Shown here: positions 1-64,000 of the stretch, in pieces
How the letters are laid out: every line of letters starts with the position of its first letter
How positions within the stretch are numbered: position 1 is the stretch's first letter
Origin: Nitrosomonadales bacterium
GTDB lineage: Bacteria; Pseudomonadota; Gammaproteobacteria; Burkholderiales; Gallionellaceae
Assembly: GCA_016235045.1 (NCBI GenBank)
Contig: JACRME010000004.1
Location: 186,001-250,000, forward strand
Direction: 5' to 3'
DNA length: 64,000 bases
Program-made: the position numbers and the translations under genes
The notes under the pieces: model-generated
Database searches by the model: none
Seen by the model: the letters and a program-made list of their open reading frames with translations, nothing else
What the model was told of the DNA's origin: nothing

Positions 1-553
1 ACAAGGTGGTCGGGGTGCTGCTCTTGCCGCCCAACACTGCCGTCGCGCTGAACGTGTATTTCCCGTCTGCCAGCGGTGCGCCGGTACTGTCGGTGCCATC
101 CCACTGGAAGCCGATGACCCCGGCGTCCTGAGCCCCCAGTTCCAGCGTGCGCACGACGTTGCCCTTCGAATCCGTAATCGTCACCGTGACCTTGTCGGCC
201 GGCTGCGCCAGTTGCAGCGCCGCATCGGACTGGCCGCTCAGCAGCGCGATCTCCGAGCCGGGAACCAGCGCCGCATGGCCGATCATGGAAGCCGCCTGCA
301 GCGATTGCGCCGCCGTCATGCTGTCGCTCAACGCCTGCACGGTGGAATTCAATTTGTCGATGCCGCTGACAGTGGAAAGCTGCGCCATCTGCGAGGTGAC
401 TTGCGCGTTGTCCATCGGGTTGAGCGGATCCTGGTTCTTCATCTGCGCCACCAGCAACGCCAGGAAACGATCCTGCGTGGCCGCCATTTGCGATGCGGTC
501 GAGGCCGCACTCGCGGCGGCAGCGGAAGAAGTCGTGCTTTGTACTGTGGTCAT
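1..553 (-). CDS. flgD: Flagellar hook assembly (scaffold) protein FlgD, C-terminus cut by window edge
   Basis: FlgD caps the growing hook and lets FlgE subunits polymerise outside the cell. The visible part starts MTTVQSTTSSAA and contains the family hallmark FLALLVAQMKNQDPLNPMD at about residues 30-48. It is followed by the TSQMAQLSTVSGIDKLN segment and then a Tudor/FnIII-like half (VTVTITDSKGNVVRTLELG, FQWDGTDSTGAPLADGKY). About 184 codons are visible and the stop codon lies beyond position 1. It is preceded by flgC and flgB on the same strand, the standard flgBCD order, with only 13 bases to flgC. Identity is secure; only the C-terminus is unseen. Confidence 0.95.
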   Translation of the reverse strand, partial: MTTVQSTTSSAAAASAASTASQMAATQDRFLALLVAQMKNQDPLNPMDNAQVTSQMAQLSTVSGIDKLNSTVQALSDSMTAAQSLQAASMIGHAALVPGSEIALLSGQSDAALQLAQPADKVTVTITDSKGNVVRTLELGAQDAGVIGFQWDGTDSTGAPLADGKYTFSATAVLGGKSSTPTTL

Positions 554-566
554 GGCCTAATCTCCC

Positions 567-971
567 TTATTGTCCGATGGTCAGTGTTTTGAGCAGCAGG
601 GTCTTGGACGTGTTCATCACGTCCACATTATTTTGGTAAGACCGCGAGGCCGAGATCATGTTCACCATTTCGTCCACCGGATTCACGTTGGGCAGGGTCA
701 CGTAACCCTGCTCGTTGGCCATGGGATGCTTGGGGTCGTACACCACTTTCATCGGCGCGGTGTCTTCCACCACGGCCGAGACCTTGACGCCCTCCCCCAC
801 CTGCCCCGGAACCGGCGTCGTGCTGAATACCACTTGCTTGGCATGGTAAGGCTTGCCGTCCGGCCCGGTCGTGCTATCGACGTTGGCCAGGTTGCTCGCC
901 ACGACATTGAGCCGCTGCGACTGTGCCGTCATGGCGGAACCGGCGATGTTGAATATGTTAAACAGGGACAT
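567..971 (-). CDS. flgC: Flagellar basal-body rod protein FlgC
   Basis: FlgC is a proximal rod subunit of the flagellar basal body, in the periplasm. The 134-residue product has the usual length. It has the N-terminal rod signature ([18 protein letters not shown], then [11 protein letters not shown]) and the conserved C-terminal helix ([19 protein letters not shown], then [15 protein letters not shown]) that pairs with the N-terminal helix in rod and hook proteins. The ATG follows a GGAGG Shine-Dalgarno-like sequence at good spacing. It lies between flgB and flgD, separated from flgB by a 117-base gap that holds a small inverted repeat, so the operon may be interrupted by a mobile palindrome. 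Confidence 0.96.
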
Positions 972-1039
972 GATCGAACCTCCATACCGCTATTCTATGA
1001 ACCTTCAAGCTTGCGCTTCTCTCGCGACCCTCTATCCAT

Positions 1040-1063
1040 CTTTCCCCCGCTGGCGGGAGAAAG
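1040..1063. repeat. Short inverted repeat (REP-like) between flgB and flgC
   Basis: The sequence reads CTTTCCCCCGC, a TGG loop, then CGGGAGAAAG. This is a near-perfect hairpin of about 10 bp per arm in an otherwise empty 117-base gap inside the flgBCD operon. Such palindromes occur as dispersed intergenic elements in many proteobacteria. A related G/C-rich element sits at 9801-9896. It has no convincing T-tract for a terminator on the minus strand. Confidence 0.55.
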
Positions 1064-1088
1064 GGCAAACGAGAAACCAATTTTCAAT

Positions 1089-1493
1089 TCACCCTTGCAA
1101 TGCGGCCAGCACATCCTTGGCCTTTTCGCTGACAAATCGCAGGCTGGCCTCGTAACGCAACGCGTTGTCGGCAAATTGCGCCCGCTCCACATCCATTTCA
1201 ACCGTATTCCCGTCCGCACTGGGCTGCAACGGCTTGCGATACATCACCGGTGCACCCATCACGCTTTCCCCCGCCGCCCCGGCCAGATGACCCGGCGCGG
1301 TCGCTGCCACCGTCAACTTGTCGCCGCTGCCCTGCAGCGCGCCTTGCAGGGCGCTGGCGAAATCGATGTCCCTGGCTTTGTAGTTTGGCGTATCGGCATT
1401 GGCAATGTTCGACGCGATCAATTCCTGCCGCGCAGCGCGCAGATTCAGCGCCGTCTGGTGCAAGCGAAACATATCGTCTATCCTGCTGCTCAT
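1089..1493 (-). CDS. flgB: Flagellar basal-body rod protein FlgB
   Basis: FlgB is the proximal rod protein contacting the MS ring and export gate. The 134-residue product starts MSSRIDDMFRLHQTALNLRA and carries the family signature RQELIASNIANADTPNYKARDIDF. The C-terminal region contains VEMDVERAQFADNALRYEASL, typical of FlgB. A GGGAGAACGAG sequence precedes the ATG. It is the first gene of the minus-strand rod/hook operon and is divergent from flgA, so the 131-base gap at 1494-1624 should hold both promoters. No clear sigma-28 or sigma-54 site was found in that gap. Confidence 0.96.
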   Translation of the reverse strand: MSSRIDDMFRLHQTALNLRAARQELIASNIANADTPNYKARDIDFASALQGALQGSGDKLTVAATAPGHLAGAAGESVMGAPVMYRKPLQPSADGNTVEMDVERAQFADNALRYEASLRFVSEKAKDVLAALQG

Positions 1494-1624
1494 CTCGTTC
1501 TCCCGCCTGTTCGGTCTACTTCACGACTTGCATACTAATCACCGCAAGTCTCCCGCTATCCGACGAATAAGGCTGGAAACCCGTTGTATTTCGCGCTTTA
1601 AAAATTCCCGCCCGGTTCCACAAT

Positions 1625-2317
1625 ATGACCATGAAAAACCTGTGCTTAGCGCTGCTCGTCCTGCTGCATTCCGGGATTTCGCCGGCACACGCAGCAGCAC
1701 AACAAGATCACGCAACAATACGCGCGACCGCACTTGCTTATCTGCAGGAGCAAACTCAATCGCTGCCCGGCAAAGTCAGCCTCCAGGTCGGCGATATCGA
1801 CCCGCGCACGGTGCTGCGCGCTTGCGGCGCACTGGAAGCATTCCTCCCCGCCGGGGCACAACTGATCGGCAAGACCAGTGTCGGCGTGCGCTGCAACCGG
1901 CAACCGGTCTGGTCCGTCTTCCTGCAAGCAACCGTCCGCGTCAACGCAACGTTGCTGGTCTCAAACCGCCCGCTGGCACAGAACACGGTATTGAGCGCGG
2001 ACGATTTCAGCCTGCAGAGCGGCGAACTGGGACAGCCCGGCTTGCTCACCGATCCGGCTCAAGCCGTCGGCAAGACACTCAAGTTCGGCATTGGCGCCGG
2101 GCAGGCGTTGCGCCAGGACATGCTGCGCGCGCCCTACGTCGTGACTCAAGGGCAAACGACGGAGGTGCGCGTGCAGAGCAAAGGCTTCTCCGTCCGTTCG
2201 GCAGGACAAGCGCTCAATAACGGCGCGGCAGGGCAGAAAGTACAAGTGCGCATGGCTTCCGGCCAGGTGATCTCCGGCACGGCAAGGGCGGACGGCAGCG
2301 TGGAAGTGCGCCCCTGA
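1625..2317 (+). CDS. flgA: Flagellar P-ring assembly chaperone FlgA
   Basis: FlgA is a periplasmic chaperone for assembly of the P ring (FlgI). The 230-residue product has a Sec signal peptide (MKNLCLALLVLLHSGISPAHA, cleaved after about residue 24). It then has the SAF-type fold typical of the family: RPLAQNTVLSADDFSLQ, IGAGQALRQDMLR and the C-terminal GQKVQVRMASGQVISGTA followed by VEVRP. ATG codons at 1625 and 1631 are both possible; the second gives a tidier signal peptide. It is divergent from flgBCD and followed by flgM, the usual flgAMN arrangement. Confidence 0.93.
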   Translation: MTMKNLCLALLVLLHSGISPAHAAAQQDHATIRATALAYLQEQTQSLPGKVSLQVGDIDPRTVLRACGALEAFLPAGAQLIGKTSVGVRCNRQPVWSVFLQATVRVNATLLVSNRPLAQNTVLSADDFSLQSGELGQPGLLTDPAQAVGKTLKFGIGAGQALRQDMLRAPYVVTQGQTTEVRVQSKGFSVRSAGQALNNGAAGQKVQVRMASGQVISGTARADGSVEVRP

Positions 2318-2352
2318 TGCGGATATAATGCGCGCCAGCAATCTATGCACCC

Positions 2353-2379
2353 TAAAGTTTCCAGACCGGCTGCCGATGA
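2353..2379 (+). promoter_or_regulatory. Sigma-28 (FliA) promoter upstream of flgM
   Basis: TAAAGTTT at 2353-2360 and GCCGATGA at 2372-2379 are separated by exactly 11 bases. This matches the sigma-28 consensus TAAAGTTT-N11-GCCGATAA at all but one base. It lies 36 bases upstream of the flgM ATG. Driving the anti-sigma factor from a FliA promoter is the known class 3 arrangement. Confidence 0.88.
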
Positions 2380-2415
2380 AGTAATTGACCGAGTCAGTGT
2401 AAAGGGGAATACCCA

Positions 2416-2730
2416 ATGAAGATCGAAAAAACCAGCAAACCGTTACCCGCCCAAGTCGGCGAAACGGGTTCGCGCGCCGCCGCTGCGCGAGCAACAGGCA
2501 ACAAAACCCCGGCCGGCGAAACCAGCGGAACCAGCGTGCATCTGGGTACCAGCACTGCGCAGTTGCGCAGCATGGAAGGCAGCATTGCCAATACGCCGCT
2601 GGTGGATGTGCAAAAGGTCGCCGAGATCAAGCAGGCCATCAGCGACGGGCGCTTTCAGGTCAACGCGGGCGTGGTGGCCGATCGCCTGATCGACACCGTG
2701 CAAGACCTGATCACTGCGAGCCAGCATTGA
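2416..2730 (+). CDS. flgM: Anti-sigma-28 factor FlgM
   Basis: FlgM binds and inhibits FliA until the hook-basal body is complete and FlgM is exported. The 104-residue product starts MKIEKTSKPL. It has a disordered Ala/Gly/Thr-rich N-terminal half and the conserved C-terminal sigma-binding region (VDVQKVAEIKQAISDGRFQV, then ADRLIDTVQDLI). An AGGGGAA Shine-Dalgarno lies 6 bases before the ATG. It overlaps flgN by 4 bases and has its own sigma-28 promoter at 2353-2379. Confidence 0.95.
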   Translation: MKIEKTSKPLPAQVGETGSRAAAARATGNKTPAGETSGTSVHLGTSTAQLRSMEGSIANTPLVDVQKVAEIKQAISDGRFQVNAGVVADRLIDTVQDLITASQH

Positions 2731-3200
2731 CCGCAAAACCATCGCCCGCCTCCGCGACAGACTTTCTGTCCAACCTGAACGACGAATGCGCAACCTTGAA
2801 GGCATTCGTCGTTTTGCTTGAAGACGAGCAACGCACCCTGCTCGGCCAGCACACCGAAGAACTGCTGTCGCTGGCCGATGCCAAGATACAACTCGCCAAC
2901 AAGGTCGCCACGCTTTCGGCCGCACGCCGGCGCTTCCTGCCGGAAGGAACCCGCGACATGGCGGAATGGCTGAAAAAGAACGCCCCGCAAGGATTGCCGA
3001 CCTGGCACGAAGCACGCCAACTGGCGGCCCAAGTGCAACGCCTCAACCAGACCAACGGCGAACTGATCCAGATCAAACTGCGCTACAACCAGCAAGCGCT
3101 CGGCGTGCTCTACGGCGCCGTCCAAAGCACCGCCGGCCTGTACGGCGCCGACGGCCAACCCAACCAGCCCAGCGCGAGCCGCACGCTGGGCAGCGTCTGA
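2727..3200 (+). CDS. flgN: Flagellar export chaperone FlgN
   Basis: FlgN is the cytoplasmic chaperone that delivers the hook-junction proteins FlgK and FlgL to the export gate. The 157-residue, largely helical product (FLSNLNDECATLKAFVVLL, LAEEL-type helices, then QVQRLNQTNGELIQIKLRY) fits the FlgN family in length and position. It begins with TTG, which overlaps the flgM stop codon (TTGA), suggesting translational coupling. The C-terminal tail (ADGQPNQPSASRTLGSV) resembles that of other beta- and gammaproteobacterial FlgN proteins. Confidence 0.88.
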   Translation: MTAKPSPASATDFLSNLNDECATLKAFVVLLEDEQRTLLGQHTEELLSLADAKIQLANKVATLSAARRRFLPEGTRDMAEWLKKNAPQGLPTWHEARQLAAQVQRLNQTNGELIQIKLRYNQQALGVLYGAVQSTAGLYGADGQPNQPSASRTLGSV

Positions 3201-3213
3201 GTTGTCGCTTCAG

Positions 3214-3993
3214 TTATTCCTGCCCTGAAGAAGGTTGCGGCGCCGGTTCCGCTTCCGGTTCCGGATTCAGCACGGTGATGGTCACACGCCGGTTGCGGGC
3301 GCGACCTTCGGGGGTATCGTTCGCCAGCACGGGGTGGTTGTCCGCGGAGCCGACTGCTTTCAGCCGTTTGGCGGCAATGCCCTGATCGATGAACAGACGC
3401 ACCACGCTGCTGGCGCGCGCCGAGGACAGTTCCCAGTTGGAAGGGAATTTTACGGTGCCGATGGGAACGTTGTCGGTGTGTCCTTCCACTTCGATGGCGA
3501 ATTCATTGTCCGCCAGCACTTTGGCTGCATCGGCCAGCGTCTTTTTCGCTTCCGGCTGGATGTCCGCTTCGCCCTGATTGAACAACGCGCTGGCATTGAT
3601 TTCCAGTTCCACGCCGCGGCCGGTTTGGGAAACGTTCATTTGCCCGCTCTTGACGAAGCTTGCCATGGATTCGTTGAGGTTCCTGGCGAGATTCTGCATG
3701 CGTTCGTTCTGCTTGCGTTGCAGCTCCGCCAGGCGCGCGTCGCGCCGGTCGACCAGCGATTTGAAGTAGATTTCCTCTTCGGTCAGGCGGACCGCGCCGC
3801 CTTCCGTTGCGCTTGATTTGGTGCCGAATGCCTTGTTGATGGCCGCGCCGAAGACTTTGTATTTGCCCTCGTTCACCGAGGAGATGCCGTACATCACCAC
3901 GAAGAACGCGAACAGCAGGGTGATGAAGTCGGCGTAGGAGACCATCCAGCGCTCGTGATTGTCGTGCTCGGGTCTTTTCGGACGGCGCGCCAT
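3214..3993 (-). CDS. motD: Flagellar motor stator protein MotD (second MotB-type)
   Basis: This MotB-type stator subunit anchors the stator to peptidoglycan. The 259-residue protein has one N-terminal membrane helix containing the proton-carrying Asp in SYADFITLLFAFFVVMYG (about residue 22). A helical plug/linker follows, then an OmpA-like domain with EGHTDNVPIG and NWELSSARASSVVRLF, ending with RNRRVTITVL. It lies downstream of fliA and the broken motC, the gene order of the MotCD stator in pseudomonads and other proteobacteria. The intact motAB pair is at 33331-35254. Because the partner motC is damaged, MotD may be without its cognate partner. Confidence 0.9.
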   Translation of the reverse strand: MARRPKRPEHDNHERWMVSYADFITLLFAFFVVMYGISSVNEGKYKVFGAAINKAFGTKSSATEGGAVRLTEEEIYFKSLVDRRDARLAELQRKQNERMQNLARNLNESMASFVKSGQMNVSQTGRGVELEINASALFNQGEADIQPEAKKTLADAAKVLADNEFAIEVEGHTDNVPIGTVKFPSNWELSSARASSVVRLFIDQGIAAKRLKAVGSADNHPVLANDTPEGRARNRRVTITVLNPEPEAEPAPQPSSGQE

Positions 3994-3994
3994 T

Positions 3995-4578
3995 TCAGGA
4001 CGGCATGTAGCCTTTGAGTTTGTTTTCGATGAAGCGCGGGTTTTCGGCGTTGGCGATCATGCACAGGCCGTCGATCAGCATCTCGCGCTTGTTCACCTCC
4101 TGCGCAATGATGATCTTCAGCTTGCCCGCGATGGGCAGGAACAGCAGGTTGGCGGAGCCGACGCCGTAGATGGTGGCGATGAAGGCAACCGCAATGCCGG
4201 CGCCCAATTTGGCCGGTTCGGCCAGGCTCTGCATCACGTGCACCAGGCCCAGCACGGCGCCGAGAATGCCGATGGTCGGTGCGTATCCCGCCGCCGATTC
4301 CCACACGCGTGCCGCCTGCCAGCGCAGGGTCTCGTAACTCTGCAGGTCGACATCCATGATCTCGCGGATTTTTTCCGCGCTGTTGCCGTCCACCAGCAGT
4401 TGCACGCCTTTGACGGTGAACGGATCGTCGATGTTCCTGAGCTGGCCTTCCAGCGCCAGGATGCCGTCCTTGCGCGCCACGCTGCCCCAGGCCGTGATCT
4501 GGTATGCCAGTCTCTGCGTATCGATAACGGGCGTCCGGTGACGGCAACAATCACGCCGAACAGGCTGAGTTTGTCCAT
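3995..4578 (-). pseudogene. motC: motC (MotA-type stator) with internal frameshifting deletion
   Basis: The gene opens normally with ATG at 4578 (MDKLSLFGVIVAVTG) and ends normally (AGYAPTIGILGAVLGLVHVM, GSANLLFLPIAGKLK, ENKLKGYMPS). Around 4530-4537 the sequence jumps from residue 15 to the region corresponding to about residue 70 of family members (PVIDTQRLAYQITAWGSVARKDG), and the frame changes. About 50-55 codons covering the first two membrane helices are missing. The remaining open frame starts only at 4480. The ATG overlaps the fliA stop by one base and the end is 1 base from motD. Either this is a genuine deletion or an assembly error; as read, the product cannot be a working stator. 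Confidence 0.85.
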
Positions 4579-5321
4579 CAATACCCTTTCATGGAGGCGC
4601 GCAAACGCGCCACGGCCTGGGTATGCAGCTGGCACACGCGCGATTCGGAAACCCCCATTACTTCGCCGATCTCGCGCAAATTCATGTCCTGCTCGTAGTG
4701 CATGCCCATCAACTGCCTTTCGCGTTCCGGCAAACGTTCGATGGAGTGGATCAGCGCCTCGCGAAAGCGTTCGTCCTGCAACAGTTCCAGCGGATTGCTG
4801 TCGCTATCGAACTCGAAGCGGTCGAAGAAGTCGCCGTCTTCTTCGCCGTGAAAATCCTCGTAATACAGCAACTGCGCGCCGCGCGATTCCTGCAGCATCT
4901 GCTGGTACTCGGGCAGCGATACGCCCAACTCCCGCGCAATTTCGCTCTCGCTCGGCGCTTTTCCCAGTTTCTGCTGCAGACGGCTGACCGCCGTTTCGAT
5001 GCGGCGCATGTCGCGGCGCATGCTGCGCGGCAGCCAGTCGGCACCGCGCAATTCGTCCAGCATCGCGCCGCGTATGCGCTGCGCGGCATAGGTCTCGAAC
5101 TGCGCGCCGCGCAGCTCGTCGTAACGGCCGGCGGCATCGAGCAGACCCATCATCCCCGCCTGGATGAGGTCGTCCACTTCGACGCTGCCGGGAAGTTTGA
5201 GCATCATGTGATGCGCAATACGCTTCACCAGATGCGCATATTCCTTCAGACATTCTTCCTTGTCGCTCAATCCGTTCGGCGTATACATGGCCTTCGTCTT
5301 CAGGTTGCTGGCGATTCTCAT
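4578..5321 (-). CDS. fliA: RNA polymerase sigma-28 factor FliA
   Basis: FliA directs transcription of late flagellar and chemotaxis genes. The 247-residue product has region 2 (YAHLVKRIAHHMMLKLPGSV, then EVDDLIQAGMMGLLDAAGRYD and QFETYAAQRIRGAMLDELR), region 3 and region 4 (LPERERQLMGMHYEQDMNL, then REIGEVMGVSESRVCQLHTQ). The first ATG (5321) overlaps the flhG stop in an ATGA. An alternative ATG at 5288 gives MYTPNGLSDKEE, which aligns better with the N-terminus of enterobacterial FliA and is preceded by GAAGG. The stop overlaps the motC start by one base. Its expected targets here include the promoters at 2353 and 36534. Confidence 0.96.
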   Translation of the reverse strand: MRIASNLKTKAMYTPNGLSDKEECLKEYAHLVKRIAHHMMLKLPGSVEVDDLIQAGMMGLLDAAGRYDELRGAQFETYAAQRIRGAMLDELRGADWLPRSMRRDMRRIETAVSRLQQKLGKAPSESEIARELGVSLPEYQQMLQESRGAQLLYYEDFHGEEDGDFFDRFEFDSDSNPLELLQDERFREALIHSIERLPERERQLMGMHYEQDMNLREIGEVMGVSESRVCQLHTQAVARLRASMKGY

Positions 5322-6208
5322 GTGGTCGTCGCCATTCGGTTGTTCGCCGGGCGCGCTTGGCGCATCAGGCGTTGCATCACGCTGCCCAGCGCATCATGCC
5401 CTTCTTCCGTCGTCCGCGGGGCGCGCAATAACCCCTGGGCAATCTCGCGCATGGCATAGGACGACGGCGCCGCCGGAAACGCTTCGATCACCGGGCGGCA
5501 TAATTGTGTCGCACGTTTGAGCTTTTCATCAACTGGAATGTAGCCCAAATATTCCAGGCGCACCTGCAAATGCCGCCGGGCGACCTGCGCCATATTGTCG
5601 AACACCGCCAGCGCCTCGCGTTCGCTACCGACCTTGTTGACCACGATATCGAACGCCTGCCTGCCATTATGCATCGCCATCTGCTTGAGCAAGGCATAAC
5701 TTTCGGTGATGCCGCTGGCAGTGGCATTCAGTACCAGCAGCAGGGGCTCGTCGCCGGACAGGCTGGCGCAGACGGAATGCCCGTCCCGCGCCGCATCGAC
5801 CAGCACCACTTCCATGTCTTTCGCGGCCGCGCTCAACGACTCCAGCAGGCGTTCGCGCTGCGCCTCGTCCAGTTTCGGCAGATTCTGCATCGCGCGCGCC
5901 ACCGGCAGCACATGCACGCCATGCGAACCTTGCAGCGTCACGTCCTGCCAGGTCTTGTCGCCTCGCACCACGTTGAGCAGGTCGTAGCGCGATTTCAGCG
6001 CCAGCGTGTTGGCCACGTTATCCTGCGACAGGTTCTCGTCCAGCACCAGCACGTCCTTGCCGGCACTCCCCAGCACGGCCGCCAGGTTCACCACGATGCT
6101 GGTCGCTCCCAATCCGTCGCGCGCGCCGATCACCGTCACCACGCGCGAACTGGTGCGCGCCAGCAAGCGGCGCAGCCCGGCCGCCTGATCGGGGATGTTA
6201 GAGCGCAT
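5318..6208 (-). CDS. flhG: MinD/ParA-like flagellar number regulator FlhG (FleN) with degenerate Walker A
   Basis: FlhG antagonises FlhF and limits flagellar number. The 296-residue protein opens with the FlhG-type DQAAGLRRLLAR motif, which in other FlhG proteins stimulates FlhF GTPase activity. The MinD-type fold follows. The expected deviant Walker A KGGxGKT reads ARDGLGATS at about residues 29-37, so both lysines are absent. The position of the Walker A-prime motif reads VLVLDENLSQDN, and Walker B reads VVLVDAARDG. It overlaps fliA by 4 bases and flhF by 11 bases. The role is clear from context, but ATP hydrolysis is doubtful. Confidence 0.9.
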   Translation of the reverse strand: MRSNIPDQAAGLRRLLARTSSRVVTVIGARDGLGATSIVVNLAAVLGSAGKDVLVLDENLSQDNVANTLALKSRYDLLNVVRGDKTWQDVTLQGSHGVHVLPVARAMQNLPKLDEAQRERLLESLSAAAKDMEVVLVDAARDGHSVCASLSGDEPLLLVLNATASGITESYALLKQMAMHNGRQAFDIVVNKVGSEREALAVFDNMAQVARRHLQVRLEYLGYIPVDEKLKRATQLCRPVIEAFPAAPSSYAMREIAQGLLRAPRTTEEGHDALGSVMQRLMRQARPANNRMATTT

Positions 6209-7493
6209 ATTGGCCTCCCGCCAGCTTCAGGGCGCCGCCCTGACCGGCCATGAACACCGGCAATTCCGCCTCCTGCATGGCAAACGCCGCACTGCCCTTG
6301 GCCACATCCTTGAACACGCGATGCAGCAGGTACTCCAGGTTCACTTCGTGCAAATCTTCCGGCACGCGCTGGCCGCTGGCAACATAGTGCATGGTCAGCT
6401 TGTGGCGCACCACCACGTCCAGCACCGTGCCCAGCGTCACCGCCTCGTCCAGTTTGGTCGGGATGCAGCCGATCACACCGGTGCCGCCGTACATCTTGAC
6501 CACGTCGTCCAGCGTGCCGCCGGAGCTGGTGGCGTTCAGCAGCAGCAGGCGCTGCACGCCCACCGTATCGAACATCTGCGCCTGCTCCGCCACGCGGCTG
6601 TCGCGCTGGCCGACGCCCATGGTGTCGATGATGACCAGATGCTTGTGCTTGAGGCCGGACAGCGTGAGTTTCAAATCTTCGGTGTCGCGCACCGCATGCA
6701 CCGAGACGCCGAGGATCTTGCCGTAAATCTTCAGTTGCTCGTGCGCCCCGATACGATAGCTGTCGGTGGTGACCAGCGCCACCTTGTCCGCGCCGTAGCG
6801 CACCACGGCACGCGCCGCCAGCTTGGCGGTGGTGGTGGTCTTGCCGACGCCGGTGGGGCCGACCAGCGCATACACGCCGCCGCGCGCCACCACGTCTTCC
6901 TGCACGGTCGCCACGCGCAGGTTGTGGCCGAGAATGCGGCGCAGCCAATCGAGTCCGCCGTCGGGGGGGATTTTTTCCAGCAACTGGCGCGACAGCAGCG
7001 GGCTGAAGCCGACGTTGAGCATGTCGCGCAGCAATCCGCCGCGCACCGGGTCGCGTTGCTGCATGTCCGACCAGGACAGGCGCGCCATCTGCTCCTGCAT
7101 CAGGTTGCGCATGGTCTTGATCTCGGACAGCAGCGTTTGCTGTTCGGCACTGGTATCCCTGCCCTCGCGCACGGCGCTGGCTTCCAGCACCCTGGCGCCC
7201 AGGGTCGCCGCCTGCGTCGCCCCTTGCGCGCTGAGCTTGCCGGGACGCTCCGCCTGCCGGTCGGCTCTTCCCTTCAGCTCTTCCGCAGGCCGGTTTCCGC
7301 GCGGCGCGGCAGCACCCGCTCCGCCCACCCGCGTCTCGCTCAAGTGCGCCAATTCGGCCCCGGCCACCGCCACGATCTCCACGCCTTCCGCCACCTTGCG
7401 GTTGGACAGGATCACGGCATCGTCGCCGAGTTCGACACGTACCAGCTTCAGCGCGTCGCGCGAACTGGCTGCAATAAATTTTCTGGCGTTCAT
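6198..7493 (-). CDS. flhF: Flagellar biosynthesis SRP-type GTPase FlhF
   Basis: FlhF is a signal recognition particle GTPase homologue that sets the position of the flagellum at the pole. The 431-residue product has an N-terminal B domain (MNARKFIAASSRDALKLVR, then DDAVILSNRKVAEGVEIVA), a low-complexity linker, and the NG GTPase domain. The P-loop GPTGVGKTTTTAKLA is near residue 213. Other motifs are VTTDSYRIGAHEQL, the switch-like DTMGVGQRD and the TKLDE specificity motif. Its start overlaps the flhA stop by 4 bases (ATGA), and flhG follows directly. The flhA-flhF-flhG-fliA order is standard for polar flagellates. Confidence 0.96.
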   Translation of the reverse strand: MNARKFIAASSRDALKLVRVELGDDAVILSNRKVAEGVEIVAVAGAELAHLSETRVGGAGAAAPRGNRPAEELKGRADRQAERPGKLSAQGATQAATLGARVLEASAVREGRDTSAEQQTLLSEIKTMRNLMQEQMARLSWSDMQQRDPVRGGLLRDMLNVGFSPLLSRQLLEKIPPDGGLDWLRRILGHNLRVATVQEDVVARGGVYALVGPTGVGKTTTTAKLAARAVVRYGADKVALVTTDSYRIGAHEQLKIYGKILGVSVHAVRDTEDLKLTLSGLKHKHLVIIDTMGVGQRDSRVAEQAQMFDTVGVQRLLLLNATSSGGTLDDVVKMYGGTGVIGCIPTKLDEAVTLGTVLDVVVRHKLTMHYVASGQRVPEDLHEVNLEYLLHRVFKDVAKGSAAFAMQEAELPVFMAGQGGALKLAGGQYAL

Positions 7494-9568
7494 GCTCTAC
7501 CCCCTACCATGGATGTAAACCGTACCGTCTTGAAGCCCGGTACTTCTTCCTGCGAAATCACTTTGAGCTGCGGCAGCGAGCGCTTGAGGAAGCGCGCCAG
7601 CAAGTCGCGGATATGTCCCGGCACCAGCAGCACCGTGGGCAGGCCCATCTGCTCCTGCGTCTGGGTGGCGCTGCGCGCTTCGCGCAACAGGGTATTGGCG
7701 AGGTTCGGTTCGATGGCCGAGCCGCCCGCCTGCAACGCCTGCGCCAGCACGTATTCGAGTTCCTTGTCCATGCCGATGACTTGCAACTCCTGCGCCGACG
7801 GGTAGAACTGCTGCACGATGGCGGCGCCCAGCGCAATGCGCACCAGCCCGGTCAGCACGTTGGTGTCCTGCGTATGCGGCGCATGTTCTGCCAGCGTCTC
7901 GAGGATGGTGCGCATGTCGCGGATGTGCATGCCCTCGTCGAGCAGGTTCTGCATCACCTTCTGCACCGTGGCCAGCGAAAGCAACTTGGGCACCAGGTCT
8001 TCGGTCAGTTTGGGCGCGATCTTGCCGAGGTGGTCGAGCAGTTGCTGCACTTCCTGGCGTCCCAGCAACTCGGCGGCATGGGTGTGGATGAGGTGGCTCA
8101 TGTGCGTGGCCACCACGGTGCCCGCATCGACCACCGTATAACCCATGGCTTGCGCCTGTTCGCGCACCGCGGCATCCACCCAGACGGCGGGCAGTCCGAA
8201 CGCCGGGTCCCGGGTCGGGGTGCCAGGCAATACGCCGGTCACGTTGCCGGGATTGATGGCCAGGAATAAATTGGGAAACGCTTCGCCGCTGCCGATCTCG
8301 GCGCCTTTCAGCGTGATGCGGTAGCCGTTGGGCCTGAGGTCGAGATTGTCGCGGATATGCACGGCGGGCGGCAAAAAGCCCATGTCCTGCGTGAATTTCT
8401 TGCGGATGCCCTTGATGCGGCGCAGCAGATCGCCGTCCTGCGCCTTGTCCACCAGCGCGATCAGGCGGTAGCCGACTTCCAGTCCCAGCACGTCGACCTG
8501 CGCCACGTCTTCCCAGCTCGCCTCCGGCGCTTCCGTGCTCGGGGCCGCCACCGGAGCTTCGGCCGCCGCCGCCTGCTCCTCTTCCTGCCGGGTGCGCTGC
8601 AGCAGGTAATAGGCAAACCAGCCCAGCGCGCCCGCCAACAACAGGAAGGCAAAATGCGGCATGCCGGGAATCATGCCCAGCATGCCGATGATGGCGGCGG
8701 TGAGGATGAGGACTTGCGGGCTGGAGACCAATTGCTTGGCCAGTTGCTGGCCGATGTTGTCTTCGCTGGCGACGCGGCTCACCACCATGCCGGCGGCGGT
8801 GGAGATCACCAGCGCTGGAATCTGCGCCACCAGGCCGTCGCCGATGGTGAGCAGGGTGTAATTTGTGGCCGCCGTGGCGATATCGAGGTTGTGCTGCAGC
8901 ACCCCGACCACCAGGCCGCCGATGATGTTGATCAGCATGATGATGATGCCGGCCACGGCGTCGCCGCGCACGAATTTGGAGGCGCCGTCCATCGCGCCGT
9001 AGAAGTCCGCTTCCTGCGCGATCTCGGCGCGGCGTTTGCGCGCCACGTCTTCGCCGATCAGGCCGGCGTTCAGGTCGGCGTCGATGGCCATCTGCTTGCC
9101 CGGCATCGCATCCAGGGTGAAGCGCGCGCCGACTTCGGCGATACGCCCGGCGCCCTTGGTGATGACCACGAAGTTGATGACCACCAGGATCACGAACACC
9201 ACGATGCCGACGGCGTAGTTGCCGCCGACCAGGAAATGGCCGAACGACTCGATCACCTTGCCGGCCGCGTCCGGGCCGGTATGGCCGTACAGCAGCACCA
9301 CGCGGGTGGAAGCGACGTTGAGCGACAGGCGCAGCAGTGTGGTGATCAGCAGCACGGTGGGGAATACGGCGAAATCGAGCGGCCTGGTGGTGTTCATCGC
9401 CACCAGCAGCACCATGATGGCCAGCGCGATGTTGAAGGTGAACAGGATGTCGAGCAGGAACGGCGGCAGCGGCAGCACCATCATCGCCAGGATCATCACG
9501 ATCAGGAACGGACCGGCCAGACCGCGCACCCCGCCGCGCAACATCGCCACCTTCAGCATTTCAAACAT
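7490..9568 (-). CDS. flhA: Flagellar type III export gate protein FlhA
   Basis: FlhA forms the nonameric export gate and substrate-docking ring of the flagellar type III system. The product of about 692 residues has an N-terminal half with about eight membrane helices (FLIVMILAMMVLPLPPFLLD, TTRPLDFAVFPTVLLITTLL and others) and the FHIPEP loop signatures (RLSLNVASTRVVLLYG, MPGKQMAIDADLNAGLI). The C-terminal cytosolic half binds substrates and chaperones (NPGNVTGVLPGTPTRDPAFG, VVATHMSHLIHTHAAELLGR). I chose the ATG at 9568 because GGGGAG lies 8 bases upstream; a GTG at 9604 would add 12 residues. Confidence 0.96.
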   Translation of the reverse strand: MFEMLKVAMLRGGVRGLAGPFLIVMILAMMVLPLPPFLLDILFTFNIALAIMVLLVAMNTTRPLDFAVFPTVLLITTLLRLSLNVASTRVVLLYGHTGPDAAGKVIESFGHFLVGGNYAVGIVVFVILVVINFVVITKGAGRIAEVGARFTLDAMPGKQMAIDADLNAGLIGEDVARKRRAEIAQEADFYGAMDGASKFVRGDAVAGIIIMLINIIGGLVVGVLQHNLDIATAATNYTLLTIGDGLVAQIPALVISTAAGMVVSRVASEDNIGQQLAKQLVSSPQVLILTAAIIGMLGMIPGMPHFAFLLLAGALGWFAYYLLQRTRQEEEQAAAAEAPVAAPSTEAPEASWEDVAQVDVLGLEVGYRLIALVDKAQDGDLLRRIKGIRKKFTQDMGFLPPAVHIRDNLDLRPNGYRITLKGAEIGSGEAFPNLFLAINPGNVTGVLPGTPTRDPAFGLPAVWVDAAVREQAQAMGYTVVDAGTVVATHMSHLIHTHAAELLGRQEVQQLLDHLGKIAPKLTEDLVPKLLSLATVQKVMQNLLDEGMHIRDMRTILETLAEHAPHTQDTNVLTGLVRIALGAAIVQQFYPSAQELQVIGMDKELEYVLAQALQAGGSAIEPNLANTLLREARSATQTQEQMGLPTVLLVPGHIRDLLARFLKRSLPQLKVISQEEVPGFKTVRFTSMVGGRA

Positions 9569-9800
9569 TTCCGCACTCCCCGGGTCGATTCCTGCAGTCC
9601 GCACAGACTGCTTCTCTTGTGCGTATTATCGGGAACGGACGGCAAACCGATGGGGGGAATAGAGGGGGATTTCCGCGGTAATTCAGCAGTGTCAGGAACT
9701 GTCTACACCGCTACGCAGGCAAGACAAACTTGTGCCGGACGTACCCACCCGACAAAAACTGCCCCGGATGAAACTCGTCTTTCATTCTTGGACGCAATAT

Positions 9801-9896
9801 CCCCTCCCCCTTGCAGGGGGAGTTGGGGAGGGGGTAGATACGCTGCCGTTCCACAACTCTACCCCCATCCTAACCTTCCCCCTGCAAGGGGGAAGG
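9801..9896. repeat. Long imperfect inverted repeat between flhA and flhB
   Basis: Two G/C-rich arms (CCCCTCCCCCTTGCAGGGGG at 9801-9820 and CTTCCCCCTGCAAGGGGGAAG at 9875-9895) are each palindromic and also mirror each other, with TAGA/TCTACCCCC flanks. This is the form of a REP/BIME-type dispersed intergenic element. It occupies the roughly 360-base gap between flhA and flhB, where no gene is seen. A strong cruciform here could attenuate transcription from flhB into flhA. Confidence 0.7.
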
Positions 9897-9931
9897 AACC
9901 GGTTCAGCACTATTGGGCAACCCGTGTTCAA

Positions 9932-11080
9932 TTAACTTGCCGCAACATTGGCAGGATCGAGCTCCTTCGGCACCGGCAGTTCGTGCGGCTCCTGCGGAAA
10001 CTCGCCGCCGAGCTTCCGGTAGCGGCGCAACTGGTAGACGTAGGCCAGCACTTCGGCCACGGCGTTGAACAGCGCCTCGGGGATGGCGTGGCCGAGGTCG
10101 CAATGCTTGTGCAGTGCCCGCGCCAGCGGTGGCGCTTCGAGGATGGGCACGTTGTGTTCGCTGGCGATTTCCCTGATCTTCGCCGCCAGCAAATGCGAGC
10201 CCTTGGCCACCACGACGGGCGCGCGCATCCGGTTTTCGCTGTATTTGAGCGCCACGGCATAGTGCGTCGGGTTGGTCACCACCACGTCGGCGGTCGGTAT
10301 CTCGGCCATCATGCGGCGGCGCGCCATCTCGCGCTGCATGCTGCGCACGCGCGCCTTGACCTGCGGGTCGCCCTCGGTCTCCTTGGATTCCTGGCGCACT
10401 TCCTCTTTGGTCATCTTCAGTTTCTTGTTGTGTTCCCACAACTGGAACGGTACGTCCACCGCCACGATCAGCAGCATACCGCCCATGATGGCGGCGAAAC
10501 TGCCCCACACCAGGCTGCCCAGATGCGGAATGGCGAACGCAATGGGTTCGCTCACCAGTTGCAGCACGGCTTCGCGGTTGTGCCACACCACCCAGGCGCC
10601 GACGCCGCCCACCACCACCGATTTGGCGATGGCCTTGGCCAGTTCCATCAGGCTGTTGGTAGAGAACATGCGGCCGATGCCGGTAAGCGGGTTGAGCTTG
10701 TCGAAATTGGGTTGCAGCGGCTTGAGCGTGAACAGCCAGCCGTTCAGCAGCAACGGCGAGAACATGGCGACCAGCAGCAGCAAGCCCAGCAGCGGCAAGA
10801 AGGCCAGCAGCGTCGCCTCGCTCAGTTCGTGCAGTCGCGGCAGCAGCAGTTCGGAATGAAAGGCCAGGCCGCTGTCCAGCGTGAGTCCCTCGCGGATCAG
10901 AGTGATGAGTTGACGCCCCAGCATCGAACCCATCATCCAGATGCCGGCTCCGCCTGCCATCATCACCGCAAACGTGGAAAGCTCGCGCGAACGCGCGACT
11001 TGCCCTTCCTCGCGCGCCTGATCCAGGCGCCGCTGCGAGGGCGATTCCGTTTTTTCCAGATCGCTGTCTTGTTCGGCCAT
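9932..11080 (-). CDS. flhB: Flagellar type III export switch protein FlhB
   Basis: FlhB is the export-gate component that switches substrate specificity from rod/hook to filament proteins. The 382-residue product starts MAEQDSDLEKTESPSQRRL and has four membrane helices. The conserved autocleavage site NPTH is in VVVTNPTHYAVALKYSEN near residue 270. The C-terminal domain ends with the typical VLAYVYQLRRYRKLGGEFP. It is transcribed ahead of flhA, with a repeat-filled gap of about 360 bases between them. An AGGACTC sequence precedes the ATG. Confidence 0.96.
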   Translation of the reverse strand: MAEQDSDLEKTESPSQRRLDQAREEGQVARSRELSTFAVMMAGGAGIWMMGSMLGRQLITLIREGLTLDSGLAFHSELLLPRLHELSEATLLAFLPLLGLLLLVAMFSPLLLNGWLFTLKPLQPNFDKLNPLTGIGRMFSTNSLMELAKAIAKSVVVGGVGAWVVWHNREAVLQLVSEPIAFAIPHLGSLVWGSFAAIMGGMLLIVAVDVPFQLWEHNKKLKMTKEEVRQESKETEGDPQVKARVRSMQREMARRRMMAEIPTADVVVTNPTHYAVALKYSENRMRAPVVVAKGSHLLAAKIREIASEHNVPILEAPPLARALHKHCDLGHAIPEALFNAVAEVLAYVYQLRRYRKLGGEFPQEPHELPVPKELDPANVAAS

Positions 11081-11177
11081 GACTGAGTCCTTTGTACATG
11101 GCGATTATCGGTGAGCAAGAAAAGGCTAAGCCAGAGAATAAGGGGGGAAATCGGGGGTATTTTGGGTAACTGATTTA

Positions 11178-11897
11178 TTACGTCCGGGTATTCCGCGAAG
11201 CGAAACAATAATCCGCATCATTACTCACTTTCGCGCAATACATCGCATCGTCTGCCGCATCCAGCAGCGCAATGCCATCCTGTCCGTGGTCCGGGTAAAG
11301 AGCGATACCCGCACTGACCCCGAGTCCGATATGCCTGCCACTCACCTCGAACGGCCTGGTAAGTTCAACCACGATCTTGCGCACAACTCTCTCGGCGACG
11401 GTGGCTTCCGCAATTGACGTAAGCAGCACGGTGAATTCGTCGCCGCCGATGCGCGCCACCGTATCGCTTTCCCGCACGCAGCCACAAATACGTTCGGCAA
11501 CTTGATTGAGAACGACATCGCCGATGCGATGTCCGTAGGTATCATTAACCGGTTTGAATCGGTCAAGATCCAGGTAGATCACTGCACAGTTTTTCTTTTC
11601 CCTCCTGGCAACAACCAATGCCTGTGCCAACCGATCATGGAATAGCAGACGGCTCGGCAGTCCGGTCAGATGGTCGCGATACGCCATCTGTAGCGGTCTG
11701 AGCTGATAGTTGAATAAAAGCGGGATGCACACAACGGCCAGCACTCCGGCATCTACCAAGGCGCGAACCCACTTCGAATAATGAGCCTCTTCCAGTGCCA
11801 CGTTGACCGTCATCATGAACAGCATTTCGATTGCGGCAATCATTCCCAACAACACAAAAAAATTCCGCATGGGTACCTTCCTGAACATATCCATCAT
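11178..11897 (-). CDS. Membrane diguanylate cyclase (GGDEF)
   Basis: This enzyme is predicted to make c-di-GMP. The 239-residue protein has two N-terminal membrane helices (about residues 11-33 and 45-62) with a very short periplasmic loop, so the sensor part is minimal. A complete GGDEF domain follows: YRDHLTGLPSRLLFHDRL, LDLDRFKPVNDTYGH, and RIGGDEFTVLL as the active site. An RESD lies five residues before GGDEF, matching the inhibitory I-site RxxD. The gene stands alone between flhB and a divergent HTH gene. A role in motility-to-sessile control is inferred from its neighbours, not shown. Confidence 0.9.
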   Translation of the reverse strand: MMDMFRKVPMRNFFVLLGMIAAIEMLFMMTVNVALEEAHYSKWVRALVDAGVLAVVCIPLLFNYQLRPLQMAYRDHLTGLPSRLLFHDRLAQALVVARREKKNCAVIYLDLDRFKPVNDTYGHRIGDVVLNQVAERICGCVRESDTVARIGGDEFTVLLTSIAEATVAERVVRKIVVELTRPFEVSGRHIGLGVSAGIALYPDHGQDGIALLDAADDAMYCAKVSNDADYCFASRNTRT

Positions 11898-12026
11898 TTG
11901 CCCCGATTGTTTTTGGGAAACACCATTTTGGTCGGCTTTACCGTTATGTATTCAGACTGTAGCGCACACACAAAAGAGAAGCAAACTCCGTGGTAACAAA
12001 CACAACATTGGCGGATTCTGCTCAGC

Positions 12027-12281
12027 ATGTCAAAAAGCACCATTCGCACCAGTAAAAACCAGCCAGCCAACTCGCTAAGAGAGGTGCTCGCCACAAATAT
12101 CCGGCAACTTCGTCGTGAAATGGAGATTTCGCAGGAGGAATTGGCTTTCCGTTGCGACTTGGACAGGACCTACATCTCGGCTGTTGAACGTTGCGTGTGG
12201 AATGTGTCGCTGGGCAATATCGAAAAGATCGCCACAGCGCTTGATACAGAACCGTGGCGTCTGTTACTTCCACCGAAGTAG
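12027..12281 (+). CDS. Small XRE-family HTH transcriptional regulator
   Basis: This is an 84-residue protein that is almost entirely a Cro/C1-type helix-turn-helix: LATNIRQLRREMEISQEELA, then FRCDLDRTYISAVERCVWNV and SLGNIEKIATALDTEPWRLL. Members of this size often act as autoregulators or as orphan regulators left from mobile elements. There is no neighbouring toxin gene and no effector domain. It is divergent from the diguanylate cyclase gene and about 490 bases upstream of the hybrid kinase. The target is unknown. Confidence 0.85.
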   Translation: MSKSTIRTSKNQPANSLREVLATNIRQLRREMEISQEELAFRCDLDRTYISAVERCVWNVSLGNIEKIATALDTEPWRLLLPPK

Positions 12282-12766
12282 AATCCTATCCAACGTAAAG
12301 GCGCACCAAACTTCGTTCGTCAATCAACCTCCCGCCTGGCCTATGGACTTCTTCGCCTCAGTCGTAACACTTCATGATTGAGAACTTGGGCAATTCGAGC
12401 AACAGTAACGCTACCTCTCAAAGAAACCATAATTCTTTTACGGACTAGGGTTCCCGCAAAAGATATATGTATCGGTCTATATCCTTCTGCCTATATGTAA
12501 ATAGTTTCAGAACTGCTAGCCTGAGGCCGTAATGGCTGTTTTCATAAGTTCAGAATGTAGGCGCCACAGAATGGGGTAAGCATGTTGACCAATTGCTTCC
12601 TGGTTGTATTTCGAGAGAGTCTTGTCCTGCGGGACAACTCCTGTTGCGGCATACGATCTAGAAAATCCCAACGACGGAGACAGTTCAATTTCGCCGCGCA
12701 GATCAATTCTGCCCCTCCACACTATTCGACAAGGCTCCCCGCCTATTCATTGTTAAAGGTGCCGAT
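12282..12766. other. Gene-free interval before the hybrid kinase
   Basis: This 485-base stretch is more A/T-rich than its surroundings. Open frames inside it lack convincing start contexts and family features. Around 12460-12500 there are repeated TATATG-type blocks (TATATGTATCGG, CTATATCC, TATATGTAAATAG), which could be promoter or operator elements. I see no RNA gene, transposon remnant or terminator that can be supported. Confidence 0.4.
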
Positions 12767-15700
12767 ATGAAGGTTTCGAATCGAATTTGGCTACGCCCAT
12801 TGCTGGCGATGTTGCCGCCGATCATCGCATTCGCTTTGCAGTGGACGTTCTGGTCGACCATCCAGCCGTATGTATGGCTTCTTTTCTTTCCCGCAGTCTT
12901 CATCAGTTCCTGGATCGGCGGACTGATTCCCGGGCTGCTGTCCACCCTCATATGCGCTGCGCTTGCCACCTGGTTTTTCATCCCGCCGCAATTCACGTTC
13001 AGCGACAAGACGCCGATGTCGCTCGTCTCGATCGGCCTGTTCTGCATCATGGGCGTGCTCTTCAGCACCTTTCACGGTCGCCTGAAAAAAACGATTGCCC
13101 AATCCGAGAAGGACAACGCCACCCTGCGCGCAAGCGAGGAGCGCTACCGCCTGCTGGTGGACGGCGTCCGGGATGTCGCCAACCTCATGCTCGACGTGAA
13201 CGGTCGGGTGACGATCTGGAGTCAGGCTGCCGAACGGCTCAAGGGCTACACCGCCGGGGAAATCATCGGGCAGCATTTTTCCATTTTCTCGCCGCCCGAC
13301 GATGTGGCTTCGGGCAAGCCGGAAGCTGAGCTTGTGCGTGCACTCGAACAAGGCCGTGCCGAAGACGACGGTTGGCGCGTGCGCAAGGATGGCTCTCGCT
13401 TCTGGGCTCATGTGGTCATCACCCCCCTCTACAACGACAAGGGAGAATTGCAGGGGTATTCGAAGATCACGCGCGACATCACCGAGCGCAAGATAGCGGA
13501 AGATTACTTCAATCGCTTCTTCGAACTCTCGCTGGACATGCTGTGTATCTCCAGTGCGGACGGTTACTTCAAACGCGTCAACCCTGCATTCACGCAGACG
13601 CTGGGCTGGAGTACCGAGGAGATACTGGCGCGTCCGTTCCTCGACTTCGTGCATCCGGATGACCACGCCGCCACGCTCAGGGAGGTAGAGAAGCAGGTCG
13701 TTGCCGGCAAGAGCGTGCTGCAATTCGAGAACCGTTATCTGCACAAGGACGGTTCGTGGCGTTTGCTATCGTGGGCCTCCGTGCCGTATGCGAACGGACT
13801 CATGTTCGCCACCGCGCGCGATGTCACCGAACGCAAGGCGGCGGAGGAACGGCTGCGCGCAAGCGAAGAGAATCTCTCCGTCACGCTCAGATCCATCGGC
13901 GACGGCGTGATGACTACCGATGCCGAGGGGCGCGTATTGCGGCTGAACACCGTTGCCGAACAGCTTACCGGCTGGTCCCAGCAGGAAGCAGCCGGCAAGC
14001 CGGTGGCCGATATTTTTCACATCATCAATCATGAAACGCGCCAGCCCGCTCCTATCCCGGTGGCTGCGACTCTGGCGCAGGGCGTTATCCACGGTTTGGC
14101 AAACGACACAGTGCTGGTTGCGCGCGACGGCAGCGAACGTCCCATCGCCGATAGCTGTGCGCCCGTCCGCAACCGCGATGGCAAAGTAACCGGGGCGGTG
14201 CTGGTGTTCCGCGACGTGACCAGGGAGTACGCAGCACAGGCAGCGTTGCGCGACAGTTCCACGCGCATCCAGACGATATTCAATACCGTGGCGGACGGCA
14301 TCATCAGCATCGACGTGCAAGGGATCGTCGGGACGATAAATCCTGCCGCTGAACGTCTGTTTGGCTACGCCGCTGCCGAGGTCATCGGGCATAACGTCAA
14401 AATGCTGATGCCCGAACCTTTTCATAGTGAGCACGACGGCTACCTCAAGCGTTACTGCACCACCGGCGAGGCGCGCGTCATCAACATCGGACGCGATGTC
14501 GTGGGCAGGCGCAAGGACGGCAGCACTTTCCCCATGTATCTGTCCGTCAACGAAATGACCCTGAACGGCCAGCGCCACTTCACCGGCATCGTTCGCGACC
14601 TCACCGCACGCAAGCAGGCCGAGCGGGAACTTGTCTCCGCCAAGGAGCAGGCTGAGCTTGCGAACCGCGCCAAGGATTCGTTTCTCGCCACCATGAGCCA
14701 CGAGATACGCACCCCGCTCACCGGCATGCTCGGCATGCTGGAACTGCTTTCCATGTCACACCTTGATAACGAGCAGAATGCGACATTGAATGTGGTGTGG
14801 GATTCCGGCAGGAGTCTGCTGCGCATTGTCAGCGATATTCTGGACTGGTCCAAAATCGAAGAGGGCAAGCTGGAGCTTTCCCCGCGCGACACGTCGATAA
14901 CCCAACTGCTGCAGGATGTCGTCAATACTTATTCGCGCGTAGCCAGCGCCAAGAGTCTGATGCTATGGCAACACGTCGATACGCGGATCAGTTCGGCACA
15001 TATCGTCGACCCGCTGCGCCTTTCACAAGTGCTGAACAACTTCGTCAGCAATGCGATCAAATTCACGCAGAGCGGAGAAATCGAGCTGCGAGCCGAACTG
15101 CTGGAACAACACGATAGCGGCGAAAGAATACGTTTTTCCGTCAAGGACACGGGCATCGGCATCGCCAAAGATGTCCAGGAGCACCTGTTCCAGCGCTACC
15201 GGCAGGAAAATGCCGACACCGCGCGCATGTATGGCGGAACCGGGCTGGGGCTGGCGATCTGCCGGCGCCTGGCGGAATTGATGGATGGGCAAGTCGAACT
15301 GGAAAGTGAGCCGGGCAAAGGATCCGTCTTCAGCATTACGCTGACCTTGCCGGTTTCCGGCGCAGCGGGGGAAGTGGAGCCAATCCAGAATCTGGCAGTG
15401 GAACACAAGAAGGTTTCCCCTTTGCTCCATGGCGATGCGAATGCGCCACTGGTGCTGGCGGTAGACGACCACCCGATCAACCGCGATCTGCTGGCGCGCC
15501 AGATCAAGCTGCTCGGGCTGAAGTCGGAAACAGCGGAAAATGGACGGGTAGCACTCTCGATGTGGCAAGAAGGACACTTTGCGCTGGTCATTACCGACTG
15601 TCACATGCCGGAGATGGATGGCTACGCGCTCTCGCGGGCGATCCGCAAGATCGAAGCCGAAAAGAGGCTGCCCCGCATCCCGATCATTGCATGGACAGCC

Positions 15701-16219
15701 AACGCACTTGCCGAGGAATCGGAACATTGCAACGCCGCCGGGATGGATGAGTTGCTGGTCAAGCCGACCAATATGTTGCAATTGAAAAACATGCTGGCCA
15801 AGTGGCTGGAGATCACTGAATCGGCGGGAAACCAACCCGCACCATCACTGCAAGAGGCAGACACCGGACAAACAGGCGGCCCGATTGATTATGACGTACT
15901 GAATATGGTCGTGCCGAATAGTTCCGAGCAGATTCAGGTGCTGAGAGATTTCCAGTCGCATATTCGCACTGACCACAGCAAGTTGTCTGAAATGCTGGAA
16001 CGAGGTGGCACGGATGTGCAGGACATCGCCCATCGCATGAAAGGATCCAGCCGCATGATCGGCGCCGTGGATCTGGCTGCAGCAAGTGCAGCCATCGAAC
16101 AAGCTGCACGGGATGGAGATGTGAAAGGGGCGAGAGCCGCAAAGGCGTCACTGGATGAAGCAATCAAACAGTTTGATGCTTTCCTAACCAAAGCAGGAAA
16201 ATTAGGGGAGGACCGATGA
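12767..16219 (+). CDS. Hybrid sensor histidine kinase: DUF4118 membrane domain, four PAS, HisKA, HATPase, REC, HPt
   Basis: The 1150-residue multidomain kinase begins with a membrane-embedded DUF4118/KdpD-like region (about residues 1-110, PYVWLLFFPAVFISSWIGG). Four PAS domains follow (about 125-245, 250-365, 368-490, 495-620). The phosphorylated His lies in ATMSHEIRTPLTGML near 646. The ATPase has NNFVSNAIKFTQ, DTGIGIA and GGTGLGLAI. A receiver domain (VITDCHMPEMDGY, Asp about 943) and an HPt (DIAHRMKGSSRMIGA, His about 1087) complete an internal phosphorelay. It overlaps the next gene by 4 bases (ATGA), so the REC-EAL-REC protein is probably its output partner. The ligand is unknown. Confidence 0.92.
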   Translation: MKVSNRIWLRPLLAMLPPIIAFALQWTFWSTIQPYVWLLFFPAVFISSWIGGLIPGLLSTLICAALATWFFIPPQFTFSDKTPMSLVSIGLFCIMGVLFSTFHGRLKKTIAQSEKDNATLRASEERYRLLVDGVRDVANLMLDVNGRVTIWSQAAERLKGYTAGEIIGQHFSIFSPPDDVASGKPEAELVRALEQGRAEDDGWRVRKDGSRFWAHVVITPLYNDKGELQGYSKITRDITERKIAEDYFNRFFELSLDMLCISSADGYFKRVNPAFTQTLGWSTEEILARPFLDFVHPDDHAATLREVEKQVVAGKSVLQFENRYLHKDGSWRLLSWASVPYANGLMFATARDVTERKAAEERLRASEENLSVTLRSIGDGVMTTDAEGRVLRLNTVAEQLTGWSQQEAAGKPVADIFHIINHETRQPAPIPVAATLAQGVIHGLANDTVLVARDGSERPIADSCAPVRNRDGKVTGAVLVFRDVTREYAAQAALRDSSTRIQTIFNTVADGIISIDVQGIVGTINPAAERLFGYAAAEVIGHNVKMLMPEPFHSEHDGYLKRYCTTGEARVINIGRDVVGRRKDGSTFPMYLSVNEMTLNGQRHFTGIVRDLTARKQAERELVSAKEQAELANRAKDSFLATMSHEIRTPLTGMLGMLELLSMSHLDNEQNATLNVVWDSGRSLLRIVSDILDWSKIEEGKLELSPRDTSITQLLQDVVNTYSRVASAKSLMLWQHVDTRISSAHIVDPLRLSQVLNNFVSNAIKFTQSGEIELRAELLEQHDSGERIRFSVKDTGIGIAKDVQEHLFQRYRQENADTARMYGGTGLGLAICRRLAELMDGQVELESEPGKGSVFSITLTLPVSGAAGEVEPIQNLAVEHKKVSPLLHGDANAPLVLAVDDHPINRDLLARQIKLLGLKSETAENGRVALSMWQEGHFALVITDCHMPEMDGYALSRAIRKIEAEKRLPRIPIIAWTANALAEESEHCNAAGMDELLVKPTNMLQLKNMLAKWLEITESAGNQPAPSLQEADTGQTGGPIDYDVLNMVVPNSSEQIQVLRDFQSHIRTDHSKLSEMLERGGTDVQDIAHRMKGSSRMIGAVDLAAASAAIEQAARDGDVKGARAAKASLDEAIKQFDAFLTKAGKLGEDR

Positions 16220-18165
16220 AAACCGATGAGCTCAATTTCCTGGTTGTCGAGGACGATGACTTCCAGCGCCAGATGCTGGCAAACATGCTGCGTTCGCTGG
16301 GGGCGACTTCTGTCATCGGTGCTGGCAATGGCAAGCAGGCACTCGAAATCATTCGTGGGGTAAGCCCCAGTCCGGTGGACATCGCGCTGTGCGACTTGAA
16401 TATGCCGGAAATGGATGGCATGGAGTTCCTGCGGCACCTGGGCCAGGAGAACCATAACGTCGCCGTCATCATCACCAGTGCGCAGGACAGCAAATTGCTG
16501 GCGTCCGTTGCAAAAATGACCACCATGTACGGTATCAAACTGCTGGGCGCGATCGGGAAACCCGTCATGCCAACGCAACTTCAGGAACTGCTGGCGAAAT
16601 ACGGCGATGCGGAGATCAAGCGGCAGCAGCCTGTTGCCGCAAGGAGCTTTACCCTTGATGAGATATTGCAGGGGATACGCGCGAACCAGTTCGAGCCGTT
16701 CTTTCAGCCCAAAGTGGATTTGAAAACGGGACAGTTGGTGGGAGCTGAGGCTCTCGCGCGCTGGGTGCATCCCGAGCATGGGGTGATCGGCCCCAATTCC
16801 TTCATCCAGCAGCTTGAACAGAGCGGAAACATCGACAACCTGACCTTCCTCATTCTCGAAAAATCTGCGACCGCATGCCGTTCATTCCACGATAAAGGTT
16901 TCAAACTGGGCATATCGGTCAATCTCTCACTGGCCTCATTGGACGATGCCACCTTGGCAAACAAAGTTGCCCAAGTGGTGTACAAGGCCGGAATCGAAGC
17001 GCAATACATCCTGCTGGAAATCACCGAGTCGGCGGCCATGACCAATGTCGCCCCGGCATTGGAGAATCTGGCGCGTTTGTGCATGAACGGGTTCTCGCTT
17101 TCCATCGACGATTACGGGACCGGATATTCCAGCATGCAGCAGCTCACGCGCATCGCCTTCAGAGAATTGAAGATCGACCAGTCCTTCGTGAAGGACTGTG
17201 CCGACAATGAGGCATTGCGTATCGTGATCGAGTCCAGCATCGACATGGCGCACAAATTGCAGGTCAAGAGCGTGGCGGAAGGCGTGGAGACCCAACAGGA
17301 CTGGGATACTCTGAAGAGCATGGGATGCGATACCGTACAGGGGTATTTCATCGCCAAGCCGATGAACGAAACGGTGTTTCGCGATTTCATGGCGAACTAC
17401 AGCCAAAGAGCCGCACACTTGCTGTCGCCATCCGGCCAGAAAGAAGGCAAGCTGAAGATTCTTGTGGTTGAGGATGACGATTTCACGCGCAGGATCATCC
17501 TGCGGGTGCTGCACGATTCAGGATTTCCCGATACCATCGACGTAGACAGTGCGGAAGCAGCGATCAGGCTGTTCGAAGCCAACCTGTTCGATCTGGTCAT
17601 CACCGATATCAATATGCCGGGGATGAACGGCTTGAGATTCGTCCAACTGATCAGGGCAGGTAAGACGCATGCCAAGCCGGAAACACGGATCGTGGCGCTG
17701 ACCTCATTCTCCCAGACAGAGATACTCGGGACAGCATTGGCGCTGGATATCAACGGCTTTCTGGTCAAGCCCGTCATCCCCGCCGTGGTTGAGGAAAAGC
17801 TAGCGAAAGCCATGTCTGAACGCCTGCACCTTCGCCCCCCGGTGGCCTATGAGATTGTCAAGACTGAATTAGAAAGCCTGTCTGGAAATGAGAATCAACC
17901 ACCAAAAATTCCGCATGGTGCGGCCATCACCCAAGAGAATCGCAAAGCGCGCAATAGCAACGGGAAACTGAATGTGCATCATCTTGCGCTGCTAAGACTG
18001 CGTCCAGGAATGTTGCTGACAGAAGACGTTAATCTCAAAGATGGAACCTTGATCTTGTCGTCCGGCCACACTCTTTCAGAGTTATCGATCAACCGTTTGA
18101 ACGATCTTAAAGAACTGCTACCTACCTATGGCATCGCTGTTCAAGAAATGTCCAAAGATAGTTGA
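16216..18165 (+). CDS. Response regulator with EAL c-di-GMP phosphodiesterase: REC-EAL-REC
   Basis: The 649-residue protein has a first receiver (about 8-130, CDLNMPEMDGMEF) and a complete EAL domain (about 145-390). The EAL domain has FFQPKVDLKTGQLVGAEALA, LEITESAA, SIDDYGTGYSS, LKIDQSFV and the late VAEGVETQ motif, so catalysis is expected. A second receiver follows (about 412-535, ITDINMPGMNGLRF). The C-terminal tail (LRPGMLLTEDVNLKDGTLIL, then SSGHTLSELSINRL) resembles segments found next to HD-GYP modules. Translationally coupled to the upstream hybrid kinase, it likely converts the relay signal into c-di-GMP breakdown. Confidence 0.9.
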   Translation: MKTDELNFLVVEDDDFQRQMLANMLRSLGATSVIGAGNGKQALEIIRGVSPSPVDIALCDLNMPEMDGMEFLRHLGQENHNVAVIITSAQDSKLLASVAKMTTMYGIKLLGAIGKPVMPTQLQELLAKYGDAEIKRQQPVAARSFTLDEILQGIRANQFEPFFQPKVDLKTGQLVGAEALARWVHPEHGVIGPNSFIQQLEQSGNIDNLTFLILEKSATACRSFHDKGFKLGISVNLSLASLDDATLANKVAQVVYKAGIEAQYILLEITESAAMTNVAPALENLARLCMNGFSLSIDDYGTGYSSMQQLTRIAFRELKIDQSFVKDCADNEALRIVIESSIDMAHKLQVKSVAEGVETQQDWDTLKSMGCDTVQGYFIAKPMNETVFRDFMANYSQRAAHLLSPSGQKEGKLKILVVEDDDFTRRIILRVLHDSGFPDTIDVDSAEAAIRLFEANLFDLVITDINMPGMNGLRFVQLIRAGKTHAKPETRIVALTSFSQTEILGTALALDINGFLVKPVIPAVVEEKLAKAMSERLHLRPPVAYEIVKTELESLSGNENQPPKIPHGAAITQENRKARNSNGKLNVHHLALLRLRPGMLLTEDVNLKDGTLILSSGHTLSELSINRLNDLKELLPTYGIAVQEMSKDS

Positions 18166-18320
18166 TGATCGTACTGGAAAATAAATTACCCCATCCCTGA
18201 ACGGCACATTCAAATAATAATTTATCCAGCATATTGCGCGCTAAACTTTCAAAGACAACCCAGACTGGGCAGTAAAATTGGGTTGGATAATTATATTGTG
18301 TCGAACTAGATAATCAGTTT

Positions 18321-18899
18321 TTACGGGATACGTAAAAGTCTTGCCAGCACCCGCTCCGCCATTCTCGCCAAAGGTACTACCTCATCCACCGCGCCCATGG
18401 CGATGGCTTCGCGCGGCATGCCGAAAACCACGCAAGAGGCTTCGTCCTGGGCAAAGTTGTAAGCGCCCGCTTTTTTCATCTCCAGCATCGCGGTGGCGCC
18501 GTCCTTGCCCATGCCGGTGAGCATGACCCCGATGGCGTCGGCCTTCAGACATTTTGCGGCAGCGCCGAACAATACTTCTACCGAAGGGCGGTGGCGGTTT
18601 ACCGGGGGTTCCCGGCTCAGCACGGTGCGATATTTCCCCGCGACCCGTTCCAGCAGCAGGTGCGAATGGCCGGGGGCGAGATAAACATGGCCGGCCAGGA
18701 TGTCTTCATGATGCTCCGCCTCTTTCACCCGCATCGTGCACAAATGATCCAGCCGTTCCGCAAACGACCGGGTGAACAATTCCGGCATATGCTGGGCAAT
18801 CAGGATGGCCGGCGTGCTTTCCGGCAAGGCGGACAGGAACACCTTGAGCGCTTCGGTGCCGCCAGTGGAGGAGCCGACAAAAATGATTTTTTCGCCCAT
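18321..18899 (-). CDS. cheB: Stand-alone CheB-type protein-glutamate methylesterase (no receiver domain)
   Basis: This enzyme is predicted to remove methyl groups from chemoreceptor glutamates. The 192-residue product is only the esterase domain. It has the Ser in [12 protein letters not shown], the His in [12 protein letters not shown] and the Asp in [15 protein letters not shown], so the catalytic triad is intact. Ordinary CheB proteins are about 350 residues, with an N-terminal receiver that is absent here. The ATG at 18899 overlaps the cheR stop by one base and nothing receiver-like lies upstream. Its activity would therefore not be controlled by CheA phosphorylation in the usual way. Confidence 0.9.
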
Positions 18900-19741
18900 C
18901 ACCGCCCCCTGGCCTGTCCGGCCAGCTCGTAAACGGTATGCCCGCGCAATTTGAACAGCGCCCCGGCATGATAAAAATTCTCCGAATGCCCGGCGAACAG
19001 CAGGCCGTCCTCGCGCAACAACGGTGCAAACTTCCTGAGCACGGAGAGCTGGGTTTCCTTGTCGAAATAGATCATCACGTTGCGGCAGAAAATCGCATCC
19101 AGCGGCGCATGAATCGGCCACGCGCTGTCCAGCAGGTTGATGCAGCGGAAATCGATCATCCGCTGCAGCTCCGGCTTGGCCTGCATGTAGCCCGCATGTT
19201 CTCCGGTGCAGCGCAGAAAAAAACGCTCGACCTGCGACGCGGGCAATTTGGCCACCGCATCCGCCCGGTAACGCCCTTCCCGCGCCGTTTGCAGCACCCT
19301 GGTATCCAGGTCGGATGCAATGATATGCACCGCACGATCCTGCGCTCCCAATGCTTCCACCGCCGTTATCGCCATCGAATACGCCTCTTCGCCGGTGGAG
19401 CAGGCGGAACACCACAGGACAATGGGGCGCGATGCATCCTGTTTGCGCAGGTGCTCGGCGAGCAGGGGAAAATGATGCGGCTCGCGAAAAAACGAGGTGA
19501 GATTGGTGGTGAGCGAGTTGGTGAACGCCTCCCACTCGGAGCCGTCGCCGCGTTGCAGATAATCCAGGTAGGCGGAAAAATTCCGGTTGCCGGTGGCACG
19601 CAGACGGCGCGCCAGCCGGCTGTACACCAGTTCCTGCTTGTTTTCGCCCAGCGAGATGCCGGCGCGTTCGTAGATCAGCTTGCGGATGCGCTGAAAGTCC
19701 TGATCGGTAAATTCGAATTCGCGGGGCCGGGCATCGTTCAT
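18899..19741 (-). CDS. cheR: Chemoreceptor methyltransferase CheR
   Basis: CheR methylates glutamates of chemoreceptors using S-adenosylmethionine. The 280-residue product has the N-terminal helical domain ([19 protein letters not shown], then [19 protein letters not shown]). The methyltransferase fold follows: [16 protein letters not shown], the SAM motif [35 protein letters not shown], and [17 protein letters not shown]. Length and motifs match the family. It is coupled to cheB and lies 9 bases after the soluble chemoreceptor gene on the same strand. Confidence 0.96.
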
Positions 19742-19750
19742 GCCGCCATT

Positions 19751-20878
19751 TTAGCTTGCGGAATGGCAGAGCAGGCTGGCATCTCCTTCTCCCGCCACGG
19801 CGATGCGCTCCAGAGCGCCCAGCACTTCCATGCTGTCCGCCTCCATTTTCGCCACCAGTTCCATGCCGCGCAACGGCTCCCCGGCCTGGAAAGCCGCCAC
19901 TGCATCCTTGCCGTACTGGTGGAAGGCCTGGTGCGGATTGGCCACGTCGGCATAGCCGTCCAGTTTCGAGTAGCACTCCCTGCCTTCGCCGGTGGAATAC
20001 CATTTGCCCAGGCGGCAATCCGAGTGGGAGGAAAAACTCTCTGCCGTACGCTCCGAGATGCCCATGAACACTTTGTAGATCTCGAATTTGTACAGGATAT
20101 GGTCGATCTTGGACACCTCGATGAAACTGCGCAACGCCGCCGCCGAGATCGTGCCTTCCATGTTCTGGGCAAGATCGAGCACGTGCTTCATGTTTTCCAT
20201 CACGCTGCCGACATCGCCGCTGAACACCCGTGACTTCGCCGCCCAATCGTGCATCTGCGCCTGCGTGCGCTCGGTCTCGCCCTGGATGGCAACGACGATG
20301 GAGGATATCTCGCTGGTGGCTTTGGCCGTGCGCTCGGCCAGTTTGCGTACCTCGTCCGCCACCACCGCAAAACCGCGACCCTGCTCGCCTGCCCGCGCCG
20401 CCTCGATCGCGGCGTTGAGCGCCAGCAGATTGGTCTGGTCGGCGATCTCCTTGATGAGCTGCACGATGCTGCCGATCTGCGCCGCGCGCTCGGTCAGGTT
20501 CTTCACGTTCTGCGAGGTCTGCTGGGTATTGCCGGAAAGCGACTCCAGGCTGCTGGCGATCTTCATCACCGATTCGCGGTTGTTGACCGAAACGTTGGCC
20601 GCCTCGACCGCGTTCCTTTTCTCTTCGCGCAGGGAATTGGCGGCCGACACTTGCGACTGCTGCATTTCCACAAAGGAGATGCCGAAATTCTGCAGGTTGG
20701 CATATATCCCGCGGGCAACCGCAACGGAAGTTGCCCCTGCAACCTCTGCGGCGCGCAAGGCGTCGCGTTCGCTTTTCAGTTGCGTCAATTCGTCGAGCAA
20801 TGCGGCATTAGCGTGCTCCGACTCGGCCAACCGCTGTGTGGCCGCCTGATATTCCTGCTTGAGTTTTCCGCAAAACAC
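19751..20878 (-). CDS. Soluble chemoreceptor with C-terminal zinc-binding CZB domain
   Basis: This is a cytoplasmic methyl-accepting protein of 375 residues without membrane helices. It has an N-terminal coiled coil (about 1-50) and the receptor signalling hairpin with the conserved tip [18 protein letters not shown] and [22 protein letters not shown]-terminal CZB domain (about 250-360) carries the zinc-ligand pattern [21 protein letters not shown] and [11 protein letters not shown] receptors such as Helicobacter TlpD sense oxidants or zinc; the ligand here is inferred. It starts at a GTG preceded by GGGGGAAG. It sits immediately upstream of cheR. Confidence 0.9.
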
Positions 20879-20973
20879 GACTTCCCCCTATCGAACCGAA
20901 ATGCGCCGTCCCGTCGCTCGTGCAAGCACGCACAGATCGCACCCCCAACACGACACTGGCAGCATGCCCCCCG

Positions 20974-22608
20974 TCAAACCTTGAACACTTCCACTGCCTG
21001 ACGCACTTCGCGCGCCTTGGCTTCCAGATCGTTTGCCAGGGCCAGCAAGCCCTGCGCCGCCCCGGAATTCTCTTCCGACATCTGCGACACACGCTCGGTG
21101 CTCTTGGCCAACTCGGTTGCCGCGGCATTCTGCTCCACCAGCGCTGCCGCAATATCGTCGATCACCCCGACCACCTCGCTGAAATTGGACTGGATGCTCT
21201 TGATCGAGGCTTGCGCGGATTCCGCATCGCCCACCCCTTGCTGTGTGGTTTTCACCACCTTGTCCATGCCGCTGAGGGCATGGCCGACCACTTCGCCGAT
21301 CTTGCTCGACATCTGGTTGATCTCGTTGGTGGCATTGGCGGTGCGTTCGGCCAGCTTGCGCACTTCGTCCGCCACCACGGCGAAGCCGCGCCCCTGTTCG
21401 CCGGCGCGTGCCGCCTCGATCGCGGCGTTGAGCGCCAGCAGATTGGTCTGGTCGGCGATCTCCTTGATGACCTTGACCACGTCGCTGATGTGCGACGCAT
21501 CTTCGCCCAGGCGCGATACTTCGGTCGAAGCCGTCCCGATTTCGTGCGCCGTTTCCATCAGGCCGGCCACGGTCTTGTTCACCACCTGCGCGCCTTCTTC
21601 CGCATTGCTGCGCGAGTTGGCGGAGATGCGCCTGGCGTTTGCGCCCTGATCGCTGATGTGCGTGGTGGAAACGCTCAGTTCTTCGATGGAAGCGGCCATG
21701 CCGGATACGTCGTCCGACTCGTGATTGACGTTCTCGGCGATCTGGTTGGCGGAGGTGGCCAGGCTGTGCGCCATGTCGCCGACCTGGTGGGCCCGGTTTT
21801 TTACTGCGGCGATCATGTCGCGCAATTGGGCCTGCATCCGGTATGCGTCCGCCAACAAGCTGTCCGGCGCGGGGACTCGCGCGGGTTGCTGCGAAAAATC
21901 GCCTGCCGACATGGCATTCACCACTGCCGAGACTTCCTTCGGATCGCCGCCGAGTTGGCGCTGCACGCTGCGGCTGATATAGGCGGCAATCCCGATAATC
22001 AGGCAGGCGGTCAGTAGCGAAACCGTCAGCAACAACATGTTCACTTTCCGGATGAACGATCGCCCTTTGGACTCGTCTGCCGAATTGCGTTCATTGGTCA
22101 TGGTTACCACCCGGTCGATGACCTGGCGGTGCTTCTCGTAGACCGGCTGCATTTCCTGCATCGCGGCTTTCATCCGTTCCCGGTCGCCCGCCCGCACGGC
22201 GGGCAGATATTGCTCGTCCAGCGTCTTGAAAAAGTCCAGCGCGAATCCGTGCGCCTCGGCGAGCAGCGCCTTTTTGATGTTTTCTTCCAGGGGCTGTTGC
22301 TGCCAGAACGCATGCCTGTCGTCGTAGTCCTTGCGCAATTGCGCCAGCCGCGAGATGGATTTATCCCGCTGTTCGGCTGAAGCGATATCGCGCAATTCGT
22401 TTGCGACCAGGTAGGTTTCGATGATGTATTCGGGTGGGGGCAGGATATCGGCGATCAGGTCCTTGCCCTGCACGATGCGTTGGTACAGCGGGCCGTTCAC
22501 CTTGAGCTCGGATAACGCCCAAAAAGCAGCGCTGCTTGCCGCAATAAAACCGGCCAAACTCAGGACGATCAGAACCACAAACTTTTGCGAAAGTTTTAGA
22601 TTGCGCAT
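20974..22608 (-). CDS. Membrane methyl-accepting chemotaxis protein
   Basis: The 544-residue receptor has a first membrane helix at about 8-30 ([20 protein letters not shown]). A helical periplasmic domain of about 165 residues contains the motif [19 protein letters not shown]. The second membrane helix is at about 190-212, followed by a HAMP-like linker and the signalling hairpin with the standard [18 protein letters not shown] tip. I prefer the ATG at 22608 because GAGGAG precedes it; the upstream alternative adds five residues. The sensory domain has no CxxCH motif, unlike the three receptors at 27802-33258. The ligand is unknown. Confidence 0.92.
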
Positions 22609-22674
22609 GGTAACTCTCCTCATGGCGATACCGAGACGCTCGTGGTCGTCTCTTTTGTGGGCGCAGCCTTTATT

Positions 22675-24549
22675 TCAGGTTCCGTTTACACCGCTCAACA
22701 ACTCTTTGATGTCCAGGATCAGCACAATGTCGCCTTCGCTGGACATGGTCACACCTGCCACGCCCTTGGGACGGAATGTATCCAACGATTTGATGACAAC
22801 GTCTTCATGTCCGACGAAGCCGTCGGCCGTCAGGATGAAGCTGTTGTTGCCGAATTGCATGAGCACCCCGACTTCGGAGTTCTCGCTGCTGCCCCAGCCG
22901 ATCAGTTGCGACAGGGGCAGCACCGGCAATACTTCACCGCGCACGACCATGGTTGCCTTGCCGGAAATTTTTTGCAACCCTTCCTGCGTAACGGGCAATA
23001 TTTCGCGCACCATGGATAACGGCACGGCAAACGATTGGTCGGCCAGCCGCAGCACCAGCACCGGCAGGATCGCCAGCGTAAGCGGCAGCGAAATGGAGAA
23101 GGTCGACCCCTTGCCGACTTCGGAATGGATGTTGACGGTACCGTTCAGTTTCTGGATGTTGGTCTTGACCACGTCCATGCCGACGCCGCGCCCGGAAACG
23201 CTGGATATCTCGCTCTTGGTGGTAAAGCCGGGCAGCAGGATCAATTCCAGGCAGCGCGTCTCGTCCAGCGTGTTCGCCATCTCGGCGGTAATGAGTCCCT
23301 TTTCCACTGCCTTGTTGCGGATCATTTCCGGGCTCATGCCCTTGCCGTCGTCGGAAATGGTGATGAGGATGTGGTCGCCTTCCTGGCGCGCGGAAAGTTC
23401 GACGAAGCTCTTTTCCGGCTTGCCTGCTGCCAGGCGCTCTTCCACTGTCTCCACGCCGTGATCCACCGCGTTGCGCACCAGATGCACCAGCGGGTCGTTC
23501 AAGTCCTCGATCATGGTCTTGTCCATCTCGGTTTCTTCGCCGGCCAGCACCAGTTCCACATCCTTGCCCAGCGAACGCGCCAGATCGCGCGCCAGGCGCG
23601 GGTATTTCTTGAACAGGCGGCCGATGGGCTGCATGCGCGTCTTCATCACGGCGTTCTGCAGGTTCACCACCAGCATATCCAGCTGGCTCACGGATTGGTC
23701 CAGTTCGCGCAAGGTGTCGGTATCGTTGCGGCCCTGCAGGATGTCCGAACGCAAATGCGTCAGGCGGTTCTTGGTCAATCCGATCTCGCCGGACAGGTTG
23801 AGCACCTGATCCAGGCGGTCGGTATCGACGCGTATGGTCGTTTCCTTCGCTTCGGCAGCGGGAACGTCGCCCGCCCGGCGCCCCACCGTGGCACCCGGCA
23901 CATCGGTGGAGCGGCGGCCGAAGGCTTTCTTGGTGGACTCTTCCTCGTTGATCGCCTCGGCGATCTTCTTCTCGTCGCGCGTGGCGCCGACTTCCTTGAC
24001 GATATCGGTACCGCCCGTGATCGCGTTGTACAGCGCGTTCCAGTCCACGTTGTCCGCCCCCGCCGGAGCGGCAGGCGCAGGCGATGCTGCCGGTGCAGCG
24101 GGTGCAGCGCCCGCCGTTGCGGGCTTGGCCTGGCTCTTTGCGGTCGCGGCAATCGTCTTGCCGCCCAGCACGTCCTTCAGTGCCTGCAGCACCTCTTCCG
24201 GCGCGGCGGCAGGTTGCAGGCTTTGCTGCAGCGCCCCGAACATCTTGCGCACTTCGGCGGTGGCCGCAAAGATCACGTCCATCAATTCCGCGGTCAGCGT
24301 CAATTGGTTGTTGCGCAACTTGTCGAACAGGTTTTCCGTGAGGTGGCAGAGCGTGACCAGTTCGTTCGCATTGAGGAACCCGGCGCCGCCCTTGATCGTG
24401 TGAAAACCGCGGAACACCTCGTTCAGCAGCGCAGCGTCGCCCGGGTTTTTCTCCAGTTCCATCAATTTGCTGTCCACATCGGACAGCATGTCCCCGGCTT
24501 CCATCAAGAAGTCCTGCAGCAGATCTTCCATGCCAACGAAATCGTTCAT
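22675..24549 (-). CDS. cheA: Chemotaxis histidine kinase CheA
   Basis: CheA phosphorylates CheY in response to receptors. The 624-residue product has an HPt domain with the phospho-acceptor His50 in FRGFHTIKGGAGF. A long Ala/Pro-rich linker follows with no obvious CheY-binding P2 domain. The dimerisation helices (RVDTDRLDQVLNLSGEIGL), the ATPase (VRNAVDHGVE, DDGKGMSP, GRGVGMDVV) and a CheW-like P5 domain complete it. A GGAGAA Shine-Dalgarno precedes the ATG. It lies between cheZ and a membrane receptor. No cheW gene accompanies it in this window. Confidence 0.96.
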   Translation of the reverse strand: MNDFVGMEDLLQDFLMEAGDMLSDVDSKLMELEKNPGDAALLNEVFRGFHTIKGGAGFLNANELVTLCHLTENLFDKLRNNQLTLTAELMDVIFAATAEVRKMFGALQQSLQPAAAPEEVLQALKDVLGGKTIAATAKSQAKPATAGAAPAAPAASPAPAAPAGADNVDWNALYNAITGGTDIVKEVGATRDEKKIAEAINEEESTKKAFGRRSTDVPGATVGRRAGDVPAAEAKETTIRVDTDRLDQVLNLSGEIGLTKNRLTHLRSDILQGRNDTDTLRELDQSVSQLDMLVVNLQNAVMKTRMQPIGRLFKKYPRLARDLARSLGKDVELVLAGEETEMDKTMIEDLNDPLVHLVRNAVDHGVETVEERLAAGKPEKSFVELSARQEGDHILITISDDGKGMSPEMIRNKAVEKGLITAEMANTLDETRCLELILLPGFTTKSEISSVSGRGVGMDVVKTNIQKLNGTVNIHSEVGKGSTFSISLPLTLAILPVLVLRLADQSFAVPLSMVREILPVTQEGLQKISGKATMVVRGEVLPVLPLSQLIGWGSSENSEVGVLMQFGNNSFILTADGFVGHEDVVIKSLDTFRPKGVAGVTMSSEGDIVLILDIKELLSGVNGT

Positions 24550-24570
24550 GCTTTTCTCCTAAAACCAGAT

Positions 24571-24640
24571 AGTGGTGAGTAGAAAGTGGCAAGTGGCAAA
24601 CCGGATTTTACTGACCACTCGCAAATGACTACTTACTCAT
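24571..24640. repeat. GTGAGTAG-type dispersed repeat between cheA and cheZ
   Basis: AGTGGTGAGTAGAAAGTGG at 24571-24589 recurs exactly, in inverted orientation, at 52655-52673. The flanking GCAAGTGGCAA is also shared. The second half of the gap (GACCACTCGCAAATGACTAC) is a degraded inverse copy. It is an intergenic palindromic repeat inside the chemotaxis operon with no coding content. Confidence 0.65.
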
Positions 24641-24645
24641 CCTGA

Positions 24646-25398
24646 TTAAAAGCCCATGCTCTCCAGCAAATCGTCCACCTGATCCTGGCTGGTCACCACA
24701 TCCGTGCGCCCTTTTGCGTTGATCACCGGACCGTTCAGCAGGCTGGCGTTGAGCTCCGCTTTCACCGATGCGGGCGCATTCTCCAGCAGCAGCGCCAGCA
24801 ATTGCTGCTCCATGCTCTGCGTCAGCTCGATGATCTTCTTGATGACCTGCCCGGTCAGATCCTGAAAATCCTGCGCCATCATGATTTCGGTCAGGTAGGC
24901 ATGGGTGGTCTTGGTCTGCTTCGGTGTCTCGTGCAGGTAGGCGTGGGTCTGGGTAACCAGATCCTTGAACTGCTGCACATCCAGTTTTTTCTCGAACAGC
25001 ATGTCCCAGCGCCTGGCCAGTTGCTGCGCCTCGCCGCCCAGTTTTTCGACCATGGGCTGTGCCGCCTCGGTGGCGTTCAGCACGCGCTCTGCGGCTTGCT
25101 GCGTCAACGTCGCCACGTAGTTCAGCCGGTCGCGCGCATCGGGAATGGTCGCCGCCGCTTTTTCGATCTCCTTGTTCAATCCCAGTTCGCGCAGGGTGTC
25201 GTGCAGGGCGCGCGCCATGTGGCCGATCTGGTTGATGACCATGGTCGGAGAGCCGCCGCCCGCCGCCACGGGAGAATTGGCCGCCGCGACTGCCGCCGGC
25301 TTGCCTTCTTCCGCGTTCGCCGCAATGATGCTGTCGAACAGCGCTTCGAGATCGTCTGAGTCCTGGGTTGCAGTATTGGTAGCCATGGCATCACTCAC
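24646..25398 (-). CDS. cheZ: CheY phosphatase CheZ
   Basis: CheZ dephosphorylates CheY-P. The 250-residue product has an acidic, Ala-rich N-terminus and the long four-helix-bundle region. The catalytic segment [18 protein letters not shown] includes the Gln that attacks the phosphate via water. The C-terminal CheY-tethering peptide is [13 protein letters not shown]. It overlaps cheY by 4 bases (ATGA). CheZ is typical of beta- and gammaproteobacteria. Confidence 0.96.
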
Positions 25399-25784
25399 TT
25401 TTGCATGTTTGCGAATATCTTCTTCAGCTTCTCGTCCAGTGTCGCCGCAGTGAACGGTTTCACCACATAGCCGGAAGCCCCTGCCTTTGCCGCTTCGATG
25501 ATGTTTTCCTTCTTCGCCTCTGCCGTCACCATCAGCACCGGCAGATGCTTGAGCGCGTCGTCGGCGCGAATCGCGCGCAGCAATTCGATGCCGGTCATGT
25601 TCGGCATATTCCAGTCGGACACGACGAAATCGAACGACTCGCCGCGCAGCTTGTTCAGCGCGTCCACACCATCCTCGGCTTCCTGTACGTTGACGAATCC
25701 CAGTTCCTTAAGAAGATTGCGCACGATACGCCGCATCGTCGAAAAGTCGTCCACCACCAGGAATTTTGTTTCTTCTAATCCCAT
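25395..25784 (-). CDS. cheY: Chemotaxis response regulator CheY
   Basis: CheY-P binds the flagellar switch and changes motor direction. The product of about 129 residues is a single receiver domain with the acidic pair in [18 protein letters not shown], the phosphorylated Asp in [16 protein letters not shown], and the later [10 protein letters not shown] Thr and [10 protein letters not shown] Lys. The ATG at 25784 is preferred, since AGGAG lies 6 bases upstream; another ATG 6 bases earlier is too close. It is followed by cheZ and preceded by two cheV genes. Confidence 0.97.
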
Positions 25785-25848
25785 TACCATCTCCTAAAAT
25801 CATCCATGCGGGGCGGGCAGGTCTTTTGTGCCCACCCCGCATTTTATT

Positions 25849-26796
25849 TCACGTCAGCAACGGGCGCAGCGTTGACGACAACATGATCGAATCGAATTTC
25901 GGCACGTAATAGTCCACGCCGACGCGCTTGCCCATGGCGCGGTTCGCGTCCGACGACAGCGACGAGTGCATCACCACCGGAATGTCGTCGAACCGCTGGT
26001 CGCTCTTGATGTACTGGGTCAGCACGTATCCGTCCATCTCCGGCATCTCCGCATCGGTGAGGATGACCTGTATCTGGTCGTGCAATTTGGCACCCGCGCT
26101 CTGCGCCGCATCCGCCATTGCCTTGAGCCTTTCCCAGGCCTCGCGGCCGTTGTTCGATTGAACGTGCTTGATCCCCATCTTGTCCAGGACTTCGACGATC
26201 TTGCGCCGCGCCACCAGCGAGTCGTCGGCGAAGAAAACGCACAATTCATGCTCCGACTCTATCCTTTCGACGTTGCCGACCACGGCTTCGCCGAACGCGT
26301 CGGCCAATATCTGCTCCACATCGAGTATGGATACCAGCGAACCGTCTTCCAGCTCCGTGATGGCGGTGATGAGCGCCCCCTTGTCGGAGAGCATGCCTTC
26401 GGTGGGGTGCACCTTGTCCCAATCGACGCGGATGATGCGATCGACGCCCTCGACCAGGAAACCCAGAATATGGCGGTTGAATTCCGCAACCAGCATGGTC
26501 TCGTGCTTTTTCGCCGGCTTCATGCCCATGAAATTGGCCAGGTTGAGCACCGGCATGACATGGCCGCGCAGGCTCACGATACCGTCCACTCCGCCCGGCA
26601 TGTTCGGCGTGCGCGTGATCTTGCCGATCTGGCAGACTTCCTTGACCTTGAACACATTGATGCCGAATTTCTCGTTGCTGCCCAGGCCGAACAGCAGGAT
26701 TTCCATCTTGTTGGTGCCCGCCAGATTGGTGCGCGCATCGATCTGGTCCAGCAGCCCATCCTGCCCCGGGTTCAACATGTCTTCTGCGTAAGTCAT
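25849..26796 (-). CDS. cheV: Chemotaxis coupling protein CheV (copy 1)
   Basis: CheV couples receptors to CheA and adds a phosphorylatable receiver that tunes adaptation. The protein of about 315 residues has an N-terminal CheW-like domain (about 25-165, EILLFGLGSNEKFGINVFKV, then RTPNMPGGVDGIVSLRGHVM). A C-terminal receiver follows (about 185-310, CVFFADDSLVARRKI, ILTDAEMPEMDGYVL, and a late Lys). The ATG at 26796 has GGGGGTG five bases upstream. It lies directly behind a second cheV with similar architecture, suggesting tandem duplication followed by divergence. Confidence 0.95.
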   Translation of the reverse strand: MTYAEDMLNPGQDGLLDQIDARTNLAGTNKMEILLFGLGSNEKFGINVFKVKEVCQIGKITRTPNMPGGVDGIVSLRGHVMPVLNLANFMGMKPAKKHETMLVAEFNRHILGFLVEGVDRIIRVDWDKVHPTEGMLSDKGALITAITELEDGSLVSILDVEQILADAFGEAVVGNVERIESEHELCVFFADDSLVARRKIVEVLDKMGIKHVQSNNGREAWERLKAMADAAQSAGAKLHDQIQVILTDAEMPEMDGYVLTQYIKSDQRFDDIPVVMHSSLSSDANRAMGKRVGVDYYVPKFDSIMLSSTLRPLLT

Positions 26797-26808
26797 TTTC
26801 ACCCCCAA

Positions 26809-27753
26809 TCAAGCCAGCAGCCGGGTCAACGTCTGTGCCAGTTTCTGCGGTTCGAACTTCGGTACGTACTCGTCCACGCCCACCGTTTTGCCGAGTTGCT
26901 GATTGGATGCGCTGGACAAGGACGAGTGCATCAGCACCGGAATGCCGGCGAAACGTTTGTCCGCCTTGATCTTGCGCGTCAGCATGTAACCGTCCATTTC
27001 CGGCATTTCCACATCGGTCAGGATCACCTGCACCAAGTCCTTCATCGGCGTGTGCGAGGCATCGGCGTAGTCGGCCATCTTCGACAGCTCCAGCCAGGCC
27101 TGGCGGCCGTTGATGGCGGCAATGGACTTGATGCCCATGGCATCCAGCGTGCGCTGGATCTGGTGCCGCGCCACCGACGAATCGTCGGCAAAAAACACGG
27201 TGCGATCCTCCTTGCCGAGATGTTTCACGCTCTTGTAGATCATTTCGTCGGCATCGAAGCGGGTGGTTTCGGACAGCACTTTTTCCACGTCCATCATCAT
27301 CACCAGCCGGCCGTCTTTCAACTCGGTGATCGCCGTGACCAGTCCGCCCATTTCCGCCACCAGCATCGCGGGCGGCACGCGCATTGCCGACCAGTCCAGC
27401 CGCAGGATGTTGTCCACCGCCTTGACCAGAAAACCCTGGGTGTGACCGTTGTATTCGGTGACGATCATGATGTCGGCCTTGTCGTCCGTCGGGATGCCCG
27501 CGTATTTCGCCAGGTCGATCACCGGCACCAGCACGCCGCGCAAACTCACCATCCCCTCCACCGACTCGGGCATTTCCGGCGCGCGGGTTATTTCGGGGAT
27601 GCGCATCACCTCGCGCACCTTGAACACGTTGATGCCGTAGGTTTCCTCGCGCCCGGTGCGCTTATCCTTCCCAAGCGTGAACATCAGGATTTCCAGCTTG
27701 TTGGTTCCCGCCAGTTTGGTGCGGGCATCGATGTTTTTCAACAGATCAGACAT
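26809..27753 (-). CDS. cheV: Chemotaxis coupling protein CheV (copy 2)
   Basis: The 314-residue CheV paralogue has a CheW-like domain (MSDLLKNIDARTKLAGTNKL, then ILMFTLGKDKRTGREETYGI) carrying a short insertion relative to copy 1. Its receiver has TVFFADDSSVARHQI and ILTDVEMPEMDGYML. It lies 12 bases upstream of copy 1 and downstream of the haem-containing receptors. Because no cheW is present in the region, one or both CheV proteins could act as the main coupling proteins for those receptors; that is inference. Confidence 0.95.
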   Translation of the reverse strand: MSDLLKNIDARTKLAGTNKLEILMFTLGKDKRTGREETYGINVFKVREVMRIPEITRAPEMPESVEGMVSLRGVLVPVIDLAKYAGIPTDDKADIMIVTEYNGHTQGFLVKAVDNILRLDWSAMRVPPAMLVAEMGGLVTAITELKDGRLVMMMDVEKVLSETTRFDADEMIYKSVKHLGKEDRTVFFADDSSVARHQIQRTLDAMGIKSIAAINGRQAWLELSKMADYADASHTPMKDLVQVILTDVEMPEMDGYMLTRKIKADKRFAGIPVLMHSSLSSASNQQLGKTVGVDEYVPKFEPQKLAQTLTRLLA

Positions 27754-27801
27754 TTTGCTCTCCTTGGGATGACCGGATTTACCGTCATCGCGTCGCCGCC
27801 G

Positions 27802-29880
27802 TCATTTGCCCACCGCGCACTTGGTCAGCGGATACCCTGCCCTGCTTAGTTCATCGGCAGATTTTGCCAATTCTTCAGCCGCCGTCTTGGCTTCCTGCGC
27901 CGATTGGGTGTTGCTGTCCACCAGCCCGGTTATGCGTTCCAGGCTCTGCGCCACGCTTTCTCCCGCCACCGACTGCTCCTTCGATGCATTGGCGATGTGA
28001 TCGACCCGCTCGGATACGTTCATGGTCGCGCTCATGATCTGCTTCAGCCCCTCGCCATTCTTGCGTATCAGCGTAATGCCGTCTTCCACCTCCGATACGG
28101 CGCTTTGCATGGAAACCACCGCGGCGTCGGAAATCGAGTTGATTTCGGCGATGGTCCTGGCGATATCCTTGGTGCTGGTCGCCGTGCGCTCGGCCAGCTT
28201 GCGCACCTCGTCCGCCACCACCGCAAACCCGCGCCCCTGTTCGCCCGCCCGCGCCGCCTCGATCGCCGCATTCAACGCCAGCAAATTGGTCTGTTCGGCG
28301 ATCTCCTTGATGGCATTGGCGATGACGCCGATGCGGTGGATGGATTCGCCCAGGTCGGAAATGGTCTTGCTGGACGACTGTACCGTGGTCGCCACCTTGC
28401 CGGTCGCCACGATACTCAACTCCATGTTGCGGTTATTCTCATCGACGATTTGCCGCATCGCCCTGGCATCGTCAAGCGAATCCGCCGCCATGTGCGCCAC
28501 TTCCGCCACAGACTGGCTGAATTGCTCCATGGTCGCGGCGATCTGCTGGATGTGATCCTGCTCGGTCAGGGCATTGTGGGCCACGCCGTTCACCTTGGCG
28601 TCCACCTCGCCGATGCGCCCCTGCATCTTCCTCACCGGCGCAACGATCTCGTCCACCATGGTACGCAGATAGGTCTGCAAAGTCTGTATCTCGCACAGCA
28701 ATTGCCCCATCTCGTCCCGGATCGAAATATCCATCTCGTCGTCGAGGTTGCCCTCCATGATGTGCCTGAACTCGGCGCGCACCATGTCGGCCGGACGGCG
28801 CACATAACGCTTCACGCAAAACCCGATGAAAAAGAACAGGAACACGTGCAATGCAACCTGCCCCAGCACTGTCTGCATCTCCATGCGGTTAATGCGGTCG
28901 TAGTCCGGCTGCAGGTTGATCAGCACGTCGGAAGCGCCGAGCACCGTATTCTCCTGCGTCGCATGGCAGACCGTGCAATCGGTGCCGTGGAAATCCTTGC
29001 TGGCCAGGTAAGGGGTGATCACCCGCAGCGTCGGCGCACCGGCTTCGTCCTTGCCGTACATTACGCTGGTTTTCTTGCTTTCGATCACCCGCCGCTGGGC
29101 ATCGTCCTTGATCTGTTCTTCCGGCAGCCCGGCCCCGTACAAATCGACCACCTGTTTGGCACGAACAATCTGCGCCGACTTGACGTGCACGCCGGAACTG
29201 ACCTTCTGGATCAGCAGCTTCCGGTTATTGATGTCGCCGATCTGTCCCGTCACCATCAGCATGTTGGCGCTGTCGATGATCTCGTTGGCAATCTGGGCGC
29301 CTTTTTCCTCCGCCAGTGTCCTCGATTCTTCGCGCAGGTTGGAGGAAACGAACACTTGCGCCCCGGTCAGCACGATCAACAGCGAGGACTGGATCAGGAA
29401 CTGCAGTTTTGAAATCAGGGTCCAGTTCTTGAATTTGTAACGTTCGTATTTTGAAACAACCTGTCTGCCGGTTCGATTCAGCTCCCGATACAACGCTTCG
29501 GCTTCCGCCACTTGCTCGCGCGCTGGCTGGCGCCGCACCGACACATAACCGATGACCGAGCCATTCTCGATGATGGGCGCGACGGTGGCGCGCACCCAGT
29601 AGTGGTCGCCGTTGTTGCAGCGGTTTTTGACCACCCCGCGCCACGGACGATGCGATTCCAGCGTGTCCCACAACCACTTGAACGCCTGCGGCGGCATGTC
29701 CGGGTGGCGCACGATGTTGTGGCTCCTGCCGATCAATTCCTCGCGGCTGTAACCGGAAATCGCCACGAAGGCATCATTGGCGTAGGTGATGACACCCTTG
29801 GTATCCGTCTTGGATATCAACACCGCCCCGGCCGGGAACGAAACTTCTCTTTTCGATACGTACGCGTCCTTGTTTTGCAT
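27802..29880 (-). CDS. Chemoreceptor with PAS domain and CxxCH haem c periplasmic domain
   Basis: The 692-residue receptor has an N-terminal Aer-type PAS domain (about 20-125, [38 protein letters not shown]). A membrane helix is at about 155-175, then a periplasmic domain containing CTVCH near residue 301 in the context of a Tll0287/DUF3365-like fold. A second helix at about 345-362, a HAMP-like linker and the signalling hairpin follow. The CxxCH should bind haem c, giving a redox or gas sensor, while the PAS may bind FAD. It is the first of three haem-type receptors in tandem. The haem assignment rests on motif only. Confidence 0.9.
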
Positions 29881-29965
29881 AACATCCTCCCTATGGCAGC
29901 TTCACTGCCTTGACGCATCCGGCCGCGTTCCGCAATTCCTGCGCCATCATCCGATCCACGGTCTT

Positions 29966-31597
29966 TTAAACCCTGAAGCGGGCAACGGCATTCTGAAGCT
30001 CGACACCCATGCGCTCCAGCTCGGTAATATCGTGCGCCGTTTGCTCGATGGCAGCATGGTTCTTTTCGGCCATGTTGGCGATTTGTTCGATGTTGCGCGT
30101 GATCTCGTTGCTGGCGGCACCTTGTTCGCCTACCGAGACGGCGATCTCGCCGACGCCCACGTTGGACTCCTTTACCGCCGCACCGGCCTCGATCAGTACC
30201 GCGGACATCTGTTCGACATGCTTGTGCGTGGTCTGCAGCGACTGTACGCCGGAGGCAATAGCCTGCTCGACGCGGGCCGATTTTTCATCCAGTTTGCTGG
30301 TCACTTTGTCGATTTCGCTGGCCGACTGGGCTGACTTCTCCGCCAGTTTGCGCACTTCATCCGCCACCACGGCAAAACCGCGACCCTGCTCGCCGGCACG
30401 TGCCGCTTCGATCGCGGCGTTCAGCGCCAGCAAATTGGTCTGGTCGGCGATATCCTTCACTTGCTGAGTCATGTTGGCGATGGTGCGCGCACTCTCGACG
30501 AATTCGTTGGCGGAAAGGGCGATTTGCTGCACGGCATGCTCGATGCTCTGTATCTCACGCACCATCTCCGCCACGCTGCGGTTGCCCTGCTCGGTTTGCT
30601 GCAGGCTCTTTTCGGACAGTCCGCGCACCACGTTGGTATTTTGCGCAACCGAGTTGATGCTGGAGGTCACCGCACCGACTGCTGCCGCGGTGGACGACAC
30701 CGCCTCGCTCTGCGCGCGCGAACTATCGGCCACCTCCGACGAGGTGGCGGCAATGTGGCTGGTGGTCCTGTTGATCTTGTCCACCCCGTCCAGCACCTGG
30801 CGGATAATGGCGGTGAAACTATCGAGCAAGGCGTTAAACGCCACGGCAGTCTGCCCTACCTCGTCTTTGCTGTGAACCGAGGCGCGGCGCGACAAATCGC
30901 CGTCGGCCTGCATCGCCAGCATGATCTGCTGCAATTTGCGGGTCGGCCGCGTCACCTGGTTGATGAGCCAGCCGATGACAAAGAACAGCATCACCTGCAC
31001 CACGATCTGCCCGATCCACAATATCGCGCTGGCTTTCCCCATCGCCTCATATTCGCCGGTCATATCCAGGCTCACGGTTGCGGCGCCTATCACCGCCCCC
31101 TCTTCCACCACATGGCATTGCAGACAATTGGTTCCCGTGCCGCGAAAATCCTTCGCAGCGGCAATAGGTTCCACCACACGCAAGATACGCTTGCCGTCTT
31201 TCTCGAAAAGTTCGCTTTGCTGCTTGCCCGAGTTCAGTGCCGCACGATCCAGGTCATCCCTGGCCTGCTCTTCGGCAACGCCCGCGCCGAACTGTGCCTC
31301 CACCCCGCGGCCGCGGATGATGCGCAACTCTTCCGCATTGCTGGATGCCGCCATCTTCTTGACGAACAACCGCCGTTGCTCGATATCGGAGATCGTGCCG
31401 TTCAGCATCATCATGTTCAATCCGTTGAACACGCCGTCCGCCGGGATCACCGCGCGGTTCCTGGCATCATCCAGCACGCGCAGTTCGTAACGATCGAACG
31501 CCCACCGTTGCGCGACAACCATTACCAGCAGCAGTATCAACTGGATGGGTATCTGCAATTTGTTTTTAATTGAAAGACCGCTCCACCATTCGCTCAT
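29966..31597 (-). CDS. Chemoreceptor with CxxCH haem c periplasmic domain (second)
   Basis: The 543-residue methyl-accepting protein has a membrane helix at about 13-30. The periplasmic domain begins [20 protein letters not shown] and ends with the CLQCH motif near residue 158 ([17 protein letters not shown]). A second helix, HAMP and signalling hairpin follow. The PAS domain of the preceding receptor is lacking. GAGGTG lies six bases before the preferred ATG (31597). It resembles the receptor at 31633-33258 along its whole length, so the two are tandem duplicates with diverged sensor parts. Confidence 0.92.
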
Positions 31598-31632
31598 TTT
31601 GTTCACCTCTGATTCAGGGATGCCGATTGCCG

Positions 31633-33258
31633 TCAGACCTTGAATCGTCCGACGGTCTTGTTCAATTCTTCGGCCAGCACTTCCATCGATTTCACCGCCG
31701 TTACCGTTCGCTTGACTACCTCATTGCTTTGATCGGCCATGACCGCGATGTGGTCGACGTTGCGGGTAATATCCTGGCTGGCATCGAGTTGCTTGTTGAT
31801 GGAGCCGGAAATATTTTCCAGCCCCCGATTGACCTCATCCACGGAAGCATTTGCCTCAACCAGAACGGCGGTAACAGTGCGGATATGCGCCTGGCTGCCC
31901 TGCAAAGCGATCAGGCCCCGTTGCACGGTCTTTTCCACCTCTCCGGACTGTGTACCCAGCGATTTGGTCACCTCGTCGATCTGAGTCGCGGACTGCGCTG
32001 ATTTTTCCGCCAGTTTGCGCACTTCATCGGCTACCACCGCAAAACCGCGCCCCTGCTCTCCGGCGCGTGCCGCCTCGATTGCCGCGTTGAGCGCCAGCAG
32101 ATTGGTCTGTTCCGCGATATCCCGCACATGCTGCGTCATGTTGGTTATGCTCTGCGTGTTGTCGACAAAATTGCCCACGGCAGTCGCAATCTCCTGCACC
32201 GAACCTTCCACACGCCCCAGTTCCTGCATCATTTCCTTCAGGCTCTGCTGGCCGCGGTTGGCCCGCTCCAGGCTTTCGCCGGACGCCTTGGCGACCTGAT
32301 CCGTGCTTTCCGCGACTTGCGAGATGCTGTCGCTCACCTGCTCCACGGCCCTGGACGTCGATGCCGCGGCATCGCTTTGCTGTTGCGCGCTCTGTGCTAT
32401 TTGCTCGGCATCCTGCGCCAGGGAATGTGCCGCCTTGCCGACCTGGTGGGCATGCCCGTCGACCTGGGTGACGATGGCCTGAAAACTGCTGGTCAGGTCG
32501 TTAAACGCCTTCGCAGTCTGGCCGATCTCGTCCTCGCTGCGCACGACGACGCGCTTCGACAGATCGCCGTCCGCCTGCATCGCCTGCATCGCCTGCTGCA
32601 ATTCGAGCGTCGGCCCGGTGACAAAACTGATGAGCCAGCCGATGCCGAAATAGAGGAATACCTGGATTCCTATCTGCCCCGCAAAGAGCGCCATGTTCGC
32701 GCGATCCATCACGGAATATTCTTCGGATATATCAAGCGTGATACTCGCCGCCCCGTTTACCGTCCCTTCCGGTACCGTATGGCACATCAGGCAATTTGTG
32801 CCGCGAAAATCCTTTTTTGCGATAAACGGAACCACTACGCGCAACGCATGCTTGCCGCTTTGCTCGAGCAATCTGGTTTGCAGCTTGGCGGTGGACAATG
32901 CCAGCTTGTCCATTTCGTCCTGCACTTGCTCGGAAGGCATACCGGGGCCGAACTGGTCTTGCACCGGCTTGTTGCGCACCACGCGCAACTCCAGCACATT
33001 TTCGGACGAACTCATCTTGTCCACATACAATTTGCGCTGATCGCTGTCGCTGATGATGCCGTTGAGCATCAGCATGTTCAGCCCGTTGAGCACGCCGTCG
33101 GCGGACACCTCGGCCTTCTGCCGCGCCCCTTCCAGCACATGCTGTTCGAATTTGTTCATCGCAGTCCGCTGCGCCATGACCAGTATCACCAGCAATATGA
33201 GCTGGATTGGAATCTGCAACTTGTTCTTCAGCGATAGTCTGCTCCACCAGTTATTCAT
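31633..33258 (-). CDS. Chemoreceptor with CxxCH haem c periplasmic domain (third)
   Basis: The 541-residue paralogue of the preceding receptor has membrane helices at about 12-30 and 185-205. The periplasmic region ([20 protein letters not shown]) and CLMCH near residue 156 ([15 protein letters not shown]) point to a haem c sensor. HAMP and the conserved hairpin tip follow. GGAGCAGG precedes the ATG. It is 72 bases downstream of motB. It probably reports periplasmic redox state or a diatomic gas to the CheA/CheV system; this is inference from the motif. Confidence 0.92.
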
Positions 33259-33330
33259 ACCCTGCTCCTGTCGGCCGTTGCTCGTTATATGCCTGCCCTG
33301 TGTTCGATAGCGGCAGGTTGCAGTGATACT

Positions 33331-34365
33331 TTAATGTGCCGCCGGCGACCCACCCGGCGTTACGCCGTTTTCCTGTTCTCCGCCTGTTGCAGTGGCAGGC
33401 ACCGGTTCCGATGCCGTTGCAGCCACACCCGATTCCGCCAGGGGCATTTCGATCGGGTCGCCCGTTTCGGCATCGATATCAACGCTGCCGCCGTCCTTCA
33501 ATGCCGCCTCCTCCGCCCGCTTGTTCATGACGATGATGCTGATGCGGCGATTGATCGGGTTGAGCGGTTGGGTGGCGTCGAACAGCACTGCCGAAGACAG
33601 GCCGACCACTCTCACCACCTTGTGTTCTGCCAGGCCGCCCTTGATCATTTCGCGGCGCGAGGCATTGCCGCGGTCCGCCGACAGTTCCCAGTTGCTGTAG
33701 CGTCCGTCCGCCGTGACATAGGGCTGCGCATCGGTATGACCGGACAGGCTGATCTTGTTGGGCATTTCGTTCAGCATTTTGCCGATCTCGCGCAGGATGT
33801 CCTTGGTATAAGGCTCCAGATCGGCGCTGCCGCTTTGAAACATGGGACGGTTTTTCTCGTCCACGATCTGCACGCGCAGGCCTTCGCTGGTGAGGTCGAG
33901 CAGGATCTGGTTCTTGAATTTCTTCAGTTTGATGTCGGTGTCGATCGCTTTTTCAATATTGGCTTTCAGTTCCTTGAGCTTTTCCAGTTCCTTTTTGCGC
34001 TGTAGCCGCAGGAACTCCTCCTGCGTCGCCTTGATATTGATAATCCGCTTTTCCTGCGGCAGGTCGCCCGACTTCACCTCGCCTTCGCTGCGCGTGAGAT
34101 CCTGCCCGCCGCCCTTGATGATGCTGGAACTGTCGCCGCTGCCCGAGCCGCCCATCAGGGCGACCTTGAGCGGGGTTTTGAAATATTCGGAAATGCCGTT
34201 CAAATCGCCTTTCGAGGTCGATCCCAACAGCCACATGAGCAGGAAAAAAGCCATCATCGCCGTCACAAAGTCGGCGTAGGCGATCTTCCATGCGCCACCG
34301 TGCGCTCCGCCCATCACTTTCTTGATGCGCTTGATGACGATGGGTCTTTTTTCTTCGTTCGCCAT
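33331..34365 (-). CDS. motB: Flagellar motor stator protein MotB
   Basis: This is the stator subunit that conducts ions and anchors to peptidoglycan. The 344-residue protein has one membrane helix with the essential Asp in AYADFVTAMMAFFLLMWLL (about residue 32). A plug/linker follows, then an OmpA-like domain with SLSGHTDAQPYVTADGRYSN and RRISIIVMNKR. A Pro/Ala/Gly-rich tail ends the protein. It follows motA by 34 bases. Unlike motC at 3995-4578, this motAB pair is intact and should power rotation. Confidence 0.96.
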   Translation of the reverse strand: MANEEKRPIVIKRIKKVMGGAHGGAWKIAYADFVTAMMAFFLLMWLLGSTSKGDLNGISEYFKTPLKVALMGGSGSGDSSSIIKGGGQDLTRSEGEVKSGDLPQEKRIINIKATQEEFLRLQRKKELEKLKELKANIEKAIDTDIKLKKFKNQILLDLTSEGLRVQIVDEKNRPMFQSGSADLEPYTKDILREIGKMLNEMPNKISLSGHTDAQPYVTADGRYSNWELSADRGNASRREMIKGGLAEHKVVRVVGLSSAVLFDATQPLNPINRRISIIVMNKRAEEAALKDGGSVDIDAETGDPIEMPLAESGVAATASEPVPATATGGEQENGVTPGGSPAAH

Positions 34366-34399
34366 GGCCTGCTTGTATCTTGTGAATTATGGGTGGCGA

Positions 34400-35254
34400 C
34401 TAACGCTTTTGTTTGACGTGCTCTTCCAGCTCAAGGAAACCCGGACGCTCCGACGAGTTCAGCACCTTGCGCCCGAATTCCACCGCCATCGCCGGCGCAT
34501 AGCCATTGAGGTTGGCCAGCAACACCACCTTGATGGCCTGGAACATCTTCGAGGACTCCTCCGCCTTCTGTTCCAGCGCGGTGGCCAGCGGCCCGACGAA
34601 ACCGTAGGCCAGCAAAATTCCGAGGAAGGTTCCCACCAGTGCATGCGCGATCAGGATGCCCAATTCGGCAGGCGGGATACCCACCGACTCCATGGTATGC
34701 ACCACGCCCATCACCGCCGCGACAATACCGAATGCGGGCATGGCATCGCCCAGTTTCGCGATGATATGGGATGGCACCAATGCCTCGTGGTGATGCGTCT
34801 CGATTTCCAGATCCATCAGGTTCTCGATCTCCATGGCATTGAGGTTGCCGCTGACCATGATGCGAAGGTAATCCGTCATGAATTCGACTACATGGTGATC
34901 GCCCAGGATTTTCGGGTATTTTGCAAACACGGGGCTTTCGTCCGGGTTCTCCACATCGCCTTCGATAGACATCAACCCTTCCTTGCGCACTTTGCCCAGC
35001 AGTTCGTACATAAGTGCCATCAACTCCATGTATGACTCTTTGCTGTATTTTGCGCCCTTGAAAACCTGGGGGAACGCCTTGAGGGTCGCCTTGATCGACT
35101 TGCCGGTATTGCCCACAAAAAAAGCGCCGAGTGCGGCGCCGCCAATCATCAACAACTCCACCGGTTGCAGCAGCGCAGCCAAATGGCCGCCCGCGAGGGC
35201 AAAACCGCCAAACACGGAGGCCGCGACCACGATATAACCAACAATCACCAACAT
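34400..35254 (-). CDS. motA: Flagellar motor stator protein MotA
   Basis: MotA forms the stator pentamer around MotB. The 284-residue product has four membrane helices: two near the N-terminus (MLVIVGYIVVAASVFGGFAL, PVELLMIGGAALGAFFVG) and two near residues 170-220 (MPAFGIVAAVMGVVHTM, LGILIAHALVGTFLGILLAY). A cytoplasmic domain that contacts FliG lies between them. Length matches E. coli MotA (295). GGGAGTGC precedes the ATG. A terminator at 35379-35427 separates it from flhC, so motA likely has its own promoter in 35255-35378; no sigma-28 match was found there. Confidence 0.97.
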   Translation of the reverse strand: MLVIVGYIVVAASVFGGFALAGGHLAALLQPVELLMIGGAALGAFFVGNTGKSIKATLKAFPQVFKGAKYSKESYMELMALMYELLGKVRKEGLMSIEGDVENPDESPVFAKYPKILGDHHVVEFMTDYLRIMVSGNLNAMEIENLMDLEIETHHHEALVPSHIIAKLGDAMPAFGIVAAVMGVVHTMESVGIPPAELGILIAHALVGTFLGILLAYGFVGPLATALEQKAEESSKMFQAIKVVLLANLNGYAPAMAVEFGRKVLNSSERPGFLELEEHVKQKR

Positions 35255-35378
35255 AATGCACTCCCTGGAGTCGATAAATGCCTAAGCTACAACGCCATCG
35301 TAGCAGTTGCACGCCGTGTTCATGCCGGGAACAGGACGCGGATTCAGAGGCATTTCCGCTTTTCGCCTCAACGGACAC

Positions 35379-35427
35379 AAAAACGCCGCCACTGCTGATG
35401 ATACCCACTCGTCAGTAGTAGCGGCGC
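35379..35427 (-). terminator. Rho-independent terminator downstream of flhC
   Basis: On the minus strand, GCCGCTACTACTGA and TCAGCAGTGGCGGC form a stem of about 14 bp with one mismatch and one G-U pair. A TTTTTG run follows immediately. It lies between the flhC stop (35442) and motA, so flhDC and motAB are probably separate transcripts. Confidence 0.8.
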
Positions 35428-35441
35428 TTGAAGTAAGAACT

Positions 35442-35984
35442 TTAGGCAGTTGCCGTTTCGGCTTGCAACGCCTTTTTCGTTTTCCCCGCACGCGAAGGCG
35501 GACGGCAGACACCGCAACTGAAGTCGGCACAAAGTTCGTTGGTATGCACCACAAACTCCCCGCCGCACTCCTTGCAACAGGTCAGTTGCAGCATTTTCGC
35601 CTCGAAGAAACGGATCAGGAACCAGGCGCGGGTAATGCTCAATACCGATTCACCGGTCGTGACCGCCACCTGTTCCAGGTACAAACGATAACTCTTGATC
35701 AAGGCCTCGACACCCGACACATTGGCATTTTTCAGCAGGTATTGATGGATTCCCATGAACAGGGAGGAATGGATATTGGGCAGCCAGCTCATGAACCAGT
35801 CGGTCGAATAGGGCAGCATACCCTTTGAGGGCGATTCCCCTTTTACTTCCTTGTACAGACGCAACAGACGCTCCCGGCTCAACCCTGTTTCCTCCTGCAG
35901 CAACTGCAGCCGCGCACCCAACCCGATGAGGTCGACCGCAATCTGTATCTCGCGCGCCTCGTTCACTACGCTCTTGTTTCGCAT
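35442..35984 (-). CDS. flhC: Flagellar master regulator subunit FlhC
   Basis: FlhC with FlhD forms the FlhD4C2 activator of class 2 flagellar operons. The product of 180 residues contains the conserved segments VDLIGLGARLQLLQEETGLS, RLLRLYKEVKGESPSKGMLP and STDWFMSWLPNIHSS. The zinc cluster cysteines lie in LTCCKECGGEFV and FSCGVCRPPSR. The ATG at 35984 gives MRNKSVVNEAREIQIA, which aligns with the E. coli N-terminus; an earlier start would add seven residues. It follows flhD by 17 bases. Confidence 0.95.
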   Translation of the reverse strand: MRNKSVVNEAREIQIAVDLIGLGARLQLLQEETGLSRERLLRLYKEVKGESPSKGMLPYSTDWFMSWLPNIHSSLFMGIHQYLLKNANVSGVEALIKSYRLYLEQVAVTTGESVLSITRAWFLIRFFEAKMLQLTCCKECGGEFVVHTNELCADFSCGVCRPPSRAGKTKKALQAETATA

Positions 35985-36001
35985 GATCGCCACCCGGCCG
36001 C

Positions 36002-36322
36002 TCAAAGCGCCAATGCTTCGGCAGGTTGTCCAGCCATCAGGATGGTGGCATGCGCCTGCGACATCATCCTGTCCTTGTTGTAGTCGGTGACCATGTTGAG
36101 CAACAGGCGTTCGTCAAAACGGAAACGGCACAGCAACATGTTCGAAGCGGCCATCTTGAGCAACTGCGCCGGAGACAGGCCGATAATCAGATCGGCCAGT
36201 TCTTCGCTCACCCCCAGGCGGAAAATCGCGCTGGCCTTGTCGTCACGTATCATCTGCTGAGCCAGCAGCATATAAGACAGATTGGTTTCCTTGATTTCTT
36301 CATGCAATTGATTCGTGTTCAT
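36002..36322 (-). CDS. flhD: Flagellar master regulator subunit FlhD
   Basis: FlhD is the partner of FlhC in the master activator. The 106-residue product starts MNTNQLHEEIKETNLSYMLL and continues QQMIRDDKASAIFRLGVSEE and LADLIIGLSPAQLLKMA, matching FlhD throughout. Upstream at 36323-36770 there is no gene, but there is a strong hairpin (36451-36481) and a sigma-28-like promoter reading toward flhD (36534-36560). Having FlhDC together with FlhF/FlhG is seen in betaproteobacteria and suggests layered control of number, place and timing. Confidence 0.95.
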   Translation of the reverse strand: MNTNQLHEEIKETNLSYMLLAQQMIRDDKASAIFRLGVSEELADLIIGLSPAQLLKMAASNMLLCRFRFDERLLLNMVTDYNKDRMMSQAHATILMAGQPAEALAL

Positions 36323-36450
36323 GGCGGTCCCCTCGCTTAAACAGTGTGATGTCTTGTTACGACGGTTGCATTCTCGGGGAGGCAAGCCAAGGAAAATATC
36401 GGAGGTCTTCCGATTATGATGTAGGAATAGTTCTTACGCAGACGCCAGAA

Positions 36451-36481
36451 TACCCCTGCCAGCTTAAGGCTGACAGGGGTA
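36451..36481 (-). promoter_or_regulatory. Strong hairpin in the flhD leader
   Basis: TACCCCTGCCAGC (36451-36463) and GCTGACAGGGGTA (36469-36481) form a 13-bp stem with a five-base loop; the only imperfection is a G-U pair in the minus-strand transcript. No T-tract follows on either strand, so it is a poor terminator. It lies about 130 bases upstream of flhD and downstream of the sigma-28-like site, where it would be part of a long 5' leader or of a small RNA. Confidence 0.6.
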
Positions 36482-36533
36482 ACTCTGGTTGTGCAGACTA
36501 ACGCGAGGGGACGCAATCAGGCGCACGTACATT

Positions 36534-36560
36534 GTATCGGCAGACATTCGAGAAACTTTA
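36534..36560 (-). promoter_or_regulatory. Sigma-28-like promoter reading toward flhDC
   Basis: On the minus strand, TAAAGTTT (36560-36553) is followed after exactly 11 bases by GCCGATAC (36541-36534). The first element is a perfect match to the FliA consensus and the second is a 7-of-8 match. Transcription would run toward flhD, 212 bases away. A FliA site ahead of the class 1 operon would close a positive loop or drive a leader RNA. Confidence 0.75.
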
Positions 36561-36770
36561 GGGGGAAATTTCAAAAATTTGAATTTCATCATTTGCGACA
36601 TTTCTGAATAGACAAGATATACCAAGCGTACGCACATACAAAACAGGGATTCCAAACAATATAATTCGTAGTTACAACAAGTTGACCTGCATTCCGGAAC
36701 GGGGCATCTCCATGCAGAAATGAATCATCGAGAGTTGAATATGCCTGTTTTGAAGTGGTAAATTATAAAA

Positions 36771-37441
36771 TTATTGGGCGTACTTCGCTTATTCATGGCA
36801 ATGGGTGGCGGCAGGTTGGCAACATTAATCGTCGGTGTGGATATGGCTCTTGGGCCATTGATTACATTAATAATTTTCGACACCCGAAAAAAAGGTCTTG
36901 TCTATGACCTAGCTGTAGTGGTCGCAATTCAACTGGGCGCACTGGGCTACGGAGTTCATACCATGTTCGCTGCTCGACCTGCATTCATCGTGTTTACAGG
37001 ACAGGAATTGGCGGTAATCTCAGCGGTGGATATTGACGAGAAAAAACTGGCAAAGGCCAAAATTGAAGATTTCCGCCACTTCAGCCTGACCGGCCCTGTG
37101 CTTGTGGCAGTAGCCCCCCCAATGATCGAAAAGAACTCTCCGATATTGCCTTTGTAAGCGCATTTGGTCTTGGAATCCAGCACTTCCCGAAATATTACGT
37201 TCCCTATGCTGACAAGCGTCAGCAAGCTCTTAAGGAAAGCAGGCCATTGATTGATTTGAAACCTGAACCGCAAGACAAAGAACGACTAAGGAAATATTTG
37301 AAACAGTCAAATGATAACAAGTTGCGCTTCTTGCCTGTGACCAGCGACTACAAACAACTGACCGCTATACTTGATCCCGTCAGCGGTGACCTAGTGGAAA
37401 TTCTCGACATTAGTAGTGCAGGTTACAGGAAGACCGAGTGA
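36771..37441 (+). pseudogene. Decayed type IV pilin accessory protein gene (TfpZ/TfpX-like)
   Basis: The first frame (36774-37157) encodes GVLRLFMAMGGGRLATLIVG, VDMALGPLITLIIFDTRKKG, DLAVVVAIQLGALGYGV and AARPAFIVF, typical of inner-membrane pilin accessory proteins. It lacks the N-terminal membrane helix and an in-frame stop lies just upstream. At a run of seven C (37114-37120) the reading frame breaks. The other frame continues with the expected C-terminus (FVSAFGLGIQHFPKYYVPYA, then KRQQALKESRPL), ending at 37441. It sits convergent to two pilin genes, its usual partners. The truncated N-terminus makes simple sequencing error an incomplete explanation. Confidence 0.75.
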
Positions 37442-37498
37442 CCAGCGGCCACGCAGCACGATTGATCGAGCTTTCGGTCAAGGTCCGCCTTGAGAGCC

Positions 37499-37531
37499 AA
37501 AAAAACCCCGCCGTTTGTTGAAGGCGGGGTT
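37499..37531 (-). terminator. Rho-independent terminator of the pilin genes
   Basis: On the minus strand AACCCCGCC and GGCGGGGTT form a 9-bp stem with a 10-base loop. A TTTTTTTGG tract follows directly. It lies about 70 bases past the stop of the downstream pilin gene (37601). Confidence 0.88.
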
Positions 37532-37600
37532 GGAGTATTGCCCAAAGCTGGACGAGCGGACAATCGTGCCAAAATTATGTGTGGCGCCGCCCTTTACTCC

Positions 37601-38056
37601 TTAGGGACAACCGCCTTGACCGGGTTTCAGGCCGCGGATGGAATCGCAAATAGTGCCACTTGCTGCCCATTCCATGTTGGCCGCACCGACCATTGCAGCC
37701 GCAGTTGGCGGGGTCAAAACATAAACTAAATTGACACCTGCGGTGGTAGTGGCTCCAGTCGTGGCGGTAATCACGCCGGCAGCAGAAGTTGTTACCGCAG
37801 CTGTAATGAACTTCGTTACACCCACAGTGGGAATGCTACCTGCTCCTTGCGTTGCACAGTTCGTCCAAGCGCCTTCCACTTGAAAGCATTCTGCCATCGC
37901 AGATTTCAGGGGATTCAATTCCTCTGCTGCTCCGGAAGCGCGAGTGCGCGAAATGTAGTGAGAATACTGAGGTATCGCAATCGCCGCCAGAATGCCGATG
38001 ATCGCCACCACAATCATTAATTCTATCAAGGTAAAACCTTTTTGAACCTGTTTCAT
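37601..38056 (-). CDS. Type IV major pilin (downstream copy)
   Basis: The 151-residue type IVa prepilin has a short leader, [20 protein letters not shown] at the prepilin peptidase site, and the Glu5 typical of pilins. The mature part ends with two cysteine pairs ([25 protein letters not shown]), the second forming the disulfide-bound D region. The ATG at 38056 has GGGAGA upstream. It is nearly identical to the pilin at 38220-38675, differing at about 16 positions, mostly outside the N-terminal helix. A terminator follows. Absence of a consensus promoter in front suggests read-through from the upstream copy. Confidence 0.95.
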
Positions 38057-38137
38057 TTTTTTCTCCCGATGCAAATGTTGGTAAAGGAAAAAAGAAGGAG
38101 ACGTTGGCCTGAAATTTTCGTAACGTTCTTAACACAA

Positions 38138-38166
38138 AGCCCCACCCCCTTATGAGGGACGGGGCT
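38138..38166 (-). terminator. Hairpin between the two pilin genes, probable attenuator
   Basis: On the minus strand AGCCCCGTCCC and GGGGGTGGGGCT pair into a stem with a short loop (CTCATAA). A weak T-rich tract (TTTGTGTT) follows. It lies 54 bases after the upstream pilin stop. It would let most transcripts stop after the first pilin, giving the second lower expression. Confidence 0.65.
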
Positions 38167-38219
38167 CGACTGTTACTGAACAACAGAACCGGGGAAATAG
38201 ATGTCCCCGCTATGGCGCG

Positions 38220-38675
38220 TTACGGGCAACCGCCTTGACCAGGTTTCAGGCCACGGGTGGGGTTACAAATCGTACCACTGGCGACCCAATCCATGTTGGC
38301 CGCACCAACCATTGCTGCTGCAGTTGGCGGGGTCAAGATATAAGTCAAATTGACACCGGCCGTGGTAGTGGCTCCCGTCGTGGCGGTAATCACACCAGCA
38401 GCAGAAGTTGTAACAGCGGCTGTGATGAACTTGGTTACGCCCACGGTCGGAATGTTACCGGCACCTTGAGTTGTGCAGTTAGTCCAAGCACCTTCCACTT
38501 GGAAGCACTCAGACATGGCCGTCTTCAGGGAATTCAATTCCTCGGCTGCGCCGGAAGCACGGGTACGTGACGTATAGTCAGAATACTGCGGAATCGCGAT
38601 TGCTGCCAAGATACCGATAATCGCGACTACGATCATCAGTTCGATCAGGGTAAAACCTTTCTGAATTCGTTTCAT
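38220..38675 (-). CDS. pilA: Type IV major pilin (upstream copy)
   Basis: The 151-residue type IVa prepilin starts [19 protein letters not shown]. It has the conserved N-terminal helix, Glu5, and C-terminal cysteines ([25 protein letters not shown]). It is the first gene after a sigma-54-like promoter (38748-38766), the usual control of pilA. The nearly identical copy downstream implies recent duplication or maintenance by gene conversion. No pilus assembly genes (pilBCDMNOPQ) lie in the window, although a GspE-type ATPase is at 40554-42950. Confidence 0.95.
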
Positions 38676-38747
38676 GTTGAGCTCCTTAGGATATTAAAAT
38701 TTTGCCGCTGCCCTCGCGGGCTACACACAAGGTGTGCAGTCGGATAG

Positions 38748-38766
38748 TAGCAGAAGCCGTGCCAAA
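38748..38766 (-). promoter_or_regulatory. Sigma-54 promoter upstream of pilA
   Basis: The minus strand reads TTGGCACGGCTTCTGCTA, fitting TGGCACG-N4-TTGCT with one mismatch (C for the first T of TTGC) and correct spacing. It lies about 73 bases before the first pilin ATG. RpoN control through PilR is the established pattern for pilA in proteobacteria. Confidence 0.8.
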
Positions 38767-38908
38767 CGGTAAACCCATTGCACAAGGCCTGAAATTGCGG
38801 GGTTTGGCGCGTTTTGCTGATGTTTGCACCGCAAAAAGTTTGGCGTAAGCGCAAAAAATGGGCAGGCTGCTGACGCTTTTTGTCACTTGTACCGGCGGGT
38901 GTGCATTT

Positions 38909-40543
38909 TCAGGCTGAATAGCCCGGAATCTTGCTCTCGTCCACTTCGTCGATCTGCTCGGGGGCGAGAAATTGCCTGGCGTAGTCGAGGTAGACCTTTT
39001 CGCGTATGAACACGTCGAACAGATCCGGGTCGATATGGCCGTTTTGCTTGAATTTCCCCAGGATGGCCAGCGACTCGGTCAGGGTTTTGCCTTCCTTGTA
39101 GGGGCGGTCTTTGGCCGTGAGCGCTTCGAAGATGTCGGCGATGCCCATGACGCGGGCCTGGATCGGCATTTGTTCGCGCGTCAGCCCTTTGGGATAGCCC
39201 TTGCCGTCCATGCGCTCGTGATGCCCGCCTGCATATTCCGGCACATGTTTGAGGTGGTTGGGCCAGGGTAGCGCTTCCAGCATTTTGATAGTGACATTGA
39301 TGTGGTGGTTGATGACCGCGCGCTCCGCCGCCGTGAGCGTGCCAGCGCGGATGGTGAGGTTTTCCAATTCTTCCGCGTTCAGGAAATTGGCCTGTTTGCC
39401 CTGCACGTCGCGCCATTGATATTGGGCGATCTGCTGCACGCGGGCGATGTCGGCATCCAGCATCTTCTCCGAACCGATGTTGCTTTGGCGCAAGAAATTC
39501 CGGTCATCGTCCAATTGCCGGACAAACGCTTCATACTCGGCCTGCGTCCTGACGCCCCTGAGCACTTCAATCTCGGCATCGCGCTTGAGTACCTCAAAGC
39601 GCGTGTCGATCTGGTTAATACGGTCGCAGATGGTCTGCATCTTGGTGGATTTGTCCACCACATGCACCGGTGTGGTGATCTTGCCGCAGTCGTGCAGCAA
39701 GCCCGCAATCTTGAGTTCGTAGCGATCCTTGTCGGTCAGGTTGAAATCCTTGAGCGCCCCCAGTTTGGAGCGGTTCGCCGCCTCCGCCAGCATCATGGTC
39801 AGCGCGGGAACGCGCGCGCAGTGGCCGCCGGTGTAGGGCGATTTATCGTCGATGGCGGTGTTGATCAGGTTGATCAGGGACTCGAACAGCTTTTCGAGTT
39901 GCTGGATCAGGCGCCGGTTGCTCAGCGCGATGGCGGCCTGCGAAGCCAGCGATTCGAGCAACTGCTGGTCGTCCTTGGAGAATTGCTTGACCTCGCCGCT
40001 CTTCTCGTCGAGCGCATTGATCAATTGCAGTACGCCGATGATCTCGTGTTCGTGGTTGCGCATCGGGACCGACAGGAACGAGCGCGACCGATAACCGGTC
40101 TTGGCATCGAAATTTTTCGTGCCGGAAAAATCGAAGCCTTCGGCGGTATACGCGTCCGGAATGTTGACGGTTGCGTCGCGCAGCACGGAATAGCTCACCA
40201 CCATCGCCAGGTTCGGCTCATCCTCGTGATAAAGCGCAATCGGGTAAAACGGTATCGGGTTGCCGGAGGTGCCGCCCATGCGGATATTGAGCGAGTCGTT
40301 GTGCAGGATTTCAAATGTCAGCACCCGCTTCTCGGCATCCACCAGATACAGCGTCCCGGCATCGGCATTGGTAATCTTCTTGGCCGCATTGAGGATGGTT
40401 TCCAGCAGCCGGTTGATGTCGCGTTCGCTGGACAATGCGGCGCCGATTGCGTTGAGGTCGTTCAGGCGATTGAGCAGGCTCTCCAGCATGGCTCGCTGGG
40501 CCTGCTCTTGCGCCATGTAGGTTTGAACCTTGGAAGTTTCCAC
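38909..40543 (-). CDS. GAF domain HD-GYP phosphodiesterase with internal insertion
   Basis: The 544-residue predicted c-di-GMP hydrolase has an N-terminal GAF domain (about 20-205, INRLLETILNAAKKITNADA, VLQLINALDEKSGEV). Its HD-GYP domain contains HCARVPAL, GLLHDCGKI, INHHINVTI, HHERMDGKGYPKGL and MGIADIFEALTAKDRPY. About 120 residues separate the HD motif from the next conserved His pair, about 90 more than is usual, so the domain carries an insertion. It starts at GTG with AGAGGAAGAA upstream. It lies 10 bases after the GAF-GspE gene, so the two belong to one transcript. Confidence 0.92.
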   Translation of the reverse strand: METSKVQTYMAQEQAQRAMLESLLNRLNDLNAIGAALSSERDINRLLETILNAAKKITNADAGTLYLVDAEKRVLTFEILHNDSLNIRMGGTSGNPIPFYPIALYHEDEPNLAMVVSYSVLRDATVNIPDAYTAEGFDFSGTKNFDAKTGYRSRSFLSVPMRNHEHEIIGVLQLINALDEKSGEVKQFSKDDQQLLESLASQAAIALSNRRLIQQLEKLFESLINLINTAIDDKSPYTGGHCARVPALTMMLAEAANRSKLGALKDFNLTDKDRYELKIAGLLHDCGKITTPVHVVDKSTKMQTICDRINQIDTRFEVLKRDAEIEVLRGVRTQAEYEAFVRQLDDDRNFLRQSNIGSEKMLDADIARVQQIAQYQWRDVQGKQANFLNAEELENLTIRAGTLTAAERAVINHHINVTIKMLEALPWPNHLKHVPEYAGGHHERMDGKGYPKGLTREQMPIQARVMGIADIFEALTAKDRPYKEGKTLTESLAILGKFKQNGHIDPDLFDVFIREKVYLDYARQFLAPEQIDEVDESKIPGYSA

Positions 40544-40553
40544 TTCTTCCTCT

Positions 40554-42950
40554 CTACTTGATACAGACGGCTCGCACCTGATGGATGTCGGTGATGCCGC
40601 CCAGTACCTTTTCTATGCCATCCTGCTTCAGCGTGCGCATTCCCTCTTCCAGCGCGAGTGCGAACAACTCGGCAACCCGCGCATGTTCCTGAATGGCCTT
40701 CTTGACCGGATCGGTACCGATCAGCAATTCATGCAGGCCGACGCGCCCGCGATAGCCGGTGCCGGAACATTTCTCGCAGCCGACCTTTTCGTACAAGGTG
40801 ATCTGCCCCTTGTCGTCGCCGAACAGCCTGACCCACTCCGCATATAAATTCTTGAACGCGGCGTTGGGGTCTTTTTTCCAGGTCTCGGTGCTGCGCATTT
40901 CCTCGGCATATTCGGTCAGCAGCGCCTTGATCTCGTCCTGAGAGGCAATATGCGCTTTCTTGCAGTCCTTGCATAGCCGCTTGGCCAGGCGTTGCGCCAG
41001 GATGCCGAGCAAGGCATCGGCGAAGTTGAACGGATCCATACCCATGTCGAGCAGGCGGATGATGGATTCCGGCGCGCTGTTGGTGTGCAGGGTGGCAAAC
41101 ACCAGGTGACCGGTGAGCGAAGCCTCGATGCCGGTGGACACCGTTTCCTTGTCGCGCATTTCGCCGACCATGATCACGTCCGGGTCGGCACGCAGGAACG
41201 AGCGCATGATCGAGGCGAAGTCGAGCCCGGCTTTTTTGTTGACCTGCACCTGGCGCAGGCCTTTCTGCGTGATTTCAACCGGGTCTTCCACCGTCCAGAT
41301 TTTGGTATCCGGCTTGTTGATGTGCTTCAGGATCGAGTGCAGCGTGGTCGTTTTACCGGAACCGGTCGGGCCGCACACGAAGAACAGGCCATAGGGTTTA
41401 TTGATGGTCTTTTTCACCAACTCCAGATTGCGCGCCGAGAAACCCATCTGGTCCAGCGGGATGGGTTCGCCGGAGGCGAGGATACGCATCACCACGTCTT
41501 CCACGCCGCCCTGCGAGGGAATGGTGGCGACGCGCAGTTCGATGTCCAGCGGGCCGTACTTCTTGAATTTGATCTTGCCGTCCTGCGGCTTGCGTTTTTC
41601 GGAGATGTCCAGATCGCACATGATTTTCAGGCGTGTGACCAGCGCATTGCGATAAGTGGCGGGCACTTCGATGTAGTTCAGCAGCGAACCGTCCTTGCGC
41701 AGGCGTATGCCGGTCTTGCCCTTGCCCGGCATGGGTTCGACGTGGATATCCGACGCGCCCATCTTGTAGGCGTCGACGATGATCTTGTTGACCAGTTTGA
41801 CCAGTTCGTTGTCGGCCGCCGCGCTGACATCATCCTGGCTGACGCCGCTGGTGTCTTCTTCTTCGCCACCCAGCGAGGTCAGCAAATCATCCATCGACCC
41901 CATATCTTCAAAGCTGCCGGTGGCTTCGCCCACGCTGCTTCCGCCGCCGCCGCCGTAGAACTGGTCGAGCGTGGCCTTGAATTCGCGTTGCGTACAGACT
42001 TTGTAGATCAGGCGGTTTTTGGGGAAAATGTTGTTGACCACGCGCGAGGCCTGTATCCGCTCCGGGTCGGTAGTCAGGATGACCACGCCTTCCGCGGTAT
42101 CGTCCACCGGCACCCAGTGGCTGGTCTCCACATACTCGCGCCTGAGGTTGCGCAACAGTTCGGAGGGTTTGATCCGATCCGATTTGTAGGGCTCGTAAGG
42201 CACGCCGAAGAAACTGGACAAGGCCTTGCCCAGGGCATCGGGCTTGACCTGGAATTCGTCCAGCAACACATCCTCGACATCCACCCCTTTGCGCCGCGCG
42301 GTACGCGTTGCCAATTCGAATTCCGCGGCCGACATCACCGCATCGGATACGAGGTAATCGTATTTGGTCTTGACCGCGCCGGCCTGTTGCTGGCGCTGCT
42401 TGAGCGCGACCGCCAGGGTCTGCGTCAGTTCGCGCACCCCTTCTTCGACCATCGTGGGGAAAGGGATGCCCGCCTTGTTGTTGATGACCTGCATCACCCC
42501 GATCAGGTCGCCGCCTTCCACATCGATGATGGGGGCAACCAGCATCTGCTTGGTGCGGTAGCCGGTGCGCCGGTCTACGTCCTGCAGGAATCTCAGGGTC
42601 GTGCTGTATGCAGCCAGTTCATGCTCGTCGTACACGTCCTTGAGGTTGAGCAGCTTTTTGTGGAACGCGGCATATCCGGCAATGCTCTGCTCCGCGATTG
42701 GCAGCTTGAGATCCTTGAACGAATTCAGGCCGGTCTTGACCTTGGAGATCAGCGATGCCTTGTCGTCACCCACCACGTAGATGGTCAGCCGGTCCGCATT
42801 GAATAATGTGCATATGTCCTTGCTGACATCCAGCATGATCTCGTCGATATTGCTGGTGGCGTGGATCTTGTTGGTGACCTGATTAAGGTTCCTGGTGAAC
42901 TCCAACCGCAAGCCCATGTCGTTCATATTGCCTTGTCCCTGAGTCGCCAT
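40554..42950 (-). CDS. GAF-MshEN-GspE/PilB-type secretion or pilus ATPase
   Basis: This 798-residue hexameric ATPase is of the type II secretion/type IV pilus family. A GAF domain (about 15-195) is fused in front of an MshEN/GspE N-domain (about 200-345), a domain that in MshE binds c-di-GMP. An Asp/Ser/Gly-rich linker leads to the motor domain with CGPTGSGKTTTLHSI (about 530), the Asp box (TVEDPVEI), Walker B (DPDVIMVGEMRDKETV) and the His box. The zinc tetracysteine CKDCKK and CEKCSGTGYRGR is present. No secretin or platform genes neighbour it. The GAF fusion suggests control by a small ligand. Confidence 0.92.
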   Translation of the reverse strand: MATQGQGNMNDMGLRLEFTRNLNQVTNKIHATSNIDEIMLDVSKDICTLFNADRLTIYVVGDDKASLISKVKTGLNSFKDLKLPIAEQSIAGYAAFHKKLLNLKDVYDEHELAAYSTTLRFLQDVDRRTGYRTKQMLVAPIIDVEGGDLIGVMQVINNKAGIPFPTMVEEGVRELTQTLAVALKQRQQQAGAVKTKYDYLVSDAVMSAAEFELATRTARRKGVDVEDVLLDEFQVKPDALGKALSSFFGVPYEPYKSDRIKPSELLRNLRREYVETSHWVPVDDTAEGVVILTTDPERIQASRVVNNIFPKNRLIYKVCTQREFKATLDQFYGGGGGSSVGEATGSFEDMGSMDDLLTSLGGEEEDTSGVSQDDVSAAADNELVKLVNKIIVDAYKMGASDIHVEPMPGKGKTGIRLRKDGSLLNYIEVPATYRNALVTRLKIMCDLDISEKRKPQDGKIKFKKYGPLDIELRVATIPSQGGVEDVVMRILASGEPIPLDQMGFSARNLELVKKTINKPYGLFFVCGPTGSGKTTTLHSILKHINKPDTKIWTVEDPVEITQKGLRQVQVNKKAGLDFASIMRSFLRADPDVIMVGEMRDKETVSTGIEASLTGHLVFATLHTNSAPESIIRLLDMGMDPFNFADALLGILAQRLAKRLCKDCKKAHIASQDEIKALLTEYAEEMRSTETWKKDPNAAFKNLYAEWVRLFGDDKGQITLYEKVGCEKCSGTGYRGRVGLHELLIGTDPVKKAIQEHARVAELFALALEEGMRTLKQDGIEKVLGGITDIHQVRAVCIK

Positions 42951-42977
42951 TCCTTGTTCTCCTCAACCTTTCGACTG

Positions 42978-44057
42978 CTATTGTTGCTGCGCCTTGGGCA
43001 CAGACCACAAACCGTTTTCCAAAACGTATACATCGTAACCCGCTTGCGCCAGGATGAACGCCGCCGCCGAACTGCGGCTGCCGCTCTGGCAATACGCGAT
43101 GTACGGCGCGGCTTTGCTCAATACGCCAATGGCATTGCGGATGTCGTTAAGCGGCACATTGATCGCGCCCGGCAATTTATCGTAGCGATATTCGGGCGGA
43201 TGGCGCACATCCAGCCATACCGCGCCTTGCGCCACTTTCTGTTTTGCATCCTTGAAGCCGATGCGATGCAACAACGGTTCCTGCATCAACTCCAGGAAAT
43301 CCTGTTTCTTCAGCCGCAACAGCACGCCGTTGCTTTTCATGGTGACGGTTGCATTGCGTTTGGAGTCGGAGATCAGCGCCTCCTCCCCGAACACGTCGCC
43401 CGCCTTGAGTTCGGCCAGCACCAGGCTGGCCCCGCCGACCAGCCGCGTCACCTGCGCGCGCCCGCTTTCGATCAGGTAGTAATAATCGCCGTCGTCGCCT
43501 TCGCGGATGATGACATCCTTGTCCCATACCGCGATGGCCTCGATGCGGTTCAGCAGCTTGCCGATGTTGGCCGACGGCAGGTGCGCGAACGGGCTGTTGC
43601 TCAGGTTCTCCGCGCTGAACATGCCCGAATTGAGCAACCGCTTCACCGCGGACTCCGAGCTGTCTTTCAACGCCGTCGCCTTCACGTCGTCGTGATAGGC
43701 GAACTGGTCCCACGTCACCATGCGATCCAGCAGATCGTCGTTCACGCGCAAAAACTGCGCGCTGCCGCTCAACACCTGCGCCGAGCGTATCTCCGGCTGG
43801 CGCTTGCCGATGGGATGGCGAGCCCATTCCGAATCGGAGCGGATCAGCACGCGGTTCCCGTCTTCGTATTCGACCTCCACCTCTCCGCGCAACAAATAAA
43901 CCGATTGACCGCTCAGCGGCCGGTCAATGAACGGGTTCTGTCCCTGCGCAACGTTTTCCACATGGCAATAATCGAGCAACTCCCGCAACCGCGCCGGGCT
44001 GAACGAAGATATCGGCTCCAACGCGGCGAGCACCCTGATATCCAAAATGTCTAGCAT
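42978..44057 (-). CDS. Cyclic nucleotide-binding protein fused to rhodanese
   Basis: The 359-residue cytoplasmic protein has two cNMP-binding-like beta-rolls. The first (about 15-100) is degenerate. The second (about 145-255) is well formed: LLNRIEAIAVWDKDVIIREG, YYYLIESGRAQVTR, and AGDVFGEEALISDSKRNATV, the phosphate-binding cassette. A C-terminal rhodanese domain follows (about 262-355) with the active-site loop YCQSGSRSS. There is no HTH, so it is not a CRP-type activator. The gene lies between a phosphodiesterase-like gene and the GAF-GspE ATPase, and is a likely cAMP effector in this operon. Confidence 0.9.
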   Translation of the reverse strand: MLDILDIRVLAALEPISSFSPARLRELLDYCHVENVAQGQNPFIDRPLSGQSVYLLRGEVEVEYEDGNRVLIRSDSEWARHPIGKRQPEIRSAQVLSGSAQFLRVNDDLLDRMVTWDQFAYHDDVKATALKDSSESAVKRLLNSGMFSAENLSNSPFAHLPSANIGKLLNRIEAIAVWDKDVIIREGDDGDYYYLIESGRAQVTRLVGGASLVLAELKAGDVFGEEALISDSKRNATVTMKSNGVLLRLKKQDFLELMQEPLLHRIGFKDAKQKVAQGAVWLDVRHPPEYRYDKLPGAINVPLNDIRNAIGVLSKAAPYIAYCQSGSRSSAAAFILAQAGYDVYVLENGLWSVPKAQQQ

Positions 44058-44075
44058 GGTGTTTTCATTTGGCGG

Positions 44076-44840
44076 TTAAAACTCGAAAATTTGACCGTTC
44101 TGCAACATTTTCGGCACGAAATTCCTTACGCATTCTCCGACTTCCTGCATGGTCAGTTCAACCTCGCCCGGTTTCAGGTGCGTGATATAAATCCTGGGGT
44201 TGAGCTTGAGCTTGAGCAGTTCCTCGTTCAGCAGCGAAGGACAAAGATGCTTGGAGACGATGGCCAGTTCCTTTTCCGCATTCGAGAATGCGGTTTCGAC
44301 GATCAGGTATTCCAGGTTGCCGATGCGGTTGACCGATTCCCACAGGGCATCGCAGGTGGTCGTGTCGCCGCTGAATACCAGGCTGGCCTTGCCGCTGTCG
44401 ATCTGGAAACCGACAGCCGGGACGATATGGTTTGCCGGCAACGGCGTGATCCTGCGCCCCCCCACATCCACCGTTTCCATCAGCACGATGCGCTCGAAGC
44501 GCAATATGGGCTGGTTCAGATTGGGTATCTCGGTGAAGTCCGGCCATATCTCCCAGTTGAAGACATGCTCCTTGAGAATATCCAGCGTCGCGTCGGTGGC
44601 GTGAATAGTCAGGGGCTTGTCGCGCATGAAACCCACGCTGTCTATCAGCAACGGCAGGCAGGCGATATGATCGAGGTGCGAATGCGTCACGAAGACATGG
44701 TTGATCGCGCACATCTCGGCCAGGCTCAGGTCGCCGACGCCGGTACCGGCATCGACCAGCACGTCGTGGTCGAGCAGTAGCGAAGTCGTGCGCAAATTGC
44801 CGCCGATACCGCCACTGCACCCCAATATTCTCAGCTTCAT
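44076..44840 (-). CDS. Metallo-beta-lactamase-fold hydrolase, class II cyclic nucleotide phosphodiesterase-like
   Basis: The 254-residue protein has the metal-binding motif THSHLDHIACLP, close to the class II cAMP phosphodiesterase signature HxHLDH. Further ligands appear as PANHIVPAVGFQI, LVFSGDTTTCDALWE and ITHLKPGE. I chose the ATG at 44840 (MKLRILGCSGGIGGN) because the beta-lactamase fold starts there; upstream codons overlap the cyclase gene. It lies directly after an adenylate cyclase gene and before a cNMP-binding protein, which supports hydrolysis of cAMP as its role. RNase Z-like activity is an alternative. Confidence 0.85.
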   Translation of the reverse strand: MKLRILGCSGGIGGNLRTTSLLLDHDVLVDAGTGVGDLSLAEMCAINHVFVTHSHLDHIACLPLLIDSVGFMRDKPLTIHATDATLDILKEHVFNWEIWPDFTEIPNLNQPILRFERIVLMETVDVGGRRITPLPANHIVPAVGFQIDSGKASLVFSGDTTTCDALWESVNRIGNLEYLIVETAFSNAEKELAIVSKHLCPSLLNEELLKLKLNPRIYITHLKPGEVELTMQEVGECVRNFVPKMLQNGQIFEF

Positions 44841-44859
44841 CTTTGGCGTCCCCGAATAC

Positions 44860-47091
44860 TCATTTCGTCTTGAAGACGAACACACCGTCCCAGTCTTCAC
44901 CGGGGGGATTGTTGCGGTAATGGGCAACGCGCCCGGCGTAGACCTCATACAATTTTGCATTGGGAGCGATTTTCAGCAGGTTGAACAACTGAAGTTCCGC
45001 CCGATCCCAGTCCTGCTTGCGATACATCCGCAGCGCCTGCTGGAACAACTTGATTTCCTCCAGCACCGACTGGTCGACTTCGCCGACCAAACCCAGCGGC
45101 TCGAAAATCGCGACCGGCTTGTCTTTACCCTTGACCCGCACCAGATCAAGCTCGCGATAGACAAATTCGGGCGCTTCCGCCTTTGTTTTCTCCCCCACCA
45201 ATACGCCGGCGCCGTATTCCTTGGTGATCCCTTCCAGGCGGGACGCCAGATTCACTGCATCGCCCATCACGGTATAGGCCACCCGCACTTCGGATCCCAT
45301 GTTGCCGACACTCACGCGTCCGGTATTGATGCCCACGCCGATGTGTATTTCCGGCCAACCGCGATCCTTGAAACGAGGCTGCAGCAAACTCAACGTTCGC
45401 TGCATCTCCAGTCCCGACAGCACAGCCTGATAGGCATGGCGTGCATCAGGCAAGGGCGCCCCCCAGAACGCCATGATACAGTCGCCCATGTATTTATCAA
45501 TTGTGCCGCGATGGCTGTAGATCACGCGCGAAAGCGGCGTCAGAAATTCGTTCATCAACAGCGACAAATCCCTGGGCTCCAACCCTTCGGAAATTGTGGT
45601 GAAGCCGCGCACGTCGGAGAAGAGAATGGTCATTTCGCGGCTGTCGCCTTCCATCGAGACCTGTTCCGGATTCTTGCTCATCTCGTCCACCAGCTCGCTC
45701 GGGACGTACTGGCCGAACAGCCCGGTAAGCTGGCGCTTGGTGCGCGATTCGGTGAAGTAGCCGTAGGTCATGTTCAGGGCAAACAGCGCCAGCACCATCA
45801 TCAGGCTCCCCGCCAGCGGCAGCACCATATTGCCGTACTGCCACACCGCACCGTTGACGGCAATCTCGAGCAGCAACACCCCGGCCGAAATCAAGGTACC
45901 CTGGATGGCGCTCAGCATGGGAAGCACAATCGCCAGCATTACCCCGATGAGCAGCAGCAGCGACACGTTCGCCCCCAGCACATAGGGCGGATTCTGCTTG
46001 ATGTTCTGGTTGAGGATTCCGCTGATCATGTTGGCGTGTATCTCCACCCCGGGGTAAATCTCGCCGACCGGCGTGGAACGCAAATCCATCAGGCCGCCCG
46101 CGCTGGTTCCCACCAGCACGATCTTGTTCCGCATGTCGGCCAACGGGGTGCGCTCGTGCAGGACATCGGCAACGGAAATATAACGGAAGGTATTGCGCCC
46201 CCCGCGATAGGGCACCAAGGCGCAGACCTTGTCGTCCACCGGGATGCGTAGATCGCCCTGGGGCGATTCCAGCGTCAGCCATTCCAGGCCGCCATAGTTT
46301 TTGTCTTTGCCGGGCGCATAGCCGGGAGACAGCCTGGGCGCCCCCAACAGGGTCCGCACGACCGCCAGTGACAGGGGTTCGTAGTACGCCCCCTCGTATT
46401 CGAGCAGCATGGGCACGCGGCGAACCACGCCGTCGAAATCCACCTCGGGATTGAAATGTCCCGCCGCCGCGGCACTGCTTTGCAGTTCGGACAGATTGGC
46501 TCCGAAGCTGTCCCATCGGATAAACGCAATCGGACGCCCCTTGAATGTTCCGGCGGGGAACACCGATTCCGGCAAAACCCCGGCGCTGCTCTTGTCGGAA
46601 CCGCGCTCGCTGTTGGTGAAGAAATAGCCGAGAACAACTTTGCGCTGCCTGATCTTGCTTGCAAAGAGCGCATCGTATTCCAGGCGCGGTTGAATTTGCG
46701 TCAGGGCCGTTTGGAACTGGGGCACACCCTTTAACTGGTTCTGGCCCAACTCCTGCAGGACAGCTAGGCCGGAGCTGGTGTCCTTCTCGGCAAAGACCAC
46801 GTCGAAGCCGACGACCGCAGCGCCATAATGATCGAACAGTTCGTCCATCAGCGTTGCAAGTCTGTCGCGGCTCCACGGCCAGCGCCCCTCTTCCTTCAGG
46901 CTTTTCTCGTCGATATCGAGAATGACGATGCGGTCGTCCGCCGCGTTTGGCAAGCTCAACCGCAAACGGTAATCGTAGAGTTTGGCATCGACGTACCGGA
47001 CAAAGCCGAGTTGATAGAATTTGGCGGCATCGCCCAGGAACAGCAGGACCAGCGACAAACCGAAGGCTATCAGAAGTGCATGCTTCTTCAC
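44860..47091 (-). CDS. CHASE2-sensor class III adenylate/guanylate cyclase
   Basis: The 743-residue membrane cyclase has an N-terminal helix followed by an extracytoplasmic CHASE2 domain (about 30-340: IVILDIDEKSLKEEGRWPWS, RVPMLLEYEGAYYEPLSLAV, NKIVLVGTSAGGLMDLRSTP). Three membrane helices (about 345-425) precede the catalytic domain (about 480-650). Metal-binding Asp residues lie in FSDVRGFTTIS and KYMGDCIMAFWGAP; the Lys and adjacent residues suit ATP. It starts at GTG with GGGGTGG upstream. It is flanked by an FHA protein and a phosphodiesterase-like enzyme. It is predicted to make cAMP in response to an external signal. Confidence 0.92.
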   Translation of the reverse strand: MKKHALLIAFGLSLVLLFLGDAAKFYQLGFVRYVDAKLYDYRLRLSLPNAADDRIVILDIDEKSLKEEGRWPWSRDRLATLMDELFDHYGAAVVGFDVVFAEKDTSSGLAVLQELGQNQLKGVPQFQTALTQIQPRLEYDALFASKIRQRKVVLGYFFTNSERGSDKSSAGVLPESVFPAGTFKGRPIAFIRWDSFGANLSELQSSAAAAGHFNPEVDFDGVVRRVPMLLEYEGAYYEPLSLAVVRTLLGAPRLSPGYAPGKDKNYGGLEWLTLESPQGDLRIPVDDKVCALVPYRGGRNTFRYISVADVLHERTPLADMRNKIVLVGTSAGGLMDLRSTPVGEIYPGVEIHANMISGILNQNIKQNPPYVLGANVSLLLLIGVMLAIVLPMLSAIQGTLISAGVLLLEIAVNGAVWQYGNMVLPLAGSLMMVLALFALNMTYGYFTESRTKRQLTGLFGQYVPSELVDEMSKNPEQVSMEGDSREMTILFSDVRGFTTISEGLEPRDLSLLMNEFLTPLSRVIYSHRGTIDKYMGDCIMAFWGAPLPDARHAYQAVLSGLEMQRTLSLLQPRFKDRGWPEIHIGVGINTGRVSVGNMGSEVRVAYTVMGDAVNLASRLEGITKEYGAGVLVGEKTKAEAPEFVYRELDLVRVKGKDKPVAIFEPLGLVGEVDQSVLEEIKLFQQALRMYRKQDWDRAELQLFNLLKIAPNAKLYEVYAGRVAHYRNNPPGEDWDGVFVFKTK

Positions 47092-47147
47092 TTGCCACCC
47101 CGTCTTTCACACCGCCGGATTGCGCGTTGACTGATCACTTTGGGTAA

Positions 47148-47894
47148 TCAGGTCTTGAAGTAGAACTCCATTTTTACCCCGGCCAGTTCGATGAGGTCGT
47201 GATCCCGCAGTTGATGCGGCTGTTCGCCGATGGAAGAACCGTTCACGGTGGGGAAGCTGCCGCCTTCGACATGGGTGATGAAATAACCGTGGGGACGGCG
47301 CGCCAGCACAGCCACCTGCACCCCGGGTTTACCCAGGGTGGTCAGGTTTTTGACCAGTTCGAGTTCCTTGCCCGCGTTGGGGCCGTTCAATATCTGCACC
47401 AATGCGGCCGGAGGCGCCCCGCCGGTCGTGTCCGCCGCCATGCCGCTGCCCGTGGCGTTGAACTGCGTGGTGATCACCGCTTCCGTCTTGCGCGTCGCCG
47501 TCACATCCAGCGGAGATTTCGACGTGCTTTCGCCCGGCGACATCTTCACCGGCGCACGCAACACCATGGTTTTTTCGAAATCTGCCGCCGATGTCTGCGT
47601 GGGTTGATCGTTCAGGTATTTCAGCTTGTATTTGCCGATCTCGATCACATCGTTGTTCTGCAGAAAGTGCTTCTTGGTCGGGGTGCCGTTGACGGCAAGG
47701 CCGTTGGTACTGTCGAGGTCTTCCAGAAAGGAATCGTTGAGGATGGTAACCACGGCCGCATGCTCGCTGCTCACCGCAAGATTGTCGATAACGATATCGT
47801 TATGCGGCTTGCGGCCTATCGTGGTGCGCTCCTTGTTAAGCGGATATTCCTTCATCACCGCCCCATCCATGCTGAGTATCAATTTAGCCGGCAT
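47148..47894 (-). CDS. FHA-domain protein with two forkhead-associated domains
   Basis: The 248-residue protein is predicted to bind phosphothreonine peptides. The N-terminal FHA (about 15-95) has all hallmarks: RTTIGRKPHNDIVIDN, AVSSEHAAVV and LEDLDSTNGLAVNG. A linker of about 60 residues follows. The second FHA (about 160-245) is weaker, with LTTLGKPGVQVAVLARRPHG and FPTVNGSSIGEQPHQLRDHD. It lies between the PP2C phosphatase and the adenylate cyclase. With the CHASE2 Ser/Thr kinase upstream, it is the likely reader of kinase-generated phosphorylation, perhaps passing it to the cyclase. Confidence 0.92.
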   Translation of the reverse strand: MPAKLILSMDGAVMKEYPLNKERTTIGRKPHNDIVIDNLAVSSEHAAVVTILNDSFLEDLDSTNGLAVNGTPTKKHFLQNNDVIEIGKYKLKYLNDQPTQTSAADFEKTMVLRAPVKMSPGESTSKSPLDVTATRKTEAVITTQFNATGSGMAADTTGGAPPAALVQILNGPNAGKELELVKNLTTLGKPGVQVAVLARRPHGYFITHVEGGSFPTVNGSSIGEQPHQLRDHDLIELAGVKMEFYFKT

Positions 47895-47926
47895 ATCGTC
47901 AATCCCCGTAGTTAACTCTTGCTATC

Positions 47927-48751
47927 TCAATTTCCAAACCAGGAACGCAATTTCGCCCACCATCCGTGAGGAACTGCGAAACGTCCTTTTACCTTCACCA
48001 GAATGACCGACACGTTATCCCGTCCGCCATTATCGTTAGCCAGCTCTATCAGTTGTACAGCCGCCAGCGGCAGGTTGTTTTTCAACATCTGCAGCGTCGC
48101 GCCGATGTCGTCATCCTCAACCATATCGTTCAGACCATCGGAGCACAACACATATACATCTCCGACCTGAACGTCATGCATGTGCAGTTCGGGCTCAACG
48201 TCGGAATCAATCCCCACGGCGCGCGTCACCAGGTTCTTGTTCTTGGACAAGCGCGCGTCGGCCTTGCTGATCAACCCGCCGTCGATCTGTTCCTGCAACA
48301 GCGAATGATCGCGCGTAATGCACTCCAGTTCTTCGTCGCGCAAACGGTACAGGCGCGAATCGCCCACATGCGCCACCGCCACCCGGTCGTCATAGAAGAG
48401 CGCGGTGACGATGGTCGTACCCATCCCGGCATATTGCGGCTGGCTCTGCGCGGCATGGAAAATGGACAAGTTGGCCTTTTTTACATTATCGCGCAACAGC
48501 CGCACGCCCAGTTCTTCGCCGCTCTCGTTCAGGTCTTCCGGACTTGCGTTCTCGAGCTGGTGACGCACTTCGCTGGCGAGCACCGAAACCGCGATTCCGC
48601 TTGCCACTTCGCCGGCATTATAGCCGCCCATGCCATCCGCCAGCACAACCAGTCCGAGTTCCGGATCGAATGAGATGCTGTCTTCGTTATGCGAACGAAC
48701 CATCCCAGGGTGGGTCTGGCCGACTATTTCAAGCGCATCTTGTATGTCCAC
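47927..48751 (-). CDS. PP2C-family serine/threonine phosphatase
   Basis: The 274-residue protein has the metal-dependent PP2C motifs in order: GMVRSHNEDSISFDPELGLV, VLADGMGGYNAGEVAS, VAHVGDSRLYRLRD, LCSDGLNDMVEDDDI and DNGGRDNVSVILVKV. The Asp residues for Mn/Mg binding are intact. It begins with GTG at 48751 after AGGGGTGG; longer frames upstream encode nothing similar. It lies 43 bases downstream of the Ser/Thr kinase gene and 32 bases before the FHA gene. It should reverse kinase phosphorylation in this circuit. Confidence 0.92.
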   Translation of the reverse strand: MDIQDALEIVGQTHPGMVRSHNEDSISFDPELGLVVLADGMGGYNAGEVASGIAVSVLASEVRHQLENASPEDLNESGEELGVRLLRDNVKKANLSIFHAAQSQPQYAGMGTTIVTALFYDDRVAVAHVGDSRLYRLRDEELECITRDHSLLQEQIDGGLISKADARLSKNKNLVTRAVGIDSDVEPELHMHDVQVGDVYVLCSDGLNDMVEDDDIGATLQMLKNNLPLAAVQLIELANDNGGRDNVSVILVKVKGRFAVPHGWWAKLRSWFGN

Positions 48752-48794
48752 ATGCCACCCCTGAATTCGTCCCTTCGTTATAGCGCATGCCCGG

Positions 48795-51320
48795 TTACAG
48801 GCCGGCAGCGCACTGCCGGATCGCTTCTGCCATCGCACTCCCGCTCGCGTAGCGATCCTGGATCTTTTTCGCCAGCGCCTTGTTGACGATGGCAACCACG
48901 CACGGCGGCACATCCGGATTGACGCTCAGGATGTCCGTGTGCGGCTCGTTGGCGATGCGGAACATCAACTGCGCCATGGAATCCCCTTCGAACGGGAGCT
49001 TACCACACACAAGTTGGTACAGACTCACACCCAGCGAGAACAAATCGGAATGCCCTTCGATCTTGGTTCCGGCCAACTGCTCCGGCGACATGTAGGAAGG
49101 CGTGCCGAGCACCATGCCGGTTTTGGTCTTGGACGAATCGGTGATGCGCGCAATGCCGAAGTCGGTGACTTTCACCGAATCGCTGTCGGGGTCATACATG
49201 ATGTTGGCGGGCTTGATATCCCGGTGCACCACGTTCAGGCCGTGCGCATAGTTCAGCGCATCCGCCACGCGCGCCACGATGCTCAGCACTTTGGGCAGCG
49301 GCAGCAGGTTGGGTTGCTTGGTGTACATCACCAGGTCTTTGCCCTTGAGAAACTCCATCGCGATGTACGCCAGATCGTGCTCTTCGCCGGCGTCGTACAT
49401 GGTGACGATGTTGGGATGATTCAGGCGCCCCGCCGTTTCGGCTTCGCGGAAGAAACGGGCTTTGACTTCTTCCAGTTCGTCCGCCTCGAACTCCTGCGAC
49501 AGCGCCATGGTCTTGATCGCCACCACCCGGCTGATCTTCGGATCCTTGCCCAGGTAGACGACTCCCATCGCGCCCTTGCCCAACTCCTTCTCGATCTCGT
49601 AGCGCCCCAGCATCGGCTTGGCCACGTTTGCCTGATCCAGTTTCATCGTGCTGTCGTTGCTGCGGCCGGAGGAACTGCCCAGGATGATCGTTTCCGCCAT
49701 CGCCCTGGATTGCGCGGTGCGCGCTTCCAGGTCGCGGAACTTGGGATTGTGGTCGGCCATGTAATTGAACACCGATTCGGCCTTGTTGAACTGGCGCTTG
49801 CGCTCGAAGTCCAGCCCGAGGTTGTACAGCACATCCATCAGGCTGTCGTCCAGCGGCACCTTGCGGAACTTGTCGAAGGCCATATCCAGCTGGCCCTGCC
49901 CCTGGAACGCCAAACCCAGCATGCGATTGCTCTCTGCCGAATCCGCATCCGACTTGATCTTGCCTTTTTCCGTCATCAGGAAACGCTTGGTGGTCAGCAA
50001 CAGGTGCCCGACCAGCAACAGCGCGGCGGGCAGCATCAATTGCAGCCACATCGCCTGCGACGTCATCAGGATGAAATGAACGGCCAGCAACACCACAAAT
50101 ATGCCGCCCGTGATGGCAGCAGCCAATCCCGCGCTCAAGCGCGGCACCAACAGGATCAGGTAAAGCGAAACAGCGAGGAAGACGGCACTTTCGGCCCAGA
50201 ATCCCCATTTCGGCACGACAAAGAAATCCTGCTTGAGAATGCTGGACACCGAATGGGCCAGCGTCAGCACCGGCGCCATTCCCGGCGAGATCGGCGTCAC
50301 TTGCGATGCGCCCACGCCGGCGGCAGTGGCGCCGATCAGCACGATCTTGTCGCGGTATTTTTCGGGCGGGATCTTGCCGGACAGGACATCGTAAAACGAA
50401 TCCACCTGGAAGGCCGGCTTGCCCTCCTGATCGCTATAGAAGTGGGTGTACATGCGCGACGCGCTGTCCGTTGGAATCGTCAGGCCGCCCAGTTGGACGG
50501 ATTCGCCCAGCGTGACCTGGATATCTTTCGGTTCCAGGTTCAGACTTTTGGCCACCAGCATCAGCGCAAGCGAAGGGTAATACTGGTCATAGTAGCCCAG
50601 CACCAGCGGTTCGGCGCGAATGCCGCCATCCACATCTTTCCACATGGTGAGATGCCCGAGGGCAGTGGCCTTTTCCCCGAGCATGGGGATGGGAATGAGG
50701 ATTGCGGAGGTGGCGGGCGGCGCGCTTCCCGGCACGCCCTCCTTGATGCTGGTCAGGCTGTTTCTGGTCACAAACTCGGGCAGCTCGACATCCGGCTTGC
50801 CCTGCGGCTCGCCCAGATCGAAAACGACGCCGAGCAATACCTTGTTCGCCTGCGCCAGACTCTCGGCCAACTTCTTGTCGTTGTCGAGGTGGGCCAGCGC
50901 ATCCTGCATGATGTCGTTCAGTTGCGCCCATTCCCTGGGGTTGGAGCGGCGCAGCGAAGAATTGGTGAGAACCTCGTTCAGCCTTTCCAGATACTCCATG
51001 CCGGCGTCGACCTGGGGCTCGGAGAACAGCGCGGTATGGCCGATGACCTTGACGTTCCCGGTGGCCAGAATATCGATCATCATCGCGTGAATCTCGCGCG
51101 GCCACGGCCAACGCCCGAGATTGGCGATACTCTCGTCGTCGATGGCGATCACGGCGATCTTGTCGCTCGGCGTCTTCACCGAAGCAACCACCCCGATGTC
51201 GTAAGCCTTGCGCTCAAGACTCTGGATCAGATCGCTGTTGGCGCTGAACAAAAACACCAGCGCAACCAGCAAAGCCGCGAACCAGTCAGCTTTCCAAAAT
51301 GTTTTTTTCATAGTCGCCAT
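48795..51320 (-). CDS. CHASE2-sensor serine/threonine protein kinase with TPR-like segment
   Basis: The 841-residue kinase has an N-terminal helix, an extracytoplasmic CHASE2 domain (about 40-380: IAVIAIDDESIANLGRWPWP, KIVLIGATAAGVGASQVTP) and three membrane helices (about 385-455). A short TPR-like region (about 480-545) precedes the Hanks-type kinase domain (about 573-830). Catalytic motifs are LGKGAMGVVYLG, VVAIKTM, HRDIKPANIMY, VTDFGIARI and GTPSYMSPEQL. The CHASE2 domain resembles that of the adenylate cyclase downstream, suggesting both sense related signals. It is the first gene of the signalling operon. Confidence 0.93.
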   Translation of the reverse strand: MATMKKTFWKADWFAALLVALVFLFSANSDLIQSLERKAYDIGVVASVKTPSDKIAVIAIDDESIANLGRWPWPREIHAMMIDILATGNVKVIGHTALFSEPQVDAGMEYLERLNEVLTNSSLRRSNPREWAQLNDIMQDALAHLDNDKKLAESLAQANKVLLGVVFDLGEPQGKPDVELPEFVTRNSLTSIKEGVPGSAPPATSAILIPIPMLGEKATALGHLTMWKDVDGGIRAEPLVLGYYDQYYPSLALMLVAKSLNLEPKDIQVTLGESVQLGGLTIPTDSASRMYTHFYSDQEGKPAFQVDSFYDVLSGKIPPEKYRDKIVLIGATAAGVGASQVTPISPGMAPVLTLAHSVSSILKQDFFVVPKWGFWAESAVFLAVSLYLILLVPRLSAGLAAAITGGIFVVLLAVHFILMTSQAMWLQLMLPAALLLVGHLLLTTKRFLMTEKGKIKSDADSAESNRMLGLAFQGQGQLDMAFDKFRKVPLDDSLMDVLYNLGLDFERKRQFNKAESVFNYMADHNPKFRDLEARTAQSRAMAETIILGSSSGRSNDSTMKLDQANVAKPMLGRYEIEKELGKGAMGVVYLGKDPKISRVVAIKTMALSQEFEADELEEVKARFFREAETAGRLNHPNIVTMYDAGEEHDLAYIAMEFLKGKDLVMYTKQPNLLPLPKVLSIVARVADALNYAHGLNVVHRDIKPANIMYDPDSDSVKVTDFGIARITDSSKTKTGMVLGTPSYMSPEQLAGTKIEGHSDLFSLGVSLYQLVCGKLPFEGDSMAQLMFRIANEPHTDILSVNPDVPPCVVAIVNKALAKKIQDRYASGSAMAEAIRQCAAGL

Positions 51321-51410
51321 GCCCGCTTTTACTCAATCCCTGAGCTTACAGGAGCGAATACTAAAACATTTTTCAAGCCCAAACCATACCTGTTTGATTT
51401 ATCAGTTATT

Positions 51411-51836
51411 TCACTTCACCAGCAGGACGGGGATGGTTGCCAGATGGGCAACCTTGGTGGCCACGGAACCCAGCAGCATATTGCTGAACGTACCCTGTCC
51501 ATGGGCGCTGATCACGATCTGGTCGACCTGCTGCTCCTGCGCGGCCTGGACGATGGTTTCTGCCGGGGTGCCGATGGCGATGTGGTAACTGTAGGCCAGT
51601 CCGGCCGCATCCAGCATGGCGCGGGCATCGGCCAGGGCGGCCATGCCCTGTTCGCGGTAATAGTCGTTGATGGTGTCCTGGCTGATGAACAGCTTCACGT
51701 TGCCGGACGCCAGTTTCCATTGCACATTGAGTAAATGAATCTGCGGCGGCTCTTTCAGCCAGGCCACGCTGGCGATCGCATGCTCCACCGCACGGTTGCC
51801 TGGGGTCGAGCCGTCTACCGGGACCAATATTTTCAT
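51411..51836 (-). CDS. Universal stress protein (UspA family)
   Basis: The 141-residue single-domain Usp starts MKILVPVDGSTPGNRAVEH and ends VSAHGQGTFSNMLLGSVA-like sequence followed by VAHLATIPVLLVK. The ATP-binding pattern GxxGx9GS is present except that the first Gly position is Ser (SAHG). ATP binding is thus plausible but unproven. The ATG at 51836 gives the usual start; upstream codons overlap the terC gene. It lies 14 bases after terC on the same strand. Confidence 0.9.
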   Translation of the reverse strand: MKILVPVDGSTPGNRAVEHAIASVAWLKEPPQIHLLNVQWKLASGNVKLFISQDTINDYYREQGMAALADARAMLDAAGLAYSYHIAIGTPAETIVQAAQEQQVDQIVISAHGQGTFSNMLLGSVATKVAHLATIPVLLVK

Positions 51837-51849
51837 GCCTTCCTCCGCT

Positions 51850-52587
51850 TCATGATTCGTCGCTGGTCTCGCCGACCCGCTCATCGACCAGGTGCACGGC
51901 AGGCGCCTTCTCCGCCATGCGCCTGGCCAGCCACAAGCCCATCGCGAGCACGAACACCGCCCCCAGCGCCGGAACCAGCCAATGCAGATAATGCAGTGCC
52001 TCGATCTGCTCCTTGAATGCAGCTTCGGTCACAAGCATCTCGCCCGCCACATAGCCCAGCAAGGCGCCGCCCGCATAGATGATGAAGGGATAGCGGTCGA
52101 TCAGCTTCAGCACCAACTGGCTGCTCCAGGCAATCAGCGGGATGCTGATCAACAGGCCGAACACCAGCAGGAACACGCTCCCTTTCGCGGCAGCGGCCAC
52201 CCCCAGCACGTTGTCAAGACTCATCACGAAGTCGGCGATGATGATGGTTTTCACCGCGCCCCACAGGTTCGCCTCGGCCTTGATGTTACCTTCGCCATGT
52301 TCTTCTTCCGGCAGGATCAGCTTGATGCCGATCCACAGCAGCAGCAATGCGCCGACCAGCTTGAGATAGGGCAGCGACAGCAAGGTCACGGCAAAGAAGG
52401 TCAGCACGATGCGCAAGCCGATCGCGCCGCCCACGCCGTACATGATGCCTTTTTTGCGCTGCGCTGCCGGCAGGTTGCGGCAGGCCAGTGCGATCACCAC
52501 CGCGTTGTCGCCGGACAGCAGCAGGTCGATCACGATGATCTTGAACACATCCACCCAGAACTGGGTAGAACTCAGCATTTCCAGCAT
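51850..52587 (-). CDS. TerC-family integral membrane protein, probable metal exporter
   Basis: The 245-residue membrane protein has about seven helices and the two conserved acidic motifs LLLSGDNAVVIALAC and FVMSLDNVLGVAAAA. These resemble YjbE/YkoY-type TerC proteins linked to manganese efflux or metalation of exported proteins. A charged C-terminus (VHLVDERVGETSDES) follows. It is cotranscribed with the Usp gene. Tellurite resistance is the historical label and is not implied here. No yybP-ykoY riboswitch could be recognised in the short upstream gap, which is filled by a dispersed repeat. Confidence 0.9.
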   Translation of the reverse strand: MLEMLSSTQFWVDVFKIIVIDLLLSGDNAVVIALACRNLPAAQRKKGIMYGVGGAIGLRIVLTFFAVTLLSLPYLKLVGALLLLWIGIKLILPEEEHGEGNIKAEANLWGAVKTIIIADFVMSLDNVLGVAAAAKGSVFLLVFGLLISIPLIAWSSQLVLKLIDRYPFIIYAGGALLGYVAGEMLVTEAAFKEQIEALHYLHWLVPALGAVFVLAMGLWLARRMAEKAPAVHLVDERVGETSDES

Positions 52588-52610
52588 TACTTCCCCCTCA
52601 AACCCGGTGA

Positions 52611-52676
52611 GTGGGAAGTTGCAAGTGGCAAGTGGTGGAAAGCACCACCACTCACCACTTTCTACTCACCACTTAC
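52611..52676. repeat. GTGAGTAG-type dispersed repeat upstream of terC
   Basis: The roughly 90-base gap between sucD and terC consists of GTGG/CCAC-rich inverted sequences (GCAAGTGGCAAGTGGTGG ... CCACCACTCACCACTTTCTA). The 19-base block CCACTTTCTACTCACCACT (52655-52673) is the exact inverse of 24571-24589. It is a small palindromic intergenic repeat. Confidence 0.65.
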
Positions 52677-52678
52677 CG

Positions 52679-53560
52679 CTATTTTTTTAACACCTTCTGC
52701 ATCGTACGGCCCATTTCCGCCGGATTGCGCGTGATGTGGATACCGCATTCTTCCATGACAGCCAGCTTCTCGTTGGCGCCGCCCTGGCCGCCGGAGATGA
52801 TAGCACCGGCATGGCCCATGCGTTTGCCCGGAGGTGCGGTGACGCCCGCGATGAATCCGACCACCGGCTTCTTCATGTTGCCCTTGATCCAGCGCGCGCA
52901 TTCTTCCTCGTCGGTGCCGCCGATTTCGCCGACCATGATCACTGCATCGGTCTCGGGGTCGTCGTTGAACAGCTTCAGCACGTCGATATGCTTCAGGCCG
53001 TTGATCGGGTCGCCGCCGATGCCCACGCAGGACGATTGGCCGTAACCCAGCGCGCTGAGTTGCCCGACGGCTTCATAAGTCAGTGTACCGGAACGCGATA
53101 CCACGCCGATACGGCCTTTCTTGTGGATGTGGCCGGGCATGATGCCGATCTTGATCTCGTCCGGCGTGATCAGGCCGGGGCAATTCGGCCCGATCAGGAT
53201 CGTGCGCTTGCCTTGCATCTTGTAGCGCGTCTTCAGCATGTCGTGCACCGGAACGCCTTCGGTGATGCAGATCACCAGATCCAGGTCCGCTTCCACCGCT
53301 TCGTCGATGGCAGCCGCTGCGCCCGCGGGCGGCACATAAATCACGGAAACGGTGGCGCCGGTCGCCTTCTTGGCGTCGAGCACACTGGCATACACCGGAA
53401 TGCCTTCGAAGTCTTCGCCGGCCTTTTTCGGATTCACGCCGGCAACGAAGCAGTTCGCGCCGTTCGCATACTGCTTGCAATGGAAAGTGTGGAACTGGCC
53501 GACCTTGCCGGTCATGCCCTGGGTGATGACTTTGGTATCTTTGTTGATGAGAATGGACAT
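52679..53560 (-). CDS. sucD: Succinyl-CoA synthetase alpha subunit
   Basis: This subunit of the TCA-cycle enzyme interconverts succinyl-CoA and succinate with substrate-level phosphorylation. The 293-residue product starts [20 protein letters not shown] and has the CoA-binding Rossmann region. The phosphohistidine loop is [20 protein letters not shown], and [20 protein letters not shown] is also typical. The ATG at 53560 lies one base after the sucC stop, and the alternative upstream start overlaps sucC. Length matches the family (about 290). Confidence 0.98.
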
Positions 53561-53561
53561 G

Positions 53562-54728
<1,167 letters not shown>

Positions 54729-54813
54729 GATCCCCCCTCTTTAAAAAAGCGAAATTTACCAGACCGTAGTCGAAAACGCAGGCCTTTCATTAAAAAATAC
54801 GCAACCTATTATT

Positions 54814-54846
54814 AAAAAAGGGCGCCAGACCCGCGTCCGACGCCCC
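54814..54846 (-). terminator. Rho-independent terminator after the outer-membrane protein gene
   Basis: On the minus strand GGGCG and CGCCC flank a G/C-rich loop and are followed by TTTTTTAAT. It lies 30 bases past the stop at 54876 and separates the cytochrome/outer-membrane operon from sucCD. Confidence 0.75.
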
Positions 54847-54875
54847 CATCGATGGGCTCTGCCACCTCGAAAAAC

Positions 54876-57041
54876 CTAGAAATCCCAGCGCAGCCCGCCC
54901 GAATAGAAGAATCGCCTGGTTTTCGAGCTCATCTGGATGCCGCTGTAGCTTATATATTCGATGCCGCAATCCACATCGAAATTGAGCCGCTCCTTGAATT
55001 GGTACGAACCGCGCAGCATGGGCGAGGTGCGCGTCGTCTTGCCGCCATACTGGTCTTTGTAGCCAGACAGTTGCAGCGAAGTGTCCACCATCCATCCCTT
55101 GTTCAACTGGGTATGGTTATACACATAGAGGGAGCGTCCGTTCACGGCACTGCTGGTGCTGAAAGAAATGCTTCCCGACCAGACATCGCCCTCCTTGTAG
55201 ATGCCGCTGCCGATGATTTGTCCGGTCACGGACTTTTCCGTGCCGCGGCTTGGTATGGCTTCCACATAACCTTCCGGCGCCGTTGCGCCGCCGGTCGGTG
55301 CGGTTCCGCTTGCCGCCAGGCCGGTCGTATTGGAAATCCGGAAATCGCCCCCCGCCTGCCATTTTTCCCGCAAAGGCACCGTGATCCCGACCTGACCCAT
55401 ATTTGAATTTGCGGTGCGCAACAGCGCCAGATCGCGCAAGCTGCTTGCCGACATGGTTTGCAGCAACGCACTCACCGACGACACGCTTGCGCCGTTCAGC
55501 GCGTTGCGGATACTCAGGGAAGGCGCCTTGCGGTGATCGACCATCATGTTCACCGAGGCATTGGCCAACTTGGCCGTTCCCATCAGTTGCGCCGCGTTCA
55601 CCGCCTTGAAATAGGTGTCGTAATCCAGCAGCGCAAACACCGTATTGTTGTCGTCGAAATATCGCACCTCGGTGCCCACCGCACGCCGGTCGAGCGTGCC
55701 ATCCAGCGTTTGCGTGATGCCGTACAGGGAAAACATTCCCTTGTCCACGCTGGCACCGTAAAACCTGGGCTTGCTGCCTTGCGAATAATCCGCCAACGCC
55801 CCCGCCACCGCGTTCGCGCGCAAATTTTCCGCATTTCCGTACGAGCCTGCGATACCGTCGAACCGTCCCAGCACGCCGCCGCCGGCGGCGGATTGGCGTC
55901 CCACGCGCAACAGATAGTCTTGCGTGCGTCCCTTGATTTCGCCGTAGGCGGCACTCACCCGGTTCTGGCTGGGCTGATTGGACAGGAAGTTGCGGGTATT
56001 CGTGTCGCGAAACACCAGGCGCGCGTCTTTTTCTTCGCTGCGGTAGCGTTCCGAAACGTCCACGCTGGTGATGAGCATGGATTGGTCGGTCAGCGACTGC
56101 GTATCGGTCGTGGTCGTGCTGTTGAATGTGTGGTTCGTTTCAATCGTGCTCTTGCCGTAGTAATAACGCGAGGACACGCTGCCGTAGGTCACCAGGCTGG
56201 AAGCCTGTTTCTTTTCTGGGACATCCGACATCAGTTTGGTCTTGCCCACGCCCGACAAACCGGCCAGGCGTTGCGCCGTGCGCGCCGCGCCGGCTCCTTC
56301 CGGATACAGACGCAAATACAAGTCGTACTCGACTTTTGCCTTGGCATCCTGACCGGCGCGTTCGCGTGCCACGCCTATCCATTCCTGCCCGTCCTGGGTG
56401 TAATCGTTGGGAGGCAACAGCAGCAGTTTGTTCAATATCTCGACCGCCGCCTCGTTGTTTTTGGCGGCCAGCGCATCGCGGCCCTGCGCCATCAAATCGT
56501 GCGCCTGGATGTTCGTCTCGGCGATGGCGGCTTGCTGTTCCGGCGTGAGCGTTGGGGACGCCGCCGCCTTTACCACCGGCTTGACCGTTGGCAGGAACGG
56601 CAGCGGCTCGTCGCTTACCCTGCGCTTGACGGGAAGAATGGTGACCAGCAGGCTGCGTTTATCCTTTCCTGCGGCCACGCTATATTCCGCCTCGCCCGAA
56701 AACTCGATCACCAGCTTCGGCTTGGTCTGCTGGTCGCGCGTGGTCACTGTAAAGCCGGGGATGAGGTTGGTCGGCGGCGATTTGCGCGACTCCCCGTCCG
56801 TCCAGGCCTCGTTGCTTGTCGCCCCCGCAACGCGGTCGTAATAGATTTCCAGCGTGTTGCCGTGGCTTTCCGGAAAGTGCCGCAAGTACTGTACCGGCCC
56901 GGTCATGCGGATGGTGGCGACCACCCCCTGGTTCTGATACTCGAGACTCACGTCATCCAGCGGCTGGGCATTTGCGATGGCAGGAAATGCGAACACCGGC
57001 AACAGTCCGCACATCAAGCGAAAAAACGGGAAACTTTTCAT
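54876..57041 (-). CDS. Outer-membrane beta-barrel protein with TPR region, possible porin of a cytochrome conduit
   Basis: The 721-residue exported protein has a signal peptide (about 1-25, FAFPAIANA then QPLDD) and a beta-rich N-terminal domain (about 26-140). A TPR/helical stretch follows (about 165-265, AAIAETNIQAHDLMAQGRDA, RERAGQDAKAKVEYDLYLRL). A long region of alternating strands (about 290-721) ends RRFFYSGGLRWDF. The C-terminal Phe is the usual signal for outer-membrane insertion. AAGGAG lies before the chosen ATG. It is the last gene after three multihaem cytochromes, suggesting it houses or docks a cytochrome. No family name is claimed. Confidence 0.8.
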   Translation of the reverse strand: MKSFPFFRLMCGLLPVFAFPAIANAQPLDDVSLEYQNQGVVATIRMTGPVQYLRHFPESHGNTLEIYYDRVAGATSNEAWTDGESRKSPPTNLIPGFTVTTRDQQTKPKLVIEFSGEAEYSVAAGKDKRSLLVTILPVKRRVSDEPLPFLPTVKPVVKAAASPTLTPEQQAAIAETNIQAHDLMAQGRDALAAKNNEAAVEILNKLLLLPPNDYTQDGQEWIGVARERAGQDAKAKVEYDLYLRLYPEGAGAARTAQRLAGLSGVGKTKLMSDVPEKKQASSLVTYGSVSSRYYYGKSTIETNHTFNSTTTTDTQSLTDQSMLITSVDVSERYRSEEKDARLVFRDTNTRNFLSNQPSQNRVSAAYGEIKGRTQDYLLRVGRQSAAGGGVLGRFDGIAGSYGNAENLRANAVAGALADYSQGSKPRFYGASVDKGMFSLYGITQTLDGTLDRRAVGTEVRYFDDNNTVFALLDYDTYFKAVNAAQLMGTAKLANASVNMMVDHRKAPSLSIRNALNGASVSSVSALLQTMSASSLRDLALLRTANSNMGQVGITVPLREKWQAGGDFRISNTTGLAASGTAPTGGATAPEGYVEAIPSRGTEKSVTGQIIGSGIYKEGDVWSGSISFSTSSAVNGRSLYVYNHTQLNKGWMVDTSLQLSGYKDQYGGKTTRTSPMLRGSYQFKERLNFDVDCGIEYISYSGIQMSSKTRRFFYSGGLRWDF

Positions 57042-57113
57042 ACTCAACTCCTTGCTAACAATTTCGTCAACCCGCCCTATCTGCAGGCTTGAAAATCCAT
57101 TTGTCTCATCGGC

Positions 57114-57145
57114 AGAAGCCGCACAAACCGGTTTGTGCGGCTTCT
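57114..57145 (-). terminator. Perfect 32-base palindrome between cytochrome and outer-membrane genes
   Basis: AGAAGCCGCACAAACC (57114-57129) is followed directly by its exact complement GGTTTGTGCGGCTTCT (57130-57145). The minus-strand transcript would fold into a 14-16 bp hairpin 15 bases after the 16-haem cytochrome stop. No T-tract follows, so it may be a processing or stabilising hairpin or a partial terminator. It leaves about 70 bases before the next ATG at 57041. Confidence 0.7.
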
Positions 57146-57159
57146 ATATATAAATGTCA

Positions 57160-58548
57160 TTAATCCCAGTTGGTATACAGGCTGCCCTTGCTGCCCGCCG
57201 GCCTGTGACAGCCGCTCGCCGAGCAATCTGCCGCCGACGGATTCTTGCTGCTCTCGTGGAAATTGGGCCAGCTTGCAGTCCTCTGGCCTTGTCCGGAGTA
57301 AACAGTATTATTTCCGTGGCAGGTGTAGCAGCCGATGCCGCCCAGATAGGCGTGCAAAGCGCTTCCGCCCAGCACACTCGATCCGGTGTGGCAGGAACTG
57401 CAAGACGGCGCGGTACCTTCCGGAATGTGTTTGGCCGGCTTGCTGCCCAGGGCGCTCGACCATGTGCCGGTGGAGGTATGGCAATTCGAGCAGTCTTGCG
57501 CGGTGGTCGAGTCCTCATGACTGCCAAGTGTCATCTTCGTCCTGACCACGTATGCGGAAGTGGAAGAGTGGCAGGTGTTGCAGGTCGTAATGCCGCCATG
57601 GTTCATCGTATATACGGTGAAGGTTGTGGTACTCCGGTGGCACAAATCGCAGTTCGGATCCCCTCCCGCAGTCAACGGGATATGCAATCCGTTCGGGTCG
57701 TTGATCGTGCCCTTCACCCCGTTCGTGCCGTTGTGGCATGTTCCGCAAATGCCGGTGACGGCGCCGTTGTGATAGCTGGCGCCCAACCATGTGGTGGTGT
57801 TCCTGTGGCAGGTATTGCATTCGGCAGTTGTGCTTCCGTGCGTTGGCCCTTTCCCGGCAGCGGTGACTCCGTTGTGGCAACTCGAACACACTGCGGGGCT
57901 ATTGTGTTTATACGGGGCAGGACTCCAGGCGAAGTAGCTATGGCAGTCGTCGCACGCCGGATCGGACAGCTTGTATCCGGTATGGGTCGATCCCCGGAAA
58001 TACTGGTTGGAACCCTGGACATGGCAACCTGCGGTTGCGCAATTTCCCGGCGCTACGCCGATGTGGTTCCAGCTCGCCGGCAGCCAGGTGTAGGACCGAT
58101 GGCATTGATCGCAGGACTTGGTCGACTTGTTCAGGTTGCCGGCGTGGCTCGCCGGTTTGGCCATGGACAGCCTGCCGTTATGGCAAGTCAGGCATTGGCC
58201 CGGCTGGGCGGTGCCGTGGTTGTATCTTGCGCCCAGGAAAGTGGAGGCATTGAAGTGGCAGGTATCGCACGGCGCATCGGTCACGATATGGCCGGTGGAT
58301 TTCGGCGTTGCCACCACACGCTTGCCCAGGGAGTGGCAACCGTCGCAATTTCTCGCCGTGCCCCTGAACACGCCGGCAACGTGGCAGGTTTCGCACGCAG
58401 CCGCGGCATGGCCTCCGGTCAGCGGAAAGCCGGTGGCCACGTGATTGAAGCTGAGCCCGGCCGTGTTTGTTTCAGCCATCGCCTGCAGCGCCAATACGGC
58501 AACCGCCGCGGCAACCACCTTGCCCAACATCCGCCCCAGTCGTTTCAT
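57160..58548 (-). CDS. Periplasmic or outer-surface multihaem c-type cytochrome, 14 CxxCH plus 2 CX4CH
   Basis: The 462-residue exported cytochrome has a signal peptide cleaved after about residue 25 (LALQAMA, then ETNTAG). It contains fourteen CxxCH motifs (CETCH, CDGCH, CDTCH, CLTCH, CDQCH, CDDCH, CSSCH and others) and two wider CX4CH motifs (CATAGCH, CSASGCH), for up to 16 haems. Many distal His residues (SWNHIG, YKHNSP, SYHNGA) fit bis-His ligation. It is paralogous to the next protein upstream over the first 150 residues and the last 60. I chose the ATG at 58548 (MKRLGRMLG) to give a standard signal peptide. Confidence 0.92.
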   Translation of the reverse strand: MKRLGRMLGKVVAAAVAVLALQAMAETNTAGLSFNHVATGFPLTGGHAAAACETCHVAGVFRGTARNCDGCHSLGKRVVATPKSTGHIVTDAPCDTCHFNASTFLGARYNHGTAQPGQCLTCHNGRLSMAKPASHAGNLNKSTKSCDQCHRSYTWLPASWNHIGVAPGNCATAGCHVQGSNQYFRGSTHTGYKLSDPACDDCHSYFAWSPAPYKHNSPAVCSSCHNGVTAAGKGPTHGSTTAECNTCHRNTTTWLGASYHNGAVTGICGTCHNGTNGVKGTINDPNGLHIPLTAGGDPNCDLCHRSTTTFTVYTMNHGGITTCNTCHSSTSAYVVRTKMTLGSHEDSTTAQDCSNCHTSTGTWSSALGSKPAKHIPEGTAPSCSSCHTGSSVLGGSALHAYLGGIGCYTCHGNNTVYSGQGQRTASWPNFHESSKNPSAADCSASGCHRPAGSKGSLYTNWD

Positions 58549-58702
58549 GCCGTGCCTTTTTTTGTCATATTGATCACCCAGCGGATGCCGCAAGACATTC
58601 CTTGCGCAGCCTGCTTCCGTATTACTTGCCTTGCCTGATTACTGTTGCGGTAACCGCAGCTCTCCTGCGGTCGGCGCTTGTTTCGGGAACGCAAAAAACG
58701 AA

Positions 58703-58730
58703 TGCCGCGCAAATCAATACTTGCGCGGCA
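58703..58730 (-). terminator. Hairpin with T-tract between two cytochrome genes
   Basis: TGCCGCGCAA and TTGCGCGGCA form a perfect 10-bp stem with an 8-base loop. On the minus strand it is followed after four bases by TTTTTT. It lies 17 bases past the 13-haem cytochrome stop, inside the 198-base gap before the 16-haem gene. A partial terminator that lowers expression of the distal genes is likely. Confidence 0.75.
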
Positions 58731-58746
58731 GTATTTCCTTATCGCA

Positions 58747-59880
58747 TCAATTCCATTTGATGTAGAGAGAACCATTGTTGCCCGCCGGCCTGTGGCAACC
58801 GCTCGCAGAACAATCCGTTGCCGACGGATTGTCGCCGCTTTCATGGAAGTTGGGCCAGCTTGCCGTCTGCTGTCCGGCCCCGGAGTAGGCGGTATTGCTG
58901 CCGTGACAGGTATAGCAGGCAATGCCGGACACGTAGCCATGCAAGGTTGCGCCCGTCCTGATACTCGTCCATGTCGTTGTTCCGATGTGGCAGGTATCGC
59001 ACGACAAGGCGCCCGTATAGGGAATGTGTTTGGACGACTTGTAGGGCGCGGCGGTGGTCCCGTTGTGGCAGTTCAAGCACAGCCCCGCCTCGTTGCCCGA
59101 GTGCCAGGCTGCCGGCAGCCATGCCGTTTTCGACCGGTGGCAGGTATCGCAGCTCGCCCCGTTGACCACCAGGTGTCCGGCTTTTACGGTGTGGCAGCTA
59201 TCGCAGGTTCCCGCAACCAGATGCTTGAACGGGGCCGGAGTCCAACTGCCGAAAATATGGCATTGATCGCACGCGGGGAAATAGGACGCCTTGGTCGGAA
59301 TATTGTATGGGGTCGCGCTGCTGTGCGCCGGCGGCTGGCCCGGCGCTTCGGTTCCGTTGTGGCATTGCGTACCGCAGAGACCCGGCGTCGCACCGATATG
59401 GTTCCAGCTTGCCGGCAGCCAGGCAAAGGAACGATGGCATTGATCGCAGGATTTGGTCGCCTTATTGCCGCTGCTGTGGCTTGCCGGTTTGGCCGTGGAC
59501 AACCGGCCGTTATGGCAAGTCATGCACTGGCCCGGCTGCGCCGTACCGTGGTTGTAACGCGCCCCGAGAAAGGTGGCGGCATTGAAGTGGCAGGTATCGC
59601 ACGGCGCATCGGTCACGATGTGGCTGGTGGATTTCGGCGTTGCCACCACGCGCTTGCCCAACGCATGGCAGCCGTCGCATTCTTTCGGGGTGCCTTTGAA
59701 AACACCGGCCACGTGGCAGGTTTCGCAGGCCGCAGTGACGTGCGCCCCGTTCAACTGGAAGCCGGTGGACAGGTGGTTGAAATCGCGCCCGGCGGTATTG
59801 GTTTCGGCCGTTGCCTGCATGGCAAGCACCAACATTACCGCAGCGATCGCGCAGCCAGCTATTTGCTTTAGTCGTTTCAT
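58747..59880 (-). CDS. Multihaem c-type cytochrome, 11 CxxCH plus CX3CH and CX4CH
   Basis: The 377-residue exported cytochrome has a signal peptide cleaved after about residue 25 (LAMQATA, then ETNTAG). Eleven CxxCH motifs are joined by one CX3CH (CGTQCH) and one CX4CH (CSASGCH), for up to 13 haems. It shares blocks with the 16-haem protein downstream, such as NHGTAQPGQCMTCHNGRLS, KSCDQCHRSFAWLPASWNH and the C-terminal GCHRPAGNNGSLY. The two arose by duplication with gain or loss of haem units. The ATG overlaps the stop of the 21-haem gene by four bases (ATGA). Confidence 0.92.
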   Translation of the reverse strand: MKRLKQIAGCAIAAVMLVLAMQATAETNTAGRDFNHLSTGFQLNGAHVTAACETCHVAGVFKGTPKECDGCHALGKRVVATPKSTSHIVTDAPCDTCHFNAATFLGARYNHGTAQPGQCMTCHNGRLSTAKPASHSSGNKATKSCDQCHRSFAWLPASWNHIGATPGLCGTQCHNGTEAPGQPPAHSSATPYNIPTKASYFPACDQCHIFGSWTPAPFKHLVAGTCDSCHTVKAGHLVVNGASCDTCHRSKTAWLPAAWHSGNEAGLCLNCHNGTTAAPYKSSKHIPYTGALSCDTCHIGTTTWTSIRTGATLHGYVSGIACYTCHGSNTAYSGAGQQTASWPNFHESGDNPSATDCSASGCHRPAGNNGSLYIKWN

Positions 59881-61640
59881 GATCCACTCCCGAACATAAT
59901 TTGCATTAATCCGCTTTCCGACGAATCTTTATTTTTCGACGCTTTCTTCTTCTGCTTCGTCGTTTTCTTTGGCGACTCCGTCTTGTTCGATACTTTCCGG
60001 TACGGCTCCTGCTTCCCCTGCTCCGAATTCAGCGCAACTTTTCTCGGCAACTCCTGCTTGTTTTGCCGCAGAGCGGTCACTCCGATTTTCACCTGTTTCC
60101 AGGTATCGCCATCGTGGCAGCGCTCGCAGCGGTCGCCGAAGCTGCCGTTGTGCACGTCCTCCCGATCATGGCAACTGCCGCATGCGGAAGGCAGCACCAC
60201 TTTTTTATCCACCGGCTTCTTGTGGCACGCATAACAATTGTTGGCGCCCTTCTTGTGCGGCCCGTCCAGCTTGAATTTGGTCTTGTCGTGGTCGAAGTCC
60301 CACGCCTTCCAGTCGCGTGCGTTGTGGCAAGACTGGCATTCCGTACCGAACTTGCGCTTGTGCACGTCGCCCTTCTCATGGCACGACCAGCAATCCGATT
60401 TGGCGTCCTTGAAAGTCGGTGCAGCGTGGCACTTTTTGCATGCTACCAGCGCATGCCGGCCGAGCAAGGGGAAGACCGACATCTTGTTATGGTTGAAAGC
60501 GGTCTTGGTCCACGACTCCTCGTTATGGCAAGTCTCGCACTTCTTGCCTTCCTGGCCTTTGTGCTTGTCATCTTTTTCATGGCAGGAAAGGCAGTCGCTT
60601 TTCAGTTTGTCCTTGTACAGATCGCCCTTGTGGCAATCCACGCATTTCACTTTCTGGTGCTTGCCGAGCAGGGGATATTTGGTCTGCTTGTCATGATCGA
60701 AAATGATTTCCTTCCAGTCTTTTTCGACATGGCAGGTTTCGCACTTCGGCCCGAATTTGCCCTTGTGCGCCTTGTCGTCCTCTTTTTTATGGCAGGCATT
60801 ACACAGCTTGGGCGTGTCCTTGTACTTCTTGTTGATGTGGCACTTGTCGCACTTCGCTTCCTTGTGCTTGCCCAGCAGCGGATACTTGGTCTTCTTGTCG
60901 TGATCGAACAGGACATCCTTCCAGTCCTTCGCGGTATGGCAAGACTCGCACTTCGGACCGAGCTTGCCCTTGTGCGCCTTGTCGTCATCCTTCTTGTGGC
61001 AGGATTTGCAATCCAGCGGCGTATCCTTGAACTTGTTGTCAATGTGGCATTTGTCGCACTTCACGTCGACGTGCTTGCCCGTCAACTTGAACTTGGTCTT
61101 GTCGTGCTCGAACGCAACCGTCTTCCAGTCTTTTTCGCCATGGCACTTCGCGCAGTCCGTTCCCAGGCCGCCTTTGTGCTTGTCGTCTTTCTTGTGGCAC
61201 TCGTTGCAGTAGCTGGGCGCTTCGCGATACTTCTTGTCGGCCTTGTGGCAGTCGGTACATTTCACCTTTTCTTTCAGGTGCCCGCCCTTCAATGCCAAAT
61301 CGGTTTTGTCATGGTCGAATTTGGCATGATCGAATTCGGCGACCTTGGCATCGCGGCCTTTGTGGTCGGGATGGCATTCATTGCATTGCTTGATTGTCTC
61401 CTGACGCCCGTGGAAGCCGCGCTTCTCGTCGATATCCTTGCCAACATCCTTGTGGCAATCGGAACACAGGCCGGATTGCGCGGCCTTGTCGAATTTCTTG
61501 TGGCACTTCTCGCAATTCTCTTCTTCTTTGGCATGCCCCTTGATGACGTCGCCCGGCATCAGCAATTTGTTAGCCTGCGCCTGCATGGGGTAGACAAAAA
61601 ACAAGCTCGCCAGGGCGAGCATGCGCACAAAAATCTTCAT
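59877..61640 (-). CDS. 21-haem c-type cytochrome made of seven three-haem repeats
   Basis: The 587-residue exported cytochrome has a signal peptide (MKIFVRMLALASLFFVYPMQ, cleaved near residue 24) and 21 CxxCH motifs. The motifs fall into seven units of three. The central units repeat at about 69 residues with the order CDKCH, CKSCH, CESCH, then DWKDVLFDHDKK and YPLLGKH. His residues in FDHDK and GKH are likely distal ligands. A Lys-rich, haem-free tail of about 75 residues (KKTTKQKKKASKNKD) ends the protein. The linear repeat suggests an extended wire-like structure spanning the periplasm. I chose the ATG at 61640 because it starts the signal peptide. Confidence 0.93.
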   Translation of the reverse strand: MKIFVRMLALASLFFVYPMQAQANKLLMPGDVIKGHAKEEENCEKCHKKFDKAAQSGLCSDCHKDVGKDIDEKRGFHGRQETIKQCNECHPDHKGRDAKVAEFDHAKFDHDKTDLALKGGHLKEKVKCTDCHKADKKYREAPSYCNECHKKDDKHKGGLGTDCAKCHGEKDWKTVAFEHDKTKFKLTGKHVDVKCDKCHIDNKFKDTPLDCKSCHKKDDDKAHKGKLGPKCESCHTAKDWKDVLFDHDKKTKYPLLGKHKEAKCDKCHINKKYKDTPKLCNACHKKEDDKAHKGKFGPKCETCHVEKDWKEIIFDHDKQTKYPLLGKHQKVKCVDCHKGDLYKDKLKSDCLSCHEKDDKHKGQEGKKCETCHNEESWTKTAFNHNKMSVFPLLGRHALVACKKCHAAPTFKDAKSDCWSCHEKGDVHKRKFGTECQSCHNARDWKAWDFDHDKTKFKLDGPHKKGANNCYACHKKPVDKKVVLPSACGSCHDREDVHNGSFGDRCERCHDGDTWKQVKIGVTALRQNKQELPRKVALNSEQGKQEPYRKVSNKTESPKKTTKQKKKASKNKDSSESGLMQIMFGSGS

Positions 61641-61657
61641 GTTGTTATATCCGGAAA

Positions 61658-62566
61658 TCAATATGCATGCACCGCATAGACATGGTAGATGGCGCTGAAC
61701 ACCATCATGTACACCAGCGGAATGTGGAAGATATGCCACCACGAGAACAAACGCTCGTAGGTATTGAATTGCGCCGCATCCCTGACCGCATGAAGGTAGG
61801 CGACAATTTTTTCCTGGTAGTCGCCATACATCTCCTCCATGCCCTGTTGTTGCTCCGAGGTGAAGTGGTTCGCTTTGGCCTGCGCATGCATGACGTGATG
61901 CAATTCCCTGGGAAGCGACCTGGATAGCACCAGGGACTGAAAACCGATTACGATGAAATTGATGAATCCAAGACCGGACTGTCTGGAGTACCTTTCGGAT
62001 CGGGCGCGAAAATCTTCCAACGTTTTTTCCACGTTGGGCGCAAAACTAAACAGGGATTTTACGTCTCCGGTTTGCTCCAATTCCCCCCGCAACTCGTTAG
62101 CCGTGCTTTGGCGTCCATACAAGCTGTGATGGATTTTGGAATAAAAGAAACGTCCGAATGTGCCGCTGCCCGATACCAGCAGCATGCACAGCATTGCCAC
62201 CGCCGCGTTCGGCGAACCGATGGGATGGATGTACGGGATATAGACGTGGTAGGTGGAGTGGAAAATAATGGTCAGCGGCCCCAGAATTCCCAGCACCATA
62301 TGCCACTTGAACCAGCTCGGCAGAAAACCGAAGTTTTCGAAGAACTTGACCCGCTTGCGCAACGGGTAAAGCAGCAGTGTCAGCATCATCAGGCCGCCGG
62401 CCAACCCGAGGTTGTAACCCAGATCGAAAAGCTGCTCGCCCGGCTTGTATAACGTTTGCGGATAAAGCACCGGATATGCCGCAAGGGTAATAACCGCGAC
62501 GATGCCGATAAACACCAGCCAGTGCAAATGCTCAGATTGTGTTTTTGCGCTCATCAGTCTCTTCAA
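61658..62566 (-). CDS. Inner-membrane b-type cytochrome-like protein
   Basis: The 302-residue membrane protein has about six helices (about 14-34, 48-66, 86-106, 118-138, 195-213, 268-295). His residues within helices (WFKWHMVLG, IIFHSTYHVYI, WWHIFHIPL, AIYHVYAVHAY) could bind two b haems, as in ferric reductase or cytochrome b561-like proteins. There is no CxxCH. It is the first gene of the minus-strand cytochrome operon, 17 bases before the 21-haem gene. It is a candidate quinone-linked partner that exchanges electrons with the periplasmic cytochrome. Exact family is not recognised. Confidence 0.75.
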   Translation of the reverse strand: MKRLMSAKTQSEHLHWLVFIGIVAVITLAAYPVLYPQTLYKPGEQLFDLGYNLGLAGGLMMLTLLLYPLRKRVKFFENFGFLPSWFKWHMVLGILGPLTIIFHSTYHVYIPYIHPIGSPNAAVAMLCMLLVSGSGTFGRFFYSKIHHSLYGRQSTANELRGELEQTGDVKSLFSFAPNVEKTLEDFRARSERYSRQSGLGFINFIVIGFQSLVLSRSLPRELHHVMHAQAKANHFTSEQQQGMEEMYGDYQEKIVAYLHAVRDAAQFNTYERLFSWWHIFHIPLVYMMVFSAIYHVYAVHAY

Positions 62567-62954
62567 AACATCTTTATATTCAGCCCCATTCGGGCGGCGC
62601 CGATTGTAACTGCAAATTTATCGCCTACAAAACAAAGCCGGCCCGATTCTGGCGTTTTTCATTATTTTCTTTCCGATCATTAAAAGCAGAGGCCATACGA
62701 CGCTGGAAATTTCACAGAGTTTTGACATTACAAAAAAAATCGGGCGCAAACCTGACATTAGCTGACATTCGCCGGGGGGCCGTGTCCATTGCAGAGTATT
62801 CTCCAAAACTTAAGGATTGCTTAATTGGCCGGTTGAACTGGAATCAACATTAATTGTCACAGCATTGGTCTCGACATAGAATGCCCTCCTTCAACAATGG
62901 CATTAAGCGGGCGAAATTCCGGCCAATCCAAATATCCCAACACTCCCGACGCTC
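62567..62954. promoter_or_regulatory. Divergent regulatory region with phased TGACATT repeats
   Basis: This 388-base gene-free gap lies between the cytochrome operon (minus) and the ferredoxin-flavoprotein (plus). It is A/T-richer than its neighbours. TGACATT occurs three times in direct orientation at 62723, 62753 and 62763, spaced 30 and 10 bases apart, so all lie on the same face of the helix. That is the pattern of an activator or repressor site. The factor is unknown. Confidence 0.5.
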
Positions 62955-64000
62955 ATGAATATTGAATCTTTTGCTATCTACCTGGCACCGCTTGCATTGA
63001 TCGTTTTCTTTTATCTTCGCGGTCGGCATAAAAAAGAATCTTCCTCCATTGAGGTACTCAACGAGGCCATCGAAGCGGGACTGACCGAACCCTCCTCCTT
63101 GCACCCCGAAATCAACCCCAATATCTGCATGGGTGCAGGTAGCTGCATCACCGCCTGCCCGGAAGAAGCGATCGGCATGATCAAAGGCAAGGCAGTGCTG
63201 ATCAACCCGACCCATTGCATCGGCCACGGCGCGTGCGCCACCGCCTGCCCGCACGACGCGATCAAGCTGGTTTTCGGTACCTCGAAACGCGGCATGGACA
63301 TCCCGCAAGTCAATCCCAACTTTGAAACGAATGTGCCCGGCCTCTACATCGCGGGCGAACTCGGTGGCATGGGATTGATCCGCAAAGCGGCGACGCAAGG
63401 CAGCCAGGCGATAGATCACATCGCCAAACTCAAGGGCAGCAGAAACCCCTACGATGTTGTCATCGTCGGCACGGGCCCGGCCGGATTGGCCGCGACGCTT
63501 GGCGCAATCGAGCACAAGTTGCGCTATGTCACCGTCGAGCAGGAAAGTTCGCTAGGCGGCTGCATCTTCCAGTATCCGCGCAACAAGGTCGTCATGACGG
63601 CCCCGGTGAAACTTCCCGTCGTCGGAAAAATGCAATTCAAGGAGGTCAGCAAGGAAAAGCTGCTTGAATTCTGGCACGGGATCATCATCAAGGCCGGAAT
63701 GAAGCTGAATTACAACGAACGCATGGAGAACGTCACCAAAACCGACAAGGGCTTTATCGTCAAGACCAGCAAAGGTTCCTACGAAACCCGCGCAGTGCTG
63801 CTCGCCATCGGACGCCGCGGCACACCGCGCAAATTGGGAGTTCCCGGCGAAGATCTGCCGAAAGTGGTGTACCGCCTGATCGAACCCGAACAATACAAGA
63901 ATATGCATGTCCTGGTGGTAGGCGGCGGCGACAGCGCCCTGGAAGCCGCCATGGCCATCGCCGAGCAACCCGGCACCACCGTTACGCTTTCCTACCGCAG
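62955..64000 (+). CDS. Membrane-anchored ferredoxin-flavoprotein oxidoreductase, cut by window edge
   Basis: At least 348 codons are visible. An N-terminal membrane helix (about 5-21, FAIYLAPLALIVFFYL) precedes two ferredoxin-like motifs: CMGAGSCITACP (about 58) and CIGHGACATACP (about 85). In each the second Cys of CxxCxxCxxxCP is replaced (Ala, His). A segment NVPGLYIAGELGG follows, then an FAD-binding VVIVGTGPAGLAATLG and an NAD(P)-binding LVVGGGDSALEAAMAI. There is no redox CxxC of thioredoxin reductase. It is divergent from the multihaem operon and a likely cytoplasmic electron exchanger with NAD(P)H. The C-terminus is not seen. Confidence 0.85.
   Translation, partial: MNIESFAIYLAPLALIVFFYLRGRHKKESSSIEVLNEAIEAGLTEPSSLHPEINPNICMGAGSCITACPEEAIGMIKGKAVLINPTHCIGHGACATACPHDAIKLVFGTSKRGMDIPQVNPNFETNVPGLYIAGELGGMGLIRKAATQGSQAIDHIAKLKGSRNPYDVVIVGTGPAGLAATLGAIEHKLRYVTVEQESSLGGCIFQYPRNKVVMTAPVKLPVVGKMQFKEVSKEKLLEFWHGIIIKAGMKLNYNERMENVTKTDKGFIVKTSKGSYETRAVLLAIGRRGTPRKLGVPGEDLPKVVYRLIEPEQYKNMHVLVVGGGDSALEAAMAIAEQPGTTVTLSYR

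Follow-up and report, generated by a model that had tools for sequence, protein, structure and literature searches.

A PCC3 porin-cytochrome locus in a Gallionellaceae genome and a divergent Fe-S flavoprotein as its candidate cytoplasmic end

We analysed a window of 64,000 nt, positions 186,001-250,000 of the forward strand of contig JACRME010000004.1 (GCA_016235045.1, Nitrosomonadales bacterium, Gallionellaceae). An earlier note on this DNA had described a His-rich membrane protein, three multihaem cytochromes and an outer-membrane barrel on one strand, with a divergent membrane-anchored Fe-S flavoprotein. All six genes were found as claimed (Table 1). The five conduit genes, which encode the inner-membrane protein (IMP), the three cytochromes and the barrel, lie on the minus strand within 54876-62566; the flavoprotein gene (FP) starts at 62955 on the plus strand and extends beyond the window end. 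The eMHC1 gene shares a 4-base overlap with the preceding gene for the periplasmic cytochrome. For eMHC2, the frame was listed from 58593, and we took Met at 58548 as the start. Counts of promoter-like and terminator-like sites in the region showed no excess over shuffles.

Table 1. Positions of genes and hairpins at the locus, in window coordinates.
Feature	Position	Strand	Details
FP, membrane-anchored Fe-S flavoprotein	62955..64000, on to window-equivalent 64250 (L005:2956-4251)	+	431 aa
IMP, PCC3-type inner-membrane protein	61658..62566	-	302 aa, TTG start as listed
Periplasmic multihaem cytochrome	59877..61640	-	587 aa; 21 CXXCH, seven tri-haem units
eMHC1, predicted surface cytochrome	58747..59880	-	377 aa; 11 CXXCH + 1 CX3CH + 1 CX4CH = 13
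Terminator-like hairpin, possible attenuator	58703..58730	-	12 pairs; between eMHC1 and eMHC2 genes
eMHC2, predicted surface cytochrome	57160..58548	-	462 aa from Met at 58548; 14 CXXCH + 2 CX4CH = 16
Outer-membrane barrel (PCC3 porin)	54876..57041	-	C-terminal Phe (RWDF); AlphaFold2, Foldseek
Terminator-like hairpin	54818..54847	-	13 pairs; 3' of barrel gene

Together the three cytochromes carry 46 strict CXXCH motifs, or 50 when CX3-4CH motifs are counted, and the estimate of about 50 haem sites therefore stands; the individual counts of 21, 13 and 16 were likewise as the note had given them. The proposed seven-by-three layout of the 21-haem protein is visible in its inter-motif gaps, which cycle in three phases (16-18, 18-27 and 32-42 residues; lag-three mean spacing 70.7), and its homologues have haem-motif numbers that are multiples of three. 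The protein had no match among solved structures. Since the sequences are of low complexity, with 114 Lys in the listed 621-aa frame of the 21-haem gene, the motifs could in principle belong to repeats that bind no covalent haem. However, all three proteins match cytochrome c7/c3 Pfam models above the cut-off, and 500 residue shuffles per cytochrome produced a mean of only 0.13-0.23 CXXCH motifs (maximum 3). With the regular tri-haem spacing, these results rule out a low-complexity artefact and make a reading without haem exceedingly improbable. The cytochromes eMHC1 and eMHC2 are paralogous, as suggested, with 50% identity over their full length. They occupy the gene position of PCC3 surface cytochromes, and a surface location is predicted for both; their 13 and 16 motifs fall inside the range of 10-35 haems reported for such cytochromes in the available text of PMC10734462.

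The protein previously described as a tetratricopeptide repeat (TPR) beta-barrel with a terminal Phe was indeed modelled as a barrel. The AlphaFold2 model has 22 strands at residues 284-722 (mean pLDDT 83.9, pTM 0.56), preceded by a beta domain at 30-138 and by five helices in the TPR region at 169-264. TPR models matched in 27 of 27 barrel homologues.

The membrane protein is His-rich, as the note had it, with 17 His among its 302 residues. It carries the motif WX3HX13H at positions 85 and 277, giving two predicted haem-b motifs, and SGXXG at 134; these motifs were present without exception in 18/18 and 53/53 homologues. In the structure model (pLDDT 87), H89 and H103 form one HX13H pair on helix 82-103, and H281 and H295 form the other on helix 267-301. 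The ferric reductase/NOX superfamily is marked by such pairs on helices 3 and 5, and IMP shares this arrangement. Membership in that superfamily was nevertheless unsupported by Pfam or Foldseek: the window IMP had no Pfam match to the ferric-reductase transmembrane family, which was also absent among the 25 of 36 Pfam families listed for 53 IMP homologues, and Foldseek against solved structures gave a best E of 0.5, with none at E <= 0.001, a missing match that can still hide a shared fold. A search of solved structures with the IMP alignment gave no match better than E 0.14. We therefore claim only motif likeness for IMP. The present data are also compatible with a quinone site, which IMP may contain.

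To place the locus among relatives, we used an order sample (300 genomes), a class sample (369) and a phylum sample (319), all reported as raw counts that ignore kinship. The gene order IMP, periplasmic cytochrome, surface cytochrome, porin at the window locus, the order-sample loci and the named loci matches the PCC3 description. Homologous loci without cytochromes were looked for, and large multihaem cytochromes were present at all 17 order-sample loci. A porin was found at 14 of these; two more are truncated by contig ends, and one (L070) had no porin within 20 kb. The window genome encodes a second PCC3 besides the window copy, as well as a separate MtoA-type decahaem protein. Judged by its genes, the locus belongs to PCC3, a porin-cytochrome type predicted in 2017. 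The idea of a trans-envelope electron conduit stands as far as sequence tells, and such a conduit had already been proposed as the PCC3 type (PMC5566968, available text).

FP has an FAD/NAD(P) domain that resembles YpdA but is circularly permuted, together with two Fe-S motifs and a membrane helix. In the Fe-S motifs, a constant His stands in for one Cys, and clusters that lack a Cys may be non-functional. The core is of the YpdA/thioredoxin reductase/ferredoxin-NADP reductase type, and its best solved sequence relative is the bacillithiol disulphide reductase YpdA/Bdr (E = 7.8e-41). FP differs from YpdA/Bdr in its permutation, its membrane helix and its two Fe-S motifs. In YpdA, the Cys of the GGGPCG motif is catalytic. 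FP was aligned to 7a7b and 7a76; across 80 FPs, this Cys is replaced by Ala in 76 sequences and by Ser in the other four, and we judge a thiol-disulphide reductase role for FP unlikely because the Cys is absent throughout. The domain is of the NAD(P) type, and the suggested link to NAD(P)H is upheld to the extent that an amino acid sequence can support it.

Co-occurrence of FP and IMP was near-perfect. Both were present in 17/17 positive genomes of the order sample and in 4/4 of the phylum sample; in the class sample, 41 genomes had both, one had only IMP and two had only FP. Two IMPs go with two FPs in five genomes of the class sample (G332, G335, G400, G598 and G615); the window genome, with two IMPs and one FP, breaks this copy match. 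The order-sample counts exclude 14 of 31 IMP-positive genomes as weak (E 3e-8 to 4e-4; 17 kept, E <= 1.2e-35) and 15 of 32 FP-positive genomes (best E ~1e-31 to 1e-37; 17 kept, E <= 6.2e-157). In the class sample, four of 46 IMP genomes were dropped (G390, G453, G465 and G542; E 1e-15 to 1e-20) and 42 were kept (E <= 2.1e-53), and the phylum cut-offs were E 1e-30 for IMP and 1e-80 for FP. Imperfect genes were an IMP in pieces (G634, G561), an FP with an internal stop (G333) and a partial FP (G397). Where loci of the weak order-sample matches were inspected, they were PCC4-like.

The two genes were also linked, with IMP present at 67 of 80 FP loci in five arrangements; among the 13 FP genomes without a linked IMP, 11 have IMP elsewhere and two have none. 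FP travels nearly always with the PCC3 conduit and probably joins it to NAD(P)H. FP is mostly transcribed divergently, outside the conduit operon, as might be expected of a helper such as a redox sensor or a protein that maintains haem or the cysteines of apocytochromes in reduced form while assembly proceeds; disulphides are substrates of YpdA and thioredoxin reductases. We consider such a servant role quite unlikely, given that Ala or Ser replaces the YpdA Cys, that two Fe-S motifs and a membrane helix better suit an electron relay, and that at three loci (L120, L125 and L129) FP lies on the same strand directly 3' of the periplasmic cytochrome gene.

On balance, we think it probable that the locus is a PCC3 conduit of which FP is the missing cytoplasmic end. 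FP would dock on IMP. Electrons would pass from NAD(P)H to FAD in the FP core, then by way of the two predicted Fe-S clusters to the IMP haem b that faces the cytoplasm (H89/H281). From there they would cross to the periplasm-side haem b (H103/H295) and enter the 21-haem wire, and they would leave through the barrel and the two surface cytochromes to reach an acceptor outside the cell, for instance humic quinones or ferric minerals. FP and IMP would in effect form a split NADPH oxidase, or an MsrQ fed by Fre.

The published model runs in the other direction, with an external donor, for example Fe(II), supplying electrons through PCC3 and IMP to the quinone pool, and would leave FP as an accessory that regenerates or tunes another part. 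Transfer to quinones is the hypothesis of PMC5566968. According to the available text of PMC10734462, PCC3 is present in many iron-oxidising Gallionellaceae. In Sideroxydans CL21, both PCC3 copies are reported above mean expression, and the IMP of copy 2 is up when iron oxidation is possible. In ES-1, however, both PCC3 clusters are reported lower on Fe(II) than on thiosulfate (PMC8788666, available text), and the accessible part of a magnetite study has one cluster largely undetected and the other at much the same level in every sample. FP loci were also found in genomes of methylotrophs, Rhodoferax, Thiobacillus and symbionts, and the model leaves a near-constant NAD(P)-type flavoprotein without a place. 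We regard import of electrons from Fe(II) as improbable, and the published expression data, in their readable parts, do not favour Fe(II) oxidation by PCC3. As far as sequence tells, the earlier interpretation holds for the barrel, for the trans-envelope path and its link to NAD(P)H, and for the contrast with MtrABC/MtoAB. The finding of FP calls for caution in taking PCC3 as an iron-oxidation marker.

FP might also pair high- and low-potential electrons by flavin-based splitting or merging, so that outside electrons and another carrier together yield NAD(P)H, which autotrophic iron oxidisers need. One flavin, two unusual Fe-S motifs and two haem-b sites would suffice, but FP matches no known bifurcating family and a second low-potential partner was not found within the cluster, and we think this very unlikely. 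Returning to outward flow from NAD(P)H, we tentatively propose, with rather less confidence than in FP as the cytoplasmic end, that PCC3 is a machine of five parts. A membrane-anchored flavoprotein, permuted and bearing a His-ligated Fe-S cluster, would pass electrons from NAD(P)H straight to a protein with two haems b, from which they would travel to the outside. Such a split NADPH-oxidase layout across both membranes would bypass the quinone pool and could provide an overflow or respiratory outlet common to iron oxidisers, methylotrophs and others.

PCC3 was described by He et al. in 2017 as a predicted conduit (PMC5566968), and a 2025 paper still terms it functionally unverified (PMC12442390, available text for both); since 2017 its inner end and direction have been matters of hypothesis. 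FP, whose NAD(P)H and Fe-S chemistry can be recognised, would be a fifth part and gives PCC3 a testable electron source. We did not find FP described as a PCC3 part in the searched literature: a search for PCC3, multiheme and flavoprotein returned no paper, and no such Fe-S flavoprotein is named in the available text of PMC5566968, PMC10734462, PMC12442390, PMC8788666, PMC12016527, PMC13386937, PMC9634551, PMC13322032, PMC6344600 or PMC11031084. The main text of PMC5566968, in its available form, lacks 'flavo', 'pyridine' and '4Fe-4S', and the gene may still appear in the figures or supplements of that paper.

The window locus shares with PCC3 the IMP motifs, a 21-haem periplasmic cytochrome with shorter cytochromes predicted to lie at the surface, a large barrel and the gene order. 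ES-1 and CL21 have two copies per genome, like the window genome, in the accessible text of PMC5566968 and PMC10734462. The window PCC3 differs in that genes for two predicted surface cytochromes separate the porin gene from the 21-haem gene; one genome of the Sphaerotilus-Leptothrix group is reported with an extra surface cytochrome beside the porin (PMC13386937, available text). MtrAB, MtoAB and PioAB also combine a porin with a multihaem cytochrome through the outer membrane. Against the MtrA-type model, whose cut-off is 192.2 bits, window cytochromes scored 24.1 and 38.5, which excludes them as MtoA or MtrA and bears out the suggestion that the locus is unlike MtrABC/MtoAB; the MtrA-type match of this genome (277 bits) lies on another contig.

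NADPH oxidases and MsrQ/Fre, precedents for transfer from flavin to two haems b (PMC11031084, available text), have the layout proposed here, in which electrons pass from a cytoplasmic flavin to haems ligated by pairs of His on two helices and then outside. They differ in that their flavoproteins are of the FNR type, whereas FP resembles YpdA and thioredoxin reductase and has predicted Fe-S clusters, and a fold match between them and IMP was not found by Foldseek. PCC4, as given in the available text of PMC5566968, has an IMP with the same haem-b motifs and a redox gene adjoining a tetrahaem cytochrome, but it differs from the window locus in its 4-, 5- and 10-haem cytochromes and its lack of a surface cytochrome. 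At PCC4-like loci, a flavoprotein homologous to FP lies close to a remote IMP homologue. These flavoproteins are longer (781-942 aa) and contain the parts of FP unpermuted, with the core ahead of the tail and the Fe-S motifs C-terminal. PCC3 and PCC4-like clusters are thereby tied to each other through homologous flavoproteins with shuffled domains.

All six genes that an earlier note had described as an electron transfer locus were present in our gene calls and motif counts. A 17-base gap separates the gene for the inner-membrane protein (IMP) from the 21-haem cytochrome gene, which overlaps the next gene by 4 bases; at least the IMP, 21-haem and first short cytochrome genes therefore look co-transcribed. 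Terminator-like hairpins lie between the short cytochrome genes (12 pairs) and after the barrel gene (13 pairs), although shuffled sequence yields no fewer sites of this kind. Just past the flavoprotein gene (FP), beyond the window, the extended locus (L005) carries small phage-like genes and a tyrosine-integrase-like gene, recognized by eye (5116-9928) and closed off by tRNA-Thr and tRNA-Lys (10203-10365), so the locus seems to have an integrated element as its neighbor. At 48795-51320 on the minus strand of the window is an 841-aa protein with CHASE2-like sensor, TPR-like, and Ser/Thr kinase parts, assigned by eye.

Genes of the window locus and a related locus in the same genome
Feature	Location	Description
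IMP	minus strand, first in transcription order	302 aa
Periplasmic-type cytochrome	minus strand, second	587 aa, 21 CXXCH
Two paralogous short cytochromes	minus strand, third and fourth	11+2 and 14+2 haem motifs
Outer-membrane protein	minus strand, fifth	721 aa, C-terminal Phe
FP	plus strand, start 388 bases from IMP start	431-aa Fe-S flavoprotein, 250 bases beyond window
Second PCC3	L006 (G000:C33:95000-114999), 3163-11458	IMP, two cytochromes, porin

He et al. defined the porin-cytochrome conduit type PCC3 by sequence features that include two WX3HX13H motifs and SGXXG in the IMP (PMC5566968). The window locus has these PCC3 sequence features, its short cytochromes being predicted surface proteins, and the IMP motifs are invariant in 18/18 and 53/53 homologues. 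We rejected an MtrA-type identity for the two short cytochromes, which score 38.5 and 24.1 bits in a profile search with a cut-off of 192. Taken together, these sequence comparisons assign the locus to PCC3 rather than Mto/Mtr, in agreement with the earlier view that it was not MtrABC/MtoAB. It adds a member to an already predicted type; the type itself is not new.

The same genome encodes a full MtrA/MtoA-family decahaem protein (277 bits against the cut-off of 192; G000:C32:514533-519424, stretches L160 and L161), with a second multihaem-like match 3.6 kb away on the opposite strand (40 bits, 697-aa frame). The cytochromes of its second PCC3 have 21 CXXCH and, within 974 aa, 33 CXXCH plus two longer motifs; the porin has 886 aa, and no FP was found beside this locus in the stretch read. 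Two PCC3 clusters per genome are described for Sideroxydans ES-1 (PMC8788666) and CL21 (PMC12442390), and an extra surface cytochrome next to the porin is noted in PMC13386937. In another genome, one stretch (G216:C1:64500-84499, L070) holds FP, IMP, and cytochromes with 24 and 11 CXXCH, with no porin match within 20 kb.

The 11, 14, and 21 CXXCH of the window cytochromes compare with means of 0.13 to 0.23 and a maximum of 3 in 500 residue shuffles of each, and all three proteins score above the cut-off against cytochrome c7/c3 Pfam models. The 21 motifs form seven triplets whose gaps repeat with a period of about 70 residues, bearing out the proposed wire of seven times three haems. CXXCH counts are divisible by three in the IMP-adjacent cytochromes of the order sample (18/18, counting both window-genome copies) and in 48/50 loci from a public-genome scan, consistent with growth in complete tri-haem units. 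In two stretches (L061, 10138-13280; L098, 3827-6969), the surface cytochrome region is read as three frames (17, 8, and 9 CXXCH), which may be tandem genes or a single long gene that is broken.

The outer-membrane protein had been predicted to be a barrel, and AlphaFold2, given an alignment of 27 homologues, modeled one (mean pLDDT 83.9, pTM 0.56), with a beta domain (30-138), helices (169-264), and 22 strands (284-722). Its best Foldseek matches were pilus ushers and porins (E about 1e-9), with low TM-scores of about 0.2 to 0.3 by query length. TPR models match all 27 homologues at E <= 0.1 (best 1.8e-6) and the window protein at E 0.0058, which falls short of the curated cut-off.

We searched for IMP and FP independently in identical whole-genome samples and counted strong matches. 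In the order sample, IMP occurred in 17/300 genomes and FP in the identical 17. Among 369 class genomes, 41 had both, one had IMP only (G489), and two had FP only (G476, 72% complete, and G397, with a partial FP). Both occurred in the same 4/319 phylum genomes, three of which overlap the earlier samples. Fisher's test, uncorrected for relatedness, gave p = 4e-28 (order) and 7e-51 (class). Five class genomes carry two of each (G332, G335, G400, G598, and G615); only in the window genome do the copy numbers differ (two IMPs, one FP).

FP adjoins IMP divergently in 16/17 order loci and lies on the same strand, past the porin, in G264. Of the 48 FP matches in the class sample, 36 are divergent within 2 kb, 5 lie in other arrangements no more than 12 kb away, and 7 are on contigs that lack an IMP match. 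Scanning public genomes with FP alone confirmed at least 568 stretches, of which we analyzed the best 80. IMP was present in 67 of them. FP was divergent from it within 2 kb in 56 and convergent with it in 4; in 3, IMP and the periplasmic cytochrome gene immediately preceded FP on its strand, in another 3 IMP followed on that strand less than 2 kb downstream, and in 1 it was more distant. Of the 13 IMP-free stretches among the best 80, 5 had a PCC3 porin match or large cytochrome; the 13 genomes had a strong IMP elsewhere (11) or no IMP (2). Linkage retained across several rearrangements points to joint function of FP and IMP rather than frozen neighbors. FP is close to a diagnostic fifth PCC3 component, and the main-text passages of the literature covered yielded no mention of it as a PCC3 part.

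Residues 1-24 of FP are hydrophobic and followed by basic residues, suggesting a cytoplasmic body. The second Cys of the first Fe-S motif is absent in the window protein; across 79 FPs, this position is Ser (41), Cys (29), Ala (8), or Gly (1), and the corresponding position of the second motif is His in 79/79, as it is in one further FP truncated before the first motif. His ligation of a cluster is suggested by this pattern, as is, for many members, a cluster that is labile or of the 3Fe type. The core (166-431) matches YpdA, thioredoxin reductases, and ferredoxin-NADP reductases, and the segment FETNVPGLYIAGELGG precedes it here but follows it in ordinary relatives. In six flavoproteins of 781-942 aa from the window's order (L073-L078), the N-terminal part is 29-39% identical to the FP core, the segment matches directly after it (42-51% identity, E 1e-11 to 7e-9), and the C-terminal part matches the Fe-S region (E 7e-6 to 2e-3). 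Judged from this swapped order, the FP flavin domain is a circular permutation relative to theirs. Among the best 80 of at least 568 FPs, a pattern search placed the tail motif ahead of the core in 67, left 13 unmatched, and found it after the core in none.

In ES-1, expression of both PCC3 clusters is lower on Fe(II) than on thiosulfate (PMC8788666); in a magnetite study, one was mostly undetected and the other at a similar level across all samples; in CL21, both are expressed above the mean, and the sole significant change is an increase of the copy 2 IMP when iron oxidation is possible (PMC12442390). FP locus titles, among the matches listed, include Gallionella and Sideroxydans and also Methylotenera, Methylophilaceae, Methylococcaceae, Rhodoferax, Thiobacillus, and Candidatus Thiodiazotropha. 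Such a range of hosts is easier to reconcile with a general electron outlet than with an iron oxidase, without deciding between them. The main value of the locus lies in its linked flavoprotein, which makes the donor and direction of PCC3 testable.

Electrons could pass from NAD(P)H through FAD to the Fe-S clusters of FP, then to the two IMP haems b, and from there along the 21-haem wire to the cell surface. Flow in this direction is downhill for the usual acceptors and along the membrane potential, whereas flow inward along this chain, from Fe(II) to NAD(P)H, would run against both. By eye, the IMP model (pLDDT 87) and the positive-inside rule would put one His pair (H89, H281) toward the cytoplasm and the other (H103, H295) toward the periplasm, and a helical cytoplasmic insertion (about 146-266) could be the FP docking site. 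The IMP did not match ferric reductases in Pfam or Foldseek. Precedents for transfer from flavin to two haems b are MsrQ with Fre and the NOX family (PMC11031084); unlike these, FP comes from a different flavoprotein family.

A comparison can also be drawn with PCC4, in which redox genes lie upstream of a tetrahaem cytochrome (PMC5566968). In the order sample, 12/14 genomes with a weak IMP match have a weak FP-core match; in 9 of these 12 the two lie no more than 12 kb apart on one contig, and 3 more genomes have a weak FP match without a weak IMP match. In the flavoproteins of the PCC4-like clusters (L073-L079; 781-942 aa), an unpermuted flavin core is followed by parts that, by eye, resemble a cyclic-nucleotide-binding domain and a ferredoxin. 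L077 has the 4-, 5-, and 10-haem cytochromes of PCC4, whereas L073-L076 and L079 have 10-, 10-, and 4-haem cytochromes, the likeness to PCC4 being judged from the cytochromes. The pairing of an IMP with an FP-type flavoprotein therefore looks to extend beyond PCC3.
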